The position numbers were made by a program, and so were the translations under genes. Of a stretch of DNA of 64,000 bases, positions 1 through 64,000 are shown in pieces (position 1 is the stretch's first letter; the number at the start of each line of letters is the position of its first letter). The notes below the pieces were generated by a model, which was not told where the DNA came from, ran no database searches, and saw only the letters and a program-made list of their open reading frames with translations. The stretch is from Succinispira mobilis DSM 6222 (lineage in GTDB: Bacteria; Bacillota; Negativicutes; Acidaminococcales; Succinispiraceae): assembly GCF_000384135.1 (NCBI RefSeq), contig NZ_KB913028.1, positions 1,143,351 to 1,207,350 on the forward strand, in the 5' to 3' direction.

Positions 1-1306
1 GGGAGTAATATTTAATTCTTCAAAAGCATTGTTCTTGTATAAACAAGTATAGCTTTCATCTAAAATAAATATTGCTTCACGAGTTCCTGAAAGTAATTTC
101 AAAATCATTTCCAAGCGTATTTGGATCATCGTTCTAATACTTATTTCTTCTGATAAAGCTAAGTTGCGCTCATCAATTTCTAAAACATGATTAGAAATTT
201 TCTGCGACATGAACTTTAAACTGCGAGCAAGATTTCCTATCTCATCTTGACGCAAGAGCAATTCATTTGGCAAAGTTATCGATAAATCATTTTTGGTAAA
301 ATTTTCTAAGGCATTAGAAATAATAACAATAGGTTTAGCAATGGTTTTTTCTAAGTAAACTAGGAGGATAGAAATAAGGATTAATACTAAAAATAAAACC
401 AGGATATTTGTAAAAAGGAAACTTTTTAAAGGCGCATAGACTTGGGATTCGGGAATAATGGCGGCTACAATTAAATCTGAATTTTCGATAGGAAGATAAG
501 CTAGATACTTATCCTCACCTTGATAAGTATACTCAATTAAGCCGCTTTTTCCTGAAAGAATAGTGGAAGAATTTTTTTCCAGTAAATCAGAAATGTTTAC
601 CTCATTCCAATTTTGAGAAAAATCATATTGGGGATGATAGATAATTGAACCGTCCTTTCTAAGTAAAACAGCGTAACCCTTATCGCCAATTTTATAATTT
701 GACATTATCTTATAAATATCATCGAGCATTAAGTCTAAGCCTGCAACACCAACTTGGATACCATCTTTAAGTAATGGAATAGAAATTGTAAGTACTACTT
801 TTTTGGTTACAATGTCGATATAAGGACTGGTAATTGTAGCACGATTGAGGTTTTTACTCTGTTTATACCAATTTCTTTCGCTAAGGACATAATCAGCAGG
901 GGGAGCATATTCGTAGATATTAGTAATTAAATCATTGCTTTTTAGGACACCAATATAAACTAAAGCAATATTATTGTCGTTTTGTCTTATTTGTTGGAGG
1001 CGATTGTTGATTTTAGGATAAAGTGGGTCGGTGAATTTGGCAGTTCTATCATTTAATCGAGACGCAATTGTCGCAAAATCAGGGCTTTTCTGCATTTGCT
1101 CTACAATGATTTGGTAAGTGTTCATGAATAATTGAACTTCTGTAGCGATTTGTTTGGCATCCTTTAAAAGGGAGTCTTTATTAGTTTGTTCAAAATACTG
1201 TTTATTTTTAAGGTTGAAAAAACTGGCATAAATTATGAAAATTAATATAATTTATGCCAGCAACGAAAAATATTTTTCGAATAATACTTGTCTTAAATAA
1301 ATGCAT
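1..1306 (-). pseudogene. Membrane sensor, Cache-HAMP-PAS, frameshifted and cut by window edge
   Basis: Reading the minus strand from an ATG at 1306 (GGAGG eight bases upstream) gives an N-terminus that begins a membrane helix (MHLFKTSIIRKIFFVAG) and then stops within about 30 codons. One frame over, the helix continues (ILIFIIYASFF) and runs open to base 1. It shows an extracytoplasmic double-Cache domain with an R-x-W-Y motif (ERNWY) like the amino-acid-binding dCache type, a second membrane helix (about 350-420), a HAMP domain ending in DEIGNLARSL, and the start of a PAS domain. The output domain (kinase, GGDEF or chemotaxis) lies outside the window. The frame change sits inside a perfect inverted repeat, so either a real inactivating mutation or a sequence error is possible. 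Confidence 0.7.
1223..1260. repeat. Perfect 14-bp inverted repeat at the sensor frameshift
   Basis: Bases 1223-1236 (CTGGCATAAATTAT) and 1247-1260 are exact reverse complements around a 10-base loop. The repeat lies inside the coding region for the first transmembrane helix of the sensor, at the point where the frame is lost. It has no T-tract expected of a terminator for the minus-strand gene. Confidence 0.8.
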
Positions 1307-1327
1307 TATCTTGACCTCCAATAGAAA

Positions 1328-2653
1328 TTAAAGGTTCCAATAACGATAGCCTTTTTGGGATATCGCGTACTTATCTAATATACTCTTTACATCGATAATA
1401 ATTTTTTCTTCTTGCGGTAATTGAGAATTAAAATATGAAGCAATCTTATCTAACGATAAATTTTTGAATTCTTGATGGGCAACTGCAAAAATCAGACAAT
1501 CGGCGTCATGAATATCTTCAAGGGTATCAAGTTTTAGACCATATTCAGAAGCTGTTTCATCAACATCAGCCCAAGGGTCAATAATAATTGGGTTGATACC
1601 ATATTCTTGTAAGCGGGTGATTACGTCAGTTACTTTTGAATTACGAATATCGGGACAATTTTCTTTAAAGGTTATTCCCAAAATATATACTTTACTTTGA
1701 ATAACTTTCTTATTGGCAAGGACTAGTTCTTTAATTACAGCATCAGCAATGAATTGCCCCATCCCGTCATTTATTTTTCTGCCAGCTAGAATTATTTGGG
1801 AATGATAGCCTAGTTTTGCTGCTTGATAGATAAAATAATAAGGGTCAATTCCGATACAATGACCACCAACTAGGCCAGGATAGAATTTCAAAGCATTCCA
1901 TTTGGTATTCATAGCTTTTATAACTTCATTTGTGTCAATTTTCATTTTATCAAAAACCATTGCTAATTCATTCATAAAGGCAATATTAATATCTCGCTGA
2001 CTGTTTTCAACTACTTTAGCAGCTTCTGCAACTTTAACACTTTCCGCACGATATACTCCAACTTCAATAATTAGTTCATAGACTTTAGCTACGATATCGA
2101 GGGTGGAGCTATCTAGACCAGCAACAATTTTAACTATGTTTTCTAGTCTATTTACTTTATCACCAGGATTAATTCGTTCCGGAGAATAGCCAACTAGAAA
2201 ATCTTGCCCGCATTTTAGACCAGATTCACGTTCAAGGATAGGAATACATATATCTTCGGTAACTCCTGGATAAACAGTGGATTCGTACACAACTACAGAG
2301 CCTTTAGATAGATTCCTGCCGAGAATAACACTGGCATTTTCTACTGGACAAAGGTCAGGTGTTTTGTCAATGTTAATTGGTGTAGGAACAGCAATAATAT
2401 GGAAATTAGCCTCACGCAAACTAATTGCAGCATCTGTAAAGAATATCTTGCTATGTTTTAAGGCTTCAGAACCAACTTCAAAAGTTGGATCAAGTCCTTG
2501 TCGGTATAAATCAATTTTTTCGGAATTTAAATCAAAACCAATTACTGCAATATCTTTCTTGTCGAATGCTACAGCTAAAGGCATTCCTACATATCCTAGA
2601 CCGATAACTGATAATTTAGCTTGTTTAGTTAATAATTTTGTATATAAATCCAT
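1328..2653 (-). CDS. Nucleotide-sugar dehydrogenase (UDP-GlcNAc/UDP-ManNAc 6-dehydrogenase family)
   Basis: Likely oxidises C6 of a UDP-N-acetylhexosamine to the uronic acid with NAD, for surface polysaccharide. The N-terminus has the Rossmann motif GLGYVGMPLA (about residue 18), the centre has the family helix with SVKVAEAAKVVENSQRD, and the catalytic cysteine lies in GGHCIGIDPYY. The C-terminal domain has GITFKENCPDIRNS. The length (441 aa) fits the TviB/WbpA/WecC group, and TviB-like is the closest impression. GGGAGTG precedes the ATG at 2653. It stands alone, with no other polysaccharide genes in view, so the exact sugar is unknown. Confidence 0.85.
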   Translation of the reverse strand: MDLYTKLLTKQAKLSVIGLGYVGMPLAVAFDKKDIAVIGFDLNSEKIDLYRQGLDPTFEVGSEALKHSKIFFTDAAISLREANFHIIAVPTPINIDKTPDLCPVENASVILGRNLSKGSVVVYESTVYPGVTEDICIPILERESGLKCGQDFLVGYSPERINPGDKVNRLENIVKIVAGLDSSTLDIVAKVYELIIEVGVYRAESVKVAEAAKVVENSQRDINIAFMNELAMVFDKMKIDTNEVIKAMNTKWNALKFYPGLVGGHCIGIDPYYFIYQAAKLGYHSQIILAGRKINDGMGQFIADAVIKELVLANKKVIQSKVYILGITFKENCPDIRNSKVTDVITRLQEYGINPIIIDPWADVDETASEYGLKLDTLEDIHDADCLIFAVAHQEFKNLSLDKIASYFNSQLPQEEKIIIDVKSILDKYAISQKGYRYWNL

Positions 2654-2756
2654 AATGGCACACTCCCAACTACAAATATCTGAAAATATCTCTGTATTAA
2701 AAGTATTATATCATAATAGTGGAAAAATTTCGTCGATTTTTTCTAAGTTAACTAAA

Positions 2757-2787
2757 AATTGCCTTGAAAATAATTTTCAAGGCAATT
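2757..2787 (-). terminator. Intrinsic terminator after the minus-strand TonB receptor
   Basis: A perfect hairpin (AATTGCCTTGAAAAT with its complement). On the minus strand it runs into TTTTT, so it ends transcription of the receptor gene at 2810-4738 before the dehydrogenase. Confidence 0.75.
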
Positions 2788-2809
2788 CGTTATCAACATT
2801 GTTCCTAAG

Positions 2810-4738
2810 TTAGAATTTATACTCAACGCCTACTTGGATATTGCGTCCTTGCGCAGAGTACCAACTGCCATCTGGATTCATGTCATACATTTGGTCGGTA
2901 TAAAATTTATCGAAAAGATTATTAATTTTTATAAAAGTATTGATATTTTTATTAGCTTTATAGTTAAATGCTAGATCATATAACCAAAAACTTTGCAAAT
3001 TACTAGCAGTTTTAGTGGCGTTAACTTTACGCCCAGGACGATTTAAAATTCCCTTGGCACTTAAAACTGCATTAAATTTATCTTGGTTATAGTCTAAACT
3101 GATATTCCAGGCTCCAGTTGGAATATAGCCATCGCGGTTGGCATAAGTTTTGGCGGTTTCAGTCCCTGTAGTTGTATGTGTATAGCCAACCATTAAATCT
3201 AGATGTTTGCTTAATTCCTGACTGAGGTCAACACTCCAACCACGAGATTTTTCTTCCCCAGTATTGTAATATTTTACAGTTGTATTATTAAAGGCTAACA
3301 TATTATCAGCTTTGCGTTCATAGGCATTAAAGTTTACGGTAGTAGTATCGCTAAATTTATGTTTTACGCCAAACTCAATATTATCACCTTTTTCAGGGGT
3401 TAGCCCTTTGCCGCCATATTTTGAATATATTTGAAATTGATTAGGCGCGACAAAAAATTCTTTAAAGCTTAGATAATAATTAGTTTTTTCATTTTGCAAA
3501 TAGCCTAGAGTCAAACTTTTGGCGGTATTACTGCCGTATTCGGAATGATTATGATAGCGAATACCTGGAGTTAATGTCCAATTTTGAGCAAAGCGCCATT
3601 CGTCTTGGAGATAGAAAGCCCGATTAGTTAGTTTAATTCCTTGGTAGGCATCAGTGGTACCATAAGAGGTCGAAGAATACCTATTTACACGATCTTGATA
3701 ATAATCAAAGCCAGCAACTACAGTATGATCTTTACTAGTATGGGTAAGTTGTTCACTAAAACCGCGTGTTTCTAAATCCATTAACCAGACTGAACCCGGA
3801 TTTAAATAATTGTCATTTAAGAAATTTACATTGCGGTACAAAGAGACTTGATTTGAAAGATTTTTGCTAAATTTATTTTGATAACTCATACTTAGTTTAT
3901 TATTATCTTTTTTGCCGAAATTTTTTGTAGTGGCTTTTAGCCCACCGGTTGAAGGGCGAATGTAATCGGACTTGTATTTTTGGTAATTAAAAGTTAAAGT
4001 AGAATCATCTTTAAATTTTTTGCCCAGCTTCAGATCGTAAGTATCTGTATCTACATCTTGGATAATTTTATTACCACGGCCATCTTTATAGTCGCCTAAC
4101 TCATTTTTTTGAGCTGCAACTGTCCAAAAATAGTCATTAGCGTTACCTTGATTCATAATTTTATAAGTGCGTTTGTTGGCACTACCTAAAATTGTTGATA
4201 AAGAAGTAGTGCTCGAATCTTTACTAGCTTTGCGGGTGATAATATTAATTACCCCGCCGACAGCATCGGCTCCATATAGCGTAGATGCTGAACCCTTGAG
4301 CACCTCAATGCGCTCAATAGTATCCATATTGGAGAGTTCTGAAGGAGAAAAAACGCTTGAAACAGAACCATTGACATTAACGCGCATGCCATCAACCAAA
4401 ACCACAATTTTATCAGAACCATTAATGTAGAGTCGGTTAGAGGTGTAATTATCACCGCTAGCACTATAATTTTGCAAGTTTACGCCAGGGACTGTTTTTA
4501 GAGCATCACCTAAATCGGTATAATGATTTTTTTCTAAATCTTCGCGGCTGATTACACTGATGTTGGCTTGAGTTTTAAAAACTTCAGTGGGCAGCTTATT
4601 GGCCGTAACAACTATTTGCTCTAGAGCAAATTCAGGTAGTTCTGAGGACGTGTTGTTAGCTAGGGCACAGGGGGTTGAGAAAATAAGACTTGATAAAATA
4701 AGGACCGATAAATGTTTGCTTACAGATGTTTTTTTCAT
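2810..4738 (-). CDS. TonB-dependent outer-membrane receptor, BtuB-like
   Basis: This is a 642-aa receptor. It has a signal peptide ending in CALANN, a TonB-box-like segment EQIVVTAN (about 40-48), a plug domain with VPGVNLQNYSASG and VEVLKGSASTLYGADAVGGVINIITRK (typical plug end; here IERIEVLKGSAS...), and a 22-strand-type barrel. The last residue is a C-terminal aromatic (GVEYKF) as outer-membrane proteins have. A cobalamin riboswitch and terminator precede it, which supports corrinoid uptake. It is transcribed alone, away from the MerR gene. The N-terminal FAL-x-QIVVTA segment is shared with the two receptors at 12.8-16.8 kb. Confidence 0.92.
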   Translation of the reverse strand: MKKTSVSKHLSVLILSSLIFSTPCALANNTSSELPEFALEQIVVTANKLPTEVFKTQANISVISREDLEKNHYTDLGDALKTVPGVNLQNYSASGDNYTSNRLYINGSDKIVVLVDGMRVNVNGSVSSVFSPSELSNMDTIERIEVLKGSASTLYGADAVGGVINIITRKASKDSSTTSLSTILGSANKRTYKIMNQGNANDYFWTVAAQKNELGDYKDGRGNKIIQDVDTDTYDLKLGKKFKDDSTLTFNYQKYKSDYIRPSTGGLKATTKNFGKKDNNKLSMSYQNKFSKNLSNQVSLYRNVNFLNDNYLNPGSVWLMDLETRGFSEQLTHTSKDHTVVAGFDYYQDRVNRYSSTSYGTTDAYQGIKLTNRAFYLQDEWRFAQNWTLTPGIRYHNHSEYGSNTAKSLTLGYLQNEKTNYYLSFKEFFVAPNQFQIYSKYGGKGLTPEKGDNIEFGVKHKFSDTTTVNFNAYERKADNMLAFNNTTVKYYNTGEEKSRGWSVDLSQELSKHLDLMVGYTHTTTGTETAKTYANRDGYIPTGAWNISLDYNQDKFNAVLSAKGILNRPGRKVNATKTASNLQSFWLYDLAFNYKANKNINTFIKINNLFDKFYTDQMYDMNPDGSWYSAQGRNIQVGVEYKF

Positions 4739-4780
4739 TAAAAATTAGCACCTCTCCTAAAAATTTTAATTTCTGGCAAA

Positions 4781-4813
4781 ATAAAAAAGCCTTTCTTAAC
4801 TAAAAGAAAGGCT
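4781..4813 (-). terminator. Riboswitch expression-platform terminator
   Basis: On the minus strand AGCCTTTCTTT pairs with AAGAAAGGCT and is followed by TTTTTTATTTT. It lies between the cobalamin aptamer and the receptor start, so B12 binding probably ends transcription here. Confidence 0.85.
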
Positions 4814-4849
4814 ATATAATAAACAGCAATGCAAAAAATATGCAGTACT

Positions 4850-5005
4850 TTTACCAGCACCCATCTCTCGTAGGTTATTTGCTAGGAATTTGATAGGTAG
4901 TTATTCTGACTTAGATTAAGCGCAAATTGCTTGGCTTATCATTACAGTGGCGGGACCGTGCTAGAATTTCACTAGCTTATCTATTAAATCTTGCGATACC
5001 GTATC
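4850..5005 (-). promoter_or_regulatory. Cobalamin riboswitch upstream of TonB receptor
   Basis: The minus strand holds the B12-box core CACGGTCCCGCCACTGT, then AAGTCAG, then the small hairpin CCTACGAGAGATGG (4861-4875). These are the conserved pieces of the cobalamin aptamer in order. The gap 4739-5100 between receptor and MerR gene holds this element, its terminator and the divergent MerR promoter region. Confidence 0.9.
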
Positions 5006-5100
5006 AATTATATTAAACTGTTAAATAGCTTTGTTTGTAATTTGCAACAGACAAGGTGAGTATAAACTATATACTAATAGTAGAGTAAAGGAGTTTTTTT

Positions 5101-5937
5101 GTGAATAAGAAAACAGAAATGTATTTTACCATAGGCGAATTCGCGAATCTTTTTGGCGTGTCTAAACAAACTTTATTTTATTATGAGCGCAATAAAATTT
5201 TCGAACCTGATTTAGTAGAAGAAAATGGCTATCGTTACTATTCTTTACATAAATATTATATTTTTGAAGTTATCATAACTTTGCGTAAATTGGGGTTACC
5301 ACTTCAAGAAATATCTGATTATGTTAAAAATCGCGATCTTGATGCTCTACAAGCAATTTTTAAAAAAAAATTAAGTGAATTTGAAGAAGAAGTTCAGATT
5401 TTACTTAAAAATAAAAAAAATCTGCAGACTAAAATAAGTCGTCTTGAACAAGTAAAACAAATTAGAATAGATAAAATAACTTTAGAAAATGTGCCGAAAG
5501 AGTATTTGATTGTGGACGATTTTCGTAAAAACACTGTGTCTTTAAAAGAAAAAATAGGTTTAGTAGCTAAACACAATCTTCCCTTTGCAACTAGTAGAAT
5601 TTTAAATGAATATTTAATGGGTTATATTCTAGAAAAAGAACAATTGCTTAATAATAGTTACACAAATATAAATAAAATTTTTACGCGAATTAGTGAGCCC
5701 ACGGAGTACCAAAACATTACAATTAAGCCTGCGGGTTTATATGCTACGATATTTACACCGGATTGCTGTCATGCAAATTATGGTAAAGCAATAAAAAAGC
5801 TTAAAGAATTTATCGAACTTAATAAATTGCAAATTGTGGGAGAAGGCTATATTAGCCAACTGAGAAATCATTGGTCGACAGCTAATCCGCAAGAATATGT
5901 AGCTCAGATTGCTTTGCAAGTTGATTATTTAGATTAA
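5101..5937 (+). CDS. MerR-family transcriptional regulator with GyrI-like ligand domain
   Basis: A 278-aa protein from a GTG with AAAGGAG upstream. The N-terminus is a MerR winged helix (FTIGEFANLFGVSKQTLFYY, then ENGYRYYS), followed by a coiled-coil dimerisation helix (about 75-125) and a C-terminal BmrR/GyrI-like effector domain (about 125-278; IKPAGLYATIFTP). There is no metal-binding cysteine loop of the classic MerR kind, so an organic effector is likelier. Two promoters in the window (5947-5977 and 12455-12485) have the 19-bp spacer and central dyad that MerR proteins act on. I infer that this protein controls the small His-rich protein and the NifHDK-like operon, perhaps in response to a tetrapyrrole. 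Confidence 0.88.
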   Translation: MNKKTEMYFTIGEFANLFGVSKQTLFYYERNKIFEPDLVEENGYRYYSLHKYYIFEVIITLRKLGLPLQEISDYVKNRDLDALQAIFKKKLSEFEEEVQILLKNKKNLQTKISRLEQVKQIRIDKITLENVPKEYLIVDDFRKNTVSLKEKIGLVAKHNLPFATSRILNEYLMGYILEKEQLLNNSYTNINKIFTRISEPTEYQNITIKPAGLYATIFTPDCCHANYGKAIKKLKEFIELNKLQIVGEGYISQLRNHWSTANPQEYVAQIALQVDYLD

Positions 5938-5946
5938 AATAAAGGC

Positions 5947-5977
5947 TTGACTCTATATGCGGTATATACTCTAGAAT
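5947..5977 (+). promoter_or_regulatory. MerR-type promoter with 19-bp spacer and operator dyad
   Basis: TTGACT (5947-5952), a 19-base spacer, then TAGAAT (5972-5977). The spacer CTATATGCGGTATATACTC contains a dyad. The over-long spacer is the hallmark of MerR-activated promoters. It drives the gene at 6019, just after the MerR gene. Confidence 0.7.
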
Positions 5978-6018
5978 GATAACTGGGTTAACCTAAAAAT
6001 TTATAATGAGGTGATTAT

Positions 6019-6348
6019 ATGCATACTAATAAAGAAACTGGACATCCCAAATATGAACTGCCTGATAATCCACACGCTAAGCACCGCTATGCTAGTGCAA
6101 TGAAACATGTTGAAGCGGCAAAAGCTGCTGGAAAAACAAGTGAAGAAATTCATGAAATATTCCACAAAATTATGGCTTTTGATCCAATGAACATTGAATC
6201 TATTCCTACAGATGAGGCTCACAAAAAATATCGTTCAGCAGTTATTCATGCCAAAAAAGCCATGGAAAGTGGTAAAAGTTCTGAAGAAGTACATAAAATA
6301 TTCCAAGATGTTTTAGCTAGCACAGGAACTGGGCATTGCAAACACTAA
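6019..6348 (+). CDS. Small His-rich protein with two internal repeats, function unknown
   Basis: A 109-aa, cytosolic-looking protein without signal peptide or membrane helix, with GAGGTG before the ATG. It holds two related units of about 35-38 residues, roughly 19-56 and 64-98. Each runs H-x-K-x-R-Y/S, a helix, a K-x-x-x-x-G-K-[TS]-S-E-E-[IV]-H-[EK]-I-F segment and then a hydrophobic helix end. Eleven or more histidines, one cysteine and the GHCKH end suggest possible metal or tetrapyrrole binding, but no known family is recognised. The MerR-type promoter upstream makes it a prime target of the neighbouring regulator. It ends just before a cobalamin riboswitch. Confidence 0.75.
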   Translation: MHTNKETGHPKYELPDNPHAKHRYASAMKHVEAAKAAGKTSEEIHEIFHKIMAFDPMNIESIPTDEAHKKYRSAVIHAKKAMESGKSSEEVHKIFQDVLASTGTGHCKH

Positions 6349-6375
6349 AATTTCGTAGTACAATTAAGGTCAGAA

Positions 6376-6520
6376 TACAATAACATATAAAGCTTAATTT
6401 GGAGAAGTATGGTGCAAAGCCATCGCGATCCCGTCACTGTAAGATAATTATTATCGAAGCCAGAGACCATTTTAAGTTTATTCTCTTTTGACCTACGAGC
6501 GATAGGATAGAGTTAATGTT
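6376..6520 (+). promoter_or_regulatory. Cobalamin riboswitch upstream of cbiZ-cobN-btuF
   Basis: The aptamer core is CGCGATCCCGTCACTGTAA with a T in place of the usual C in the box, followed by AAGCCAGAGACC and the hairpin CCTACGAGCGATAGG (6492-6506). A terminator follows at 6541. It controls the genes from 6598. Confidence 0.88.
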
Positions 6521-6540
6521 TGCATAAATTTATAACATTA

Positions 6541-6576
6541 GTGTCTTTCTGCTTTGCAGGAAGACACTTTTATTTT
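6541..6576 (+). terminator. Riboswitch terminator
   Basis: GTGTCTTTCTGC pairs with GCAGGAAGACAC (one mismatch) and is followed by TTTTATTTTT. It lies between the aptamer and cbiZ. Confidence 0.85.
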
Positions 6577-6597
6577 TAAAATTTTGAGGTGGATATT

Positions 6598-7689
6598 TTG
6601 AAATTAGTAGAGCTAAGCACAGGTGATATTGCATATAGATACGAAAAGAGCATAGTCTTATTTTTTGCAGGTAAACGTAAAGTTCTAAGTACTTCCCTTT
6701 ATAATGGTGGCTATCGTGAAGAATTAGTTGCAGTTTTTAATCATGATGGGACAATTGGTGCGGGAATTGGTTTTAAAATGTTAGCAGACTCTTATGATGA
6801 ACACATGCGGCTTATAGCCCAAAAAATTGGCTTGGATCCTAATAAGGTATCCGGAATGGGCACTGCTGCGAACATGGATAATGTGGCTATTTCCATGCTT
6901 AAATATGAGGATTTGACGGTTACAGCGATAGTAACAGGCGGAATCGAGATAAATGGTGGGCGGGTAGGTGACCCCTCTGATTTTTATAAACCAACTGAAA
7001 AGCCTGCTAAATTGGGCACAATAAATATTATGTTGGTAATTGATGCCGATATGCCAGCTGGCGCTATAGCCAGAGCTTTAGTTACATGTACCGAAGCTAA
7101 AACTGCGGCAATTCAAGAATTGCTAGCAGGAAGCAACTATTCTTATGGTTTGGCCACTGGTTCAGGTACAGATCAAACGATAGTGGTTGCCAATTCGATG
7201 AGCGCTTTGTATATGGAAAGTGCGGGCAAACATTCTAAATTAGGAGAACTAATTGGAAAAACAGTAATTCAAGCAGTTAAAGAAGCTCTTAGTAAGCAAA
7301 GTGGTTTAAATCCGAAAAATCAACATGATGTTTTCAAACGTTTAAAACGTTTCCAAATTAATACCGAATCTTTGTGGCAACAATATTTGCAAATTGTAGC
7401 CACCCCTGTTATCAAACCGCAGTTTCTAGAAATTTGTGAAATTTATGCTAAAAAAGAGAGCCTCGTTGTACCGATATCTTTATTAGCACACTTATTAGAT
7501 CAATTTAACTGGGGCTTGCTTAACGCTACAGAATGTGATTTATGGTTAAATAAAATATTAATGCAGATTGCGACTGAATTTCAAATTGAACTAAAGCTCG
7601 AGCAAGCTAGTAACTTAAAAGATTTTTTAACTAAAATTGAAGCAGCTTTATTGCAACTATTAATTGATAAATTAGCAGTAGAACAGTAG
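6598..7689 (+). CDS. cbiZ: Adenosylcobinamide amidohydrolase CbiZ with C-terminal extension
   Basis: CbiZ hydrolyses the amide bond joining the corrin ring to the aminopropanol arm, giving cobyric acid from scavenged cobinamide or cobamides. The first 240 residues match the family: GMGTAANMDN, TGGIEINGGRVGDP and ATGSGTDQTIVVAN. The last 115 or so residues are a helical extension that I do not recognise. The best start is TTG at 6598, five bases after GAGGTGG; a GTG at 6589 would overlap that ribosome site. It is first in a riboswitch-controlled operon with the CobN-like chelatase and a BtuF-like lipoprotein, fitting corrinoid salvage. Confidence 0.88.
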   Translation: MKLVELSTGDIAYRYEKSIVLFFAGKRKVLSTSLYNGGYREELVAVFNHDGTIGAGIGFKMLADSYDEHMRLIAQKIGLDPNKVSGMGTAANMDNVAISMLKYEDLTVTAIVTGGIEINGGRVGDPSDFYKPTEKPAKLGTINIMLVIDADMPAGAIARALVTCTEAKTAAIQELLAGSNYSYGLATGSGTDQTIVVANSMSALYMESAGKHSKLGELIGKTVIQAVKEALSKQSGLNPKNQHDVFKRLKRFQINTESLWQQYLQIVATPVIKPQFLEICEIYAKKESLVVPISLLAHLLDQFNWGLLNATECDLWLNKILMQIATEFQIELKLEQASNLKDFLTKIEAALLQLLIDKLAVEQ

Positions 7690-7703
7690 GGGAGTAAGAA
7701 ATT

Positions 7704-10700
7704 ATGAAGAAAATTTTATTTTTAACTAATATAGAACGGCAAATTTGGTTTTGGCAACAAGCAGTAGCCTTGCTTGATTTAAACAAAGTTGCCACAGAAT
7801 TTAGCCAATGCCAAATTAGTGAGAGTACTCCTTGGGGAAAAGAATGGTTAGCGCTGATAGAAAAACAAGACTTAGTTTTAATAAAATGGATGGGAACTGG
7901 CTTAGATTGCAGCTTTTTAAGAAATTTGTCAGCTTTTATGCAACAAGTGAAAATTAAGCATCTTTTTTTAGTAGCTGATGCCGGTCAAGATAATTTAAGT
8001 TTGGGACTTAGCAAGGAACAGGAAAATAAAATTTATAAATACTTTAATTATGGGGGCATAAATAATTTTGAAAACTGTTTGTTATGGTTAACCAGTGAAA
8101 TCTTAGGCGAAAAACAGTTCTATTATGAACCGAAACTTTTGCCTTGGAATGGCATCTATCACTATGCAAGCGAAAATATTTATGAAGACTTAGCCAGCTA
8201 TCAAGCAAAGTACTGCAGACCCAATAGGGCTACTATTGGTTTAATCTTTTATCGGGATGAATGGATTTTAGGAGATTTATCTTATCAAACGGAAATTATT
8301 AAAGCGTTAGAAGCACGAAACTTAAATGTAATTGCTGTTTTCAGTAATGGACAAGCTAACCCCGATATTGATTCAGAAGGTTTGCGCGAGGCTTTTGCTA
8401 AATATTTTTATCAAGATACAAAACCGATTATTGACGTACTTATAAATTGTATAAAATTTTCCTTGACAACAACACGAGCTTTAGACTTAGCTGTTCTAGA
8501 AAATTTAAATGTGCCGATTTTACAAGCCTATACGTTGGCTAATAATAAGGTTGACTGGGAGAAAAGTTGTGAAGGTATGACGCCGATGGAAATCTCAATC
8601 AGTATTAGCTTGCCAGAGTTTGACGGAGTTATTCACTCCATTCCAGTGGCTACTAATGAGAGAACGGACGAAGGTCGTTCCCGTTATATATGTTTACCCG
8701 AGCGAATTGAGTTATTAGCACGTAAAGTTGAAAAATGGACAAATTTGAAGTATAAGAAGAATAGTGCTAAAAAAGTTGCTATTGTTTTTCATAATTATCC
8801 AGCTTCAAATTCTAATATTGGCAGTGCCGCTGGCTTAGACTCGCCTGAAAGTGTGCGTTTACTATTAAAAGAGTTGGCAAGACAAGGGTATGAAGTGGAC
8901 TGGATTCCAGAAAATAGTCAAGAATTTATGAAAATACTAACCGCTAATGCAACTAATGATCGCCGCTATATTTCAGAGCGACAAATTGCCGATGCATATG
9001 GTCATCTAACTACTGCAGCCTATTTAGATTTTTTCAAAAAACTTGATGAGAAAACAAAGGCGCAACTTACTCTAGATTGGCAAGAAGCGCCTGGGGATGT
9101 CTTTAATTATGACGGGCAGTTATTAATTCCTGGGACTATTAATGGAAATGTTTTTATAACAGTGCAGCCACCGCGGGGGTTTGAAGAAGATTCCGGTAAA
9201 TTAATTCATTCGCCTGACTGTGCACCAACACATCATTATATTGGGTTTTATCATTGGCTACGTGATATTTGGCAAGCTGATGCAGTTATTCATGTCGGTA
9301 CGCATGGTACCTTAGAATGGTTACCAGGTAAAGGTGCGGGTTTGTCTAAAGCTTGTTATCCAGATATCTCTATTGGAGATATGCCTAATATTTACCATTA
9401 TTGGATTACGGTGGTTGGTGAAGGGGTCCAAGCTAAACGTCGTAGTGCCGCTTGCCTAATTAGCTATTTGAGTCCACCAATGACAACTTCTGGGACTTAT
9501 GAAGAATTAGAAGAACTAGAAAAAACTTTAGATGAATATTGTCACTTTAAAATTACTCAACCTGAAAATATTGCTACTTTGCAAGATCTAGTTCGAGAAA
9601 AAGCTAGTGCGGCAAATTTAGCCGAAGAAATATTAGAAAGTGACTGTTCGCATTTCGACGATTATGTGGGGAAATTACATAGCTATGTTACGGATATAAA
9701 AAATATGCAAATGCGCTGTGGTCTACATATTTTAGGCGAAGCACCACAGTCAGATGAACTAACAGAATATATTTTTTCTTTAACGCGCCTAGAAAATGGC
9801 GATATTGCAGCTCTAACAAAAACTTTAGCTACTATTTACGGATTTGATTATTATACTTTGTTAGAAAATAGTAGTGTTATGTGTGCTAAGCGCAACAAAA
9901 CGTATGGAGTGCTTATTGACGAAATATTTTTGCTAGCGAGACGTTTTGTTGAATATTTGGCAAAACAAGAGTTTATTTTGAGAAGTTGTGAGGAAATTTT
10001 CGCTTGGCCTGAATTGAAAAACTGTAATAATTTTGCTAAATCAGAGCTGGAAAAGTTAGCTGGATATATTTGCGAGACAATTTATCCTAATTTGGTAAAA
10101 ACAAAACAGGAAATTGACAATACCTTACGGGCTTTACAGGCTGAATATATTCAACCGAGTCCAGCTGGAGCACCTAGTAGTGGCGGTGCAGATTTGTTGC
10201 CAACTGGTAGAAATTTTTACGGTGTTGACCCTAGAACCTTGCCGACACCTGCTGCTTGGGAAATAGGTAAAAATCTCTCAGAACAGGTAATAGAACGCTA
10301 TATTGTAGAGGAAGGGACTTATCCGGAGAGTGTGGGCATAATTTTGTGGGCAGGCGCAAATATGCGTAGTCATGGTCAATGCATTGCCGAATTTTTACAT
10401 TTGATGGGTGTGCGGCCAATATGGCAAAAAGGAAGTTTGCGCGTTATCGATCTAGAGGTAATTTCTTTAGACCAATTACAAAGACCGCGGGTAGATGTAA
10501 CTGGTCGGGTAAGTGGCTTATTCCGAGATAGTATGCCGGGGGCAATTAATTGGCTAGATAGAGCTGTTAAGTTAGTAGCTGATTTAGATGAGCCACTAGA
10601 AATGAACTTTATTCGTAAACACATGTTGCTGGATACGCAAGAATTAATTAATGAGGGCGTAGCTGCGGATTTAGCTTGGCAACAAGCCGGATATAGAATT

Positions 10701-11417
10701 TTTGGTGATCCACCAGGAGCCTATGGTGCAGGCGTAGGCCAACTTTTAGAGTCAAAGAACTGGACAACAATTGATGACTTAGCAAATGTATATGTCAGAT
10801 TTTCGGCACATGCTTATGGCAATGATGTCCGCGGTAGCTATCAGCCACAATTATTTAAAAAACGCATGTCCCAGTTAGATGTTACTATCAAAAATGGTGA
10901 TAATCGGGAATCACATATGCTGAACTCAGATGATTATAATGCTTATCAAGGGGGCATGATTGCTACAGTTCGTTCTTTAAGCGGCAAAAAGCCACGGTCT
11001 TATTGTGGTGATAGTACTGACCGTAGTAAAGTTGAAATGCGTAGTTTACAAGAAGAAATGAAAAGAATTTTCCGTGGTGAAGCCGTAAATCCTAAATTTA
11101 TTCAGGGTATGAAAAAACATGGATATAAAGGGGCTCAAGATATGGCTAACTACCTAGCCCATAGTTATCAATGGGATGCCACCAGTGGGATAATGGAAGA
11201 TTGGATGTATGAAAAGTATGCGGCTAAATACGCATTTGATAAAGAAATCCAAGATTGGATGCGCGATGTAAATCCTTGGGCGTTACAACGGCTAACGGAA
11301 ATATTATTAGAGGCCGAACAACGTGGCTTGTGGAACGCAAAACCAGAAACAAAGGCGGAATTGCAAAAAATTTATCTATCTTTAGAAGGAGAACTTGAGG
11401 AACGTAATGATGGATAG
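7704..11417 (+). CDS. cobN: CobN/BchH-family large chelatase subunit
   Basis: This 1237-aa protein is the size of the large, tetrapyrrole-binding subunit of ATP-driven chelatases (CobN for cobalt, BchH/ChlH for magnesium). Family motifs are clear: VGTHGTLEWLPGKGAGLS (about 533), GGADLLPTGRNFYGVDPR (about 830), then GDPPGAYGAGV and SAHAYGNDVRGSY. It starts 14 bases after cbiZ and overlaps the next gene. The partner AAA+ subunits (17635 and 18676) are in the next operon under the same B12 control. Anaerobes that insert cobalt early use CbiK/CbiX instead, so this enzyme may serve another metal, another ring or metal exchange. Metal choice cannot be read from sequence. Confidence 0.9.
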   Translation: MKKILFLTNIERQIWFWQQAVALLDLNKVATEFSQCQISESTPWGKEWLALIEKQDLVLIKWMGTGLDCSFLRNLSAFMQQVKIKHLFLVADAGQDNLSLGLSKEQENKIYKYFNYGGINNFENCLLWLTSEILGEKQFYYEPKLLPWNGIYHYASENIYEDLASYQAKYCRPNRATIGLIFYRDEWILGDLSYQTEIIKALEARNLNVIAVFSNGQANPDIDSEGLREAFAKYFYQDTKPIIDVLINCIKFSLTTTRALDLAVLENLNVPILQAYTLANNKVDWEKSCEGMTPMEISISISLPEFDGVIHSIPVATNERTDEGRSRYICLPERIELLARKVEKWTNLKYKKNSAKKVAIVFHNYPASNSNIGSAAGLDSPESVRLLLKELARQGYEVDWIPENSQEFMKILTANATNDRRYISERQIADAYGHLTTAAYLDFFKKLDEKTKAQLTLDWQEAPGDVFNYDGQLLIPGTINGNVFITVQPPRGFEEDSGKLIHSPDCAPTHHYIGFYHWLRDIWQADAVIHVGTHGTLEWLPGKGAGLSKACYPDISIGDMPNIYHYWITVVGEGVQAKRRSAACLISYLSPPMTTSGTYEELEELEKTLDEYCHFKITQPENIATLQDLVREKASAANLAEEILESDCSHFDDYVGKLHSYVTDIKNMQMRCGLHILGEAPQSDELTEYIFSLTRLENGDIAALTKTLATIYGFDYYTLLENSSVMCAKRNKTYGVLIDEIFLLARRFVEYLAKQEFILRSCEEIFAWPELKNCNNFAKSELEKLAGYICETIYPNLVKTKQEIDNTLRALQAEYIQPSPAGAPSSGGADLLPTGRNFYGVDPRTLPTPAAWEIGKNLSEQVIERYIVEEGTYPESVGIILWAGANMRSHGQCIAEFLHLMGVRPIWQKGSLRVIDLEVISLDQLQRPRVDVTGRVSGLFRDSMPGAINWLDRAVKLVADLDEPLEMNFIRKHMLLDTQELINEGVAADLAWQQAGYRIFGDPPGAYGAGVGQLLESKNWTTIDDLANVYVRFSAHAYGNDVRGSYQPQLFKKRMSQLDVTIKNGDNRESHMLNSDDYNAYQGGMIATVRSLSGKKPRSYCGDSTDRSKVEMRSLQEEMKRIFRGEAVNPKFIQGMKKHGYKGAQDMANYLAHSYQWDATSGIMEDWMYEKYAAKYAFDKEIQDWMRDVNPWALQRLTEILLEAEQRGLWNAKPETKAELQKIYLSLEGELEERNDG

Positions 11418-12423
11418 AAAACAGAAAAAATTTGTGAGATTTTTGTTTATAACTTTTTTAGCTATAATTTTAACTTTCATTTTAACTGCTTGCAAAACAA
11501 GTTCAGAGAAAGAACAAAAAGTTGCTAATTTTAACTATCAGGTGACAGATGTCCAAGGAACAGTGGTGAAGTTTGAGAAAAAACCAGAAAGAATTTTGAC
11601 TTTGGCAATGGGCACAGATGGAATTGTTTTAGGTTTAGTACCACCAACTAGATTAGTTGGCGTAAATCATCTGTTAGATGATCCTAATAGTTCTAACATC
11701 GTAGCTAAAGCGAAACAAATCCCAACTAAGATTAAAAATCCTACAGCCGAACAAATCTATGCTTTGAAGCCAGATGTAGTTATTGTCCCGAACTGGGGAA
11801 AGGCTGAGATTGTAGATAATTTACGCGATTTAGGTTTAAAGGTAGTGGTTTGTAAAGGGGCAAGTACCATCGAAGAAGTTCAAGAAAATGTACTCTTAAT
11901 TGCACGTACTTTGGGTGAGGAAGCAAAAGGGTTAAAACTTGTTGAGAAAATGAAAGCAAAATTGCAAGAAATAGATGCTAAAGTAATTAAAATTTCACCT
12001 GCACAAAGAAAAAAAGTCGTTTTGATTTCTTTGATGGCTTCATATGGCGGAATAGGTAGCTCGTTTGATGCCATTTGTACGCGGGCTGGAGTAATAAACG
12101 GTGTTGCTGAAGCGGGGATTAAAAATGGTCAAATTTTAGGTAAAGAGCGCTTGGTAGAAGTAAATCCTGATTTTTTAATTTTGCCAGTGTATAATGATCA
12201 TGGTAATTTTGATATTAATAAACATAATAATGAATTTCTCCTAGATCCGTCCTTACAAACTCTGACAGCAGTTAAAGAGCGGAAACTGTATTACCCGCGC
12301 GAAGGTTACATCTACAACGTTTCTCAAGATATAGTTTTTGGTGTCCAAGAATTAGCTTACGCCGCTTATGGAGAAAGTTTTACCCAGCCTGCTGATTGTC
12401 ATCTTTCTGTAGCGGAAGAATAA
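11407..12423 (+). CDS. btuF: BtuF-like ABC transporter substrate-binding lipoprotein
   Basis: A periplasmic binding protein of the cobalamin/haem/siderophore class. It begins with a lipoprotein signal (hydrophobic stretch and lipobox LTAC at about residue 27) and has the two-lobe helical-backbone fold pattern: PERILTLAMGTDGIVLGLV and LKPDVVIVPNW. The start at 11407 has GAGG six bases upstream and overlaps the end of the CobN-like gene by 11 bases. No permease follows it here; it probably shares BtuC (24996) and BtuD (27142). A second BtuF-like protein is encoded at 24027. Confidence 0.88.
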   Translation: MMDRKQKKFVRFLFITFLAIILTFILTACKTSSEKEQKVANFNYQVTDVQGTVVKFEKKPERILTLAMGTDGIVLGLVPPTRLVGVNHLLDDPNSSNIVAKAKQIPTKIKNPTAEQIYALKPDVVIVPNWGKAEIVDNLRDLGLKVVVCKGASTIEEVQENVLLIARTLGEEAKGLKLVEKMKAKLQEIDAKVIKISPAQRKKVVLISLMASYGGIGSSFDAICTRAGVINGVAEAGIKNGQILGKERLVEVNPDFLILPVYNDHGNFDINKHNNEFLLDPSLQTLTAVKERKLYYPREGYIYNVSQDIVFGVQELAYAAYGESFTQPADCHLSVAEE

Positions 12424-12454
12424 AAAATATGCCAGTTGCTATTGCTAGTTAAAC

Positions 12455-12485
12455 TTGACTGTATACTAGGTATATAGTTTATAAT
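12455..12485 (+). promoter_or_regulatory. Second MerR-type promoter, upstream of the NifHDK-like operon
   Basis: TTGACT (12455-12460), a 19-base spacer GTATACTAGGTATATAGTT, and TATAAT (12480-12485). The spacer matches that of the promoter at 5947 at 13 of 19 positions and is a near-palindrome with its flanks. It lies just upstream of the riboswitch leader, so the operon is probably under both MerR and B12 control. Confidence 0.72.
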
Positions 12486-12512
12486 CAAAATAATTTTGGA
12501 AAACTTAATATC

Positions 12513-12682
12513 AAGTAGGCGCCATAAGGCTTAATTGGGAAATCGGTGTAAATCCGATGCGGTCCCGCCACTGTAATGCGGTTAAATAATTTTGACAAGC
12601 TGTCTAATTAAATTAACCCTAAGTCAGCAAAACTACCTACTTTTTACCATATCCCTACGAGCGATAGGGAGGTAGGTGCAAT
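12513..12682 (+). promoter_or_regulatory. Cobalamin riboswitch upstream of the TonB receptor/NifHDK-like operon
   Basis: A very clear aptamer: AAGGCTTAATTGGGAA, GGTGTAAATCC, GCGGTCCCGCCACTGTAA, CTAAGTCAG and the hairpin CCCTACGAGCGATAGGG (12653-12669). The interval 12424-12820 holds the MerR-type promoter, this aptamer, its terminator and the ribosome site. Confidence 0.95.
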
Positions 12683-12694
12683 GTATTTGTATTG

Positions 12695-12734
12695 CTAGAC
12701 CTCTGTATCACTTAGGTGGGGGTCTAGTTTTTTT
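12695..12734 (+). terminator. Riboswitch terminator
   Basis: CTAGACC pairs with GGTCTAG around an inner ACCT/AGGT helix and is followed by seven T. It separates the aptamer from the receptor gene. Confidence 0.85.
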
Positions 12735-12820
12735 GTGTTTTTGTTGCCAGTTATGACTCTGCAAGATGAGATAAATGGGAACTTAACAAATATAAAATGA
12801 TTTCGAAAGGAAGTTTATTA

Positions 12821-14764
12821 ATGGCTTATTTAAGACGAGGTAAAATCAAATTAACGCAAGGATTATTTTTAAGTGCTCTTATTCTTAGTAGTATTTGTTC
12901 CGGTAAAGTGCAGGCGGCTGAGGTTGATCAATTAGAAACTTTTGCTCTAGATCAAATTGTGGTTACGGCAACTCGAAGCGAAAAACGTGATGTAGATGTC
13001 GCTGCTTCCACTACGATTTTGACGGCAAAAGACTTGCAAAATACAGGTGCAAGCAATATTCAAACAGCTCTTGCCAAAGTTCCAGGTCTTGCATATAAAA
13101 CTTTTGGACCAGGTGGCTCTGCATTTGGGACAATGTCCAATGAAATAACTATTCGTGGGGTTAGTAATGGTACGTTAGTTATGATTAATGGCTCGCCGAT
13201 TAATCTGCGGGGCAAATATTATTTAGATTCTATTCCTGTGGAAAATGTTGAGCGCGTAGAAATTATCAAAGGTGGCGGCGCAGTACTTTATGGTAGCGAA
13301 GCCATGGGTGGCGTAATTAACATTATTATGAAAAAAGAATTTGCAAATAGCATTACAGCTGGCGTAGGTAATTATGGACAGCAAAAATACGATTTAACGT
13401 TGAACGCAGATAAACTAAATGTCGGCTATAATTTAGAAAAATGGGGTAATGTAAACACCATTTCTAAAAATACAGACAAAGGTAATAAACACACAGATGC
13501 TACTGGTTCAGAAAAAAACAGTATTTTAATGGAATATAACTTCAATGATAAATTACAACTGATGTACAATTATTTAGAGACAGAGGCTAGCTATGATACT
13601 TGGTTTGATGGTGCTTATAAATCAGTTCCAGCAACGGGTAGTTTGCAACAAAATCGTAAATATGGCACAAAACAAAATGTTGTTCAACTAAATTATACAG
13701 ATGATAATTTTAAAGCAAAAGCTTATTATAATCAAAATAAACTTACTGCCGACGGCTTTACGAAATATGACACTTCAGGGAATTTAAAGAACACTATTTA
13801 CGATACTGATGAAAAAAATAGAACTTATGGAGTAGATTTACAAAAAAATTGGGATTTAAATACTAGAACCAAAACAATTTTAGGATTTACTTACCAAAAC
13901 GAATTTTATACAGATTACAGTACTAAAAAATATGATCGCAATAATTTAGCTTTTTACGGACAATGGGAACAAAAGTTAAGCGACTTAAATACTTTAAGCT
14001 TAAGTGCTCGTGAAACTTGGACAACTGGCGCGCCAGGAGATCAAAACTATAATAATTTTAGTGCTCAAGGCCAGTTGAGTCATAAACTAGCAGAAAATGA
14101 AAATCTTTATGCTAGTGTAGGTCAGTCCTTTATCATGCCAACTTTCGCTCAAATGTATGGCTCAAGTGATACAGCAATTCCTAATCCTGGTTTAAAAGAG
14201 CAGACTGGCGTTAATTATGAAATGGGTTGGAAAAAAATCTCTGGCGACCATAGTTGGAAAATGGCTGTTTATCACATTGACATTACAGATAATATAAGTG
14301 CGAAGTGGAATAAAACTAAAAGCAACTATACCTATAGTAATGAAGACTTTATTAATACTGGTTTAGAACTTACAGCGGATATTCATGATCAAAATGGTTG
14401 GAGCTATAATTGGGGCATAAACTTAAGTAACCCTAAAGCCAAACAAGAGGGCTCAGATTGGGATAGAAAATATGGTAAATTACAAGTAACTGGTGGCGTG
14501 ACTTATGCGAAAGATAAGTGGAGAAGCAGTTTGACAGGAAGCTATATGGGTAAACGGGTGGCAGCACCAAGTTCAGAAAAATCTAGCGCCTTAAAACCAT
14601 ACTTTTTAACTAGTTTAACCACAACTTATATTTGCGATAAAAATAGTGAAATCACTTTAAGCTTAGAAAACATTTTTGATAGAAAAGACATTTTAAATCA
14701 TTCTGGTTCAGAGTATTATGCTACACCGTTTAACTTCTTATTGAGTTACAATTATAAGTTCTAA
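12821..14764 (+). CDS. TonB-dependent outer-membrane receptor
   Basis: A receptor of about 647 aa with a signal peptide ending in KVQAAE, TonB-box-like DQIVVTATR, a plug domain (VPGLAYKTFGPGG, VEIIKGGGAVLYGSEAMGGVINIIM) and a C-terminal barrel ending in NYKF. The start at 12821 has AAAGGAAG eight bases upstream; an ATG at 12797 has none. It is first in a long operon that continues to 27095, under a cobalamin riboswitch. The ligand is probably a corrinoid or other tetrapyrrole, but this is inferred from context only. Confidence 0.92.
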   Translation: MAYLRRGKIKLTQGLFLSALILSSICSGKVQAAEVDQLETFALDQIVVTATRSEKRDVDVAASTTILTAKDLQNTGASNIQTALAKVPGLAYKTFGPGGSAFGTMSNEITIRGVSNGTLVMINGSPINLRGKYYLDSIPVENVERVEIIKGGGAVLYGSEAMGGVINIIMKKEFANSITAGVGNYGQQKYDLTLNADKLNVGYNLEKWGNVNTISKNTDKGNKHTDATGSEKNSILMEYNFNDKLQLMYNYLETEASYDTWFDGAYKSVPATGSLQQNRKYGTKQNVVQLNYTDDNFKAKAYYNQNKLTADGFTKYDTSGNLKNTIYDTDEKNRTYGVDLQKNWDLNTRTKTILGFTYQNEFYTDYSTKKYDRNNLAFYGQWEQKLSDLNTLSLSARETWTTGAPGDQNYNNFSAQGQLSHKLAENENLYASVGQSFIMPTFAQMYGSSDTAIPNPGLKEQTGVNYEMGWKKISGDHSWKMAVYHIDITDNISAKWNKTKSNYTYSNEDFINTGLELTADIHDQNGWSYNWGINLSNPKAKQEGSDWDRKYGKLQVTGGVTYAKDKWRSSLTGSYMGKRVAAPSSEKSSALKPYFLTSLTTTYICDKNSEITLSLENIFDRKDILNHSGSEYYATPFNFLLSYNYKF

Positions 14765-14813
14765 ATAAAAGTGAACAAGTTACTTAACCTAAAGAAGATT
14801 TATTAAAAAACAA

Positions 14814-14842
14814 GCTAGTATCTTAAACTTTAAGATACTAGC
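14814..14842 (+). other. Intercistronic hairpin between two receptor genes
   Basis: Fourteen bases (GCTAGTATCTTAAA) and their exact complement around one base, without a following T-tract. It is more likely an mRNA-stability or processing hairpin than a terminator. Confidence 0.65.
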
Positions 14843-14866
14843 CGTTAATAAGAGGAGCGAAGAACG

Positions 14867-16780
14867 ATGCGAAACAAGAAAAAAACCTTGCTACTAGCTG
14901 TAGCTTGTTGCAGTGTTTTTTATACAAGTCAAGTGTCTTTAGCAGCAGAAAGGCAAGAACTAGAAACTTTTGCCTTAGATCAAATTGTGGTTACGGCAAC
15001 GCGGAGCGAGAAAAAATTGGTTGATACGCCTGCAAATGTTACGGTAATTACAGCTGAGGAAATCACGCGCAAAGGTTATCAATCAGTTACGGAAGCTTTA
15101 GAAAATGTACCTGGAGCAATTGTCACTAGTAATGGTTTTGTGGGCTCAGAACAACATGTGTTATTAAATGGTGAAGAACGGGTGCTTTTTTTAGTAAATG
15201 GCCGACGGATGAACCTTGATCGTGGTGGCGGGCATGGCCGACAAGCTTTTGATTTACGTTCTTTACCGAATATAGGCGCTATTGAAAAAATTGAAGTTGT
15301 AAAAGGTGCTAGCACTACTTTATATGGAACGGATGCCGTAGGTGGGATTATTAATATTATTACCAAAAAAGGTGCGGCGCAAGTAGCAAGTTTAGATGTA
15401 AGCAGTGGTTCTTGGGGAACAGAAAATTATAAATTAGCTGTAGGTGGCAAAACTAATGCCGGCTTAGGTTACTATGTAACGTTAAAAAAATCAGAACAAG
15501 ATTATGTTAAATTTAAAAAAGTTAAAAATAATCAAGAAATTAAGTGGGCGAATACTAGTTATGAATCAACCGCAGCTACAATTCGCTTAGATAAACAATT
15601 TGATGCCGATAAAGCAGCAACTTTAACTTTTGAGCACAGTATTGCAGATGCAGGTCAGCCTTATAATCCGCCAGGTTTTTCAGGGTTCAAAGCTACAGAT
15701 ACATCCACGATTTTAGATAACAATGTGATGGCTAAATACGAATGGGGCTTAAGTGGCGATAATAAAGGTTTTGTGCAAGTATTCCGCAACCATAATGTTG
15801 GTAATACCTATAGCTCTACTAGTCACAGTACTTATACTGAAGAAAAAGATGGTTTAGCATTGCAACAAGCTTGGCAAACTAGTACAAGCAATCAAATTAT
15901 AGCGGGGTTTGATGCCAATAATTCTAAAGTAAATAACACTAGCTCTTTTGTAGAAGAAAAAGAAATTAAAACAAAAGCTTTTTATTTGCATGATACTTGG
16001 AACTTTACAGATAGCTGGCAATTAAACGCTGGGGTGCGTTATGATAAACATAATTATTTCGGACATGAAACTACAGCTAGTTTGGCTTTAAACAAAAAAT
16101 TTACTGATACTAGTAACGCTTACATTTCTTGGAATCAAATTTTCAATGCCCCTAATGGCAATGATTTATTTTATAATAGCTCTTGGGCAAAAGGTAATTT
16201 AAATCTTAAACCAGAAACTGGGGATGTAATTTCTCTAGGCTACAATGTTCAAGCATCTGCTAGTACTAACATCAGTATGAGTTATTTTAAAAGCGAAATT
16301 AAAGATGCTATAGATTGGTATGATGCAGGTACTTATTGGACCGTTAAGAATGTTAATAAACAAAAGAAAGATGGTTTCGAATTATCAGTAAATCATAAGC
16401 TTTCAGAAAAGTGGACAACTTGGGCAGCCTATTCTTATGTAAATGTTAAAAATAGTAAGTCCGATGCTCCTTTTGAACGAGATTTAACTGTTCGACCTAA
16501 TAACTATAAAATAGGTTTGCGTTACAATCAAGAAAAATTAAATATTGAACTATTAGGGCGAATTTCTTCTGGCTTAAGTAATAAGCAATATGCCGAAGAA
16601 AATTATTTAACTTTTGATTTAAGCGCTCAATATAAATTTAATAAAAACTCAAAAGCTTATTTGAAAGTATATAATCTAAATAATGTAGCTTATAGTGAAA
16701 AAGCTGGTATTGCCAATGGAGAATATAGTTTTCCAATGCCAGGTAGATCAATTTTAGTCGGCATGGAATACGCATTTTAG
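14867..16780 (+). CDS. TonB-dependent outer-membrane receptor
   Basis: A 637-aa receptor with a signal peptide ending in SLAAER, the same LETFALDQIVVTATRSEK segment as the preceding receptor, a plug (VPGAIVTSNGFVG, IEKIEVVKGASTTLYGTDAVGGIINIIT) and a barrel ending in GMEYAF. AAGAGGAGCG precedes the ATG. Apart from the N-terminal segment it differs from its neighbour, so the pair probably does not bind the same ligand in the same way. BtuB-like by context. Confidence 0.92.
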   Translation: MRNKKKTLLLAVACCSVFYTSQVSLAAERQELETFALDQIVVTATRSEKKLVDTPANVTVITAEEITRKGYQSVTEALENVPGAIVTSNGFVGSEQHVLLNGEERVLFLVNGRRMNLDRGGGHGRQAFDLRSLPNIGAIEKIEVVKGASTTLYGTDAVGGIINIITKKGAAQVASLDVSSGSWGTENYKLAVGGKTNAGLGYYVTLKKSEQDYVKFKKVKNNQEIKWANTSYESTAATIRLDKQFDADKAATLTFEHSIADAGQPYNPPGFSGFKATDTSTILDNNVMAKYEWGLSGDNKGFVQVFRNHNVGNTYSSTSHSTYTEEKDGLALQQAWQTSTSNQIIAGFDANNSKVNNTSSFVEEKEIKTKAFYLHDTWNFTDSWQLNAGVRYDKHNYFGHETTASLALNKKFTDTSNAYISWNQIFNAPNGNDLFYNSSWAKGNLNLKPETGDVISLGYNVQASASTNISMSYFKSEIKDAIDWYDAGTYWTVKNVNKQKKDGFELSVNHKLSEKWTTWAAYSYVNVKNSKSDAPFERDLTVRPNNYKIGLRYNQEKLNIELLGRISSGLSNKQYAEENYLTFDLSAQYKFNKNSKAYLKVYNLNNVAYSEKAGIANGEYSFPMPGRSILVGMEYAF

Positions 16781-16788
16781 CAAAATGG

Positions 16789-16812
16789 TGGACTGGGAGT
16801 TTTCTCAGTCCA
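16789..16812 (+). other. Intercistronic hairpin after the second receptor
   Basis: TGGACTG pairs with CAGTCCA (with GAG/CTC inside a TTTT loop) and no T-tract follows. Like the hairpin at 14814 it may protect or process the receptor part of the message and lower expression of the downstream enzyme genes. Confidence 0.55.
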
Positions 16813-16847
16813 TCTTCAATTCAAGACTTAGTAATTGGAGTTAAAAC

Positions 16848-17630
16848 ATGAAAATAGGTTTATTACATTTAAATCTGAGTTTAGGCTCAGAAGCTAAAAA
16901 CTTAAAAATTTTGGCACAAGCAATTGAACTAGCTAGTAAAAAAGGTGCGAAGTGGCTGATAACTCCTGAAACAGCAGTACAGGGCTATTATTTTTATCGG
17001 CAAAACCCTAATAGCAAAATTGAACCACAACCTTCAGCTAAGTTAGAACAAATCCAGACGATTGTAAAACAATATCAATTAACTTTATTTTTAGGCACTA
17101 GCGAATATGTTAAAGAACAAGCATGTAATTTTAATACCTGTTTAGTTTTTGGCAATAATGGCGATGTAATCGGGCGACATAGAAAGTTAATTTCACATGC
17201 TACTGGGGCAGAAGCTTGGGCTACGAGAGCTAGTTGTTTAGAACCGATTTCTGTGTCACAACAGTTTAAAGTAGGTGCTTTAGTGTGTGCTGATGCATGG
17301 TATCCAGAACACGGAAAAATTTTGCGTGACAAAGGGGCGAAAATTTTAGTTAATATAGCTGCCTGGCCGCCGACAGAAACTTGTGGCAATCCGTTAACAG
17401 CTTGGCAACGTTGTTCTTTAGAAGCTGAATTACCCTTAATTTTATGTAACCAGACCGGAGAAAATCCTTGGATGAATATGACTCAGGCGCAGAGTGTTGT
17501 TATTGAAAATGGGGAAGTTAAACTAACTCATTCGGGGGAAGAAAAAATATTGCTTTTTGATTGGGATTTTGAAAAAAATTGTCTGATTTCAACAGCTTAT
17601 GAAAAAATAGAATTTAAATATAAGGGGTAA
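16848..17630 (+). CDS. Carbon-nitrogen hydrolase (nitrilase superfamily amidase)
   Basis: A 260-aa cytosolic enzyme with the family triad visible: Glu41 ([10 protein letters not shown]), Lys113 (GRHRKLISH) and Cys147 ([10 protein letters not shown]). Members hydrolyse carbon-nitrogen bonds, mostly primary amides or omega-amides. GGAG precedes the ATG, and chlI starts four bases after its end. Position between TonB receptors and chelatase subunits suggests a side-chain amide of an imported tetrapyrrole, such as a corrin acetamide, as substrate. That is inference; a general omega-amidase role cannot be excluded. Confidence 0.85.
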
Positions 17631-17634
17631 GAAA

Positions 17635-18660
17635 ATGAAAAGAAAAGTAGTATATCCATTTACGGCGATTGTAGGTCAAGAAGATATGAAACTATCGTTA
17701 ATTTTAAATGTAATAAACCCATCTTTAGGTGGGGTATTGATTAAGGGTGAAAAGGGTACTGCGAAATCTACTGCAGTAAGAGCGTTAGCTGAGCTTTTGC
17801 CAGCGATGCCAATGGTAGATGGTTGTAAATTTAATTGCGATCCTAGTGCTGTGAATAATTATTGTGAAGCCTGTAATGAGCAAGTGAAAAACAGCCAAAG
17901 TTTGGCACAAAAAAATGCTAAAATGCGTGTGGTAGAATTGCCAGTAAGTGCGACAGAAGATCGAGTTGTGGGAACTTTGGATATTGAGCATGCAATTAAA
18001 CATGGAGAGAAAAAATTTGAGGCAGGAATTTTAGCACAAGCGAATCGCAATATTCTCTATGTAGATGAAATAAATTTGCTTGATGACCATGTAGTAGATG
18101 TGTTGCTAGATGCAGCAGCTATGGGTATTAATACCGTAGAACGTGAAGGTATCTCTTATTCGCATCCTGCTAGGTTTGTACTAGTAGGAACAATGAATCC
18201 AGAAGAAGGTGACATTCGCCCCCAACTCCTGGACCGTTTTGGGCTTTCGGTAGTAGTTGTAGGCGAGCATGAACCACAACAGCGAGTTGAAGTAATAAAA
18301 CGTCGCTTGGCTTATGAAGAAGATCCAGAGGTGTTTGCGCTAGAATATCAAACAGAACAAGAAGCTTTGGCGGCTAAAATAATGCAAGCTAGAGTAGTAT
18401 TACCCCAAGTTCAAATTCCAGAACCTTTATTATTTAATGTAGCTAAACTAGTAGTTGAATTGGGTGTAGATGGACATCGAGCTGATATCACGGTAATTAA
18501 AGCAGCATTAACTTTAGCTGCTTTTGCCGGTCGCAAAGTCGTAGAATTAACCGATATCAAAGATGCCGCAAAATTAGTATTACCACATAGAATGCGTAGA
18601 AGACCTTTTGAAGATAGCGTTTTAGACTGGAGCAAAGTGGAAGCCTTGTTGGATAATTAA
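17635..18660 (+). CDS. chlI: ChlI/BchI-type AAA+ chelatase subunit
   Basis: The motor ATPase of a magnesium/cobalt-type chelatase, 341 aa. The Walker A motif is GEKGTAKST (38-46), Walker B is [11 protein letters not shown], and the family signatures [11 protein letters not shown] and [20 protein letters not shown] follow. Cysteines 64, 68, 77 and 80 (CKFNC, YCEAC) form a likely zinc or cluster site, as in several ChlI-like proteins. It should form hexamers with the ChlD-like protein and drive the CobN-like subunit at 7704. Confidence 0.92.
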
Positions 18661-18675
18661 AAGGAGCGAATACTA

Positions 18676-20622
18676 ATGAGTATAAATAAAAAGTTTTCTT
18701 TTAGTGCAATTGTTGGTCAAGAACTAGCTAAAAAAGCTTTGCTAATAGCGCTTATTAATCCTAAAGCAGGAGGCTTAATTATTTCAGGTAAAAAAGGAAC
18801 GGCTAAAACTACGTTAGTGCGTTCTATAGCACAACTAGCAAGGCAAAACTTGATAGAAGTGCCTTTAAATGCTACTGAAGATATGATCTTTGGTAGCATA
18901 GATTTAGAAGTTGCGCTTGCTAAAGGACAGAAAAAATTTTTGCCAGGAATTTTAGCTAGAGCAAATAAGCACTTAATTTATGTAGATGAGTTAAATCTAT
19001 TAAGACCAGAGTTGCTGACAGCTATTTTAGATACCAATATTCGCGGGGAAAATATAGTGGAGCGTGACGGTTTATCTTATACGCATACGACAAATTATGT
19101 GTTTTTAGGAACTATGAATCCAGAAGAAGGCGTTCTTTCAGCTCAAACTCTAGATAGAGTAGGTATGTATATAAATATCGATAATGAATTAGACATCGAA
19201 AACCGCGTAGAAATTATTAAGCGAGCCTTGGCTTATAGCAACAATCCGCTAGGTTTTAATGATAATTACCAAGAGGCTGATCAGAAAGTTTTAAGAACAA
19301 TAGAAAAAGCTAAAGAAATATTATCTGAGATTAAAATTTCTGAAGCAATTGTACAATTAACTGCGCAATTTTGTGCTCAAGCTTACTGTGCAGGTCATCG
19401 TGGTGAGCTATATTTACTAGAAGTTGCTAAAACTATAGTAGCTTTAGCCGAGCGAAATTATATTTTACCAAAAGATCTAGAGGAAGCCGCGGTACTAGTG
19501 TTAGCACATCGCATGCGTAAACCACCAGAAAATCAAGATGAACCCCAAGACCAAGATGAACCCCAAGACCAAGACGAACCTCAAGATCAAGATGAACCTC
19601 AAGACCAAGATGAACCTCAAGACCAAGATGAACCTCAAGACCAAGATGAATCTCAAGACCAAGATGAACCGCAAAATCAAGATGAACCTCAAAATCAAGA
19701 TGAACCGCAAAATCAAGATGAACCGCAAAATCAAGATGAACCTCAAGAGCAAGATGAACCCCAAGATCAAGATAATACAGCAGACATTGATAAATTGTTT
19801 AATATGCCTAAAATTGAATTAGATATAGCCACAGACCGCAAACTTAGGCGGGGTAGTGGCAAAAGAAGCTTAACAAAAACTGATTTAAAGCAAGGGCGTT
19901 ACGTTCGTTCAATTATACCCAAAAATAAATTTCTTGATTTAGCTTTTGATGCTACACTCAGAGCAGCAGCACCTTTTCAAAAAAGCAGAGCTTTAAATAA
20001 AGTAAGTGGCTGTTTTTTTGATATCAGAAAAGAAGATTTGCGCCAAAAAGTGCGCGAGAAAAGAGTTGGCAATACTTTTTTATTTTTAGTAGATGCAAGT
20101 GGTTCAATGGGAGCAAAAGAGCGAATGCGAGCAGTTAAAGGGGCTATTTTTTATATGCTACAAGAAGCCTATCAAAAGCGGGATCGTGTAGGCATGATAG
20201 CTTTTAGACGAGATAAAGCTGAAATTCTTTTGCCAATTACACGGAGTGTAGATTTAGCACAAAAATGCCTCCAAACTATGCCAACTGGAGGAAAAACGCC
20301 CTTAGCAGCTGGTTTAAATGCGGCGAGTGAAATGCTGTATTTACAAAATAAGCGTGATAGTGATTTAGAACCAGTACTAATTTTAATTACCGATGGACGT
20401 GCTAATTCGGCGGGTGAAAATATTAATCCGGTAGAAGCAGCAATTCAAGCTGCTAAGTATCTTGCAGAGCAACAAGTTAAAACCTTAGTTATTGACACCG
20501 AGACAGATTTTATAAAAGTAGGAATAACAAGAAAAATTGCTCAAGAAATGGGCGCTACTTATTATCAAATTAACAAATTATCACAAGAGAGTGTGTTGAA
20601 AATAGTCCGAAACATACTTTAA
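18676..20622 (+). CDS. chlD: ChlD/BchD-type AAA+ and VWA chelatase subunit
   Basis: A 648-aa protein in three parts. Residues 1-280 are an AAA+ domain with an apparently intact Walker A (GKKGTAKTT) and [11 protein letters not shown], while many ChlD proteins have lost this site. Residues 286-367 are an acidic hexapeptide-repeat linker. Residues about 385-648 include a VWA integrin-I domain with MIDAS motif DASGS (about 470) and [18 protein letters not shown] precedes the ATG. It is the platform subunit bridging ChlI and the CobN-like protein. Linkers in ChlD/CobT are usually acidic and proline-rich, but such a regular repeat is striking. Confidence 0.92.
19531..19776 (+). repeat. 18-bp tandem repeat coding for the ChlD linker
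   Basis: About 13 in-frame copies of an 18-base unit coding for Q-[DNE]-Q-D-E-P plus a partial last copy. Copies differ mainly by silent changes, apart from one P-to-S change and D/N/E variants. Unit length keeps the frame, so copy number could vary without disrupting the gene. Open frames on other strands here are artefacts of the repeat. Confidence 0.95.
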
Positions 20623-20644
20623 TATTAGGTGTAAGGAGGCAACA

Positions 20645-21457
20645 ATGAAAAAAATAGCTATATATGGCAAAGGCGGAATTGGTAAATCTACAACTTCAGC
20701 GAATCTTTCGGCTGCTTTTAGTGAAATGGGTCATAAAGTTTGCCAAATAGGGTGTGATCCTAAAAACGATTCTACAAGATTGCTTTTGGGTCGTATTTGT
20801 CGGGAAACAGTGTTAGATATGGTACGCGAAAGTGAAGATGGAGAAGTAACTGCGGCACAGATTATTCATACAGGTTTCAATGGTATTCAATGTGTAGAAG
20901 CAGGTGGACCTGAGCCAGGTGTGGGTTGTGCTGGACGAGGTATAATTGTAGCTTTGGAAAAAATTCGCGCTTTGGGAGCGATTGCTGAGGAGCAACTAGT
21001 AATTTATGATGTATTAGGTGATGTAGTTTGTGGTGGCTTTGCCGTGCCAATTCGCGAAGGTTATGCTACAGATATTTATATAGTTTCTTCAGGTGAGCTA
21101 ATGTCACTATATGCGGCTAATAATATCGCCAAAGGTATTCAAAAATTCGCTAAACGTGGTAAAGTACGCTTGGGTGGTATTATTGGCAATGGACGCAACA
21201 CGGAAAATGAACTTGAAGTTTTAACAGAATTTGCAACCAAAATCAACTCAAAATTAATTATGTATATTCCTAGAGACAAGGTTGTTAATCAGGCAGAGGT
21301 GCAAAGAAAAACTGTTATTGAATGGGCTCCAGAATCGAATCAAGCGGATATATATCGCACTTTGGCCAAAAAAATGGATACCAATGAGGACTTAAGAATA
21401 CCAGAACCCCTTTCGTTTGAAGAATTAGAAGAGTTGGTTTATAAGTATGGCAATTAA
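20645..21457 (+). CDS. NifH/BchL-like iron-sulfur ATPase (reductase component)
   Basis: A 270-aa P-loop ATPase of the nitrogenase iron-protein family. It has GKGGIGKST (8-16), the switch GCDPKNDST (36-44), and the two cysteines that bind the bridging [4Fe-4S] cluster in the dimer: Cys95 (GVGCAGRG) and Cys129 (DVVCGGFA). It passes electrons, with ATP hydrolysis, to a NifDK-like partner, whose genes follow with overlap. GTAAGGAGG precedes the ATG. Sequence alone does not assign it to NifH, BchL, CfbC or other branches. Context (chelatase subunits upstream, B12 transport downstream) points to a tetrapyrrole substrate rather than N2. Confidence 0.92.
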
Positions 21458-22745
21458 AACAAAACGCTATATTAATAAAGCAATAAGCTGTAGCTGTAGC
21501 ATGCCAGGTGTTTGGCGTGCTACTAGCTATATACAAGGTGGACTAGTTGTTTTTCATAGTCCTAAGGCCTGTTCACATATTACCCAAGTTATGGATAACA
21601 GTGCTTTTTTTCGTTCTAAAGCTAGAGATGAGTATTATGAAACTTTGCAACCAGTACCACTTATTTGTAGTAATTTAACGGATGATAATTCTATTTTTGG
21701 TGGGGAAAAAAAACTTAAGCAGTGTTTAGAAGCAGTTATGAGCAAATATCAGCCTAAATTTATTGTGATAGCAAATTCTTGTGTGGCAGGTGTAATTGGT
21801 GATGATATTGAGAGTATTGCCAGCACTATACAAGAAAAATATCAAGTTCCAGTATTAGCAATTCCGTGTTTTGGTTTTTTAGATGGTGAATATTATGCTG
21901 GATATTATCAAACAACTAGTCAGTTGATAAAAAAGTTTATACCTAAATCAGAAATTAAACAAAAAGACAGTGTGGTGCTAATTGGTGATAATGGTGGTCC
22001 AAACGGCGAATATGCTCGTGAAGTTAAAAGTGTTTTACATAAATTGGGTATTGCGGTTATTGGACAATTTCCTACATTTATGACTTTAGAGGCACTCCCG
22101 GAAATTGCAAAAGCTGAATATAGTATTGTTTTAGGTGGGCGAGGTTATACGCATAAATGGCTTTTGAAAATTGCTACAGATTTAAAGCAGCAATTAGCAA
22201 TTCCCTATTATGCACAGATATACCCCATTGGTTGGAAAAACACTAAACAGTGGATTCAGAATATGGGCGTACTGTTTAAAAAAACATCTATGGCCCAAGC
22301 CATTATTGCACAAGAAGAAATTAAACTTATGCAAGTTATAGATAGTTTAGCGGTGAAATTAATAGATAAACAGGCCGTATTATGTATTGGTCGCATGAGT
22401 AGCTATTTTTCACCTAATTGGATTTTAGAGTTATTGGCTTTGCTAAAGTTAGAGCTAAAGAGTATTGTATTGTTGGATGGCTATACAGAAAAAGAAAAAA
22501 AGTCAATGCAATTGTTGCTTAAACAAGAAACTACAGTACCGATAATATCTTTTGAGCAAGTTGCGAATCTTTCTGATTTAGCAGATTTGATTTTGACAAC
22601 CCATGAATTGCAAGATGATAAACATAAACAAATAATTTTACCCATGTTACCTGTTATTGGCGTTAGTGGGGAAATTGATTTTATTAATAAAATTTCTCAA
22701 ATTATTTCGCGACGGGGTATTAAAGGAGGGGTTGTTTATGGGTGA
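21447..22745 (+). CDS. NifD/NifE/BchN-like nitrogenase-family component 1 subunit
   Basis: A 432-aa protein whose ATG overlaps the NifH-like stop. Cysteines at 17 (CSCSMPG), 42 (SPKACSH) and 112 ([13 protein letters not shown]) fit the three cluster ligands of NifD/BchN-type subunits. [12 protein letters not shown] is the typical following motif. I see no counterpart to the FeMo-cofactor ligands of NifD (the Cys275 region or the RQMHSWDY histidine), so it is not a nitrogenase and could have an open substrate cavity as in BchNB or CfbD. It pairs with the next gene. Confidence 0.88.
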
Positions 22746-24024
22746 AAAATGGGAAAATATTTGTAGCAGTGTTAATACTTGTGCTTTAAACGGAGCCAGT
22801 AACTTTTTTGCCGGGATCCCTAAAGCTCATATTATAAGTAATGGTCCATTATGGTGTTATTTCTATGCATTACGCTATTTGGAAAAAAGTCATTTAGATT
22901 TAGATAATCGTTTTCAATGTGCGCAACTAGATAATAATGCAGTAGTTTATGGCACGGAAGCTTGCTTGCTAAAAGCTATAAATTTAGTTGATTCGATGTC
23001 TGAACCTGAACTTTTGGCTTTAGAAAACAGCTGTGCGATAAGTTTAATTGGCGATGATTTAGCAGGAATTGCCCGTAAGGCAAACTTAAAGTATCCAGTG
23101 ATAGATTTAGATACTGGAGGTTTAATAGGAGGATTTAATGAGGGCTATGTTTTAGCAAGTAAACGTTTATTTGAAAAAATAGGATTAAATAAAAATCTAG
23201 TTAAGAAAAAGAAACAGGTGAATTTGCTCGGCTGCACTTATGGGCATTATAATGCATATAACGATTTACAAGAATTACAAGCTATGTTGATAAAGGGCGG
23301 ATATACAGTTGGAGCAATTCCTGGTGCGGGGAGCAATTTGGATGCTATTAAAAATATACCTGCAGCCGAGCTAAATCTTGTGGTAAATTCCGAATTAGGC
23401 TTAGAGCTAGCTCAATTTTTAGAAATAAACTATCAAATGCCTTATTTAGAAATCGGCATGCCTTACGGAATCGGTGGCAGTATAAACTGTTTGAAAAAAA
23501 TTAAGCAGTATATAGACACAGACCTAAGTCAGATCATCGCTGAAGCTCAGACTAAAGAAAAGAGTATTTTAGCAGCTATTGGTGAACTAAAAAGTACTTG
23601 GGGCGAACTTTGGTTTGATACAGCAATTGTAGCTGGTCCTAGTAATATTGCGTTAAATATAGCGGAAGCACTTCGACTAGAATGGGCGGATATGGATAAT
23701 TTAATTGTTATTACTCATGATAATAAAACTCGAGAAAAATTGCATACGCAGGCAGATAAGGTTATAAATAGTAGCAGTAATGGCGAAGAAATAGAAGATA
23801 TTTTTGAAAACATTTCTAATAACTCCCTGTTTTTAGCTAGTAGTATTGAAAAAACTGCAGTAATGCGTCATAATATAACGCCTAAGGTTTTTTGCAACAT
23901 TACTTATCCAGTCCAAGATGAAATTTTGCTTACCAATAATCCTTTTGTAGGGATCAATGGTGCTGCTTGTATGTTAGAAAAAATTTGGAATCAAAAAATA
24001 AATGCGCAACTTTTAGGAAATTAA
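22738..24024 (+). CDS. NifK/NifN/BchB-like nitrogenase-family component 1 subunit
   Basis: A 429-aa protein overlapping the NifD-like gene by eight bases; GGAGGGG precedes the ATG at 22738. Cys15, Cys40 (GPLWCYF) and Cys99 (LENSCAISLIGDD) match the cluster-ligand pattern of the K/B side. Additional cysteines lie at 9, 61 and 76. YGTEACLLKAI corresponds to the FGG-type motif of the family. The D and K halves have diverged from each other, suggesting a heterotetramer as in BchNB, unlike the homodimeric CfbD. The catalytic residue (aspartate in BchB) cannot be assigned without alignment. Confidence 0.87.
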   Translation: MGEKWENICSSVNTCALNGASNFFAGIPKAHIISNGPLWCYFYALRYLEKSHLDLDNRFQCAQLDNNAVVYGTEACLLKAINLVDSMSEPELLALENSCAISLIGDDLAGIARKANLKYPVIDLDTGGLIGGFNEGYVLASKRLFEKIGLNKNLVKKKKQVNLLGCTYGHYNAYNDLQELQAMLIKGGYTVGAIPGAGSNLDAIKNIPAAELNLVVNSELGLELAQFLEINYQMPYLEIGMPYGIGGSINCLKKIKQYIDTDLSQIIAEAQTKEKSILAAIGELKSTWGELWFDTAIVAGPSNIALNIAEALRLEWADMDNLIVITHDNKTREKLHTQADKVINSSSNGEEIEDIFENISNNSLFLASSIEKTAVMRHNITPKVFCNITYPVQDEILLTNNPFVGINGAACMLEKIWNQKINAQLLGN

Positions 24025-24026
24025 CG

Positions 24027-24980
24027 ATGTTACTAAAAAAAACTATGGTTTTACTATTTTTGTGTATTTGGGGGATTATGAGTTCGGCTTGTGGTGTAAC
24101 AGATCCAAAAAAAATCACTAATATGGGCTATAAAGTGGTAGATGATACAGGGGTTGTTTTTTATATGCCCAAGCCACCGCAGCGAATAGTGTCTTTAACT
24201 TATGGGACTGATGAAATTTTATTTGGCCTAGTTTCACCCCAAAAAATAGTAGCGCTAAGTCGTTGGGCCGATGATACAAAAATAACTTTTTTGCAACCTA
24301 AAGAAGCAAGTTTGGTGCAAGGAAGAAGTTTAGAAAGTATGGAAAATATTTTAGGATTTAACCCAGATTTAGTTATTGTTTCGACAGCAACTAACCCAGA
24401 TTTAGTAAAAAATTTAAGACTTATGGATTTGAAAGTTTATGTGGCTTGTAGTCCGCAAAATTTAGAAGAAATGTCTGCTAAAATACAAGGCATTTCAAAA
24501 GTTGTAGCTGAAGAAACCAAAGGACAAATGCTTATTGCTCAGATGCAACAGCGGATTGATAAAGTTGCAACTAAATTGCAACCGCTTTCTCAATCCGACC
24601 GAAAAACTGTTATGGCAATGTCTTATATTGGTGCAATTGGCAGATCAGGGAGCTTACTAGATGTGATTTTCCAAAAAGCTAAATTGAGAAATTCTGCAGC
24701 TGAACAGGGTTTGAGTAAAGGTAGTTCCTCTTTGTCGAAAGAAAAAATTATTGCGGCAAATCCAGAAATAATTTTACTGCCTACTTGGAGTAGTGAAGCT
24801 GTGAATAATCCAGAAAATTATAAAAGTGAATTTCTCAAAGACCCTGCATTGCAAAACATTCAAGCGCTAAGAAATCGCCAAGTGTACATGTTTTCAGATA
24901 AATATCGCTATGTTGCCTCGCAGCATATTGCTGAATCAATAGAAAAATTAGCTCAGTTGGCTTATCCAGAACTGTTTTAG
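24027..24980 (+). CDS. btuF: BtuF-like substrate-binding lipoprotein
   Basis: About 317 aa with a lipoprotein signal (lipobox SSAC at about residue 22) and the cobalamin/haem-type binding fold (PPQRIVSLTYGTDEILFGLV, FNPDLVIVSTATNPD, NPEIILLPTW). TTAGGA precedes the ATG at 24027, two bases after the NifK-like stop. The permease BtuC follows, so this is the cognate binding protein. It is only distantly similar to the one at 11407. Confidence 0.9.
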   Translation: MLLKKTMVLLFLCIWGIMSSACGVTDPKKITNMGYKVVDDTGVVFYMPKPPQRIVSLTYGTDEILFGLVSPQKIVALSRWADDTKITFLQPKEASLVQGRSLESMENILGFNPDLVIVSTATNPDLVKNLRLMDLKVYVACSPQNLEEMSAKIQGISKVVAEETKGQMLIAQMQQRIDKVATKLQPLSQSDRKTVMAMSYIGAIGRSGSLLDVIFQKAKLRNSAAEQGLSKGSSSLSKEKIIAANPEIILLPTWSSEAVNNPENYKSEFLKDPALQNIQALRNRQVYMFSDKYRYVASQHIAESIEKLAQLAYPELF

Positions 24981-24995
24981 TTAGGAGAATGATTT

Positions 24996-26030
24996 ATGAA
25001 TAATAATTGGCAAAAAAATGCCAAAATAATAATTGCCTTAATTATCGCCTTTGTAGTAGTAGCATGTATGTCTTTAATATGGGGGCAATTTGATATACCC
25101 TTAGCTAATGCTTTAGCAATAATATTTAGTGAAATTGGTTTTAAGGATTTATTACAAGTGCCTTTTACACCAGAACAGAAAGCAGTTTTATGGCATATTC
25201 GCTTGCCACGAACCTTAGTTGGCTTAATGGTAGGCGCCGCTTTAGCAATTTCAGGCGCAGTTATGCAAGGTTTATTTAGTAACCCTTTAGCAGATCCAGG
25301 CATTATTGGCGTATCTAGTGGAGCGGCGACAGGAGCAGTATTTGCTATTGCCTTAGGTTTGACTAGCTTAGGGATGTTTTATATGCCGATGTTTGCTTTT
25401 TTAGGTTCAATTTGTGCTGTAGCCATAACAGTTTTTTTAGCAATGCGTAATGGTAAAATACCGGTAATGACCCTGTTGCTGTCGGGAGTTGCCGTCGGGA
25501 TGTTATTAGGTGCAATGACCTCAGGCTTGTTGACTTTTATGAACGAACAAAAGCTACAGCAATATTTATTTTGGATGGTCGGAGGGCTAGATTATCGCCG
25601 CTGGGAACATGTTTACTTAGCGGTAGGGCCAATACTTATAGGTATTATAATTCTTTGCTCTTTAGGCCGACATTTAAATATTTTGGCTTTAGGTGAAGTA
25701 GAGGCTAGAGCGGTTGGGATGCCAGTGGTTCCTTTTAGGTTATTTTTATTATTTGTAGCCTCGTTGACAACAGCTACAGCGGTATGTGTAAGTGGCAATA
25801 TTGGTTTTGTGGGGCTGATAGTACCGCATATGATGAGGATGATGGTCGGACCAGATCATCGAGTTTTATTGCCAGTTACAGCATTAGCTGGTGGGATGTT
25901 TTTAGTAGCCTGTGATACTTTAGGGAGAGTTATAATTCCACCAGCTGAAGTGCGGGTAGGGATAATGACTGCCTTACTAGGAACACCTTATTTTTTATAT
26001 CTTTTGCGCAAAATGCAAAACACTAAATAA
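24996..26030 (+). CDS. btuC: BtuC-like ABC transporter permease (FecCD family)
   Basis: A 344-aa polytopic protein with about ten membrane helices. It has the FecCD/BtuC signatures RLPRTLVGLMVGAALAISGA, QGLFSNPLADPGIIGVSSGA and GFVGLIVPHMMRMMVGPDHR. It carries B12, haem or siderophore-type ligands through the inner membrane. AGGAG precedes the ATG. The ATPase is encoded separately at 27142 on the other strand. Confidence 0.93.
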   Translation: MNNNWQKNAKIIIALIIAFVVVACMSLIWGQFDIPLANALAIIFSEIGFKDLLQVPFTPEQKAVLWHIRLPRTLVGLMVGAALAISGAVMQGLFSNPLADPGIIGVSSGAATGAVFAIALGLTSLGMFYMPMFAFLGSICAVAITVFLAMRNGKIPVMTLLLSGVAVGMLLGAMTSGLLTFMNEQKLQQYLFWMVGGLDYRRWEHVYLAVGPILIGIIILCSLGRHLNILALGEVEARAVGMPVVPFRLFLLFVASLTTATAVCVSGNIGFVGLIVPHMMRMMVGPDHRVLLPVTALAGGMFLVACDTLGRVIIPPAEVRVGIMTALLGTPYFLYLLRKMQNTK

Positions 26031-26036
26031 AGGATT

Positions 26037-27095
26037 ATGGAGTTAATGAGAAAAAAAATAAAACTGTTAGTTTTAAGCTTAACTGGTGAATGTAATTTTG
26101 CTTGCGTGTATTGTTATGCCTCGGAACATCAAAGCCAAAAGATGAGTTTTGAGACAGCAGTAGCGGCGATAAATTTAGCATATCAAGAAGGGGAAGAGCT
26201 AGTATTACAACTAAGCGGGGGAGAACCGCTTTTAGCTTTTGAACTTATTGAACAACTTATTACATATATAGAAGCCAAGCAGCTAAAAATAAAAGTACAA
26301 ATACAGACTAATGCGTCGCTACTTACAGATAAAATAGCTAAATTTCTCTATGCACATAAAGTTGCTATAGGCGTTAGTTTAGATGGGCGCGCGCCAGTGA
26401 ATAATAAATTGCGTAAGTTAAAAAATGGTTCTGGTGCAACAGCAACAATTTTAGCAGGTATTGAAGTACTGCGTAGAAATAATATTGCTACAGGTATAAC
26501 ATGTGTAGTTACAAGCGAAAATGTAAATGATTTATTAGGTATAATCGAGATGGCTTACTATTTGGGTAATGTTCGAAAAATTGGATTTGATTTATTGCGT
26601 GGCCAAGGCCGAGGCGAAATGCTAGCTCCAGCTAGTGCCAGAGAACTAGATATAATATTGCCAAAGGTATATGCACTTACAGAACAGTTACACAAACTTA
26701 CAGGAATAAAAATAACTATTGCACAGCTAGAGCGGGTAGCTACATTGAATAAAGGAATTGATGAATATTTTGGACATTGTTATGCAATGAATGGGAACGC
26801 GATTTTTGTAGATGCTGGCGGCGACATTTATGCGTGTTCATCTTTGGTAGGTAATCAAGATTTTTATTTGGGCAATGTTTATAAGGGACTTTGCACAGAA
26901 TTACAAGCGCAGGTTGAAGCAAAAATCCGAACTAGCATGAATTTTTGTGAAAGCTGTGCTAGCTTTAAGCTCTGTGGCGGTGGGTGTTTTGCTCGTTGGT
27001 ATGGAAGCGGTGATAAACAACTATATGAAGCAGAATGTGCTTTAAAAAAGCAGTCGATAAAAAAATTTTTAAGTAAAAAACAATTAAACACATGA
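26037..27095 (+). CDS. Radical SAM protein with SPASM-type C-terminus
   Basis: A 352-aa enzyme with the radical SAM cluster motif C19-x3-C23-x2-C26 (CNFACVYC), the SAM-binding GGEP segment, and a C-terminal cysteine-rich SPASM-like domain (FCESCASFKLCGGGCFARW) for auxiliary clusters. Such proteins usually mature peptides or act as anaerobic sulfatase-maturing-type enzymes; some act on small molecules. It closes the NifHDK-like operon. No candidate precursor peptide is seen next to it, so a role in modifying the tetrapyrrole or a protein of this system is possible. ATG at 26037 or 26046 could be the start. Confidence 0.85.
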   Translation: MELMRKKIKLLVLSLTGECNFACVYCYASEHQSQKMSFETAVAAINLAYQEGEELVLQLSGGEPLLAFELIEQLITYIEAKQLKIKVQIQTNASLLTDKIAKFLYAHKVAIGVSLDGRAPVNNKLRKLKNGSGATATILAGIEVLRRNNIATGITCVVTSENVNDLLGIIEMAYYLGNVRKIGFDLLRGQGRGEMLAPASARELDIILPKVYALTEQLHKLTGIKITIAQLERVATLNKGIDEYFGHCYAMNGNAIFVDAGGDIYACSSLVGNQDFYLGNVYKGLCTELQAQVEAKIRTSMNFCESCASFKLCGGGCFARWYGSGDKQLYEAECALKKQSIKKFLSKKQLNT

Positions 27096-27135
27096 AAAAA
27101 TCGCTTTATACTTTTTTAGTATAGAGCGATTTTTT
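27095..27135. terminator. Bidirectional terminator between convergent operons
   Basis: AAAAAATCGCTTTATACT pairs with AGTATAGAGCGATTTTTT, giving T-tracts on both strands. It ends the operon from 12821 and the minus-strand btuD gene. Confidence 0.88.
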
Positions 27136-27141
27136 GTGTGT

Positions 27142-27978
27142 TTAGCAAACTTGACAACAGATTTTTTTTAATAAACTATTTTTTTGATGTTGTGTAGTCG
27201 CAGTTATTTGTGTAGTTATTTCAATCCCACCGGTTACAGGGTTTTTATATAAGCGTAGAGGAACCTTATAGGCTTGGCTTAGATTTTCCTCTGTAATTAC
27301 ATGATCTGGTGTTCCATCAACTACAACTCCACCGTTGGCAACTAACAGTAACCGTGAACAATATTTGTAAGCTAAGTTAAGATCGTGCACAACCATTAAA
27401 ATTGTTTTGCCCGCGTGTGCTAGAGTTTTGCAAAAGCTAAAAATATCTTCTTGATAAACAATATCTAAGCCTGTAGTAGGTTCGTCTAAAAAAAGCAGTG
27501 GCGTTTGTTGGGCGAGAACCTTAGCGAGCAAAATACGTTGTTTTTGTCCTCCAGAAACTTTATCCATGGTAGTATCTTGATATTGAATAATTCCAGTATA
27601 TTGCATGCAAGATTCAACTATTTCTGCATCTTCAGGACGTTCTTGTTGCCACCATTTTAAATATGGATAGCGCCCAGCGGTAACAATTTCTTTTGCTGTA
27701 TAACCAAAGGTTATTTCGACATTTTGCTGTAAATAAGCTACTTTTTTAGAAAATTCCCGCGCTGACAATTTTTCCACTTCAATATTATCGATTTTAACAA
27801 TACCATTTTGAATGGGCAAAAGCCCACGAATTGTTTTTAAAAGCGTAGTTTTCCCAGCGCCATTAGGTCCTATTATGCCAATTATTTCACCTGGATCTAC
27901 TTTAAAATTAACATTTGTAAGTATTGGTTTACTTTTATAACCAGCCGCTAAGCTAGATACTTCTAAAATTTTATTCAT
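27142..27978 (-). CDS. btuD: BtuD-like ABC transporter ATPase
   Basis: A 278-aa ATPase with Walker A GPNGAGKTT (about 39), Q-loop YLQQNVEITFGYTA, signature VSGGQKQRI and Walker B LLFLDEPTTG. It resembles the ATPases of BtuCD/FhuC-type importers and should power BtuC (24996). AAGAGGAG precedes its ATG. The C-terminus ends in an unusual cysteine-rich tail (KKICCQVC). It lies downstream of the CbiR-like gene under a cobalamin riboswitch. Confidence 0.92.
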   Translation of the reverse strand: MNKILEVSSLAAGYKSKPILTNVNFKVDPGEIIGIIGPNGAGKTTLLKTIRGLLPIQNGIVKIDNIEVEKLSAREFSKKVAYLQQNVEITFGYTAKEIVTAGRYPYLKWWQQERPEDAEIVESCMQYTGIIQYQDTTMDKVSGGQKQRILLAKVLAQQTPLLFLDEPTTGLDIVYQEDIFSFCKTLAHAGKTILMVVHDLNLAYKYCSRLLLVANGGVVVDGTPDHVITEENLSQAYKVPLRLYKNPVTGGIEITTQITATTQHQKNSLLKKICCQVC

Positions 27979-27994
27979 AAACTTAAAACTCCTC

Positions 27995-28933
27995 TTATTT
28001 AAAAGCGTTACGTTGTATTTTAAGGAGACTACTCAATTCTTGAAAATCATTGTAATACAATTCATGAACTAAGTATTGGGGCTGTATTAGGTTAATAATT
28101 TTTTTTAGTTCAGAATTTTGACAAGGGCGATGTTGGTCTATTTGGGTTATATGCTTAAATATCGGGGTGTTATTGGGAAATTTTTTTTCAAAACTTTTAA
28201 CGTAATATCCAGAAAGCGAACAACTTAAATGTACACCTTTTATTTGCTTGCAGGTTTCACCTAGCTGCTCAAGAACACTTAGCGCGTAGGCATAAGCCTC
28301 TACTTCATTTTGTAACTCGCAATTAGTATTCAGCAAATGACCTAAGTCGAGCATTATTCCGGTATGAGGATGATTTATTTGCGCTAAAAAACTATCTACT
28401 TGTTCTTTATTTGTTAGACGCAAACCAGGCCACCAGAGATTTTCAAATAATACTAAAGTAGTTGCGGGAATAATCTCAGCTATGGAATTAAACAGTTCTG
28501 TTGTACAGGCTAAAACTTCAGCATCAGAATAGCGAAAGTTCAAGGTAAATGCTTCTTGATAATCAGCATTTGCCACATGCCATACAAGGTATTCAGGGTT
28601 TAAAGCTAAAGCTGCCCTTATGTGATCTTTGATATAAGCAAGCCAAGCTTCAGTAGAAGTGGCGTTCCCAAAGTAACTTATAAGATCTTGTTGACAAGCA
28701 AATTGCATTTTCAGAGCTTCAGTATTATTATTCCAAAAATCCATCCAGAACGGCCAATATTTTAAATGTATACCTAAAATTTTATCAAGCGAATTGCAGG
28801 GCAAAGCATCATTTTTGTAAAGCATTAATTCAATTCCGTTTAAATTTTCTGCTTGAAGATAAGCATTAATGTCTAATAGAGGTTTAGGATTATGACCATG
28901 GGGCAATTCACAATAGTTTATTAGTTCTTTCAT
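27995..28933 (-). CDS. cbiR: CbiR-like cobamide-remodelling hydrolase (TIM barrel)
   Basis: A 312-aa protein of the xylose-isomerase/AP-endonuclease-2 TIM-barrel type. Barrel-strand residues are visible: GIHLKYWPFWMDFW, YLVWHVANADY, LVLFENLWWPG, IMLDLGHLLN and IKGVHLSCSLSG, with His, Glu and Asp that could bind a metal. CbiR of Akkermansia belongs to this superfamily and opens the nucleotide loop of cobamides. The position directly behind a cobalamin riboswitch and before btuD makes the same role likely here. The start at 28933 has GAGGAA upstream. An unrelated sugar-isomerase role is the alternative, but less likely. Confidence 0.7.
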   Translation of the reverse strand: MKELINYCELPHGHNPKPLLDINAYLQAENLNGIELMLYKNDALPCNSLDKILGIHLKYWPFWMDFWNNNTEALKMQFACQQDLISYFGNATSTEAWLAYIKDHIRAALALNPEYLVWHVANADYQEAFTLNFRYSDAEVLACTTELFNSIAEIIPATTLVLFENLWWPGLRLTNKEQVDSFLAQINHPHTGIMLDLGHLLNTNCELQNEVEAYAYALSVLEQLGETCKQIKGVHLSCSLSGYYVKSFEKKFPNNTPIFKHITQIDQHRPCQNSELKKIINLIQPQYLVHELYYNDFQELSSLLKIQRNAFK

Positions 28934-28948
28934 ATATAATTCCTCTGA

Positions 28949-28985
28949 AAAAATAAAAACCACCAAACTAAAGATTTAGTAGGTG
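28949..28985 (-). terminator. Riboswitch terminator before cbiR-like gene
   Basis: On the minus strand CACC-T-ACTAAA pairs with TTTAGT-TT-GGTG, followed by GTTTTTATTTTTT. Confidence 0.8.
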
Positions 28986-29007
28986 ATTTAATGATGAAAT
29001 GTTTAAA

Positions 29008-29130
29008 TTACCACCTATCTCTCGTAGGTAAAAGTAATACACAAGATAGGTTTCCTGGCTTTACTAAGCTTTTTTAAGCTTAACAGTGGCGTGACCGCGT
29101 CGGCATAACCGAACTTACCTAAATTGAGTC
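29008..29130 (-). promoter_or_regulatory. Cobalamin riboswitch upstream of cbiR-btuD
   Basis: The minus strand carries GACGCGGTCACGCCACTGTTAA, AAGCCAGGAAACC and the hairpin CCTACGAGAGATAGG (about 29013-29027). The interval 28934-29304 holds this riboswitch, its terminator and promoter, and the divergent promoter region of the gene at 29305. Confidence 0.9.
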
Positions 29131-29156
29131 ATATTATTAAATTGTATCTGTTCTAG

Positions 29157-29185
29157 AGTATATTATAATAAATTGTTAATGTCAA
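29157..29185 (-). promoter_or_regulatory. Promoter for the cbiR-btuD riboswitch leader
   Basis: On the minus strand TTGACA (29180-29185), a 17-base spacer and TATACT (29157-29162) lie directly upstream of the aptamer. This is a normal sigma-70-type spacing, unlike the two MerR-type promoters. Confidence 0.7.
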
Positions 29186-29304
29186 ATATAGATATGGAAA
29201 TAAAATAATGTAATTTTTTGTAATTTATAATATAATTATGATTAAGATATTATAAATTAATAAATAATACCGACTCTGGAGAATTCCTTTAAGGAGTTGA
29301 TAGA

Positions 29305-30531
29305 ATGAATAGCATTCGCGAAATCCATGTAGCAAGACAGCCCATATTTGATCGAAATTTAAAAATATATGCGTATGAATTATTGTTTAGAAGTAATGCT
29401 CAGGATAATTTCAATGAAAACAGTGCAGATCAAGCAACGTATGATTTAGTTTCTAATACCTTTTTAGCATTAGGTTTTGAAACCTTAACTAAAGGCAAAA
29501 AAGCTTTTATCAATTTTACTGATAACTGTTTAAAAAATGACTTGCCTTTAATGTTACCACAAGACAAAGTAGTAGTAGAACTTTTAGAAAATATTGCACC
29601 AGATGATCAAGAAACTTATCAAATTTGTAAAAATTTAAAGGAAAAGGGCTATATGATTGTTTTAGATGATTTTATTATCACGGAAACACTCAATCCATTT
29701 GTAGAATTGGCTGATATTATAAAAATTGACTTTAAAACAACTTCACCACAACAGCAAGTGAAATTGATGAGAGCCTGTAAAAATTTAAATATAAACTGGT
29801 TAGCCGAAAAGGTAGAGACTTATGCCGAATTTAAAATTGCCGTAGAAATGGGTTATTCATATTTTCAAGGTTATTTTTTTTCCAAGCCTGTAATTGTATC
29901 TAGAAAAAGTATTCCTACTAATAAAATTATTTACATGCAAATTTTAAAAGAATTAAACAAAAAGCAAATTGATTTCTATAAACTTGAAGAGTTAATTAAA
30001 AATGATGTTTCTTTAACTTTTAAATTACTTAAATTCATTAATTCTTCATTTTTTGGGTTTAGATGTAAAATTAAATCTATAAAGCAGGTACTAGCATTAT
30101 TAGGGGAAGTTGAATTAGTTAAATGGCTATCAATTATTGCCTTGAAAAATATTGCAGAAGATAAACCAGGTGATTTAGTCGTGGAATCCTTAGTTAGAGC
30201 AAAGTTTCTAGAAAAACTAGCACAAGAACTGAAACCAGAATTAATGGCTCCAGCATTTTTAATGGGAATGTTTTCTTATATTGATGTTCTGTTAAACAGT
30301 ACTATGCAAGAAATACTTGAAGAAATAAATTTAGATAAAAGTATTCGTAATGTATTAATCGGTGAAGACAAAACCAGTATACTATTTTTATTACTAATGT
30401 TAGTGGAAAACTATGAAAAAGGTATTTGGGATAAATATTTTTATTATGCTAGTCGCTTAGGTATTAATGGCACTTATATAAGTGCGGTTTATCGAGAAGC
30501 GATTTTATGGGGAAATGATTTTGTAATATAG
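29305..30531 (+). CDS. EAL/HDOD-domain signalling protein (YuxH type)
   Basis: A 408-aa protein. The N-terminal half (about 6-200) is an EAL-type fold starting with ARQPIFDRNLKIYAYELLFR, in which the EAL signature itself reads ELL. INFTDN, VVELLEN, LDDF, IKIDF and AEKVE retain several metal-site residues. The C-terminal half is an HDOD domain (FKLLKFINSSFFGF). Such proteins are linked to c-di-GMP signalling, but many are catalytically inactive. AAGGAG precedes the ATG. It is monocistronic, with a strong terminator following, and is not obviously part of the B12 system. Confidence 0.87.
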   Translation: MNSIREIHVARQPIFDRNLKIYAYELLFRSNAQDNFNENSADQATYDLVSNTFLALGFETLTKGKKAFINFTDNCLKNDLPLMLPQDKVVVELLENIAPDDQETYQICKNLKEKGYMIVLDDFIITETLNPFVELADIIKIDFKTTSPQQQVKLMRACKNLNINWLAEKVETYAEFKIAVEMGYSYFQGYFFSKPVIVSRKSIPTNKIIYMQILKELNKKQIDFYKLEELIKNDVSLTFKLLKFINSSFFGFRCKIKSIKQVLALLGEVELVKWLSIIALKNIAEDKPGDLVVESLVRAKFLEKLAQELKPELMAPAFLMGMFSYIDVLLNSTMQEILEEINLDKSIRNVLIGEDKTSILFLLLMLVENYEKGIWDKYFYYASRLGINGTYISAVYREAILWGNDFVI

Positions 30532-30533
30532 TT

Positions 30534-30581
30534 CCAATAAACAGAAGCACTAATTTATAAATTAGTGCTTCTGTTTATTGG
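30534..30581. terminator. Bidirectional terminator
   Basis: A very long perfect hairpin (CCAATAAACAGAAGCACTAA and complement) between the convergent genes at 29305 and 30858. T-rich runs on both flanks are modest. Confidence 0.7.
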
Positions 30582-30591
30582 ATATTTATTG

Positions 30592-30858
30592 TTAAATTAT
30601 TTGATTAAGATATTCTTCTTTTAGATTTAGGTAAATTGTTTCACCGTATCTTGCTTTAATTTGTTGGTGGATACTTTCGCGCAAATTAGCTTGTTCTTTG
30701 GAAAACTCTCCCGGGTAAAAATTGTTTAACATTTTAGTAAAGGCCATAGCTTGACCATAATGGAAACAGACCAAACTGTCAACCTTGTTAGCATAACTAT
30801 CTGCAATTTGCAAAATGCTCTTTGTCAGTTCACTTTGAAAGCTAATATAAAAAGACAT
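30592..30858 (-). CDS. Small protein of unknown function (88 aa)
   Basis: AAGGAGG stands before the ATG at 30858, which supports translation. The protein is helical and soluble-looking (MSFYISFQSELTKSILQI at the start), with one cysteine and no signal peptide. I do not recognise a family. It is divergent from the riboswitch-controlled exbB operon and convergent with the EAL/HDOD gene. Confidence 0.7.
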   Translation of the reverse strand: MSFYISFQSELTKSILQIADSYANKVDSLVCFHYGQAMAFTKMLNNFYPGEFSKEQANLRESIHQQIKARYGETIYLNLKEEYLNQII

Positions 30859-30978
30859 TTTTAAAGCCTCCTTTAAATATAATATTTAGAAGGTAGTTTT
30901 GACTAAATAATAGCATATACTTTAAATAAAAACAAGCTAGTACGCCTATTAGAGAGCGACAACGTCAAAATAGTATTA

Positions 30979-31007
30979 TTGACACTTATATTTAACAATG
31001 CTATACT
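30979..31007 (+). promoter_or_regulatory. Promoter for exbB riboswitch leader
   Basis: TTGACA (30979-30984), 17-base spacer, TATACT (31002-31007), about 40 bases before the aptamer. Confidence 0.75.
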
Positions 31008-31047
31008 GAAGTGTAAATGTGAAACTAAAACTGAATAATATAAATTA

Positions 31048-31240
31048 TAGGTGCCCGTAAGGGCTTAATAGAAAAGTCCGGTAAAAACCGGCACGGTCCC
31101 GCCACTGTGATAGGGAGCGACTTTAAAGATACCACTGAGGAAACTTGGGAAGGTTAAAGAAGCGATGAACTAGAGTCAGGAGAACTACCCATAATTAATT
31201 ACCTTTGTACCTACGAGTGATAGGTGGTAATTGATAAAGG
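31048..31240 (+). promoter_or_regulatory. Cobalamin riboswitch upstream of exbB-exbD-tonB operon
   Basis: The aptamer shows GTGCCCGTAAGGGCTTAATAGAAAA, CCGGTAAAAACCGGCACGG, CCCGCCACTGTGA, AGTCAGGAGAACTACC and the hairpin CCTACGAGTGATAGG (31210-31224). It is longer than the others because of an extra arm after the B12 box. The interval 30859-31386 holds promoter, aptamer, terminator and the exbB ribosome site. Confidence 0.95.
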
Positions 31241-31281
31241 ATTTTTTAGGAATTCTTTTAATTTGCATAAACCACAATTAA

Positions 31282-31320
31282 CACCTTCTCGTAATATTAA
31301 TGAGAAGGTGTTTTATTTTT
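31282..31320 (+). terminator. Riboswitch terminator before exbB
   Basis: CACCTTCTC pairs with GAGAAGGTG and is followed by TTTTATTTTT. Confidence 0.88.
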
Positions 31321-31386
31321 GTTAGGATATCAAGGCAGGTATTTAGGAGAAGTTCACAAATTAATATGAAATTTTGGGGGATGAAC

Positions 31387-32007
31387 ATGAATTCAGTAAT
31401 GCAAACTTTGGAGTATTTTCACAAAGGTGGACTAGTAATGTATCCATTATTAGTTTGTTCAATGATAGTGATCGCAGTCGCGGTAGAAAGATGGCTTTAT
31501 TTTAAAAGTGTAGACTCTGGGAATGATTTTTCAGAAAGATTTTGTCAGTATTTGCGCAATAATGAGTGGGAGCAAGCTTTAACACTAGCAAGCAATACTG
31601 CAGGAGAAAATGCGAGAATTTTAGTTGCGAGTATGCAACGAGTGGAACAAGGCCAAAAAAATATTACTGCTTTTATGGAAAGTGAAGCATGTATGATAAT
31701 TGCCCGGTTGCGTTTTAGATTAAGCTACTTGGGCGTTATAGTAACAATGGCGCCATTATTGGGGTTATTAGGAACTATAGTAGGAATGATATCTTCGTTT
31801 AGTGTTTTTGATCTTCAAGCTGGACAACCAACAGCAATTACAGCAGGAATTGGCGAGGCACTAATTGCGACGGCTACAGGTATTTGTGTGGCAGTTTTAG
31901 CCTTAGTAGCCCATTCTTATTTTGCCCAACGCTTAGATTCAATGATTACTAATATTGAAGAATGTGGGAGTAAGTTAAATGAACAAATAGATAGAGGAGA
32001 TTTGTAG
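31387..32007 (+). CDS. exbB: ExbB/MotA-TolQ family proton channel protein
   Basis: About 206 aa with three membrane helices: MYPLLVCSMIVIAVAVERW near the N-terminus, then RLSYLGVIVTMAPLLGLLGTIVGMISSF and ITAGIGEALIATATGICVAVLAL, the last two carrying the family TolQ/ExbB signature. It uses the proton gradient to energise TonB. The start at 31387 is chosen because GGGGG lies six bases upstream; longer open frames begin inside the riboswitch terminator. exbD and tonB follow directly. Confidence 0.93.
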   Translation: MNSVMQTLEYFHKGGLVMYPLLVCSMIVIAVAVERWLYFKSVDSGNDFSERFCQYLRNNEWEQALTLASNTAGENARILVASMQRVEQGQKNITAFMESEACMIIARLRFRLSYLGVIVTMAPLLGLLGTIVGMISSFSVFDLQAGQPTAITAGIGEALIATATGICVAVLALVAHSYFAQRLDSMITNIEECGSKLNEQIDRGDL

Positions 32008-32009
32008 CT

Positions 32010-32417
32010 ATGAGACTAAGAGATCGCCGAATTATAAAGCCGCCTGAGCTAATGATAATTCCGATGATAGATATAATGTTTTTTTTATTAGTGTTTTTTA
32101 TGTTGGGAACTATGTATATGATTGAATTAAAAACTATTCCAATAAAATTACCCACAGCAACAAATACTACTTTAGAAGTGAAAAGCACTTTTTCCGTTAC
32201 CATGAAAGAAGATGGAAGTTTGTGGTTAGAAGATAAGAAAATAGATTTAAGCAACTTACTTATGCAAGCAAAAATTGAAAAAAATAATAATCCTAATTTT
32301 GCTATTATAATTAGAGCGGATAAAAATATTGATTATGGCAAGGTAGTAAAACTTTTAGATCAAATAAAAGGGGCAGGAATTACGCGTTTTGGATTAGCTA
32401 CAGATAGTGGGGTGTGA
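32010..32417 (+). CDS. exbD: ExbD/TolR family protein
   Basis: A 135-aa protein with a single N-terminal membrane helix containing the essential Asp (IPMIDIMFFLLVFFML) and a periplasmic domain ending in IIIRADKNIDYGKVVKLLDQIKGAGITRFGLAT. It is the usual partner of ExbB, two bases downstream of it. Confidence 0.93.
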   Translation: MRLRDRRIIKPPELMIIPMIDIMFFLLVFFMLGTMYMIELKTIPIKLPTATNTTLEVKSTFSVTMKEDGSLWLEDKKIDLSNLLMQAKIEKNNNPNFAIIIRADKNIDYGKVVKLLDQIKGAGITRFGLATDSGV

Positions 32418-32427
32418 ATAAAAAATT

Positions 32428-33192
<765 letters not shown>

Positions 33193-33205
33193 ACGCGAGG
33201 GAAAA

Positions 33206-34045
33206 ATGATTAAACTTCAAGAAGTAAATAAAAAATTTGCTCAAAATATCGCTGTAGACAATTTATCACTTCATATTAGACCAGCGGAGATATTTGGCTT
33301 ATTAGGCTCTAATGGAGCTGGAAAAACCACAACTATGCGAATTATGACTTTAATTAGTCAAATAAATTCGGGAAAAGTTTATATTGCTAATGAAGATATT
33401 TTCCAAAATCCCACTAAAATTAAGCCTTTAATTGGTGTGGTACCGCAACATTTTAGCTTGGAACATGAACTAACAGCGCGGGAAAACTTGATTTTGCATG
33501 CCCGCTTATACCATATAAATCCCTCAAAACAACAGGAAATTATTAATAGCACGCTAGAATTTATGGAACTAGAAGATCATGCAGATCGTTTAGTGAAAAA
33601 CTATTCTGGGGGCATGAAGCGGCGTCTAATGATAGGCGCTGCTTTAATGCATAATCCGAAAATTTTATTTCTTGACGAACCAACTGTAGGCTTAGATGCA
33701 CAGGTGCGAAGGAAAATTTGGGATAGTATTAGACTGAAAAATAAAGAGGGGATGACCATAGTTTTGACAACACACTATATTGAAGAAGCAGAGGAACTGT
33801 GCCAACGGGTGGCAATAATGCAACGCGGTAAGTTGCTAGCACTAGATGAAGTAGAACTATTAAAAAGTAAGTGCGGAAAGTATCTTGTTGAATGGTTCGA
33901 AAAAACACAAAGAAAAACTAAATTCTTTCAACATTTAAATGAGGCAAAATTATTTACAAGCAAATTAGACATGGAAAGTAGAATTAAAACCAGTAATCTA
34001 GAAGATGTATTCGTGGAATTAACAGGAAGAAAATTAAATGATTAG
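33206..34045 (+). CDS. ABC-2 type transporter ATPase
   Basis: A 279-aa ATPase with Walker A GSNGAGKTT, signature YSGGMKRRL and Walker B ILFLDEPTVGLD, of the DrrA/CcmA/NodI-like exporter class. GAGGG precedes the ATG. The membrane partner overlaps its end. As part of the riboswitch operon after tonB it is expected when B12 is scarce. The substrate is unknown; DUF-type exporters of this kind move lipids, drugs or small molecules. Confidence 0.9.
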   Translation: MIKLQEVNKKFAQNIAVDNLSLHIRPAEIFGLLGSNGAGKTTTMRIMTLISQINSGKVYIANEDIFQNPTKIKPLIGVVPQHFSLEHELTARENLILHARLYHINPSKQQEIINSTLEFMELEDHADRLVKNYSGGMKRRLMIGAALMHNPKILFLDEPTVGLDAQVRRKIWDSIRLKNKEGMTIVLTTHYIEEAEELCQRVAIMQRGKLLALDEVELLKSKCGKYLVEWFEKTQRKTKFFQHLNEAKLFTSKLDMESRIKTSNLEDVFVELTGRKLND

Positions 34046-34793
34046 AGAAATTACCTATGATATTTATACTATTTTGTGGCAAGACTGGATAAGTTTTAAA
34101 AAAAGCTTTTTAAAATTTTTATTATCACGCATGATTACACCTATCCTTTATATTGTTGCTTTTGGTTTTGGGCTAGGTAAAAATGTTAATTTAGGAACTG
34201 GCAATTATCTTGAATTTATTATTCCGGGGATGATTGCTTTAAACTCAATGAACATTGCTTATAATACAGTAGCTCATCCTTTAGCTATTTCACGCATTTA
34301 TTATAAGACTTTAGAAAACTTTTTAATTGCGCCAATTAATCCGCGCGCTATTATTATTGGCAAAATTTTAACAGGCGTATTTCGGGCCATTTTATCTAGT
34401 AGCATTATTTTGCTTATTGCCTTTGTACTAGATTTGAAATTGATTTTTGGCATAGGATTTTTTGCCGTGTTATTGCTTAATTCAGCAGTTTTTGCAGCTA
34501 TTGGCTTAGTGGTTGGCTTGAGAGTAATGAGCAGTGAAGAACTAAACAATTTTAGCTCGTATATCTTAATGCCGATGTCTTTTTTATGCGGAACATTTTT
34601 TAGTACGGAGGTGTTTCCTGCATATATAAAAAATTTAGTGGGCATTTTGCCTCTTACACCTGCAGCCAATCTTTTGCGTGCTCTAGCACAAGGTGAAAGT
34701 TATGATTATAAATTTATTTGCATATTAATAATTTATTTATTAATAACATCTGTGTATGCGCATAAATTGCTTCTGAAAAAAAGCAGAGAATAA
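34038..34793 (+). CDS. ABC-2 type transporter permease
   Basis: A 251-aa protein with about six membrane helices and the ABC2_membrane pattern (FIIPGMIALNSMNIAYNT, MSFLCGTFFSTEVFPAYI). It overlaps the ATPase gene by eight bases and forms a transporter with it. Confidence 0.9.
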   Translation: MIREITYDIYTILWQDWISFKKSFLKFLLSRMITPILYIVAFGFGLGKNVNLGTGNYLEFIIPGMIALNSMNIAYNTVAHPLAISRIYYKTLENFLIAPINPRAIIIGKILTGVFRAILSSSIILLIAFVLDLKLIFGIGFFAVLLLNSAVFAAIGLVVGLRVMSSEELNNFSSYILMPMSFLCGTFFSTEVFPAYIKNLVGILPLTPAANLLRALAQGESYDYKFICILIIYLLITSVYAHKLLLKKSRE

Positions 34794-34814
34794 AACAGAT
34801 AAAGGAAAATTTTA

Positions 34815-36458
34815 ATGTTGAAAATCTTAATATTATTAGGAATATTTTTTTTGCAAAATGTAAGCCTTGTTTTTGCCCAAAACATTTCTTTAGAGGCGAA
34901 ATTTCCTTATTTACTTAGTGAGAATCTAGAAGAAAGCATTGCAACTTATAGCACTAAAGCTTTATATCTAAATATTGAAAATAGAAACAACAAACAAGCA
35001 GATATAGTTGAAGTAGAAATTAATATTCCCAAAAACTTAGAAATAGCTAAAGCTGATTGGCAAGTTTTAGAGACTGAAAATAGTTATCTTTTGAAAAAAA
35101 CATTTAAAATAGAACCGGCTTATGGAAATAATTTTGAGTTATTGTATTTTAAAGCTTTGCCAAACTTACCTTTAGGAGAAAAAAAAATTTATGTAAAGCT
35201 TAAGTCGAGTACCGAAGAAATAACTAAAGATATTAGCTTCCAGCATATTCTAGGCGAACTACAAAGTAAAACTAGTGATTCAAAAAAATTAATCAAAGAA
35301 AACTGGTATATTCACAATTTTGTTTTGCCTGTAGATAGTAATGGTATTAAAGATGACCGAGTTGATGCGGGAACTATTTATATTAAAGATATTAGTTTGG
35401 AAACTTTACGTAATAAGTTTCTCGGTGAAGGTGTCGTAAATTGGAGTAAAGTATATAACCATCCAGCTACCTTTGTATCTTTAGAACTGCGTAACCCTAA
35501 TATGGATACTAGGTTAGTAAAATTCAGAGCAGAGTTATTAGATAAAAATACTGGAAAAGTATTGCCAGGTTTAACGACAGCTGGACAAGTAAATGAAAAT
35601 CAAGAAAATTACAATCAAACAGGCGATACAGCAAGTTTAGCTTTACTAGCCTTAACAGGTAAAAAAAATCAAATTTTTACTTTACCTTTATATATTGATT
35701 ATGCGCAAATTATTCCTGGGGAGTATGTTCTGAAGCTTACTTTAAGTAGCGGACAAGAAGATAAAATTAGAGAAGTTCCGATAAAAATAATTAAAAACAG
35801 GGTTTCTGGAATGTACGCCTTAGCCATATCTTGTGCTAGTTTTTTAACTTTGATCTTGCTTATGTATAAATTAAAAACAACTATAGCAAAAATTGCTGCT
35901 AAAGGTGCAATTACTATTGCTTTATTTGCGGCAATTAGTTTTGGTTGCATAACTGTGCCGACCACATTTTTAGGCGATTTATTGCAAGTTTTTTTAGGCC
36001 CTTTTTCTGGTTTAATAACAGGTTTATTAAGCGGGATTGTTTTATATAGTTTATTAGTGGCATTACTGGTTTTATATAGAGAAGCTGGCGTAGTTGCTTT
36101 ATTTTTTTTATTGAAATTATTGCTAGCGGCACTATTATTTGGTCGAATAACGCCTTTAGGCCTGCTGATGTGTGCTGTAAACATAGTTTTTATTGAAATT
36201 GCTTTGCAAATTACCAATTTTTATAAACCAGCAACAATTAGTAAGCGCCGAATAATTGCGATATCTTTAGCATTAGGAATTACAGATGCGAGTATTACTT
36301 ATGTTAACTTAGAACAGATGATGTTTTTTTATCGCCTTTATTATGCAAGTTGGTATATAGGTTTGCATATGCTATTTAATGGAATTTTATACAGTAGTAT
36401 TGGCTCCTATCTAGGTTTTAAATTAGGTGATAAACTGCAGCAGATAATGGGGGAATAG
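34815..36458 (+). CDS. Putative ECF S-component fused to a large extracytoplasmic domain
   Basis: A 547-aa protein. It has a signal peptide (ends LVFAQN), an extracytoplasmic beta-rich region of about 310 residues with no recognised family, and a linker helix at about 336-355. The C-terminus has about six membrane helices, including VPTTFLGDLLQVFLGPFSGL, which resembles membrane-embedded ECF substrate-binding subunits. The next two genes encode ECF ATPases and the T-component, and no other S-component is seen in the operon, so it is the best candidate for the substrate-binding subunit. The riboswitch suggests a corrinoid, cobalt or a B12 precursor as cargo. I know of no described S-component with such an outside domain. 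Confidence 0.65.
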   Translation: MLKILILLGIFFLQNVSLVFAQNISLEAKFPYLLSENLEESIATYSTKALYLNIENRNNKQADIVEVEINIPKNLEIAKADWQVLETENSYLLKKTFKIEPAYGNNFELLYFKALPNLPLGEKKIYVKLKSSTEEITKDISFQHILGELQSKTSDSKKLIKENWYIHNFVLPVDSNGIKDDRVDAGTIYIKDISLETLRNKFLGEGVVNWSKVYNHPATFVSLELRNPNMDTRLVKFRAELLDKNTGKVLPGLTTAGQVNENQENYNQTGDTASLALLALTGKKNQIFTLPLYIDYAQIIPGEYVLKLTLSSGQEDKIREVPIKIIKNRVSGMYALAISCASFLTLILLMYKLKTTIAKIAAKGAITIALFAAISFGCITVPTTFLGDLLQVFLGPFSGLITGLLSGIVLYSLLVALLVLYREAGVVALFFLLKLLLAALLFGRITPLGLLMCAVNIVFIEIALQITNFYKPATISKRRIIAISLALGITDASITYVNLEQMMFFYRLYYASWYIGLHMLFNGILYSSIGSYLGFKLGDKLQQIMGE

Positions 36459-36463
36459 AAATA

Positions 36464-38107
36464 ATGCTCGATTTAAGCAAAATTAGCTATAGATATAAAA
36501 ATCGCCTGAAATTTACTTTGCGGGACATTGACTTGCAAATTAATCAAGGGGAAATGCTGTTGATAGCTGGTCGTACAGGATGTGGAAAATCAACTCTCTT
36601 AAAAGTTATGAACGGCTTATTGAGCAAAGATAGTAAGGGAGAACTTAAAGGCCAGGTTAAGCTAAATTCTGAAAACTTGCACGACATGTCGATTGCTGAA
36701 ATTGGCTTAAAGATAGGTACAGTTTATCAAACACCAGACGATCAGTTGTTTGCAATGTCGGTAGCAGATGAAGTTGCTTTTATTTTAGAAAATCAAAATT
36801 TTTTGGCAGAAGATATAACCAAACAAGTTACTTGGGCTCTAAAGCAAGTAGGGCTTGCAGGTTTAGAAAAACGTAGTATTCATACATTGTCAGGTGGACA
36901 ACGCCAAAGATTAGCGTTAGCTTCTGTTATTGTTAGTAAGCCTCAAATTTTAATACTCGATGAACCAATTAGTCAAATGAACCCTGCGGGGGTATTAGCG
37001 TTTTTAGAGTTATTAAGTGCTTTAAATAAAAAATTAAATATGACGATTATCATTGTTGAGCATCGTGTTCATGAATTAATTAATTATTTTGAACGGATAG
37101 TATTTTTAGAAGCAGGCAAAGTTGTATATGATGGAAAATTAAAAACACTGTGGAGTGAAGTAAGCCAGAAAATTTTTTTTGGCTTGCGTGAGCCAGAGTT
37201 AATTAGACTGGCAAAAACTTTAAAGTTAGGACGATATTATTTGGATTTAGAAGAGTTAGCAACTGAAATTACCAATAAGTACCAGTTTACTCAAAGCGCC
37301 TATGCTCAACAGATAATTTCAACACCCATACCGCCTAGGAATGAAGAACTATTAATGAAAATTAATAATTTACATTACACTTACCCCAACTCTCAAAAAG
37401 AAACTTTGCAGGGTGTGAATTTTTATTTAAAACAAGGGGAAGTTGTGGCCTTAATGGGTAGCAATGGTGCTGGGAAAAGTACTATTTTAAATTTAATTGC
37501 CGGATTAATTAAAAACTATCAAGGTGAAATTGATATTTTAGGTGGTAGTATCGAAGTCAATAGTTATAAACTAGGTTTTTTAAGACAAGAGCCAGATTTA
37601 ATGCTGTTAGCTGACACAGTGCGCGAAGAAATTTATTGGAAAAACAAAAAATTGGACAATACTAAATACCTGATGCTTATAAAACAATTAGGGTTAGAAG
37701 ACTTGACAGATGATTTTCCCCTGGCCTTAAGCAAAGGGCAACGCCTACGGGTAGTGTTGGCTAGTATTTTAGCTCGGGAACCCAAAATTCTTTTACTTGA
37801 TGAGCCTACTACTGGGCAAGACCAAGAGAGTCTTAATGACATAAAAAAGGTCATTAAACTGTTTAAAGAAATAGGAGGTGTGCTTTTTTGTACTCATGAT
37901 GTAGAATTGGCTGCGCAAATAGCGGATCGGGTTATTTTATTAAATCAAGGTTGTATTATAAGTCAAGGAGCTAGTAAACAGGTTCTAGTTATGAAAGAAA
38001 ACTTAAATCAGTGTGGAGTTAGTCAACCACCAATGTTGGAAGTATCTGAAAAATTACAAATACCTCCCTGTATAACTGTCGAGGAGGTCTTTGAATATGT
38101 CCGTTAG
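36464..38107 (+). CDS. ECF transporter ATPase, two fused ABC domains (EcfA-EcfA')
   Basis: A 547-aa tandem ATPase. Domain 1 (about 1-235) has GRTGCGKST, LSGGQRQRLALAS and ILILDEPISQ; domain 2 (about 300-545) has GSNGAGKST, LSKGQRLRVVLAS and ILLLDEPTTG. Fused pairs of this kind energise ECF importers. It starts six bases after the S-component-like gene and overlaps the EcfT gene by 17 bases. Confidence 0.92.
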   Translation: MLDLSKISYRYKNRLKFTLRDIDLQINQGEMLLIAGRTGCGKSTLLKVMNGLLSKDSKGELKGQVKLNSENLHDMSIAEIGLKIGTVYQTPDDQLFAMSVADEVAFILENQNFLAEDITKQVTWALKQVGLAGLEKRSIHTLSGGQRQRLALASVIVSKPQILILDEPISQMNPAGVLAFLELLSALNKKLNMTIIIVEHRVHELINYFERIVFLEAGKVVYDGKLKTLWSEVSQKIFFGLREPELIRLAKTLKLGRYYLDLEELATEITNKYQFTQSAYAQQIISTPIPPRNEELLMKINNLHYTYPNSQKETLQGVNFYLKQGEVVALMGSNGAGKSTILNLIAGLIKNYQGEIDILGGSIEVNSYKLGFLRQEPDLMLLADTVREEIYWKNKKLDNTKYLMLIKQLGLEDLTDDFPLALSKGQRLRVVLASILAREPKILLLDEPTTGQDQESLNDIKKVIKLFKEIGGVLFCTHDVELAAQIADRVILLNQGCIISQGASKQVLVMKENLNQCGVSQPPMLEVSEKLQIPPCITVEEVFEYVR

Positions 38108-38972
38108 GCAAATTTGGGAAGGTTGTGATAAGCAAGACAATTATATTGCAAAGCTTTCGGGAGAAACGAAATTATGTGTTCTATTTTTCTTTTCTTTTAT
38201 GGCAATAATTGTGGATAATCCCCGCAGTTTATTTCTTCTTTTTACTTTCGCACTTAGTTTACATTTTTTTAGTCATTTATCGTTTGTGAAATGGCGACTT
38301 TTGGCAATTCTGATTTTATTAGGACTTTGGGGTTCGATGCTAAGTCAAGCATTGTTTTTTGCACAAACACCGCGCACAATTTTAATAACTTTAATTCAAC
38401 CACAGACACCTTTAATTGGTTCGCTAACTGGTGGAATAAATATCTACCAAGAAGGAATTATTTACGGAGCAGTACAAGGCTTACGGTCCGCTTTAATGTT
38501 GACGATGGGTTTACTAGTTTGCTGGAATTCTGACCCGCGTCAATTACTACAAGCCCTGGTTAATTGGGGTTTATCTAGCCAATTAGCTTTTATGCTAGTT
38601 ACGGCAATAAGATTTTTGCCGGTATTAGCAGCTGAGGCAAATGAAGTACTGACGGCCTTAAAACTAAGAGCTAATTGCAAAAAGAATAGAAACAGTATTT
38701 TGTTGCATCTTCCATATATTTTCAAACCCTTAATGGCTAGAACCTTGCGGCGAGCTCAAACTTTGGCGTTATCTGTAACAAGTCGGGGTATTTTTTCTAG
38801 GACAGCTCTAGCAAGAGAGATTTGGCCTAAAAGCGAACAAATTCTGTGTTCTCTGTTAGGTTTAATATTAATTTTCTTCTTGTTTGCCAAAGGCGTTTAC
38901 TATATGAGCGAGCAAGGTATTTATTTTGGAAGTTTAAGAAATATTTATGATTGGACAAAGAATTATTTATGA
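38091..38972 (+). CDS. ecfT: ECF transporter T-component (CbiQ/EcfT family)
   Basis: A 293-aa membrane protein with the family coupling-helix motifs rich in Arg (MARTLRRAQTLALSVTSRGI), several helices, and the usual N-terminal LSGETKLCVLFFFSF. It couples the ATPases to the S-component. GAGGAGG precedes its start inside the ATPase gene. Confidence 0.9.
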   Translation: MNMSVRQIWEGCDKQDNYIAKLSGETKLCVLFFFSFMAIIVDNPRSLFLLFTFALSLHFFSHLSFVKWRLLAILILLGLWGSMLSQALFFAQTPRTILITLIQPQTPLIGSLTGGINIYQEGIIYGAVQGLRSALMLTMGLLVCWNSDPRQLLQALVNWGLSSQLAFMLVTAIRFLPVLAAEANEVLTALKLRANCKKNRNSILLHLPYIFKPLMARTLRRAQTLALSVTSRGIFSRTALAREIWPKSEQILCSLLGLILIFFLFAKGVYYMSEQGIYFGSLRNIYDWTKNYL

Positions 38973-40372
38973 GGATAATTAAACAAATAAAAAAAATAAT
39001 GCCTGTTTTATTTTTAGCATTATCGTGGTTAATTCTATTAAATCTAACAAGTGAAAATAAACCTTGGTATATTTTTAGCACCAAAGAAAATAGTGCAATT
39101 GCCAGCGTTTCCTTGGGAGATATCGCAGTAGAAAATTATGATCGCATGGGCTTTACCAAAGGCTTGGTAGAATATGTTAAAAGCAATAATACTTGGTTGG
39201 TGGGTACGGATAAAGGAGAAATTTTATCGATTAATCAGTCTGGAGAAATTCTATGGAAAAGAGCCTTAGGCACAGCAAAACTAACTTCTCTAGCCGTAAA
39301 TAATGAGGGTACAATCGCATTTATTGGCGAACAAAGCTCAATGGGCTATATATATGCTGTTGATATTATTTCCGGAGAAATTGTTTGGAAATATGCAAGT
39401 TCTGAAGTTATTGGTTCAAAATCTGAACAGCGTTCTTTACCAGGAATTATGCATATTAATGTAGATGAAGAAAAAAATGTATACTTGATTGCGTATCGTT
39501 TTTTAATGAATGCAGATAGCAGTCGCGAGTATTTTGCCAGAATAGTTGCTCTAAATCAGCAAGGTCAGGTAAAGTGGAAATATCCAGCTCAAGAAGTTAT
39601 GGATAGCTGGGCTAACTGGTCTGCTTTAGGCGGTAAAGAGCAAATTGTAGTTTCTACCTCGGCTTATGAACTACGCGACGAGATGAAATATCAAGATAGC
39701 CTGTATTTTTTGAGTCAAAATACAGGCGAGTTGTTAGTTAGCCAAAAAATTAAACCTATCGAACCTTTTAGTAATACTGTAATGCGTAGTAGTCCTAATT
39801 TTAATGCCAATGGCACTTTGTTAGCAGCAAGTACTAGTGATGGTCGAGGACTACTGTTAAATGATCGGGGTGAAATTTTATGGGAAAGAAATTTATCCAA
39901 ACCACAATTAATAGATGGTGCTTGGATAAATGCTAGTGCAAGAGATGCTTATATAACAGATACCGGGATAATTTTTACAACTATTAATACGTTTAATCGG
40001 GCTAACTGGCAGTTACCAACGCCTGTTGAACATCCTGGCGACAATAGTATTTTTTGCTTTGATGTTAAAGGAGAGTTAAAATATAAGGTGCGATTTTCGG
40101 GTATGGTAGAGCAATTAGCCATAAATAAGATGGTCATAGCTTGCGCTATTGGACGAAATGTGCGGACGCATAACTACGGGGTACATGGAGTTGCGGTATT
40201 AGATCCTAAAACTGGAGAAAAAACCCATTTTTTTAAAAGTGCCGGCCCGACTCAAGCCGTAGCAATTTCGCAGGATGGAAAAACAATAGCTGCTATTGAA
40301 GCTGGGGCCTTGACTCCTGATGGAAAAACAATTGGGGCCTATCGTTTGAATATTTATACTGTAAGTAAATAA
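38969..40372 (+). CDS. Membrane-anchored PQQ/WD40-like beta-propeller protein
   Basis: About 467 aa, with its ATG overlapping the EcfT stop (ATGA). A single N-terminal membrane helix (about 10-27) is followed by repeated blades of the PQQ-like type: SGEILWKRALGTAKLTSLAV, SGEIVWKYAS, QGQVKWKYP and RGEILWERNL. It is likely periplasmic and tethered to the inner membrane. It is last in the riboswitch operon; a docking or chaperone role for the ECF system or its cargo is conceivable, but no function is known. Confidence 0.82.
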   Translation: MRIIKQIKKIMPVLFLALSWLILLNLTSENKPWYIFSTKENSAIASVSLGDIAVENYDRMGFTKGLVEYVKSNNTWLVGTDKGEILSINQSGEILWKRALGTAKLTSLAVNNEGTIAFIGEQSSMGYIYAVDIISGEIVWKYASSEVIGSKSEQRSLPGIMHINVDEEKNVYLIAYRFLMNADSSREYFARIVALNQQGQVKWKYPAQEVMDSWANWSALGGKEQIVVSTSAYELRDEMKYQDSLYFLSQNTGELLVSQKIKPIEPFSNTVMRSSPNFNANGTLLAASTSDGRGLLLNDRGEILWERNLSKPQLIDGAWINASARDAYITDTGIIFTTINTFNRANWQLPTPVEHPGDNSIFCFDVKGELKYKVRFSGMVEQLAINKMVIACAIGRNVRTHNYGVHGVAVLDPKTGEKTHFFKSAGPTQAVAISQDGKTIAAIEAGALTPDGKTIGAYRLNIYTVSK

Positions 40373-40374
40373 TA

Positions 40375-40416
40375 AACAACAAAAAGCTCTTTCTTTATAA
40401 TGAGCTTTTTGTTGTT
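40375..40416. terminator. Bidirectional terminator
   Basis: AACAACAAAAAGCTC pairs with GAGCTTTTTGTTGTT between the convergent riboswitch operon and the minus-strand amidohydrolase gene. Confidence 0.82.
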
Positions 40417-40433
40417 TAAAATATCTGTTAAGG

Positions 40434-41813
40434 CTATTCTATGTTTATCAAGGTTGTCTTAACATTATATTGTTGCAAGTGTTTAAGACCATAAGCTGAA
40501 GTAACAATTGTTGAAGATTTTTTCAAGATATAACCACGATACATATTTAAACAGCCATTAACGATAGTTAGATAAGCCGCTTTTTCCTGCGGATCAACGA
40601 CCGTAATATCAGCATCATAACCTTCTTGGATGCTGCCTTTGTTTTTTAAATACAGCATTTTAGCGGGATTATAGCTTGTTTTTTTATTGAATTCTTTTAG
40701 AGTGAAAGCTCCAAGTTCTACTAGGCGTAAACCAGTACTTAAAATTTCATTGCGGGGAATTCCGCCGCCATCAGTGCTAATGCAATCAACGACAAACTCA
40801 TTATTATCTTTTTTTGCCGTAGCCATCGCTAAGCGAGAAGTTAAAGGATTAACCGGAAAACTAACTGTTGCGTGAGGATTATTTTGCCAGTATTCTATAG
40901 CTTTAGTACCACTAGCTAGAATAACGGCATCTGCTGTTAACATATTTATGTTGGCCCAGCCATCAAAGATAGCTTGTTGCATGCCGGTTCTAGATAAAGG
41001 ATATCCTCCTGCTTTGAGACAATTTTTTGTGACTTCACTAGCGATTTCGTCATTTTCGATAAAAGCAGAAGTACCGTTCATCGCTGAAAGATATGATTCG
41101 CTTTTTATGTTAGGGTTAGCCTTCAAGGCTTGGATAAGTAAGTTACTTTCCTCAAGACAATCGTAAATTGCCCCGCGACAATAGCTATTAGCATGTGCAA
41201 GATGTAGTCTGTTGTTTGCAGCTAGGCTAATTGCTTCTAAAGCGCCTTTGATGTTAGAGCCAGAATTAGTACTACCCGCATGAAAAGCGATATAGGCATG
41301 TTCTTGTTCGCAAATATCGATTGCATCACTAATACTTTGAGGTGTTAAAGGATAGTGCCCACCTAAGATTTTCAAGCCAATACCGCCGCTTTCTCGGGTT
41401 TTACGTAACAGCAACTGTAACTCTGCGGCTGAAGGGTTAGAGTTGTTAACCGTTAAATTAGGTTTTATTTGATTTAGACAGGCAATATTTAAGCCTGCAC
41501 CATTTTGGCTGGCAATTTTAAAAACATCCTCAACTAACCCAGCCATATCCAAGGCTGTAGTTACCCCAGCACGTGCTAACATTGTATGTCCTCTTGCTCC
41601 ACCATACTCAGAAGCTAAATGTACGTGAGGATCAATAATGCCTGCAAAAACAATTTTCCCAGTTAAATCAAATACCTCAGCTGCTTTACTTGGAGAAATT
41701 TCTGGAGCGACAAGTTGGATGAGCCCATCTTTAATGGCAATATCGCAGTAAGACTCAGTATTGGTAGCATAATCTACGAGTTTCCCAGCTTTTAATAAAA
41801 GATCATATAGCAT
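40434..41813 (-). CDS. Amidohydrolase (dihydroorotase/hydantoinase-like)
   Basis: A 459-aa metal-dependent amidohydrolase with an HxH motif (His63, His65 in DPHVHLASE), a candidate carboxylated lysine in GLKILGGHYP, further metal ligands in AFHAGS and HLAHANSYCRG, and a late Asp in STDGGGIPRNE. The last 70 residues form the typical composite beta domain (GYDADITVVDP). The start at 41813 has AAGAAGGTG upstream. The substrate is not evident. It lies 75 bases downstream of the NamZ-like gene and may be co-transcribed. Confidence 0.8.
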   Translation of the reverse strand: MLYDLLLKAGKLVDYATNTESYCDIAIKDGLIQLVAPEISPSKAAEVFDLTGKIVFAGIIDPHVHLASEYGGARGHTMLARAGVTTALDMAGLVEDVFKIASQNGAGLNIACLNQIKPNLTVNNSNPSAAELQLLLRKTRESGGIGLKILGGHYPLTPQSISDAIDICEQEHAYIAFHAGSTNSGSNIKGALEAISLAANNRLHLAHANSYCRGAIYDCLEESNLLIQALKANPNIKSESYLSAMNGTSAFIENDEIASEVTKNCLKAGGYPLSRTGMQQAIFDGWANINMLTADAVILASGTKAIEYWQNNPHATVSFPVNPLTSRLAMATAKKDNNEFVVDCISTDGGGIPRNEILSTGLRLVELGAFTLKEFNKKTSYNPAKMLYLKNKGSIQEGYDADITVVDPQEKAAYLTIVNGCLNMYRGYILKKSSTIVTSAYGLKHLQQYNVKTTLINIE

Positions 41814-41887
41814 TTTTTCACCTTCTTCTTTGTAAATATTAGCAAAAATAAACAAGGTATGCAAATTACTATTGGATAAAATTATGA

Positions 41888-43096
41888 CTATTGGTATAAA
41901 AAATACTTGCTGGCAATTTTCCTAAATGTCACTAGCTCCTTATCCCAACGTGCAAAAACTTCTGAATTTGTTTCAGTGTTACTATAAATACTGTTTTCTC
42001 CAAGTAAAATATCTATTTTACGGGAAGTTGTATTACGGTTTAGCCAAAATTCATTTGCAGATGATAGTTTTTCTAAAACTTTAATTATTTGAAAACCGGT
42101 TTGCGCAGCATTAAAGGTTTGACGATTGGTAATATGGATTTGTGCTCCAGCACAAGTTTGTCCTGAGAATTTGCCAAATTTAGGCATAAAGCTAATCGGA
42201 CGAAAAAACACCCCTGGTAAAGACAAGGAATTCATTTCTCGTGCAAATTTATAAGGATCAATATTAGGCAAGCCCACGAGCTCAAATGGTAGCGTTGTGC
42301 CAATGCCTTCCGAAGCATTAATGCCGCCAAATAAACCTGTGCAAGAATACAATAAAGCAGCATTAAGTGTTGGGATATTTGGTGAAGTCATAACCCAAGG
42401 TAAATTAGTTTCATCAAAATATAGTTGACGTTGCCAACCGAGCATAGGAATTACGGTTAAGTCAGCATTAATACCATATTCTTTGTTGAAAAGCAGTGCT
42501 AACTCGCCTACGGTCATTCCATGTCTAAGTGGTAAGGGATACAAACCGATAAAAGACTCATTGCCAGACTTTAATATCGGACCTTGCATTATACCGCTAA
42601 GTGGGTTAGGTCGATCTAAAACTACGAATTTTTTCTTGTTTTCCTGGGCCGCTTGCATAGCATAAGCCATTGTGGAAACATAAGTATAATGTCTTGTGCC
42701 TATGTCTTGAATATCGAAAACTAAAACATCAATGTTTTTTAGCATATCTGGGGTAGGTTTTTTAGTATTGCCATATAAAGTATATATGGGTAAGTTATAT
42801 TCAAGACTATAACCATTATTTATATTATCACCTGCGGAAATTTGTCCTAAAAAACCATGTTCTGGTGAAAAAATTGCAGTTATATTTGTACATTCCGAAA
42901 AGATTTCTACGGATGACTTAAGATTTTTATCAATTCCAGTAGGATTGGTGATTAAACCTATCCTTTGGCCTTGAAAAAGCTCTTTATACTCGCTAATTCG
43001 TTCAATACCAAGAATAATATTTGTTTTTTGTGCATTTGCAATATTGATAGAAAAACTTAGAAATAGTATGATAATAGTAGAAATAATTTTCCTCAT
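41888..43096 (-). CDS. namZ: Exo-beta-N-acetylmuramidase NamZ family (DUF1343)
   Basis: About 402 aa with a signal peptide (ends NIANAQ). Family motifs: LITNPTGIDKNL, FSPEHGFLG, LVFDIQDIGTRHYTYVSTM, VLDRPNPLSG, RHGMTVGELA, SPNIPTL and LFGGINASEGIGTT. NamZ trims N-acetylmuramic acid from peptidoglycan fragments, so a periplasmic recycling role is likely. The start at 43096 has AAGGAGA eight bases upstream; earlier in-frame ATGs lack one. Confidence 0.88.
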   Translation of the reverse strand: MRKIISTIIILFLSFSINIANAQKTNIILGIERISEYKELFQGQRIGLITNPTGIDKNLKSSVEIFSECTNITAIFSPEHGFLGQISAGDNINNGYSLEYNLPIYTLYGNTKKPTPDMLKNIDVLVFDIQDIGTRHYTYVSTMAYAMQAAQENKKKFVVLDRPNPLSGIMQGPILKSGNESFIGLYPLPLRHGMTVGELALLFNKEYGINADLTVIPMLGWQRQLYFDETNLPWVMTSPNIPTLNAALLYSCTGLFGGINASEGIGTTLPFELVGLPNIDPYKFAREMNSLSLPGVFFRPISFMPKFGKFSGQTCAGAQIHITNRQTFNAAQTGFQIIKVLEKLSSANEFWLNRNTTSRKIDILLGENSIYSNTETNSEVFARWDKELVTFRKIASKYFLYQ

Positions 43097-43152
43097 GCAG
43101 TTAATCTCCTTAGATTTCAATTTTATTCTAGCTTTTAAGATTTTTTTTCGAA

Positions 43153-43185
43153 ATAACATCTTTATTTTTTTTGAAAAGATGTTAT
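43153..43185 (+). promoter_or_regulatory. Inverted repeat over the likely pot promoter
   Basis: ATAACATCTT (43153-43162) and AAGATGTTAT (43176-43185) are exact complements 13 bases apart. The right arm overlaps TATAAT (43183-43188), a plausible -10 for potABCD. It could be an operator. The minus-strand NamZ gene begins close by. Confidence 0.45.
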
Positions 43186-43262
43186 AATTAATCGATATTA
43201 TTCCATATTTAGTATAGGGGTAATTTTACTGATAATCAAGGAAAGAGAGTTGTTGGTAAAAT

Positions 43263-44279
43263 ATGAAAGAAATGGTTTGTGTTAAAGAAATTTTTAAACA
43301 ATTTGATTCGAGTGTGATTATCCCTGGCTTGAACTTAACAATCAATGATGGCGAGTTTATTACTTTTTTAGGACCATCTGGTTGTGGAAAAACAACATTA
43401 TTAAGAATGATTGCAGGGTTAGAACAGCCTACAAGTGGCAGCATATTTCTAGATGGTAAGGATGTTACTAATTTACCACCATATAAAAGAGATGTAAATA
43501 TGGTTTTTCAACAATATGCTTTGTTTCCACATATGACGGTGGAAGATAATATTAAATTTGGTTTAAAAATGAAAAATGTTGCTAGTGATGAGCAACAAAA
43601 AAGAGTTGATCAAGTTATTGCTTTAACCCAACTTGAAGAGTTACGTTATCGCAGACCCAAACAGTTGAGTGGGGGACAACAACAGAGAGTAGCAATAGCT
43701 AGAGCAGTTGTAAATAACCCCAAAGTTTTACTGTTAGATGAACCACTTGGAGCTTTAGATTATCAATTGCGCAAAAGTTTGCAACTAGAGTTGAAAAAGT
43801 TGCAGAAACGCTTAGGTCTAACATTTATTTATGTAACTCATGATCAAGAAGAAGCTTTAACTATGTCTGACCGAATAGTTGTAATGAACAAAGGGGTTAT
43901 TGAACAAGACGCAGACCCTAACACGATTTATCATTATCCAGCAACTAAGTTTGTTGCTGAGTTTATTGGTGAAAGCAATTTTCTAACAAGTGCTGAAGGC
44001 ATAATTGCATTAAGACCAGAAAAAATCTATCTTTCAGATGAAAACGAAGATTTAGAAAGCAACTTACCAAACTATGTCCCACACCCTAAGTCGAAATACT
44101 TTGGCAAAATTACTGATATTGTTTTTTATGGAACATTAGATAAAGTTTTCATTCAACTAGATGATAGTAAGGAAGTTGTGGTAGCATATCAATATTTTGA
44201 TGATGTACGCCGTTGGCAAATCAACGAACGCGTTGGTTTGTGGTGGTATCCGCAAGACGAGGTGAAGCTAACACGATGA
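43263..44279 (+). CDS. potA: Spermidine/putrescine ABC transporter ATPase PotA
   Basis: A 338-aa ATPase with Walker [10 protein letters not shown], signature LSGGQQQRV, Walker [12 protein letters not shown] and the long C-terminal TOBE domain of PotA/PotG-type importers. It is first in a potABCD operon with overlapping genes. Confidence 0.93.
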
Positions 44280-45133
44280 TTAAGGGAAAACATATGGTTT
44301 TGCCAGCCATTTTTTGGTTGTTGATTTTTTTTGCGATTCCTTTGTTTTTTGTAGTGATTGTTTCTTTTATTGGAAGAACGCCTTACGGGCAACTAGTTTT
44401 TGAGTTCACCCTAAATAACTATTTAAGATTTTTAGAACCTCTCTACGTAGAAATATTCTTTCAAACAATTTTAGTTGCATTGGTAACTACAGTTGCTACA
44501 TTTTTATTAGGTTATCCACTAGCTTATACAATTGCACGCTTGACGGGCAAATATCAGCAAATTGGTTTGATTTTAGTTATGATTCCATTTTGGATTAACT
44601 TTCTAGTGCGTTCTTATGCTTGGGTTATAATTTTAAGAACGCAAGGAATTTTAAATACGTTTCTATTGCATATAGGAGTAATTGAGCAACCTTTGTCATT
44701 ATTGTACAACAGTAGTGCAGTAATGTTAGGAATGATATATGCGCTATTGCCATTTATGGTTTTGCCAATTTATGTTTCTATTGAACAACTAGATGGACGC
44801 TTATTAGAAGCAGCGTATGATTTAGGTGCCTCACCAGCTAAAACTTTTTTCAATATTACATTGCCACTTACTATGCCGGGCGTTGTGGCTGGTTCAATTT
44901 TAGTTTTTATATCTTCACTAGGAATGTTTGTAGTTCCAGATATTATGGGTGGTGCTAAATCAGCTTTGATTGGGAATGTAATTCAAAATCAATTTTTGTC
45001 TGCGCGTGATTGGCCATTTGGTTCAGCCCTATCGATTGTTCTTGCAGTTTTATCCTTGGTGCTAATAGTTTTATACAACAAAGCAACGAGCATGCAAAAA
45101 GGAGGGAAGAATAATGCGAACTTGGCGGCATAG
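44276..45133 (+). CDS. potB: Spermidine/putrescine ABC transporter permease PotB
   Basis: About 285 aa with six membrane helices and the inner-membrane permease EAA loop ([21 protein letters not shown]). Its ATG overlaps the potA stop by four bases (ATGA). Confidence 0.92.
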
Positions 45134-45914
45134 TGCTTTGATGGCTTATTCTATGGCTATCTTGGCTTTTCTTTATCTCCCAATGCTGATTTTGGCAATG
45201 TATTCTTTCAATGCATCGAGAATAAATGCAACTTGGACTGGGTGGACATTAGATTGGTATATGTCATTATTTGAAAATCGCCGTGTTTTAGATGCTTTAT
45301 TTAATAGTTTAATAATTGCTTTTTTTTCAACAATATTTTCTACTGGCCTAGGAACCATGGCCGCGTTAGCTTTGAAAAAATATAAATTTAAAATGAACAC
45401 GGCTGTTAATGCTTTGTTGTATATGCCAATTTTAATTCCTGAAATTGTTATGGGCTTATCATTATTAGTTTTATTTGCCCAGTTGCAAATGCCTTTAGGC
45501 AAATTCACTTTAATTTTGGCTCATATAACATTTTGTTTGTCTTTTGTAATTATTACGGTAAGTGCTCGCTTAGAAGGTATGAGTAGTGAACTAGAAGAAG
45601 CTGCTCAAGACCTTTATGCAACACCTTGGCAAACTTTTAGATATGTAACTTTGCCAATAATAATGCCAGGAATTATTGCAGGGGCGTTAATGGCTTTTAC
45701 TTTATCGATAGACGATTTTGTAATTAGTTTCTTTGTTGCAGGACCTAATTCAACAACTTTGCCATTATATATTTATGCTATGGTTAAACGAGGCATTACC
45801 CCCGAAATAAATGCACTATCGACAATTATGGTTTTATTTACAGTTTTACTTGTGGTAGGAGCACATTTTTTACAAGATGGATTTGCTGCAAGTAAGCATA
45901 GTAAAAAAAATTAA
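45114..45914 (+). CDS. potC: Spermidine/putrescine ABC transporter permease PotC
   Basis: A 266-aa permease with the EAA loop EEAAQDLYATPWQTFRYVTLP and FTLSIDDFVISFFVAG. AAAGGAGGG precedes its ATG, which lies within the end of potB. Confidence 0.92.
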   Translation: MRTWRHSALMAYSMAILAFLYLPMLILAMYSFNASRINATWTGWTLDWYMSLFENRRVLDALFNSLIIAFFSTIFSTGLGTMAALALKKYKFKMNTAVNALLYMPILIPEIVMGLSLLVLFAQLQMPLGKFTLILAHITFCLSFVIITVSARLEGMSSELEEAAQDLYATPWQTFRYVTLPIIMPGIIAGALMAFTLSIDDFVISFFVAGPNSTTLPLYIYAMVKRGITPEINALSTIMVLFTVLLVVGAHFLQDGFAASKHSKKN

Positions 45915-45974
45915 AGATTATTTGCTGTATAGCTGATAATAAATAATTAAATTTAAGGGGCTGATAATTGAGTT

Positions 45975-47048
45975 ATGAAAAAAAAGGGTTGTTTTTATTT
46001 ACTTTTATTGCTTATGTTTGCATTAGTTATTGCAGGATGCGGTGGTAATGTTAAGCAAGACAAGGTTAAAGACTCGAAAAGTAATAAAGTTTTGAATATT
46101 TATAGTTGGCCAGATATTTATAGTCCAGAACTGATTGCAGAGTTTGAGAAAAAGTATAATTGTAAGGTTAATTATGATGTGTTTGCTAATAATGAAGAAT
46201 TACTAGCTAAAATTCAAGCAGGTGGAGCACAATATGATTTAATCCAGCCTTCAGACTATATGGTCGCGACAATGATCAAATTAGGGTTACTAGAAGAGTT
46301 AAATAAGGATAAAATGCCCAATGTAAAAGTGCGTAATACACTTTTTAAGAAACCACCTTATGATCCAGAAGGTAAATATTCAGCTGTTTATACTTGGGGG
46401 ATTACTGGGATAGTTTATAATACTAAATATGTAAAAGAAACGCCTAGTAGTTGGGCAGATTTGTGGAAATCTGAGTATAAGGGTAGAACAATATTATTAA
46501 ATGATTCTCGTGAAGTTATTGGCATGGGACTTAAGAAAAATGGTTTTTCGAATAGTAGCCAAGACACTAATGAAATTAAATTAGCTGTTGATGACATAAA
46601 AAAATTAGCTCCTAATATCCTAGCGTTTGATACTGATACTATAAAACAAAAATTTATAGCTGAAGAAGCTTGGATAGGTACCATGTGGTCGGGAGATGCC
46701 ATATTTGCTAATCGAGATAACAAGAGCTTAGCTTTTGTTATTCCGAAAGAAAATGCTACAATTTGGGCTGATAATTTAGCGATACCTAAAGGTGCAAAAA
46801 ATAAAGAGTTAGCAGAAGCCTTTATAAATTTTGTTTTTGATAAAGAGCAGAGCATTAAAAATTACGAAGCTATTGGCTATATAAATCCAGATAAAGATGC
46901 GTTAGCATTACATTCTGAAAAATATAGAGATAATCCGATTGTTAAAACTAGTTTGGCTGCTATTGAAAATAGTGAATGGCTAGTGGATGTAGGTGGTCAA
47001 TTGCCACTTTATGATCGTTCTTGGACAGAAATTAAAACCGGCAAATAA
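45975..47048 (+). CDS. potD: Spermidine/putrescine-binding lipoprotein PotD
   Basis: A 357-aa lipoprotein (lipobox VIAGC at about 22) with the polyamine-binding protein pattern: NIYSWPDIYSPELIAEFEKKY, YDLIQPSDYMV and MWSGDAIFA. It delivers polyamines to PotABC. Confidence 0.93.
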   Translation: MKKKGCFYLLLLLMFALVIAGCGGNVKQDKVKDSKSNKVLNIYSWPDIYSPELIAEFEKKYNCKVNYDVFANNEELLAKIQAGGAQYDLIQPSDYMVATMIKLGLLEELNKDKMPNVKVRNTLFKKPPYDPEGKYSAVYTWGITGIVYNTKYVKETPSSWADLWKSEYKGRTILLNDSREVIGMGLKKNGFSNSSQDTNEIKLAVDDIKKLAPNILAFDTDTIKQKFIAEEAWIGTMWSGDAIFANRDNKSLAFVIPKENATIWADNLAIPKGAKNKELAEAFINFVFDKEQSIKNYEAIGYINPDKDALALHSEKYRDNPIVKTSLAAIENSEWLVDVGGQLPLYDRSWTEIKTGK

Positions 47049-47058
47049 GTTTTTCAGC

Positions 47059-47096
47059 AAGACTGTCTCAAAAAACTTTGAGACAGTCTTGTTTTT
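47059..47096 (+). terminator. Terminator of potABCD
   Basis: AAGACTGTCTCAAA pairs with TTTGAGACAGTCTT and is followed by GTTTTTCTTT. Confidence 0.9.
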
Positions 47097-47160
47097 CTTT
47101 ACCAAGCAAAAAAATATGTGATAGAATTAATGTTAGAATTTTAATATTAAGAGGTGCGAT

Positions 47161-47826
47161 ATGCAAAGTGATATGGATATGTTCGTAAGGATAATTACTT
47201 CCTGTATTTTAGGAGGTCTTATTGGTTTAGAGCGCGAACGGGGATTAAGGCCAGCAGGTTTTCGTACCCATATTTTGGTATGTACAGGTGCAACTTTAAT
47301 AACTTTAGTATCTATATATGGCTTTGTTGATTCTACCGGAGTGCGAGATCCGGCTAGAATTGCGGCACAAATAGTAAGCGGTATCGGATTTTTAGGTGCA
47401 GGGACAATTTTAAATAAAGGATCATCGGTAAAAGGATTAACAACAGCAGCAAGCCTGTGGATTGTAGCAGGAATAGGTATGGCAACAGGAGCTGGCATGT
47501 TAAAATTAGCCGCTGGAACAACATTATTAGTTTTAATTGTCTTGTTATCATTTGCCCACTTAGAGCGAGCTTATAAAATTTTTCGACCGCGCACTAAAGG
47601 AATTTTGAAAATCGTTGCTACTAAAGAAGGTTGTAACATTAATACTATTACTTCGCTTATAGAAGAATATGAAGCCACTATTAAAAGCATAGAAGTACAC
47701 GAGATTTTTTCAGAAAATCTCGTTGTTTTAGAAGTATTGTTAATATCTAGTGAGGAAGATATTAATGATATTTTAACAGAAATCGTAAAAATGCCTTGTG
47801 TTGAAAAAATAACTAGGTTGAGCTAA
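47161..47826 (+). CDS. mgtC: MgtC/SapB family membrane protein
   Basis: A 221-aa protein with four or five N-terminal helices and the MgtC signatures GGLIGLERERGLRPAGFRTH, GIGFLGAGTILNKG and GLTTAASLWIVAGIGMA. The C-terminal domain (about 145-221) is ACT-like. Family members help survival at low magnesium or modulate ATP synthase. AAGAGGTG precedes the ATG; polC starts three bases after its stop. Confidence 0.92.
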   Translation: MQSDMDMFVRIITSCILGGLIGLERERGLRPAGFRTHILVCTGATLITLVSIYGFVDSTGVRDPARIAAQIVSGIGFLGAGTILNKGSSVKGLTTAASLWIVAGIGMATGAGMLKLAAGTTLLVLIVLLSFAHLERAYKIFRPRTKGILKIVATKEGCNINTITSLIEEYEATIKSIEVHEIFSENLVVLEVLLISSEEDINDILTEIVKMPCVEKITRLS

Positions 47827-47829
47827 AGG

Positions 47830-50800
47830 ATGGCGGGAAAATTGCAAAATAGTTATTGTGTTTTACCAGATAATAATCTTGCTTTTTGGCAAATTATTGA
47901 AGAAATAGATATTCCAGAACGAATAAAAGTAATTTTGCGAAATAGTAAAATTGAAAAAGTGTATATTGATTCGCAAAGAAACGCCTGGAATATCTATACA
48001 TTAGTGGACGAACTAATTGATGAAATTAATCTAATTATAGTAGAGGATTATATAAAAGCAGGTTGTCAGCTGACTTCAGTTCGAATAAATCAAAAAGTCA
48101 GTAACGATGATTTGGAATTAGAAATAAAAGAACATATTGAAAAATATTTTAAAAATTATTGCCAACATAATTTACTTAAGCTAATGTTAGGCGATATTCG
48201 AATTAAATATCCGGAAATAGATATATTAGTTCGTGGAAGTTTTACAATAGATATTTTAAAAGAGCAAAAAGCAAACTTAGAAATACAGAATTACCTAAAA
48301 AAATTTTTTAAAAACGACTTGTTGATTAACTTTAAACAGCTATTAACTGAAGAAACCCCGAAGACCATAAAAGACGATAAAGAAACTATTAGCATCAGAC
48401 ACACTGCTAATGTTGTCAAAACGAATAGTGATTTAATATTTGGTAAGGTGTTTAAAGGTAATATTCGAGAAATAGCTGAAATTACACAAGAAGAGAGCCG
48501 GGTAGTAATTGCTGGCAAAATTAATAATTTGAAAATTTTAGAATTACGAACTAAGCGCATTCTACTTAGCTTTGATATCGTTGATAAAACTGACGGCTTG
48601 AGCTGTAAAATATTTTTTAAAGATAAACAGGAATATGAGCAACAAGCGCGAAAAATAAAAGCAGGATTGTTAGTTAAGGCTTTGGGCGACGTGCAACACG
48701 ATAAATTTGCAAAACAAGAACTAGTAATGACGGTAAAAGGATTACAATTGCTGCCAGAAACTCATCGAATAGACAATAGTATTAAAAAAAGAGTAGAATT
48801 ACATTTACACACCAAAATGAGTTCTTTAGATGCCTTAGTTTCTATAAAAGATTGCATAAAAACTGCAGCTAAATGGGGTCATAAAGCTATTGCAATAACA
48901 GATCATGGTGTTGTGCAGGCTTTCCCAGAGGCTTATGAAGTAGCTGCCAAAGAAAAAATTAAATTGATTTATGGAATGGAAGGTTATTTGTTTGAAGATG
49001 ATAATCCAGGAAAGTATTGGCATATTATAATTCTAGCTAAAAATGAAATTGGCTTAAGAAACTTATACAGATTGGTATCATTGTCTCATTTAAAGTATTT
49101 GTACAAACGTCCAAGAATTCCAAGAAGTATTTTACAAGAATACAGAGAAGGATTAATTTTAGGTTCAGCTTGTGAAGCCGGTGAGTTATATCAAGCATTA
49201 CTTAAAAATTTAGATAATGATAAGATAGATGCTATAGCTAATTTTTATGACTATCTAGAAATTCAACCAATCGCTAATAATAGTTTTATGATCCGTAAGG
49301 GTATTGTTGAGAACGAAGAAAAGCTGTATGAATTAAATAAAGAAATATGTGCTTTGGGTAAAAGGCTAAATAAAAAAGTGGTTGCAACCTGTGATGTGCA
49401 CTTTTTAAACCCAGAAGATGAAATTTTTCGAAGAATTCTAATGGCTGGACAAGGGTATAGTGATGCTGAGTTTCAACCACCTCTATATTTACGCACGACA
49501 GAAGAAATGTTACAAGAATTTGCCTACTTAGGAGAGGAGTTAGCGCAAGAAGTTGTAGTAGAAAATACACAGGCAATAGCTGCGGAAATTGACGATTTCA
49601 AGCCGATTCCAGATGAACTATACTCTCCTAAAATAGATGGAGCCGAAGAAGCTGTACGCGATATGTCATATCTTTCGGCGGAAAAACTGTATGCTTATCA
49701 AGGAGAACTGCCAGAGATTGTAAAAGAGCGACTAGAGCAAGAATTGAATTCAATAATCAATAATGGTTTTGCGGTTTTATATTTGATAGCGCACAAATTG
49801 GTTAAAAAATCTTTGGATGATGGTTATTTAGTAGGTTCGAGAGGTTCGGTTGGATCATCATTTGTTGCTACTATGATGAATATTACTGAAGTAAATCCGC
49901 TTTCACCACATTGGCATTGTAGTAAATGTAAATATAGTGAATTTTTAACGGATGGTAGCTATGCTTCGGGGTTTGATTTGCCTGAAAAAAACTGTCCACA
50001 TTGCCAAATATCTATGATTAGAAATGGTCATGATATTCCTTTTGCGGTTTTTATGGGCTTTCACGGAGATAAAGTTCCTGATATTGATTTAAATTTTTCT
50101 GGGGACTATCAGCCTAATGCTCATAAATATACGGAAGAACTATTTGGTCGAGATAATGTATTTCGTGCAGGCACAATATCAACTTTAGCCGATAAAACAG
50201 CATATGGTTTTGTGAAGAAATATTATGAAAGCAGTGGAATTCAGGCACGTGAAGCAAAAACTAATGCTTTGGTAAGTGGTTGTACTGGTGTTAAGCGAAC
50301 CACTGGTCAACATCCTGGGGGGATAATGGTAGTGCCTAGAGATATGGATATTCATTACTTTACGCCCATTCAACGTCCAGCTGATGATAAAGAGTCTAAT
50401 ACTATTACCACTCATTTTGATTATCATTCAATTAGTAGTAGGTTAGTTAAACTTGATATTTTAGGGCATGATGATCCGACTGTCATTAGAATGCTCGAAG
50501 ACATTACAGGGATAGATGCAATGCAAATTCCAGTAGGGGACGAAGCTACGATGTCTTTATTTTATTCTTGTGAGGCGTTAGGTATTAAAGCAGGTGATAT
50601 TAATTCTAGTGTAGGTACTTTTGGCATACCTGAGTTTGGAACTAAGTTTGTTCGACAAATGCTGGAAGATATTAAGCCCAATAAATTTAGTCAGCTTGTG
50701 CGTGTAAGTGGATTTTCTCACGGAACCGATGTTTGGTTGAATAATGCCCAGGATATAATAAGAAATAAAGTAGCGGATGTTTCAGAGACTATTTCGGCGC

Positions 50801-51501
50801 GGGATGACATTATGGTATATCTTATTCAAAAAGGGGTAGAAAATAGCCTGGCTTTTAAAATTATGGAGAATGTACGCAAGGGCAAAGGGGTTTCCCCTGA
50901 ACAAGCAGAAGAAATGCGTCGAAATAATGTTCCGGATTGGTATATTGACTCATGTAATAAGATAAAATATATGTTTCCTAAAGCCCATGCTGTTGCATAT
51001 GTTTTAATGGCTTATCGGATTGCGTATTGCAAAGTTCATTATCCGCTTGCATTTTATGCAGCATATTTTAGTATTAGGGCAGATGAATTTGATGCGGCTA
51101 TAATTACTAAAGGCAAAGACGTTATAAAAACCAATATTAGGATAATAGAACAAAAAGGCAATGATGCTACTACTAAAGAGAAGAGTTTGTTGACTATTCT
51201 AGAATTAGCTTTAGAGATGTTGGTTAGGGGGTTTAACTTTAAAAAAATTGATTTATATCGCTCTGATTCTAAAAAATTTTTAATTGAAGAAAACAGCTTA
51301 TTGCCACCTTTATCAGCTTTGCAAGGTGTGGGCAGTAATGCTGCTATAAATATAGTCGCAGCCAGAGAACATGGTGAGTTTTCTTCTAAAGAAGATGTTG
51401 CAACCAGAGCAAAAGTTAGTAAAACTGTTATCGAAAAATTAACAGAGCATGGAGCCTTGGATGAATTACCAGATACAAACCAATTGACATTGTTTGCTTA
51501 A
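47830..51501 (+). CDS. polC: DNA polymerase III alpha subunit PolC lacking the exonuclease domain
   Basis: A 1223-aa Gram-positive-type replicative polymerase. In order: N-terminal domain, OB fold (about 210-310), PHP domain starting VELHLHTKMSSLDA (about 323), then polymerase core with LVGSRGSVGSSF, zinc cysteines CSKCKYSEF/CPHC, PDIDLNFSG, GCTGVKRTTGQHPGG and HFDYHS, and a C-terminus ending in NQLTLFA. The 3'-5' exonuclease normally inserted in the PHP domain is absent: the sequence passes from YGMEGYLFEDDNPG straight to WHIIILAKNEIGLRNLY near residue 390. This fits the length, about 215 shorter than the Bacillus protein. ATG 47830 has AAAGG directly adjacent; TTG 47842 is an alternative start. 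Confidence 0.95.
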   Translation: MAGKLQNSYCVLPDNNLAFWQIIEEIDIPERIKVILRNSKIEKVYIDSQRNAWNIYTLVDELIDEINLIIVEDYIKAGCQLTSVRINQKVSNDDLELEIKEHIEKYFKNYCQHNLLKLMLGDIRIKYPEIDILVRGSFTIDILKEQKANLEIQNYLKKFFKNDLLINFKQLLTEETPKTIKDDKETISIRHTANVVKTNSDLIFGKVFKGNIREIAEITQEESRVVIAGKINNLKILELRTKRILLSFDIVDKTDGLSCKIFFKDKQEYEQQARKIKAGLLVKALGDVQHDKFAKQELVMTVKGLQLLPETHRIDNSIKKRVELHLHTKMSSLDALVSIKDCIKTAAKWGHKAIAITDHGVVQAFPEAYEVAAKEKIKLIYGMEGYLFEDDNPGKYWHIIILAKNEIGLRNLYRLVSLSHLKYLYKRPRIPRSILQEYREGLILGSACEAGELYQALLKNLDNDKIDAIANFYDYLEIQPIANNSFMIRKGIVENEEKLYELNKEICALGKRLNKKVVATCDVHFLNPEDEIFRRILMAGQGYSDAEFQPPLYLRTTEEMLQEFAYLGEELAQEVVVENTQAIAAEIDDFKPIPDELYSPKIDGAEEAVRDMSYLSAEKLYAYQGELPEIVKERLEQELNSIINNGFAVLYLIAHKLVKKSLDDGYLVGSRGSVGSSFVATMMNITEVNPLSPHWHCSKCKYSEFLTDGSYASGFDLPEKNCPHCQISMIRNGHDIPFAVFMGFHGDKVPDIDLNFSGDYQPNAHKYTEELFGRDNVFRAGTISTLADKTAYGFVKKYYESSGIQAREAKTNALVSGCTGVKRTTGQHPGGIMVVPRDMDIHYFTPIQRPADDKESNTITTHFDYHSISSRLVKLDILGHDDPTVIRMLEDITGIDAMQIPVGDEATMSLFYSCEALGIKAGDINSSVGTFGIPEFGTKFVRQMLEDIKPNKFSQLVRVSGFSHGTDVWLNNAQDIIRNKVADVSETISARDDIMVYLIQKGVENSLAFKIMENVRKGKGVSPEQAEEMRRNNVPDWYIDSCNKIKYMFPKAHAVAYVLMAYRIAYCKVHYPLAFYAAYFSIRADEFDAAIITKGKDVIKTNIRIIEQKGNDATTKEKSLLTILELALEMLVRGFNFKKIDLYRSDSKKFLIEENSLLPPLSALQGVGSNAAINIVAAREHGEFSSKEDVATRAKVSKTVIEKLTEHGALDELPDTNQLTLFA

Positions 51502-51526
51502 AGGCAAATTAAAATGCTAGTATCAC

Positions 51527-51555
51527 TTGTAAAGCATTTTTAAAAGTGATATAAT
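51527..51555 (+). promoter_or_regulatory. Promoter of the rimP-nusA-infB operon
   Basis: TTGTAA (51527-51532), 17-base spacer, TATAAT (51550-51555), about 85 bases before the rimP start. Confidence 0.75.
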
Positions 51556-51584
51556 TACTATAAGTTTATTAATGATTTTTTCTT

Positions 51585-51612
51585 GAAAGAGTGGGTTTTT
51601 ACCCACTCTTTC
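51585..51612 (+). other. Leader hairpin before rimP
   Basis: A perfect 12-bp stem (GAAAGAGTGGGT and complement, loop TTTT) in the 5' leader of the operon. There is no T-tract after it, so it is not a plain terminator. Similar short GC-rich hairpins often precede rimP in Firmicutes; it may serve NusA-linked autoregulation or processing. Confidence 0.6.
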
Positions 51613-51641
51613 AGCTTAGATAATTATATTAAGGGGAAGTG

Positions 51642-52106
51642 ATGCTTTTGAAGCGAGAACAGATCGAACAGTTTATTGAAGAATTTGTTCAAGAAAAAAT
51701 TAAAAACACAGAATTGGAATTAGTAGATGTTGAGTATGTGAGGGAACGAGATTGGTTTTTAAGAGTATATCTCGATAAAGAAGGTGGCTTAGAAATTGAG
51801 GATTGTCAATATATAAGTGAATTGCTCACAGAATACTTGGATGTTAAAGATCCAATAAAAGATAAATATTATTTAGAAGTTTCTTCGCCCGGCTTAGATA
51901 GACAACTAAAAAAAGCGAGAGATTTTGTAAGACATAAGGGACAAAAAATTGATATCATGTTTTTCAAACCACAAGCAGGTATTAAGAAGCTTGTGGGAAT
52001 TTTAGGTGATGTGAATGAAGAATTCCTAGAAGTACAAACTGAGGACAAAACAGAAAAACTATCAAGAAGCCTTATTGCTAGTGTAAGACTGCATATAGAC
52101 TTTTAG
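51642..52106 (+). CDS. rimP: Ribosome maturation factor RimP
   Basis: About 154 aa, with ELVDVEYVRERDWFLRVYLDKEGG and YYLEVSSPGLDRQLKK, the RimP signature. It assists 30S assembly. ATG 51642 lies five bases after AAGGGG; GTG 51639 and TTG 51648 are also possible. First gene of the operon to ribF. Confidence 0.93.
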   Translation: MLLKREQIEQFIEEFVQEKIKNTELELVDVEYVRERDWFLRVYLDKEGGLEIEDCQYISELLTEYLDVKDPIKDKYYLEVSSPGLDRQLKKARDFVRHKGQKIDIMFFKPQAGIKKLVGILGDVNEEFLEVQTEDKTEKLSRSLIASVRLHIDF

Positions 52107-52136
52107 AATAATAAAAATAGTAGGGGGAAATTTGTA

Positions 52137-53201
52137 GTGAATTCAGAATTCATTTTGGCAGTTAGGGAATTAGCAAAAGAAAAAGGTGTTAGCGAGGATA
52201 TGCTGTTTGAAGCTGTTGAAGCAGCAATACATTCTGCTTATAAAAAGAATTTTGGTGCAGGACAAGCTGTACGTGTAGTTTTAGATAGAGATAACGGCGC
52301 TTTAAAAGTTTATTCACGTAAAGAAGTAGCATCTATCGTTTTAGATAAAAATAATCAAATTTCTGAAGAGGAAGCTAAAAACATTGATCCAAGATATCAA
52401 GTTGGTGATATTGTAGAACGAGAAATACACTTGAAGGATTTCGGAAGATTGGCCGCTCAAAATGCTAAGCAAGTTGTTGTTCAAAGGATTAGAGAAGCTG
52501 AGCGTGGCAAGGTTTTTGAAGAATATCATAATAGAGAAAATGATATTGTAACAGGCGTAGTACAACGTGTTGAACAAAAGACTGTTTACATTGATTTAGG
52601 GAAAGCTGAAGCAATTTTAATTCCAAATGAGCAAATTCCTGGAGAAACATTCAAAAATTCGGACCGTATAAAAACATACATAATTGAGGTTAAAAAAACC
52701 AGTAAAAATACTCAAATTATGGTTTCGCGTACGCATCCTGGTTTACTAAAAAGATTATTTGAATTAGAAGTCCCAGAAATAAAAGAAGGTGTAGTAGAGA
52801 TTAAGTCTGTGGCTCGTGAACCAGGGTTACGTTCGAAAGTTTCTGTATATACTCGTGATGAGAATGTAGATCCAGTTGGCTCATGTGTAGGTCACAAAGG
52901 GTTGCGCGTTCAAACTATCGTAAATGAATTACGTGGTGAAAAAATTGACATAGTAAAGTATGATCAAGATCCTAAAATCTATATTTCTAATGCTTTAAGT
53001 CCAGCAAAAGTATTATTAGTAGATGTCAACGAAGCAGAAAAAGCTTGCAGAGTAGTAGTTCCAGATTACCAATTATCCTTGGCTATTGGCAAGGAAGGAC
53101 AAAATGCCAGATTAGCGGCCAAATTGACAGGTTGGAAAATTGACATCAAAAGTGAATCACAGGCTCAGGCAGAAGGGGTTGAGCTAAGTTATGAAGCCTA
53201 A
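52137..53201 (+). CDS. nusA: Transcription termination/antitermination factor NusA
   Basis: A 354-aa protein from GTG with GGGGG upstream. N-terminal RNA-polymerase-binding domain (to about 125), S1 domain (about 133-200; [18 protein letters not shown]) and two KH domains ([23 protein letters not shown] and [19 protein letters not shown]). No C-terminal acidic repeats, as usual in Firmicutes. Confidence 0.95.
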
Positions 53202-53469
53202 AAAAATACCGCAACGAATGTGCATTGCTTGCCAAGAGATGAAGAATAAAAAAGAACTTATTCGAGTAGTGCGAATTCCTACTGCTGAAGTTCAAGTTGA
53301 TCTTTCGGGAAAAAAATCAGGGCGTGGCGCATATGTTTGTCTTAATAAATTGTGCATAGAAAAAGCCAGAAAAGAAAAACGCTTAGAACGTGTTTTAAAA
53401 GAAGAAGTTCCAGCAGAGATTTATACACAACTACTGGAACTAACTGAGGTAGAAGATGCAAAAAACTAA
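53191..53469 (+). CDS. rnpM: YlxR/RnpM, RNase P modulator family
   Basis: A 92-aa protein with RMCIACQEMKNKKELIRVVR and SGRGAYVCLNKLC, the YlxR signature with paired cysteines. It overlaps the nusA end by 11 bases and the next gene by 14. Confidence 0.92.
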   Translation: MKPKKIPQRMCIACQEMKNKKELIRVVRIPTAEVQVDLSGKKSGRGAYVCLNKLCIEKARKEKRLERVLKEEVPAEIYTQLLELTEVEDAKN

Positions 53470-53764
53470 AGCTGCACTAGGCCTTGCGCAAAAAGCGGGG
53501 AAACTTGCATCTGGAGATACAAGCGTGGACAATGCTATTAAAACCGGTAAGGCAAAATTATTAATTATAGCTACAGATGTAGCGTTTAATACTAAGAAAA
53601 ATTTAAAACTATTAGCAGAAAGATATTCAATTCCTGCATATGAAATACTTACCAAAGAAGAACTTGGTTCGGCTATTGGTAGAGCTCAACGTGCTTGTAT
53701 TGCTGTATTAGATGCTAATTTTGTAAAAATGATTGTTAACAGTATTAGTCAAAGAGTTGATTAA
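53456..53764 (+). CDS. YlxQ, L7Ae-family RNA-binding protein
   Basis: A 102-aa protein of the ribosomal L7Ae/L30e fold: LGLAQKAGKLASGDTSVDNA, LLIIATDVAFNTKKNL and ELGSAIGRAQRACIAVLD. It sits in its standard place between ylxR and infB. Confidence 0.92.
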   Translation: MQKTKAALGLAQKAGKLASGDTSVDNAIKTGKAKLLIIATDVAFNTKKNLKLLAERYSIPAYEILTKEELGSAIGRAQRACIAVLDANFVKMIVNSISQRVD

Positions 53765-53785
53765 TATAATTTTGGGGGTGGACGG

Positions 53786-56329
53786 ATGACAAAGCGTAGA
53801 GTGTTTGAAGTAGCCAAGGAGCTAAATGTCTCTAATAAGGAAGTACTGGATATTTTAGAAAAGAACAATATACAAGCAAAAAATCATTTGAGCACTATTG
53901 AAGATGGGGCTCAAGAAATCGTACAAAAATACTTGAAGGTGAATAAGGAACAAGTAGCAGTTGCAAAAATTTCTAAACCAGCTCAAGAAAATAGAAATAA
54001 TATCGAAAATAAGCAGCTGGGGAAGAATGATATAATGAACAAAACTATTGCAGAATCCAAAACAATTAACACAAACAAACAACAGGTCCAAGCAGAAGAA
54101 AGTAAAAAAGAAGCGGTTTTGCCTACGCAAAATAAAAACGTCGTAAATTCGACTAACATGACGCGTAGCAATTCGCGCCCAAACACAGCGAATAAACAGG
54201 GATATCAAGGAACAAACCCTAGACCTAATAGTAGCAATAATACGAATCAAACAACTTCTCAAAATCGAGTTGCGACTAATAATAATGCTAATAGAAGTAC
54301 TAGTGGCACCTCTACTACGAGACCAAACCAACCGCAACAACGTTCGAATAATAGTAATAGTGCGACTGTGAATAGGTCAACTGGTAATACTGCGGCACCG
54401 AAAAAAAATGCCCCAGTCACTGGAACGAGTAATACTAATACTGCTAACAAACCTGGTAATAAAGGTGGAAATAATCGTCAAGGAAGCTATAATAGCCGAC
54501 CTCAATCTGGTAATCGCAATCAAAACAATCGCAATCAGCACAACAGGAGACCTAATAAAACATCAGAACCAGTGGTTGTTCGGGAAGTTAAAAGACCGGA
54601 GAGTATCCAGGTTGCAGAATTTATAACTGTAAAAGATTTAGCCTTAAAAATAAAATGTGAACCGAGTGAAATAATTAAAAAATTATTTATGATGGGCATG
54701 ATGGTTACTATTAATCAAGATTTAGATTTTGATACAGCAACTCTTGTTGCTAGTGAATATAATATTGAGGTTTTAGAACTTCCACCGGAACAAGATCCAA
54801 CAGAGGTTCCAGAAGTTGAAGATGAACCTAAATATAGAGTTGCTAGACCACCTGTTGTAACTGTTATGGGACATGTAGACCATGGTAAAACTTCGTTATT
54901 AGATGCAATTAGAAAAGCTAATGTTACAGCGCGAGAAGCTGGCGGAATAACACAACATATAGGGGCATATCAAGTTAATTTTAATAATAGAAAGATTGTA
55001 TTTTTAGATACTCCAGGTCATGAAGCGTTTACAGCAATGAGAGCACGTGGCGCAAAGGTTACTGATATAGCAATTTTGGTAGTTGCTGCTGACGATGGGG
55101 TAATGCCACAAACGATTGAAGCGATTAATCATGCTAAATCAGCAGAAGTGCCAATAATTGTTGCAGTAAACAAAATGGATAAAGAAGGTGCTAATCCAGA
55201 TATTATTAAACAACAATTAGCCAGTCATAATCTTGTTCCAGAAGACTGGGGCGGAGATACGATTATGGTACCAGTATCTGCCAAACAAAAGATGGGTATT
55301 TCAGACTTACTAGAAATGGTATTGTTGGTTGCTGATATGCAGGAGCTAAAAGCAAATCCAACAATTCCTGCTGTTGGAACGATAATTGAGGCAGAATTAG
55401 ATAAAGGACGGGGTCCGGTAGCTACAGTTTTAGTTCAAAATGGTACATTGAATATAGGTGATAGCATTGTCGCTGGAACTGCCTATGGTAAAGTTAGGGC
55501 TATGATAAATGAACGTGGCGAAAAAGTAAAAAGAGCTCTTCCTGCTACTCCAGTAGAAGTGTTGGGTTTATCTGATGTCCCATTAGCGGGAGATGTTTTA
55601 CATGCCACAGATGAAAAAACAGCGCGGTCAGTGGCAGAAAAACGTTTAGCTAAAAAGCGCATAGAAGAAATGCAAAAAAGTCAAAAAGTATCATTAGATG
55701 ATTTGTTTCAACAAATCCAAGAAGGTAAGTTGAAGCAACTAAATATTTTAGTCAAAGCTGATGTTCAAGGTACTATTGAGGCTTTGAAACAGTCTCTTTC
55801 TAGCATCAAAAATGAAGAAGTAAAAGTGGAAATTGTTCATGCAGGTGTAGGTGCTATAAATGAATCCGATGTTATGTTGGCATCAGCCTCTAATGCTTTA
55901 ATTATTGGCTTTAATGTTCGTCCTGATAATAATGCTAGGAAAGCAGCAGAAACTCAAAGTGTTGATGTTCGCCTGTATAGAGTCATTTATGATGCCATAA
56001 ATGATGTTGAAGCAGCAATAAAGGGAATGTTAGCGCCTAAATTTGAAGAACAATTGCTAGGTAAAGTTGAAGTTCGACAAGTAATGATAATCAATAAAAA
56101 CCCAATTGCAGGTTGCTATGTTCAAGAAGGGAAAGTAACTAATTCCGCACAAGTGCGTCTGGTAAGAGATGGAATAGTAATACACGAAGGTAAAATAGAT
56201 AGTTTAAAACGGTTTAAAGATGATGTAAAAGAAGTTGTTTCAGGCTATGAATGTGGCATAACCCTAGAAAAATTCCGTGATATTAAAGATGGGGATATCT
56301 TAGAAATTTTTATCATGAAAGAAGTGTAG
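53786..56329 (+). CDS. infB: Translation initiation factor IF-2
   Basis: An 847-aa GTPase. Short IF2_N domain, a long low-complexity Asn/Ser/Arg-rich linker (about 55-265), a second IF2_N, then G-domain motifs [25 protein letters not shown] and NKMDK, followed by domains II-IV. The linker is notably asparagine-rich. GGGGGTGG precedes the ATG. Confidence 0.96.
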
Positions 56330-56351
56330 AGAAATTTTAGGGAGGTAAATT

Positions 56352-56705
56352 ATGGCGCGCGTAAGAGCTGAAAAAATTCAAGAATTGATAAAGCAAGAAG
56401 TAAGTAAAATAATTCTAAATGATTTAAAAAATCCTCATATTGGGTTTGTTACGGTAACGCAAGTTGAAGTTACGAATGATTTGCGGCATGCAAAAATATG
56501 GCTAAGTTTATATGGTGGACCAGAGGAGCAAGATAGAACTTTGCAAGCTTTAAATAAATCTTTAGGCTATATACGAAGTGAAATTGGGAAGAGAATTCGT
56601 CTTAAATTTGTTCCGGAACTTGCCTTAATGACTGACAATTCGCTTGAGTACAGTAGTCATATTCAGAAAATATTATTGCAGATAAAGGAAAATGAGGCGG
56701 AGTAA
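56352..56705 (+). CDS. rbfA: Ribosome-binding factor A
   Basis: A 117-aa KH-like protein: IQELIKQEVSKIILNDLKNPHIGFVTVTQVEVTNDLRHAKIWL. GGGAGG precedes the ATG. 30S maturation factor. Confidence 0.94.
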   Translation: MARVRAEKIQELIKQEVSKIILNDLKNPHIGFVTVTQVEVTNDLRHAKIWLSLYGGPEEQDRTLQALNKSLGYIRSEIGKRIRLKFVPELALMTDNSLEYSSHIQKILLQIKENEAE

Positions 56706-56706
56706 G

Positions 56707-57672
56707 ATGGTAGAGTGCAGTATAAGCGAAGCGGCTGCTATAATTAGACAGTCTCATAAGTTAGCAATTGTAGCGCATGTAAATCCCGACCCAGACACTC
56801 TAGGCAGTGTCTTAGGATTGGGAAGAGCGCTGGAAAAAACTGGTAAAGAAATCATCATGTTAGTTGATGATAAGATTGCCCATAGCTTAAATTTCATGCC
56901 TGGAATTGGTGAAATTAAAAGACCGGAAGAAATTAGAGAACAGGCTTTTGACTTGCTTGTAATTTTAGATGCTAGTGATTTAGATAGAATTGGTAATGTT
57001 GCCAAAGGGATAACAGCGCCCATATTAAATATTGATCATCATATATCAAATAGTTTATTTGCAGATTATTTAGTATTGGACACAAAAGCAGCAGCTACAG
57101 GAGAAATTATCTATCTGTTGTTGCAAGAATTAGAAATCCCTTTAGATATTGAAATCGCCACAAATTTGTATACTGCAATAGCTACAGACTGCGGTTTTTT
57201 CCAATATGCAAATACTACATCTAGAACAATGTGCTGTGCGGCAAAATTATTAGAATATGGGATAAAACCCAATGAAATTTCAGATAATTTAGAAGTGAAA
57301 ACTTTAGAAAGTATTCAATTGCTTTCTAAAGTTTTACAAACTATGGAATTTTATTCTCAAAACAGAATTGCTGTTATTAGTTTACCAAAATTACTATGTC
57401 AAGAAGGTGTGGAAACGGAAGGCTTTATTCGTTATCCGCGCTATATTGATGGAGTCGAAGTAGCTGTTTTATTTAAATATGTATCAGACAAAACGACAAG
57501 AATAAGTATGCGTTCTAAAAACTTAGATGTTAGTGAAGTGGCGTTATTATTTGGTGGTGGTGGTCACAAACGAGCAGCTGGCTGCACGATTTATGAAGAT
57601 ATAAATACCGCTAAAAATCAGCTGATTAAAAAATTAAATGAAGCAATCGAGGCTGAAGAAAATAATGCTTGA
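56707..57672 (+). CDS. nrnA: DHH-family nanoRNase/pAp phosphatase NrnA
   Basis: About 321 aa with the DHH phosphoesterase motifs VAHVNPDPDTLGS, ILDASD, NIDHHISNS and TDCGFFQYANT, and a DHHA1 domain ending in LLFGGGGHKRAAG. It degrades short oligoribonucleotides and pAp. ATG 56707 follows GAGGCGGAG. Confidence 0.93.
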   Translation: MVECSISEAAAIIRQSHKLAIVAHVNPDPDTLGSVLGLGRALEKTGKEIIMLVDDKIAHSLNFMPGIGEIKRPEEIREQAFDLLVILDASDLDRIGNVAKGITAPILNIDHHISNSLFADYLVLDTKAAATGEIIYLLLQELEIPLDIEIATNLYTAIATDCGFFQYANTTSRTMCCAAKLLEYGIKPNEISDNLEVKTLESIQLLSKVLQTMEFYSQNRIAVISLPKLLCQEGVETEGFIRYPRYIDGVEVAVLFKYVSDKTTRISMRSKNLDVSEVALLFGGGGHKRAAGCTIYEDINTAKNQLIKKLNEAIEAEENNA

Positions 57673-58552
57673 TGGAATTTTAAATATATTAAAACCACCA
57701 GGGATGACAAGTCATGATGTGGTGAGTTTGGTGCGCAAAACATTGCACACTAAAAAAGTAGGACATGCTGGAACTTTAGATCCGGATGCAGCAGGTGTAT
57801 TACCTATATTTGTTGGTAAAGCTACACGATTGATTGAGTATGCAACAGAGGCACCAAAAACTTATAGAGTGCACATGCAATTTGGAGTACAAACAGATAC
57901 TGGGGACGATAGTGGTAATATTATAAAAAAGTCAGAAATTTATTCTTTGAACGAAGAGCTAATAATAAAAGTATTGCAAGAATTCCAAGGAGAACAAGAG
58001 CAAATTCCGCCGATGTATTCTGCAATAAAACATGATGGTAAGAAATTATATGAACTTGCTAGAAGTGGCGTAGAAGTAGAGCGTAAACCTAGAAAAATTT
58101 TTATAGAGGCAATAAGATTATTAGCTAAAAATGAACAAGGCTTATTTTTAGAAGTTATTTGCTCTAAAGGAACTTATATTAGAACTTTAGTTGAGGATAT
58201 TGCTCAAAAATTAGATATGTGTGCAACAATGACATTCCTGCTAAGAATGCAAGTTGGTGTATTTAATATACAAGAAGCAATTTCTTTAGAGATATTTTTA
58301 GAAAAACAAAAAAGCTGTCTACTTAACGCAGAATTGGCTATTAATCATTTGCCAAAAATTAAATTAACAGAAAAGCAGAGCTTGAGATTTAGCCAAGGAG
58401 TTTTAACAACTATTCAGGATTTAGATTTAAAATATAAACAGACAGAACAATTGCGAGTATATACCCATGAAGATGTTTTTTTAGGCATTGGTTGTGTAGA
58501 TAGCAAGCAAATAAAACCACTAAAAGTATTTACTATTGTTAGATTGGATTGA
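57665..58552 (+). CDS. truB: tRNA pseudouridine-55 synthase TruB
   Basis: About 295 aa with GILNILKPPGMTSHDVV, the catalytic Asp in HAGTLDPDAAGVLPI, and CSKGTYIRTLVEDIAQKL. Its start overlaps nrnA by eight bases. Confidence 0.95.
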   Translation: MLDGILNILKPPGMTSHDVVSLVRKTLHTKKVGHAGTLDPDAAGVLPIFVGKATRLIEYATEAPKTYRVHMQFGVQTDTGDDSGNIIKKSEIYSLNEELIIKVLQEFQGEQEQIPPMYSAIKHDGKKLYELARSGVEVERKPRKIFIEAIRLLAKNEQGLFLEVICSKGTYIRTLVEDIAQKLDMCATMTFLLRMQVGVFNIQEAISLEIFLEKQKSCLLNAELAINHLPKIKLTEKQSLRFSQGVLTTIQDLDLKYKQTEQLRVYTHEDVFLGIGCVDSKQIKPLKVFTIVRLD

Positions 58553-58559
58553 TTGCGAA

Positions 58560-59495
58560 ATGCAAGTAATAAGAAGTTTTGCAGAAATTAAAGATAGTGT
58601 TAAGGGTTGTATTTTGGCTTTGGGTACTTTTGATGGAGTTCATTTAGGACATCGTGAAATTATATCTAAAGCTAAAAAGTATGCCAACGAAAAAAAACTA
58701 AAAACTATAATTTTTAGTTTTTCTAATCATCCTTTTGTGCATTTAAAACCAGAGCAAGTGCCATATATGCTACTCAATAATGAAGATAAAGAATCTATTA
58801 TAGAAGAACTAGGTGTTGACGTGTTAATTAATGTTGCATTTGATCAAGAACTAGCTAATCTGGAAGCAAAAGAATTTATAGATTTACTCTACCAATATCT
58901 ACAGCCATTAAAAATAGTTGTAGGTGAAAATTTCACTTATGGCAAATTTGGTGCTGGTAATGTTATTACTCTTTCGAAGGAGTGCAAGTTACGTAATATT
59001 GAGTTAGCAATTCAACCTTTAATTAGAATTGATGATCTATTGGTAAGTAGTACTAATATTCGTCAAGCTATAACTTTAGGCGAAATTTCTCTTGCTAATT
59101 TATTATTAGCGCGAACACATTTTATTCAAGGCAAGGTAGTAAAGGGTTCACAAATAGGCAGAACTATAGGTTTTCCAACGGCTAATCTTGAATTGTTAGG
59201 TCTAAATTTAGCCATACCAGCTAACGGAGTTTATGTAGCCAAGGTACTTACGGAAAGTAAGCAAGAGTTTTATGCAATTGCAAATATTGGAACTAATCCT
59301 ACAGTTAAAAGCACTATGGATAAACGCTTAGAAGTTCACATTTTAAATTTTCAGGGTGATATTTATGGAGAGAAATTACGTGTATATTTTTATGAAAAAA
59401 TACGTTTAGAGCAAAAATTTAATAATTTGCAAGAATTAGCTGAACAACTTTATAGAGATAAAAATTTTGTTCTAAATTATTTTAGTCTAGTATAG
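58560..59495 (+). CDS. ribF: Bifunctional riboflavin kinase/FAD synthetase RibF
   Basis: About 311 aa. N-terminal FAD synthetase with ALGTFDGVHLGHREII and SSTNIRQAI; C-terminal riboflavin kinase with GRTIGFPTANL and TNPTVK. ATG 58560 is chosen over an earlier TTG inside truB. Last gene of the operon. Confidence 0.94.
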   Translation: MQVIRSFAEIKDSVKGCILALGTFDGVHLGHREIISKAKKYANEKKLKTIIFSFSNHPFVHLKPEQVPYMLLNNEDKESIIEELGVDVLINVAFDQELANLEAKEFIDLLYQYLQPLKIVVGENFTYGKFGAGNVITLSKECKLRNIELAIQPLIRIDDLLVSSTNIRQAITLGEISLANLLLARTHFIQGKVVKGSQIGRTIGFPTANLELLGLNLAIPANGVYVAKVLTESKQEFYAIANIGTNPTVKSTMDKRLEVHILNFQGDIYGEKLRVYFYEKIRLEQKFNNLQELAEQLYRDKNFVLNYFSLV

Positions 59496-59502
59496 AAATA
59501 AT

Positions 59503-59552
59503 AAAAAACCAAAACTTTACAAGCGGAAAGCTTAGTAAAGTTTTGGTTTTTT
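59503..59552. terminator. Bidirectional terminator after ribF
   Basis: AAAAAACCAAAACTTTAC pairs with GTAAAGTTTTGGTTTTTT. It serves both the ribF operon and the minus-strand gene that ends at 59553. Confidence 0.9.
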
Positions 59553-59831
59553 CTATTGCATATGTTTTATACGATCGTGTTCTTCGGCTTTTTTGGCATC
59601 ATTGAAGTTAGGTAAATTACTTAAGTATCCTGTGATTCGTCGCACCCGATTAATAGTATCATATTTAGGTGTCAATATTACTTCATCTGATTGCGAATTA
59701 AGTTGAATTTCAAGTTCTTTAAGCTTGATGGTAGGATTTAATTCTAATTCCTCATTAACATAACTTAAAGCTTCTTCATAACTCATTGTATCAGGGTAAG
59801 TAATTTGAATGTTTTTAAAATGTGCTGTCAT
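59553..59831 (-). CDS. Small protein of unknown function (about 92 aa)
   Basis: The start at 59831 has GAGAGG nine bases upstream; ATG 59840 would sit right on it. Soluble, charged protein (TYPDTMSYEEALSYVNEEL near the start), no cysteines and no membrane segment. I do not recognise the family. Confidence 0.65.
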   Translation of the reverse strand: MTAHFKNIQITYPDTMSYEEALSYVNEELELNPTIKLKELEIQLNSQSDEVILTPKYDTINRVRRITGYLSNLPNFNDAKKAEEHDRIKHMQ

Positions 59832-60002
59832 TATATTCATCCTCTCGTTAATAGCATATTAGTATTATAGAATACTAATTATTAATTGTAAAGAGAAGAA
59901 TTAATAACAAAAAGCATATTTAGGACTTGAATAACGACGCAACTACTATATATTGTATTTTTCGGCAGGTTTCTAAATTTAAAATAAGAAAAAAATAGGA
60001 CT

Positions 60003-60365
60003 TTAAGCAAAAATATCAATCATTTTTCGGTATAAATTAGCAATACGGTTTTCTGAAGAAACGATATTTCTGGGAATAACAAGTTTAGCAATTTGAAAGT
60101 CTTTGCCAGCTTCTTTTAATTTTTCTAGGGATTTGAGCATTAGATTGTAGCCAGAGCGAGAAATGGAAACAGTAGCAGCAGGGTTAGCCTGTTCTTTCGC
60201 TAAAAGCGTGTTAGCTATTGAGTTTCTATTTACTTGCGCAAGCTGCTGAGCCGAAAGTTTTGTTTTACCACGTTTAAGGCTCTGTGGTTCTGAACTTTTG
60301 TTTGATGAATGGTTAGATTTACTAGAATTACCAGCCAGTACATCAATCCCCTTAATAATACTCAT
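60003..60365 (-). CDS. Small protein of unknown function (120 aa)
   Basis: A 120-aa protein with GAAGGAGC before the ATG, starting one base after the stop of the gene at 60906. N-terminal part (about 10-40) is Ser/Lys/Asn-rich and probably disordered; residues 75-120 are helical. No cysteine, no signal peptide. Family not recognised. Coupled translation with its neighbour suggests a common role. Confidence 0.65.
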   Translation of the reverse strand: MSIIKGIDVLAGNSSKSNHSSNKSSEPQSLKRGKTKLSAQQLAQVNRNSIANTLLAKEQANPAATVSISRSGYNLMLKSLEKLKEAGKDFQIAKLVIPRNIVSSENRIANLYRKMIDIFA

Positions 60366-60366
60366 A

Positions 60367-60906
60367 CTATTTAAGCTCCTTCATTTGCGTAAGATAGTTG
60401 CTTAAAACTGTACGCAGTTCTTCTCTAACTAGATCAGATTTTTTATCAACACTTAGGATGTACTCAATATTTTGTTCTTTGTATGGATGATAAATGAAAA
60501 TATTAGTTGTTTTATCATAAAGATATACTTCTAGTTTTATATTAGTAAAAACATAGTCATCATCAGAATTAAAAGGCATATAGGTAGTATATTGCTCATA
60601 TTTATGAATATTAAGAAATACGATAATTTCACAATTTACCTTTTCCGAAATTCTAGTTAGCAGTTCTTTAGAAAGTGGAGCTTTTGCTTTAAGGGGCGAA
60701 ATAAAGTCAGCTTGTGGTAGAACTTTATAGTTAGGAAATAAGAACCTACGTTTTACTTCTGTACGAAATAATTCAAAATCTTGTGAGCTCTCTTCAGCTG
60801 CAACTAAAAATAAAACTGGTCTTTCAGGAAAAGCTGCGTTAATATTACAGGCATTCGAAAAAAAAATTATCAAAAAACAAATTAGAAAAAAGTATACTTT
60901 TTTCAT
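60367..60906 (-). CDS. Secreted or periplasmic protein of unknown function
   Basis: About 179 aa with an N-terminal signal sequence (KKVYFFLICFLIIFFSNACN); the cysteine after SNA could be a lipobox, but the fit is poor. The mature part has RPVLFLVAAEES, LLTRISEKVNCEIIVFLNI and KLEVYLYDKTTNIFIY, a mixed alpha/beta pattern similar to exported stress or polysaccharide-related small domains, without a firm match. ATG 60906 or 60927 could be the start. Confidence 0.65.
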   Translation of the reverse strand: MKKVYFFLICFLIIFFSNACNINAAFPERPVLFLVAAEESSQDFELFRTEVKRRFLFPNYKVLPQADFISPLKAKAPLSKELLTRISEKVNCEIIVFLNIHKYEQYTTYMPFNSDDDYVFTNIKLEVYLYDKTTNIFIYHPYKEQNIEYILSVDKKSDLVREELRTVLSNYLTQMKELK

Positions 60907-60937
60907 GACCAACACTTCACTTTTCATTTAATTTTTT

Positions 60938-60976
60938 GAAAAAAAGCAATATAAGCTTACTAGAGCTGATATTGCT
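60938..60976 (-). terminator. Terminator of the DnaA-I-like gene
   Basis: On the minus strand AGCAATAT pairs with ATATTGCT and is followed by seven T. Confidence 0.75.
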
Positions 60977-60983
60977 TAGTTTT

Positions 60984-61331
60984 TTATAGGCAAACAGTAC
61001 GAACATATTCCACATTAAAAGCTGCTTGAATTGCAGGCAAATAATTTGCTTCAATAGTAGTTCGTTGCATAGCTGTACTAGTTATTAACATGACGGTAGT
61101 TTCATTACGTTTAATTGATTGGATAGTACTAAAGTGTTTCAAAAATGCATCTTCTCCTATCTTCTCTTTTAAACTACTTAAAGCTGGAAATAGATCTGGC
61201 TGTTCATTTTTAATACGCTGTTCCAGTGGTGAAAATGGAACAGTAAACACTTTCGCATCTTTAGGACTGTCAACCAAAAATTGTTCATCAGATTCGTCGG
61301 GAACGTAAAACCCATTTTTGTGCATACTCAT
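60984..61331 (-). CDS. Stand-alone DnaA domain-I-like protein
   Basis: A 115-aa protein with AAAGGAGC before the ATG. Residues about 45-115 (LSSLKEKIGEDAFLKHFSTI, then a strand, then RTTIEANYLPAIQAAFNV) resemble the N-terminal interaction domain of DnaA (helix, strand pair, and a W/N-x-x-YLPxI-like end). The AAA+ and DNA-binding domains are absent. It could bind DnaA, DnaB or another replication partner. The similarity was judged by eye and needs a profile search. Confidence 0.55.
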   Translation of the reverse strand: MSMHKNGFYVPDESDEQFLVDSPKDAKVFTVPFSPLEQRIKNEQPDLFPALSSLKEKIGEDAFLKHFSTIQSIKRNETTVMLITSTAMQRTTIEANYLPAIQAAFNVEYVRTVCL

Positions 61332-61427
61332 TTATATAAAGCTCCTTTAAATTAAATTATAATCTCCTAAATTATAAGATATTTGTTGCTAAACGTCAAG
61401 TTTGGCAGAGTTTATATGATTTATAAC

Positions 61428-61457
61428 TTGCATTATATACAAAATTTATGATAGTAT
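61428..61457 (+). promoter_or_regulatory. Possible promoter of the CNNM-type gene
   Basis: TTGCAT (61428-61433), 18-base spacer, TAGTAT (61452-61457), about 70 bases upstream of the coding region. Confidence 0.4.
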
Positions 61458-61526
61458 TAATATAAATAAATTTTGAGGTCTTAAGGAGGTGTATCTGTTC
61501 TGCAAACTTTTGTAGACAGAGTTTAG

Positions 61527-62873
61527 TTGGATTATCTAACAATAAGCGTTAATTTAATATTGGTGATTTTTATGGTGGCATTAAATGGATTTTTTGTAGC
61601 CGCTGAATTTTCCATGGTTAAAGTACGCGAAAGTAGAATAGAAACATTAGCGCTTACTGGAAATATGCAAGCACGCTTTGCTAAGGCAGTAGTAATGAAT
61701 TTGGATGCATATTTATCAGCGTGTCAATTAGGGATTACCTTAGCTTCATTAGGATTAGGTTGGATGGGTGAGCCCGCGGTAGCTAAAATTTTAAACTACT
61801 TATTCACAAGTTTTGGTTGGTCAATTGAAATATCAAAAAGTATGTCTTTTGCAGTGGCTTTTTCTTTTATAACGGCTATGCACATAGTCTTAGGTGAATT
61901 AGCTCCGAAAACATTAGCTATACAAAGAAGTGAATCAGTAGTCCTTTGGACCGCCGTTCCACTAATAATTTTTTATAAATTAATGTACCCATTTATTTGG
62001 GTTTTGAATTTTTCGGCAAACAAATTTTTATCTTTTTTTGGTATAAATTTCAAAGAACACCATGATTCAGCCCATTCAGAGGCAGAATTGCGAATAATAA
62101 TGGAAGAAAGTCATAAGAGTGGTTTGATAGATAACACTGAGTTGATGTTTGTGGACAATATTTTTAATTTTTCTGAGCGCACAGCAAGAGAGATTATGAT
62201 TCCGCGAACAGATATGGTCTGTCTGTATAAAAATCATTCTTTTGAAGAAAACTTAGCAATTTCTTTAAGCGAAGAACTAACTCGCTATCCAGTTTGCAAC
62301 CCAGATAAGGATAATATTATTGGTTTTGTTCATATAAAAGATATGCTAGCGGTAGTTGCCAAAAATCAGCCGCGGGAAATTGAACCATTAATTAGAAAGA
62401 TAATAACTGTTCCTGAAACTATGTCTGTAGCGCAGCTTTTGAAAATTCTACAAAAAAATCGTTCGCAAATTGCATTGTTAATAGATGAGTATGGTGGAAC
62501 AGCAGGTTTAGTAACCTTAGAGGATATCTTGGAAGAAATAGTTGGTGAAATTCAGGATGAATTTGATGAAGAACGTCCAGAAATAGAGAAAACTGATAAA
62601 GGATATTCCGTTGCAGGTTTAGTTTTAGTAGATGATATTAATGAATTATTGAATATACAAATTGACACGAATTTAGCAGACACAATAGGCGGATGGTTTT
62701 ATACTACTATGGGCGTAAATCCAACAGTAGGCCAAAAAATTGAAGAAGCAGGTTATATTTTCACAGTTATAGATATTGATAATATTAGAATCAGCAGAAT
62801 TAGAATTGAAAAAAAACCAGTTGAAAAGTTGACAAACTTAAGTTATGCGGATAAAATAAACGTCATGGATTAA
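61527..62873 (+). CDS. CNNM/CorC-HlyC family membrane protein
   Basis: A 448-aa protein with an N-terminal DUF21/CNNM membrane domain (about 1-180; FMVALNGFFVAAEFSMVKVRESR and ACQLGITLASLGLGWMGEPAV), a CBS pair (about 200-330; MIPRTDMVCL and LLIDEYGGTAGLVTLEDILEEIVGEI) and a C-terminal CorC/HlyC domain. Members are linked to magnesium export or cobalt resistance. The start is taken as TTG 61527 because TAG precedes it in frame; ATG 61572 is an alternative. A strong AAGGAGGTG lies 36 bases upstream, out of reach. Confidence 0.9.
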   Translation: MDYLTISVNLILVIFMVALNGFFVAAEFSMVKVRESRIETLALTGNMQARFAKAVVMNLDAYLSACQLGITLASLGLGWMGEPAVAKILNYLFTSFGWSIEISKSMSFAVAFSFITAMHIVLGELAPKTLAIQRSESVVLWTAVPLIIFYKLMYPFIWVLNFSANKFLSFFGINFKEHHDSAHSEAELRIIMEESHKSGLIDNTELMFVDNIFNFSERTAREIMIPRTDMVCLYKNHSFEENLAISLSEELTRYPVCNPDKDNIIGFVHIKDMLAVVAKNQPREIEPLIRKIITVPETMSVAQLLKILQKNRSQIALLIDEYGGTAGLVTLEDILEEIVGEIQDEFDEERPEIEKTDKGYSVAGLVLVDDINELLNIQIDTNLADTIGGWFYTTMGVNPTVGQKIEEAGYIFTVIDIDNIRISRIRIEKKPVEKLTNLSYADKINVMD

Positions 62874-62919
62874 ATGTTATAATTAAAGCTAAGATATAAG
62901 ATAAGTAGTATACTTTTAA

Positions 62920-63100
62920 ATTTTAAGAGAGTTCTTGCTTGGTGCGAAAGAATAATTTTAAGTATGCGAATACACTTATGGAGCAGTGCTTTTTAGCATC
63001 GGTTAGCACCGTTATCAGCTTTAAAGCGGCTTAGGCAAAAAAGGTGGTACCGCGGGTTAATACTCGTCCTTTCTAGATAATCTAGAAAGGACGTTTTTTT
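62920..63100 (+). promoter_or_regulatory. T-box leader for tyrS
   Basis: The T-box sequence AAGGTGGTACCGCGG (63041-63055) is present and is followed by a terminator whose stem GTCCTTTCTAGA (63066-63077) pairs with 63081-63092 and then seven T. The upstream stem I region contains GAATACACT, whose TAC (62971-62973) is a plausible tyrosine specifier. Uncharged tRNA-Tyr would turn the gene on. Confidence 0.9.
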
Positions 63101-63132
63101 ATTATTAAATTATAGATAAAGGTGGTAGAAAA

Positions 63133-64000
63133 ATGTCTGTTTTTGATACTTTAACAGAAAGAGGTTTTATTAAGCAAGTTTCACATGAACAGGAAATTAA
63201 AGAGCTGTTAACCAAAGAACAAGTTACATTCTATATAGGCTTTGACCCTACAGCAGATAGTTTGCATGTAGGACACTTTGTTGGTTTAATGGTAATGGCA
63301 CATATGCAGCGTGCTGGACATCGCCCTATAGCATTATTAGGGGGAGGAACCGGTATGGTAGGAGATCCCAGCGGTAAAGATGATATGCGAAAAATGATGA
63401 CAGTTGAAACTATTAATCATAATATTGCTTGTTTTAAAAAACAAATGCAAAAATTTATTGACTTTTCCGAAGGTAAAGCATTAATGGTTAATAACGCAGA
63501 CTGGCTTTTAAGTTTAAACTATATTCAACTTCTACGTGAAGTTGGGGTTCATTTTTCGGTAAATAGAATGCTATCAGCTGAATGTTTTAAACAACGCCTG
63601 GAAAGAGGCCTATCATTTTTTGAGTTTAACTATATGATCATGCAATCATATGATTTTTGGGAGCTTTTCCAAAAGCATAATTGTGTTTTACAATTAGGCG
63701 GCGACGATCAATGGTCAAATGTTTTAGCTGGTGCTGACTTAATTAGACGCAAAGAAGGAAAACCAGCATTTTGCTTTACTTTTAAACTATTGACTACTAG
63801 TGATGGCAGAAAAATGGGCAAAACAGAGAAAGGTGCTTTATGGTTAGATCCAGATAAAACTACACCATATGAATTCTATCAGTACTGGAGAAATATAGCT
63901 GATGCAGACGTAGAAAACTGTTTAGCACTACTTACATTTTTACCAATGGAGGAAGTCCGTCGTTTAGGTTCTCTCCAAGATCAAGAAATTAATCAAGCAA
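63133..64000 (+). CDS. tyrS: Tyrosyl-tRNA synthetase (partial at window end)
   Basis: The first 289 residues are present. Class I signatures: [16 protein letters not shown] (HIGH-like), [27 protein letters not shown] and [10 protein letters not shown] (KMSKS-like). It continues past the right edge. It is controlled by the T-box leader directly upstream. Confidence 0.95.

Follow-up and report, generated by a model that had tools for sequence, protein, structure and literature searches.

A BmrR-type MerR regulator and its predicted 19-bp-spacer promoters in series with cobalamin riboswitches at a CobN/nitrogenase-like gene cluster

Introduction

A gene cluster of Succinispira mobilis combines TonB-dependent receptors, a CobN-like chelatase subunit and NifH/NifD/NifK-like proteins with cobalamin riboswitches and the gene of a MerR-family regulator. 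This raises the question of how the cluster is switched on, and whether regulator and riboswitches act on the same transcripts. BmrR and EcmrR, two MerR-family activators, remodel promoters with 19-bp spacers (PMC7722741, PMC8113463). A preliminary description of the window (the whole 64-kb stretch of DNA analysed here) had proposed two promoters of this type and a dual control of the NifHDK-like operon by MerR and B12.

Results

The regulator has the architecture of BmrR

The preliminary description placed a MerR-family gene at 5101, and we found the same:

5101..5937, plus strand: MerR-family regulator, 278 aa, BmrR architecture (Pfam MerR_1, phmmer, AlphaFold2, Foldseek)

The N-terminal MerR winged-helix DNA-binding domain is present (Pfam MerR_1, E 2.7e-14), and phmmer aligned the protein to BmrR over residues 6-274 with E 3e-10 to 7e-10. 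The AlphaFold2 model (pLDDT 90) shows a long coiled-coil helix at residues 80-119 and a C-terminal GyrI-like effector domain. Its best PDB match in Foldseek was BmrR (3d71, E 5e-15, TM 0.75), and further matches were EcmrR and the C-terminal domain of BmrR. In the Pfam scan the protein matched neither GyrI nor a CbiC/CobH-like or B12-binding domain. It ends in QIALQVDYLD, and the C-terminal Cys-His-Cys of CoaR type is absent. As a MerR protein lacking a CbiC-like or B12-binding domain, it is therefore not a CoaR or a CarH.

In a tree of 48 homologues, built by a quick method without bootstrap, the window MerR falls into a clade of eight rows (SH-aLRT 99); in seven of these a cobalamin riboswitch lies no more than 10 kb away. 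His224 occurs in every full-length member of this clade and in few others. This residue may hint at a metal-tetrapyrrole ligand but is no more than a lead.

Three promoters of the window have 19-bp spacers

The promoters around the regulator gene and the genes next to them are as follows:

5947..5977, plus strand: 19-bp-spacer promoter and predicted operator TTGACT-CTATATGCGGTATATACTC-TAGAAT, 5′ of the gene of a 109-aa protein (sequence and matrix)
12455..12485, plus strand: 19-bp-spacer promoter and predicted operator TTGACT-GTATACTAGGTATATAGTT-TATAAT (held-out model E 1.6e-5, and matrix)
5089..5059, minus strand: third 19-bp-spacer promoter and predicted operator TTTACT-CTACTATTAGTATATAGTT-TATACT, divergent from the MerR gene (matrix 33.6, held-out model E 8.8e-5)
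5048..5075, plus strand: CAGACA-16-TATACT, a weak promoter candidate for the MerR gene that overlaps the divergent operator (consensus match only)
6019..6348, plus strand: 109-aa helical, histidine-containing protein, a constant neighbour of these regulators (homologues in clusters)
2810..4738, minus strand: TonB-dependent receptor (Pfam Plug and beta-barrel)

The two promoters of the preliminary description, TTGACT-19-TAGAAT at 5947 and TTGACT-19-TATAAT at 12455, lie exactly where it put them. Its assignment of a MerR type to them fits, as the spacer is conserved and the regulator matches the family by sequence and fold; its count has to be raised from two to at least four. Its figure for the agreement between the two spacers, 13 of 19 positions, is also correct, and random pairs of 19-mers from the window reach 13 at a frequency of 3.4e-4. 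The best dyads in the spacers have 7 of 9 pairs at 5947 and 8 of 9 at 12455. The 17-bp spacers that it gave for other promoters, at 30979 on the plus strand and 29157-29185 on the minus strand, agree with our reading of the sequence. The bare -35/-10 pattern with at most one mismatch occurred three times in the AT-rich window, with 3.7 matches expected. The hexamers alone are thus at chance level, and the case therefore rests on the spacer and on comparison.

The third promoter occupies the typical place of such sites in the family, on the opposite strand and near the start of the regulator gene. A near-identical counterpart stands at the same position in loci L054/L048. Downstream in its direction follow a cobalamin riboswitch, a terminator and the TonB receptor. 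The dyad near 5075, proposed earlier as an autoregulatory element, belongs chiefly to this minus-strand promoter. It may mainly serve the divergent riboswitch-TonB transcript, with autoregulation secondary: the candidate promoter of the MerR gene overlaps the divergent operator, so autoregulation is possible as a by-product.

Among orthologues of Sporomusa type, an equivalent of the 5947 site lies 79-87 bp upstream of the 109-aa gene. Homologues of the 109-aa protein in the clusters are 48-70% identical; neither its sequence nor its fold gave a match in the PDB.

Held-out models recover the sites in the genome

To score the sites, we derived a matrix from eight sites of other genomes that lie near orthologues of the regulator; the own genome was left out. 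On both strands of the 64-kb window it gave 33.6 for 5089 (minus strand), 33.5 for 12455 and 18.4 for 5947, and the next score was 10.0. Best scores in five simulated single strands of 2.09 Mb were 12-18; by this matrix 5947 is therefore marginal. With a matrix from other cluster-linked clades, 5947 scored 28.9 (null maxima 14-19). It is thus the weakest site with the orthologue matrix and strong with the wider one.

The whole genome was scanned with the pattern and with a sequence-only model of the same eight held-out sites. The model ranked 12455 (E 1.6e-5) and 5089 (minus strand, E 8.8e-5) before a site at genome position 662351 (E 1.9e-4); 5947 came sixth, with E 0.83. The site at 662351, 480 kb away, precedes a homologue of the cluster nitrilase (43% identical) and is probably the fourth target of the window MerR. 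Three further candidates were discarded. The one at 578467, before an EAL/HDOD gene, reached a held-out matrix score of 6.0. At 1696079 a dyad stands before a riboswitch and an Opp/Nik-type transporter, with hexamers 17 bp apart and a score of 4.6. For the candidate at 1307892 (E 0.08), inspection showed no -35/-10 arrangement of the matching kind.

The genome encodes a second MerR of the subfamily at 235108, beside a MATE pump, which is 29% identical to the window MerR and has its own 19-bp site. The assignment of the sites therefore rests on linkage and matrix preference. Could this paralogue, or an unrelated factor, use the sites of the window, with the neighbouring MerR regulating something else? 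We regard this as very improbable: the paralogue's site scores 36.1 with a matrix from Bacillus-type homologues and 15.7 with the orthologue matrix, whereas the window sites prefer the cluster matrices, and MerR gene and site remain linked in the orthologues.

The 19-bp spacer is conserved across relatives

The preliminary description had staked its proposal on conservation of the spacer in relatives. For 78 MerR homologues from across Bacillota, taken from a collection of 84,980 species genomes, we searched the upstream 300 bp. TTGAC-N-19-TAnnnT matched 52 times in 51 of the 78 upstream regions, with 1.15 matches expected, so that the proposal stands in this respect. Spacings of 15-18 and 20-23 were at or near background. 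An extra peak appeared at spacing 14, which we read as the dyad itself matching the -10 pattern. Most sites lie on the opposite strand, a few tens of bases from the start of the regulator gene.

Within the order, the exact operator pattern occurred 48 times in 16 of 63 genomes, and the reversed pattern did not occur. The 109-aa gene is carried by 14 of these 16 genomes as against 18 of the 63 overall (hypergeometric p 8e-9, uncorrected for phylogeny). When the held-out model was run on 380 genomes of the class, all 14 inspected loci adjoined MerR, 109-aa, CobN, NifH or TonB genes; some of the 14 are the model's own source sites and match by construction. A search at family level returned the own genome alone. 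In Acidaminococcales the MerR homologues adjoin CobN, NifHDK, ChlI/D, TonB, binding-protein and 109-aa genes, and across Negativicutes the sites accompany CobN/NifHDK/TonB clusters. The divergent site of Sporomusa ovata (L053, 9987, minus strand) has no evident gene after it. Together, the held-out ranks, the reversed-pattern control and the gene linkage already refute a chance origin from AT-rich promoter-like sequence, which the hexamer count in the window would have allowed and to which we assign practically no weight.

Predicted operators precede cobalamin riboswitches

The three leader riboswitches with their terminators, and the remaining plus-strand genes, are as follows:

4879..5018, minus strand: cobalamin riboswitch aptamer (Rfam RF00174, 43.2 bits)
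4788..4813, minus strand: intrinsic terminator 3′ of this riboswitch (z -4.4)
6336-6364, plus strand: promoter-like TTGCAA-17-TACAAT
6377..6515, plus strand: adenosylcobalamin riboswitch aptamer between the 109-aa gene and CbiZ (Rfam RF01482, 56.0 bits)
6540..6568, plus strand: intrinsic terminator 3′ of this riboswitch (z -7.3)
6589-7689, plus strand: CbiZ (Pfam/NCBIfam)
7704-11417, plus strand: CobN-like chelatase subunit (Pfam/NCBIfam)
11395-12423, plus strand: periplasmic binding protein (Pfam/NCBIfam)
12500..12654, plus strand: cobalamin riboswitch aptamer (Rfam RF00174, 61.7 bits)
12694..12728, plus strand: intrinsic terminator 3′ of this riboswitch (z -3.8)
12797..27095, plus strand: operon with two TonB receptors, nitrilase, ChlI-like, ChlD-like, NifH/NifD/NifK-like proteins, binding protein, FecCD permease and radical SAM protein
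27095-27135, plus strand: strong terminator ending the operon

All three aptamers exceed the curated Rfam score, and each is followed by a terminator with a U-tract. The order of site, cobalamin riboswitch and transport gene holds for 5089 (minus strand) and for 12455, which lies 15 bp 5′ of its riboswitch. Four other genomes show the same order, with the terminator between riboswitch and transport gene included (G021/L144, G031/L054, Phascolarctobacterium faecium L058, and L059). In G021, site and riboswitch lie apart from the MerR gene, whose own upstream region contains no good site. The tandem of P. faecium belongs to a different clade of the tree.

In the own genome 12 cobalamin riboswitches were found. 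Directly upstream of six of them stands a clear promoter whose spacer is 17 bp long, and two more can be read as this type (L018, which is weak, and L019, which overlaps the aptamer start). The MerR-type dyad is absent upstream of these eight.

The genes of the operon after the 12455 promoter overlap or lie at most about 100 bp apart. We found no convincing plus-strand terminator within it before 27095-27135; transcription from 12455, by way of the riboswitch, thus plausibly extends to the NifHDK-like genes. A hairpin at 14814-14843, in a gap of the operon, has no U-tract on the plus strand and was rejected as an operon break. The dual control claimed for the NifHDK-like operon thus becomes the natural reading of an unbroken operon, as serial control by MerR and B12. 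Because the chain recurs in four other genomes, and the eight other riboswitches have no such promoter, this reading, a prediction from anatomy and comparison, is well supported. On the 5947 transcript the 109-aa gene precedes the riboswitch and so would escape B12 control. The promoter-like sequence at 6336-6364 might feed the riboswitch at 6377 and CbiZ-CobN independently of 5947.

A complete riboswitch and terminator already stand on each transcript, and apo-forms of MerR proteins are described as repressing (PMC9909328). The regulator could then bind the sites mainly as a repressor, with regulation left to the riboswitch and the 19-bp spacer keeping basal expression low. We consider this improbable. 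Even in very diverged homologues the spacer stays at 19 bp, whereas other lengths occur at background level, as expected if untwisting serves activation. Moreover, relatives have many sites that no riboswitch follows, so that the promoter itself must be regulated there.

A model of serial control and its possible effector

We consider it very probable that, as a whole, a BmrR-type MerR activates the cluster promoters in series with B12 riboswitches. The protein encoded at 5101-5937 would be a ligand-responsive activator of a cluster-specific regulon. Its dimer is predicted to bind the dyad in the 19-bp spacers of 5089 (minus strand), 5947, 12455 and probably 662351. By analogy with BmrR and EcmrR, the effector-bound form would bend and under-twist the spacer and so make the promoter usable by RNA polymerase. 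Transcripts from 5089 (minus strand) and 12455 would begin immediately 5′ of a cobalamin riboswitch that has a terminator of its own. The 5947 transcript would carry the 109-aa protein first and then the riboswitch before CbiZ-CobN. With promoter and riboswitch in series, full expression of the genes for uptake and processing would therefore need both the MerR signal and the lack of B12.

What would the signal be? Our guess is one of the tetrapyrroles or corrinoids that the cluster handles. In the fuller form of this idea, MerR would sense an incoming tetrapyrrole or incomplete corrinoid through the GyrI-like domain (possibly with His224), and the transcripts would act as AND-NOT gates, on only when raw material is present and finished B12 absent. 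Paralogous regulators would then be differently tuned sensors. We put this forward tentatively, as a possibility somewhat short of an even call. GyrI-like domains bind varied drugs (PMC8113463), and in Sporomusa ovata the MerR orthologue has a MATE pump gene two genes away. The effector could accordingly, as with BmrR, be some generic compound of lipophilic or cationic nature, and the regulon one for detoxification. We consider this less likely than not, though far from negligible, as the target genes encode uptake receptors, binding proteins and chelatase/reductase functions, not efflux pumps. In addition, the several diverged MerR paralogues of one Phascolarctobacterium genome each adjoin a separate cluster with separate sites, which suggests substrate-specific sensing.

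Discussion

A dedicated regulator with a well-defined operator offers a direct handle on the substrate of the CobN/NifHDK/TonB clusters, and further clusters in Negativicutes can be found by means of the operator pattern. An inducible MerR promoter in series with a B12 riboswitch would be a logic gate of a simple and natural kind, conserved in several genera. If tetrapyrrole sensing holds true, the paralogous regulators would form a natural set of sensors, each tuned to a different tetrapyrrole.

The kind of promoter is known. In the literature searched (open-licence papers only) we found no MerR promoter described as standing in series with a cobalamin riboswitch, and the conserved coupling of the two at nitrogenase-like/CobN clusters appears to be new in that literature.

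The closest relatives in design are BmrR of Bacillus subtilis and EcmrR, drug-sensing activators with the same full-length fold, domain order and palindrome in a 19-bp spacer. A palindrome in a spacer of 19-20 bp is a trait of BmrR-type regulators and is present at all three sites of the window. The identity in the structural alignment is about 20%, and the transcripts here carry B12 riboswitches. Control of a drug efflux pump, a feature of BmrR itself and not of all members, is not seen: the sites precede TonB, 109-aa/CbiZ/CobN and nitrilase genes, and the targets include nitrogenase-like and binding-protein genes.

Other systems share single elements. CoaR of Synechocystis is a MerR-family cobalt sensor tied to B12 synthesis (PMC7689651) and thus also links MerR-type activation to cobalt/B12 biology; its CbiC/CobH-like domain and C-terminal Cys-His-Cys set it apart from the window MerR. 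The CarH/LitR photoreceptors combine a MerR DNA-binding domain with a connection to B12, and CarH is described as a B12-binding repressor (PMC4557120). Its B12-binding domain has no counterpart in the window MerR, whose top Foldseek matches are to BmrR. The HmuS/BtuS systems of Bacteroidota, in which HmuS removes iron from heme (PMC12583661), likewise pair TonB uptake genes with proteins of CobN type. Beyond these, the clusters described here contain riboswitches, a MerR regulator, and genes of NifHDK-like and ChlI/D-like type. Layered control of one operon by transcription factors and a riboswitch is known from the moa operon of Escherichia coli with its Moco riboswitch, where the MerR-family protein CueR is implicated. 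In that operon the CueR site is predicted downstream of the riboswitch (PMC2408646), whereas here the MerR promoter directly precedes it.

Further cobalamin riboswitches and a similar dyad promoter

Additional riboswitches were found in the window and elsewhere in the genome, one of them behind a dyad promoter (contig coordinates C1, loci L):

Window 29028-29171, minus strand: cobalamin riboswitch, sub-threshold (27 bits)
C1:662101-662277, minus strand: cobalamin riboswitch (L008)
C1:1696079-1696264: dyad promoter and cobalamin riboswitch (L003, L014)

The sub-threshold riboswitch is followed by minus-strand genes for a TIM-barrel protein and an ABC ATPase. At L008, the gene downstream resembles, as read by eye, a methylmalonyl-CoA mutase subunit, and it is divergent from the nitrilase gene that bears the fourth MerR site. 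At C1:1696079-1696264, a TTTACT-17-TAAAAT promoter containing a dyad that resembles the one in the MerR sites precedes the riboswitch and then an Opp/Nik-type ABC transporter operon; the held-out matrix gave this dyad promoter no support. Clusters of cobalamin riboswitches also occur in Negativicutes INTA.CYC.032 (six within 10 kb, L064 1536-9812, some paired about 300 bp apart) and Sporomusa ovata (five within 20 kb, L053 615-20229). Separately, a T-box leader lies at window 62882-63074 (123.5 bits).

Accessory features and the second MerR

Window 6019-6348: gene for a 109-aa protein
Window 14814-14843: perfect 13-bp hairpin between two TonB genes
C1:234699-235917: second MerR of the same subfamily as the window MerR (L021, L052)

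The 109-aa protein, encoded by a single-copy gene in each carrier genome of the order, has two helical repeats and numerous conserved histidines, and returned neither a family nor a fold match. Our guess is that it carries a metal or a tetrapyrrole. The hairpin has a T-tract for the minus strand only. The second MerR adjoins a divergent gene for a MATE-type pump (assigned by eye) and has a 19-bp site of its own; together they form the classical drug-pump layout.

Follow-up and report, generated by a model that had tools for sequence, protein, structure and literature searches.

The H, D and K genes of Succinispira mobilis DSM 6222 (together HDK) occupy positions 20645–24024 of the window, the 64,000-nucleotide stretch of DNA analyzed here, and are three intact ORFs encoding nitrogenase-superfamily reductase subunits (Table 1). 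The D start overlaps H by 11 nt, and K, which begins with ATG, overlaps D by 8 nt. The ORFs and alignments agree with the coordinates, residue numbers and gene overlaps given in a preliminary description of this DNA. Pfam assigns Fer4_NifH to H (2e-108) and Oxidored_nitro to both D (5e-51) and K (9e-47).

Table 1. Genes and regulatory elements around HDK in the window.
Feature	Position	Strand	Evidence and remarks
TonB-dependent receptor (BtuB-like)	2810..4738	-	best NCBIfam TIGR01779 TonB-B12, 212 bits (below cutoff 599.7)
Cobalamin riboswitch, ahead of minus-strand TonB receptor	4879..5018	-	RF00174 43.2 bits
MerR-family regulator	5101..5937	+	MerR_1 3e-14
AdoCbl/cobalamin riboswitch, ahead of CbiZ-CobN-SBP	6377..6515	+	RF01482 56 bits, gathering 50
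CbiZ-like adenosylcobinamide amidohydrolase	6589..7689	+	366 aa; PF01955 6.5e-56
CobN/ChlH-type class I chelatase large subunit	7704..11417	+	1237 aa; TIGR02257 cobN 953 bits (above cutoff 822)
Periplasmic metal-chelate binding lipoprotein (BtuF/IsdE-like)	11404..12423	+	PF01497 6.5e-22
Cobalamin riboswitch, heads HDK run	12500..12654	+	RF00174 61.7 bits, gathering 31.5
TonB-dependent receptor (BtuB-like)	12797..14764	+	best NCBIfam TIGR01779, 162 bits
Small hairpin inside the run	14813-14843
TonB-dependent receptor (BtuB-like)	14867..16780	+	best NCBIfam TIGR01779, 185 bits
Small hairpin inside the run	about 16788-16813
Carbon-nitrogen hydrolase (nitrilase/amidase family)	16848..17630	+	PF00795 1.3e-24
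ChlI-like chelatase ATPase	17635..18660	+	TIGR02030 442 bits, cutoff 467; TIGR02442 509 bits
ChlD-like chelatase subunit	18676..20622	+	VWA domain, acidic repeat linker; TIGR02442 637 bits; TIGR02031 446 bits
H, NifH-like ATP-dependent reductase (Fe protein)	20645..21457	+	270 aa; P-loop; C95/C129
D, alpha-type catalytic subunit	21447..22745	+	432 aa; C17/C42/C112
K, beta-type catalytic subunit	22738..24024	+	428 aa; C15/C40/C99
Second periplasmic binding protein	24012..24980	+	PF01497 8e-23
BtuC/FecCD permease	24996..26030	+	PF01032 1.6e-98; best NCBIfam vitamin B12 permease BtuC, 312 bits
Radical SAM/SPASM protein	26037..27095	+	PF04055 4e-19
Terminator-like hairpin, 18-bp, just after radical SAM gene	27095-27135
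BtuD-like ABC ATPase	27142..27978	-	best NCBIfam corrinoid ABC ATPase PRK09536, 251 bits
AP_endonuc_2 TIM barrel, probable CbiR-type cobamide hydrolase	27995..28966	-	PF01261 7e-8 (superfamily match)
Cobalamin riboswitch, ahead of ExbB-ExbD-TonB and ECF-like module	31032..31206	+	RF00174 94.9 bits

H has both features of the Fe-protein superfamily, the P-loop and two bridging cysteines, and C95 and C129 are identical in 28/28 family sequences and seven references. C17, C42 and C112 of D are kept in 33/33 family sequences; for K, C15 and C40 are kept in 34/34 and C99 in 33/34. The cysteines picked out in the preliminary description are thus essentially invariant, and HDK possesses, three in D and three in K, all six that bind the P-cluster in NifDK and likewise in MarDK (PMC12552129).

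By contrast with these conserved cysteines, no FeMo-co ligands are found in D, as had been described. The FeMo-co/[Fe8S9C] cysteine column, defined by C283 of R. etli NifD (Av C275; MarD C270), holds G in 27, S in two, T in two, A in one and R in one of the 33 family D sequences, and that of the NifD cofactor histidine (His442) is a gap in all 33. The NifE cofactor cysteine is likewise absent from the aligned columns of D. The earlier statement that nifB, nifE and nifN are missing nearby extends to the entire genome: no nifB was found in it, and a genome search for nifE/nifN-like genes with D as the query returned only D and K. Among 20 HDK genomes tested, nifB is missing from this one and 12 more. 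H passes the NCBI nifH model (TIGR01287) by about 1 bit (395.6 bits, cutoff 394.35), as would suit a relic nitrogenase, a NifEN-type scaffold or a part of real nitrogen fixation. Given the missing genes and ligands and the separate clades described below, such a role is exceedingly improbable, and nitrogen fixation as such was rejected on sequence, with nifB and the ligands missing. D and K score far under the cutoffs of the NifD/NifK models (TIGR01282/01286) and of the DPOR models, and reach 33 and 37 bits, respectively, with the CfbD model TIGR03282 (cutoff 268). H gives 381 bits with the CfbC model, for which the model figure is 402.

Phylogenetic analysis placed D and K in clades of their own (100/100 each), outside all Nif, NifEN, BchNB, BchYZ, CfbD and Mar references used, with the deep branch order unsettled. 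Placement inside one of these clades had been named beforehand as evidence against a separate branch; since D and K fall outside them, the tree leaves that proposal standing. K pairs weakly with the CfbD reference (92/70), on a long branch. The family H sequences lie on one side of a branch at only 93/81, and H is near NifH; H alone therefore cannot diagnose the system. Foldseek comparison of the AF2 model of D (pLDDT 87) gave the MAR structures 9fmg/9d9u as best matches, and sequence searches also put D nearest MarD, whereas K (pLDDT 91) is about equally near Anf/NifK, BchB and MarK, so that the branch is not settled by fold alone. Like HDK, MarHDK (group IV-A) is an H-D-K set with six P-cluster cysteines. 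HDK might accordingly be imagined as a group IV-A type enzyme that cleaves a small organic compound (C–S or similar) with an Fe–S cofactor on other residues, the B12 context being coincidental; the closeness of D to MarD in sequence and structure and the cysteine pattern (PMC12552129) fit this. It is nevertheless highly improbable: the [Fe8S9C] cysteine (MarD C270) is lost, HDK lies outside the MarD and MarK clades, nifB is missing in most HDK genomes tested, and the context is corrinoid rather than sulfur, with no sulfur-metabolism genes noticed alongside.

The likeness to BchLNB and CfbCD pointed out in the preliminary description is only half right. Similar to DPOR (BchLNB) and COR (BchXYZ), the catalytic part consists of two subunits without FeMo-co ligands. 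The fold of K is also similar to that of BchB. In addition, K has in E219 a residue common to the tetrapyrrole reductases BchB, BchZ and CfbD, in favor of a corrinoid reading, whereas Nif and Mar K-type references have W/Y/F/H. However, the 3 + 3 cysteines match NifDK and MarDK and not BchNB, in which a [4Fe-4S] cluster is bound by three Cys of N and one Asp of B: BchB has the Asp at the column of K C40 and no residue at that of C15, while K has Cys there plus a third Cys. HDK is further set apart from DPOR and COR by its separate clades, and from DPOR by the low model scores. The tetrapyrrole reductases known in the nitrogenase superfamily contain [4Fe-4S] and not a P-cluster, which speaks against a corrinoid reading. 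CfbCD, too, is a nitrogenase-like enzyme paired with a metal chelatase, with H near the CfbC score and K weakly near CfbD. Yet CfbD is a single homodimeric subunit and lacks the first of the P-cluster-type cysteines, whereas separate D and K genes occur in every main-clade locus examined, and HDK sits in a predicted bacterial B12 regulon, not that of F430.

The window holds four cobalamin riboswitches, one of which precedes the HDK gene run. This run (TonB-TonB-nitrilase-ChlI-ChlD-H-D-K-SBP-BtuC-rSAM, where SBP is a substrate-binding protein and rSAM a radical SAM protein) has gaps of at most 142 nt through rSAM and contains two small hairpins; judging from this layout, it is likely a single transcript. 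The class I chelatase set is complete in the window, comprising CobN and the AAA (ChlI) and VWA (ChlD) subunits. The TIM-barrel protein of the minus strand, whose His/Asp/Glu set is kept in 25 homologues, is probably a CbiR-type cobamide hydrolase; CbiR is a member of the AP endonuclease 2 superfamily (PMC7733943). The corrinoid gene set and the riboswitches had been missed in the preliminary description, which left the substrate open; they narrow the choice and point to a corrinoid or cobalt tetrapyrrole.

The TonB and binding proteins also match haem/siderophore models and, as a point against a corrinoid reading, a different cobalt chelate could be the cargo of the TonB/BtuCDF-like components. 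A further such point is that this genome encodes de novo corrin synthesis in an operon with CbiJ and CobA, and CbiK elsewhere, so no known corrin step is evidently missing. A role of HDK as a stand-in for the precorrin-6 reductase CbiJ was rejected, CbiJ and other cbi/cob genes being present, and salvage in B12 auxotrophs is unsupported, with CbiC in this and most HDK genomes.

HDK orthologues were found in 76/300 Negativicutes genomes, and none of their relatives on viral contigs. Many anaerobes of gut, mouth, rumen and sediment are among the carriers, including Phascolarctobacterium faecium, Selenomonas, Dialister, Succiniclasticum, Sporomusa ovata and Veillonella ratti. CobN is present in 71/76 HDK genomes vs 34/224 others (Fisher p 3e-36, a value that ignores phylogeny). 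Within 10 kb of the 58 main-clade D loci, genes for a substrate-binding protein (39), CobN (36), BtuC (35), TonB (31), ChlI (27), ChlD (27), CbiZ (25), a CbiR-like TIM barrel (21) and radical SAM proteins (21) recur. About one third of these loci are without a nearby chelatase gene, and 14 have none of CobN, ChlI, ChlD, CbiZ, rSAM and BtuC nearby. Extra neighbors of HDK are most often CbiK, whose genes adjoin HDK in several genomes, and the adenosyltransferase BtuR/CobA. A cobalamin riboswitch ends 74–364 nt before the nifH-like gene in 9/26 H loci and stands at the operon head in two more; at several other loci, a homologue of the window's MerR-family regulator lies divergently beside H in its place. 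Outside the Negativicutes, in Pelotomaculum, a riboswitch stands ahead of a gene set in which BtuR directly precedes H-D-K and SBP-BtuCD-CobN-rSAM come after. Six genomes combine a single nifH-like gene with two or three DK pairs, the additional pairs being located in TonB-SBP-D-K-SBP modules.

Since HDK is set among B12-uptake and cobalt genes, often behind B12-sensing riboswitches, it probably reduces B12-type molecules. With moderate confidence and from sequence evidence, we favor a reading of HDK as a two-component reductase of corrinoids (cobalt tetrapyrroles) that is driven by ATP and acts within a B12-repressed corrinoid/cobalt assimilation system. Besides the points already named, the D loci with no chelatase or corrinoid genes nearby and the HDK loci with MerR in place of a riboswitch count against it. 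At low cellular cobamide, the riboswitches would open, and the imported corrinoid would be trimmed by CbiZ, CbiR or the amidase. It may then bind in the D-K cavity, the place of FeMo-co in nitrogenase, where H would send it low-potential electrons via the D-K cluster. Reduction centered on cobalt, towards Co(I), appears somewhat more likely than reduction of the ring. The Co(I) product could serve adenosylation by BtuR/CobA, metal removal and re-insertion by CobN-ChlID, or both, and multiple DK pairs on one H may be variants for different imported corrinoids. More tentatively, and doubtful as a whole, a P-cluster-type electron store might be coupled to corrinoid reduction with CobN-ChlID for cobalt stripping or exchange, or for an alternative cobalt-tetrapyrrole cofactor, with DK families dedicated to each imported corrinoid.

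The superfamily members that we know to act on tetrapyrroles (BchNB, BchYZ and CfbCD) all reduce the ring. HDK could thus be a ring reductase/cyclase, a cobalt counterpart of CfbCD that turns (Co-)sirohydrochlorin or an imported macrocycle into a new, reduced cofactor of the cobalt-tetrapyrrole type, with metal from CbiK or CobN-ChlID and side chains edited by the radical SAM enzyme. The CbiK and radical SAM genes near HDK, the grouping of K with CfbD and their common E219 agree with this, and a substitute cofactor would suit cobalamin riboswitch control. We consider it rather unlikely, as no amidation/CfbE-type or other biosynthetic genes were noticed, the neighbors are mainly for uptake and salvage, and the CfbD link is weak, on a long branch, with two subunits and six cysteines unlike CfbD. 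For the group VI nitrogenase paralogues of Elusimicrobia from groundwater, Meheust et al. in 2020 reportedly predicted reduction of a tetrapyrrole and found radical SAM genes alongside; a motif-limited scan for the HDK family gave zero matches in Elusimicrobia.

Alternatively, HDK may act on another imported metal chelate (cobaltophore, haem or porphyrin), releasing the metal reductively as HmuS does with haem. HmuS, a CobN homologue, strips iron from haem using NADH (PMC12583661), and such dechelatase systems of Bacteroidota likewise combine TonB, ABC and CobN-type proteins for an imported tetrapyrrole and require reduction. The haem/siderophore matches of the transport proteins and the TonB and SBP genes accompanying DK pairs are consistent with this. 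It is improbable, however, in view of the repeated cobalamin riboswitches and the CbiZ, CbiR-like and BtuR neighbors, which favor corrinoids. Moreover, HmuS systems act on haem without ATP or a nitrogenase-like reductase, whereas the chelatase here has ChlI/ChlD partners.

In a published survey (PMC8597730), Phascolarctobacterium faecium and Selenomonas were the source of unusual "nifD without nifK" reads, which very probably belong to the HDK family. The family is being mislabelled as nitrogen fixation, an error accounted for by the several H genes that score above the nifH cutoff. Among the openly accessible papers searched, none described a nitrogenase-like operon under the control of a cobalamin riboswitch. 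If the corrinoid reductase reading is true, HDK represents a further, B12-linked branch of the nitrogenase superfamily, one that does not fit the customary division into "P-cluster plus Fe-S cofactor" and "[4Fe-4S] plus tetrapyrrole" enzymes. Such a role would also suggest a so far unrecognised reductive step in corrinoid/cobalt acquisition by common anaerobes.

The genome of Succinispira mobilis DSM 6222, an organism of the same order as Phascolarctobacterium, is a single contig of 2.085 Mb, with the window at 1,143,351–1,207,350. According to Pfam and NCBIfam, the Fe protein H of the nitrogenase-like HDK system belongs to the NifH family, and the catalytic subunits D (alpha-type) and K (beta-type) belong to the nitrogenase component 1 family. 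H exceeds the cutoff of the nifH model by about 1 bit, and D and K score far under all functional models tried (NifD/E/K/N, BchN/B/Z, CfbD, Vnf, and Anf). In an IQ-TREE phylogeny of 59 D/K-type sequences, a single clade holds every D of the family, i.e., the window's HDK and its orthologues (100/100), and a single clade holds every K (100/99 or better). Neither clade includes any reference sequence of Nif, NifEN, Mar, Bch, or CfbD. The affinity of K to CfbD, whose reference exceeds the TIGR03282 cutoff with 356 bits, is weak (92/70, on a long branch), and the tree does not resolve the deep branching order. The first structural match of the AlphaFold model of D (pLDDT 87) is methylthio-alkane reductase (Mar); the model of K (pLDDT 91) matches Anf/NifK, BchB, and MarK.

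Cluster ligands were compared in a residue alignment of 33 D and 34 K family sequences with references that were plasmid-borne and annotated (R. etli NifDKEN, Novosphingobium BchNB, Thiodictyon BchYZ, and Chlorohelix group IV-A), encoded in related genomes, or available as MarDK chains in the PDB, the latter numbered for ligands after PMC12552129. Cys17, Cys42, and Cys112 of D and Cys15 and Cys40 of K are invariant, and Cys99 of K is conserved in 33 of 34 sequences; these cysteines align with the P-cluster positions of both NifDK and MarDK. In contrast, BchB has Asp in the Cys40 column of K and a gap at Cys15, and CfbD has a gap in the Cys17 column of D and Asn in the Cys15 column of K. At the cysteine column that binds FeMo-co in NifD, the L-cluster in NifE, or [Fe8S9C] in MarD, the family carries G, S, T, A, or R. 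P-cluster-type ligands combined with no cofactor ligand are absent from all characterised relatives examined. Since NifB is missing from the window's genome and 12 more of 20 HDK genomes, a NifB-derived cofactor in HDK is unlikely.

The same-strand gene order in the window is CbiZ, CobN, a binding protein, two TonB receptors, a nitrilase, ChlI, ChlD, H, D, K, a binding protein, BtuC, and a radical SAM protein (rSAM), followed on the opposite strand by BtuD and an AP_endonuc_2 TIM barrel. The latter is probably CbiR, since this cobamide hydrolase belongs to the AP_endonuc_2 superfamily (PMC7733943); homologues of the barrel retain a His/Asp/Glu set. Among 58 main-clade D loci, the neighbours are substrate-binding proteins (SBP, 39), CobN (36), BtuC (35), TonB (31), ChlI and ChlD (27 each), CbiZ (25), and the TIM barrel and rSAM (21 each), with CbiK and BtuR/CobA the most frequent others. 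The Pelotomaculum locus begins with DUF4430 proteins and a CbiQ-type ECF transporter, continues with BtuR, H, D, and K, and then has a riboswitch followed by SBP, BtuC, BtuD, CobN, and rSAM. The ChlD-like protein of the window has a long acidic linker, where a second frame is also open, and the CobN beside HDK in Sporomusa ovata, broken up into three or more ORFs, is possibly a decayed gene.

An Rfam search places four cobalamin-type riboswitches within the window, and the candidate single transcript contains two small hairpins. In 9 of 26 H loci (L035, L040–L043, L046, L048, L053, and L064), a cobalamin riboswitch ends 74–364 nt upstream of H. Since there are about 2–23 such RNAs per genome in the 15 genomes with matches, this placement is far above chance. 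The riboswitch precedes the operon at loci L049 and L056, and several other H loci have a divergent MerR gene in its place. Separately, parts of the gene set behind the window's last riboswitch adjoin HDK at L040, L042, and L043; its 547-aa protein has no match in Pfam or NCBIfam. A methylmalonyl-CoA mutase–MeaB operon, with a nitrilase and a second gene for CobN beside it, also lies downstream of a cobalamin riboswitch, an odd arrangement in that a B12-dependent mutase is controlled by a B12-sensing switch.

Coordinates of the features (plain numbers, window positions; L and G handles, loci and genomes)
Feature	Position	Strand	Source
Cobalamin-type riboswitch	4879-5018	-	Rfam
Cobalamin-type riboswitch	6377-6515	+	Rfam
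Cobalamin-type riboswitch heading the HDK-containing gene run	12500-12654	+	Rfam
Candidate single transcript	12500-27095		
DEPQDQ repeat linker of ChlD-like protein	19538-19822		
H, D, K (three overlapping ORFs)	20645-24024		
Cobalamin-type riboswitch	31032-31206	+	Rfam
547-aa protein, double ECF ATPase, CbiQ-like T component, PQQ-like propeller	34815-40372		
Methylmalonyl-CoA mutase (two subunits) and MeaB	L181:4170-9700 (G000:C1:656169-661699)		
Riboswitch of mutase–MeaB operon	G000:C1:662101-662277	-	
Apparent second methylmalonyl-CoA mutase, split	L183:9972-12049		
Split CobN, Sporomusa ovata	L076:6556-8358		
NifH-like/NifD-like fusion, 732 aa, COG_1	L186:9552-11747		
NifH-like/NifD-like fusion, 792 aa, COG_1	L185:9540-11915		
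Two molybdenum/tungsten cofactor riboswitches	L055:17967-18379		

D orthologues (30–48% identity) occur in 76 of 300 Negativicutes genomes sampled, with isolates including Phascolarctobacterium faecium, Selenomonas noxia, Dialister succinatiphilus, Succiniclasticum ruminis, Sporomusa ovata, and Pectinatus frisingensis; Pelotomaculum propionicicum also carries one. CobN is present in 71 of these 76 genomes against 34 of the 224 others. CbiC is found in most of the class (261 of 300), and HDK therefore accompanies de novo corrin producers. One operon of the window's genome holds CbiC, CbiJ, a CobA, and apparent further cbi/cob genes, with CbiK elsewhere. The large Negativicutes genome G083 has 28 nitrogenase-component-1-like matches, many probably group IV paralogues. 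Methanomassiliicoccaceae archaeon COG_1 encodes two NifH-like/NifD-like fusions, each adjoined by a K-like gene, and the molybdenum/tungsten cofactor riboswitches lie close to a lone D–K pair.

No report of such an HDK system was found in the literature collection searched. Meheust et al. in 2020 reportedly described nitrogenase paralogues of Elusimicrobia, the nearest published idea. The "nifD without nifK" of Phascolarctobacterium faecium and Selenomonas (PMC8597730) fits misannotated HDK-family members.

Beside the established family, cluster ligands, cofactor-ligand loss, clades, linkage, and riboswitches, we infer the substrate and reaction: the best-supported reading of HDK is an ATP-driven reductase that acts on a corrinoid or cobalt tetrapyrrole and belongs to an assimilation system repressed by B12. 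Ring reduction, as by CfbCD and BchNB, is a less likely alternative; we lean towards reduction at the cobalt centre, because CobA adenosylation and reductive metal removal both need a reduced metal. The latter is carried out with NADH by HmuS (PMC12583661). Genomes G142, G180, G225, G239, G245, and G093 each carry one strong nifH-like gene and 2–3 DK pairs, and additional D–K pairs without H lie in TonB–SBP–D–K–SBP modules (loci L059–L062), L060 and L062 forming, with L056, a distinct D and K subclade. One H with several DK pairs, the extra ones in TonB–SBP modules, suggests that the DK subunits are matched to imported substrates.
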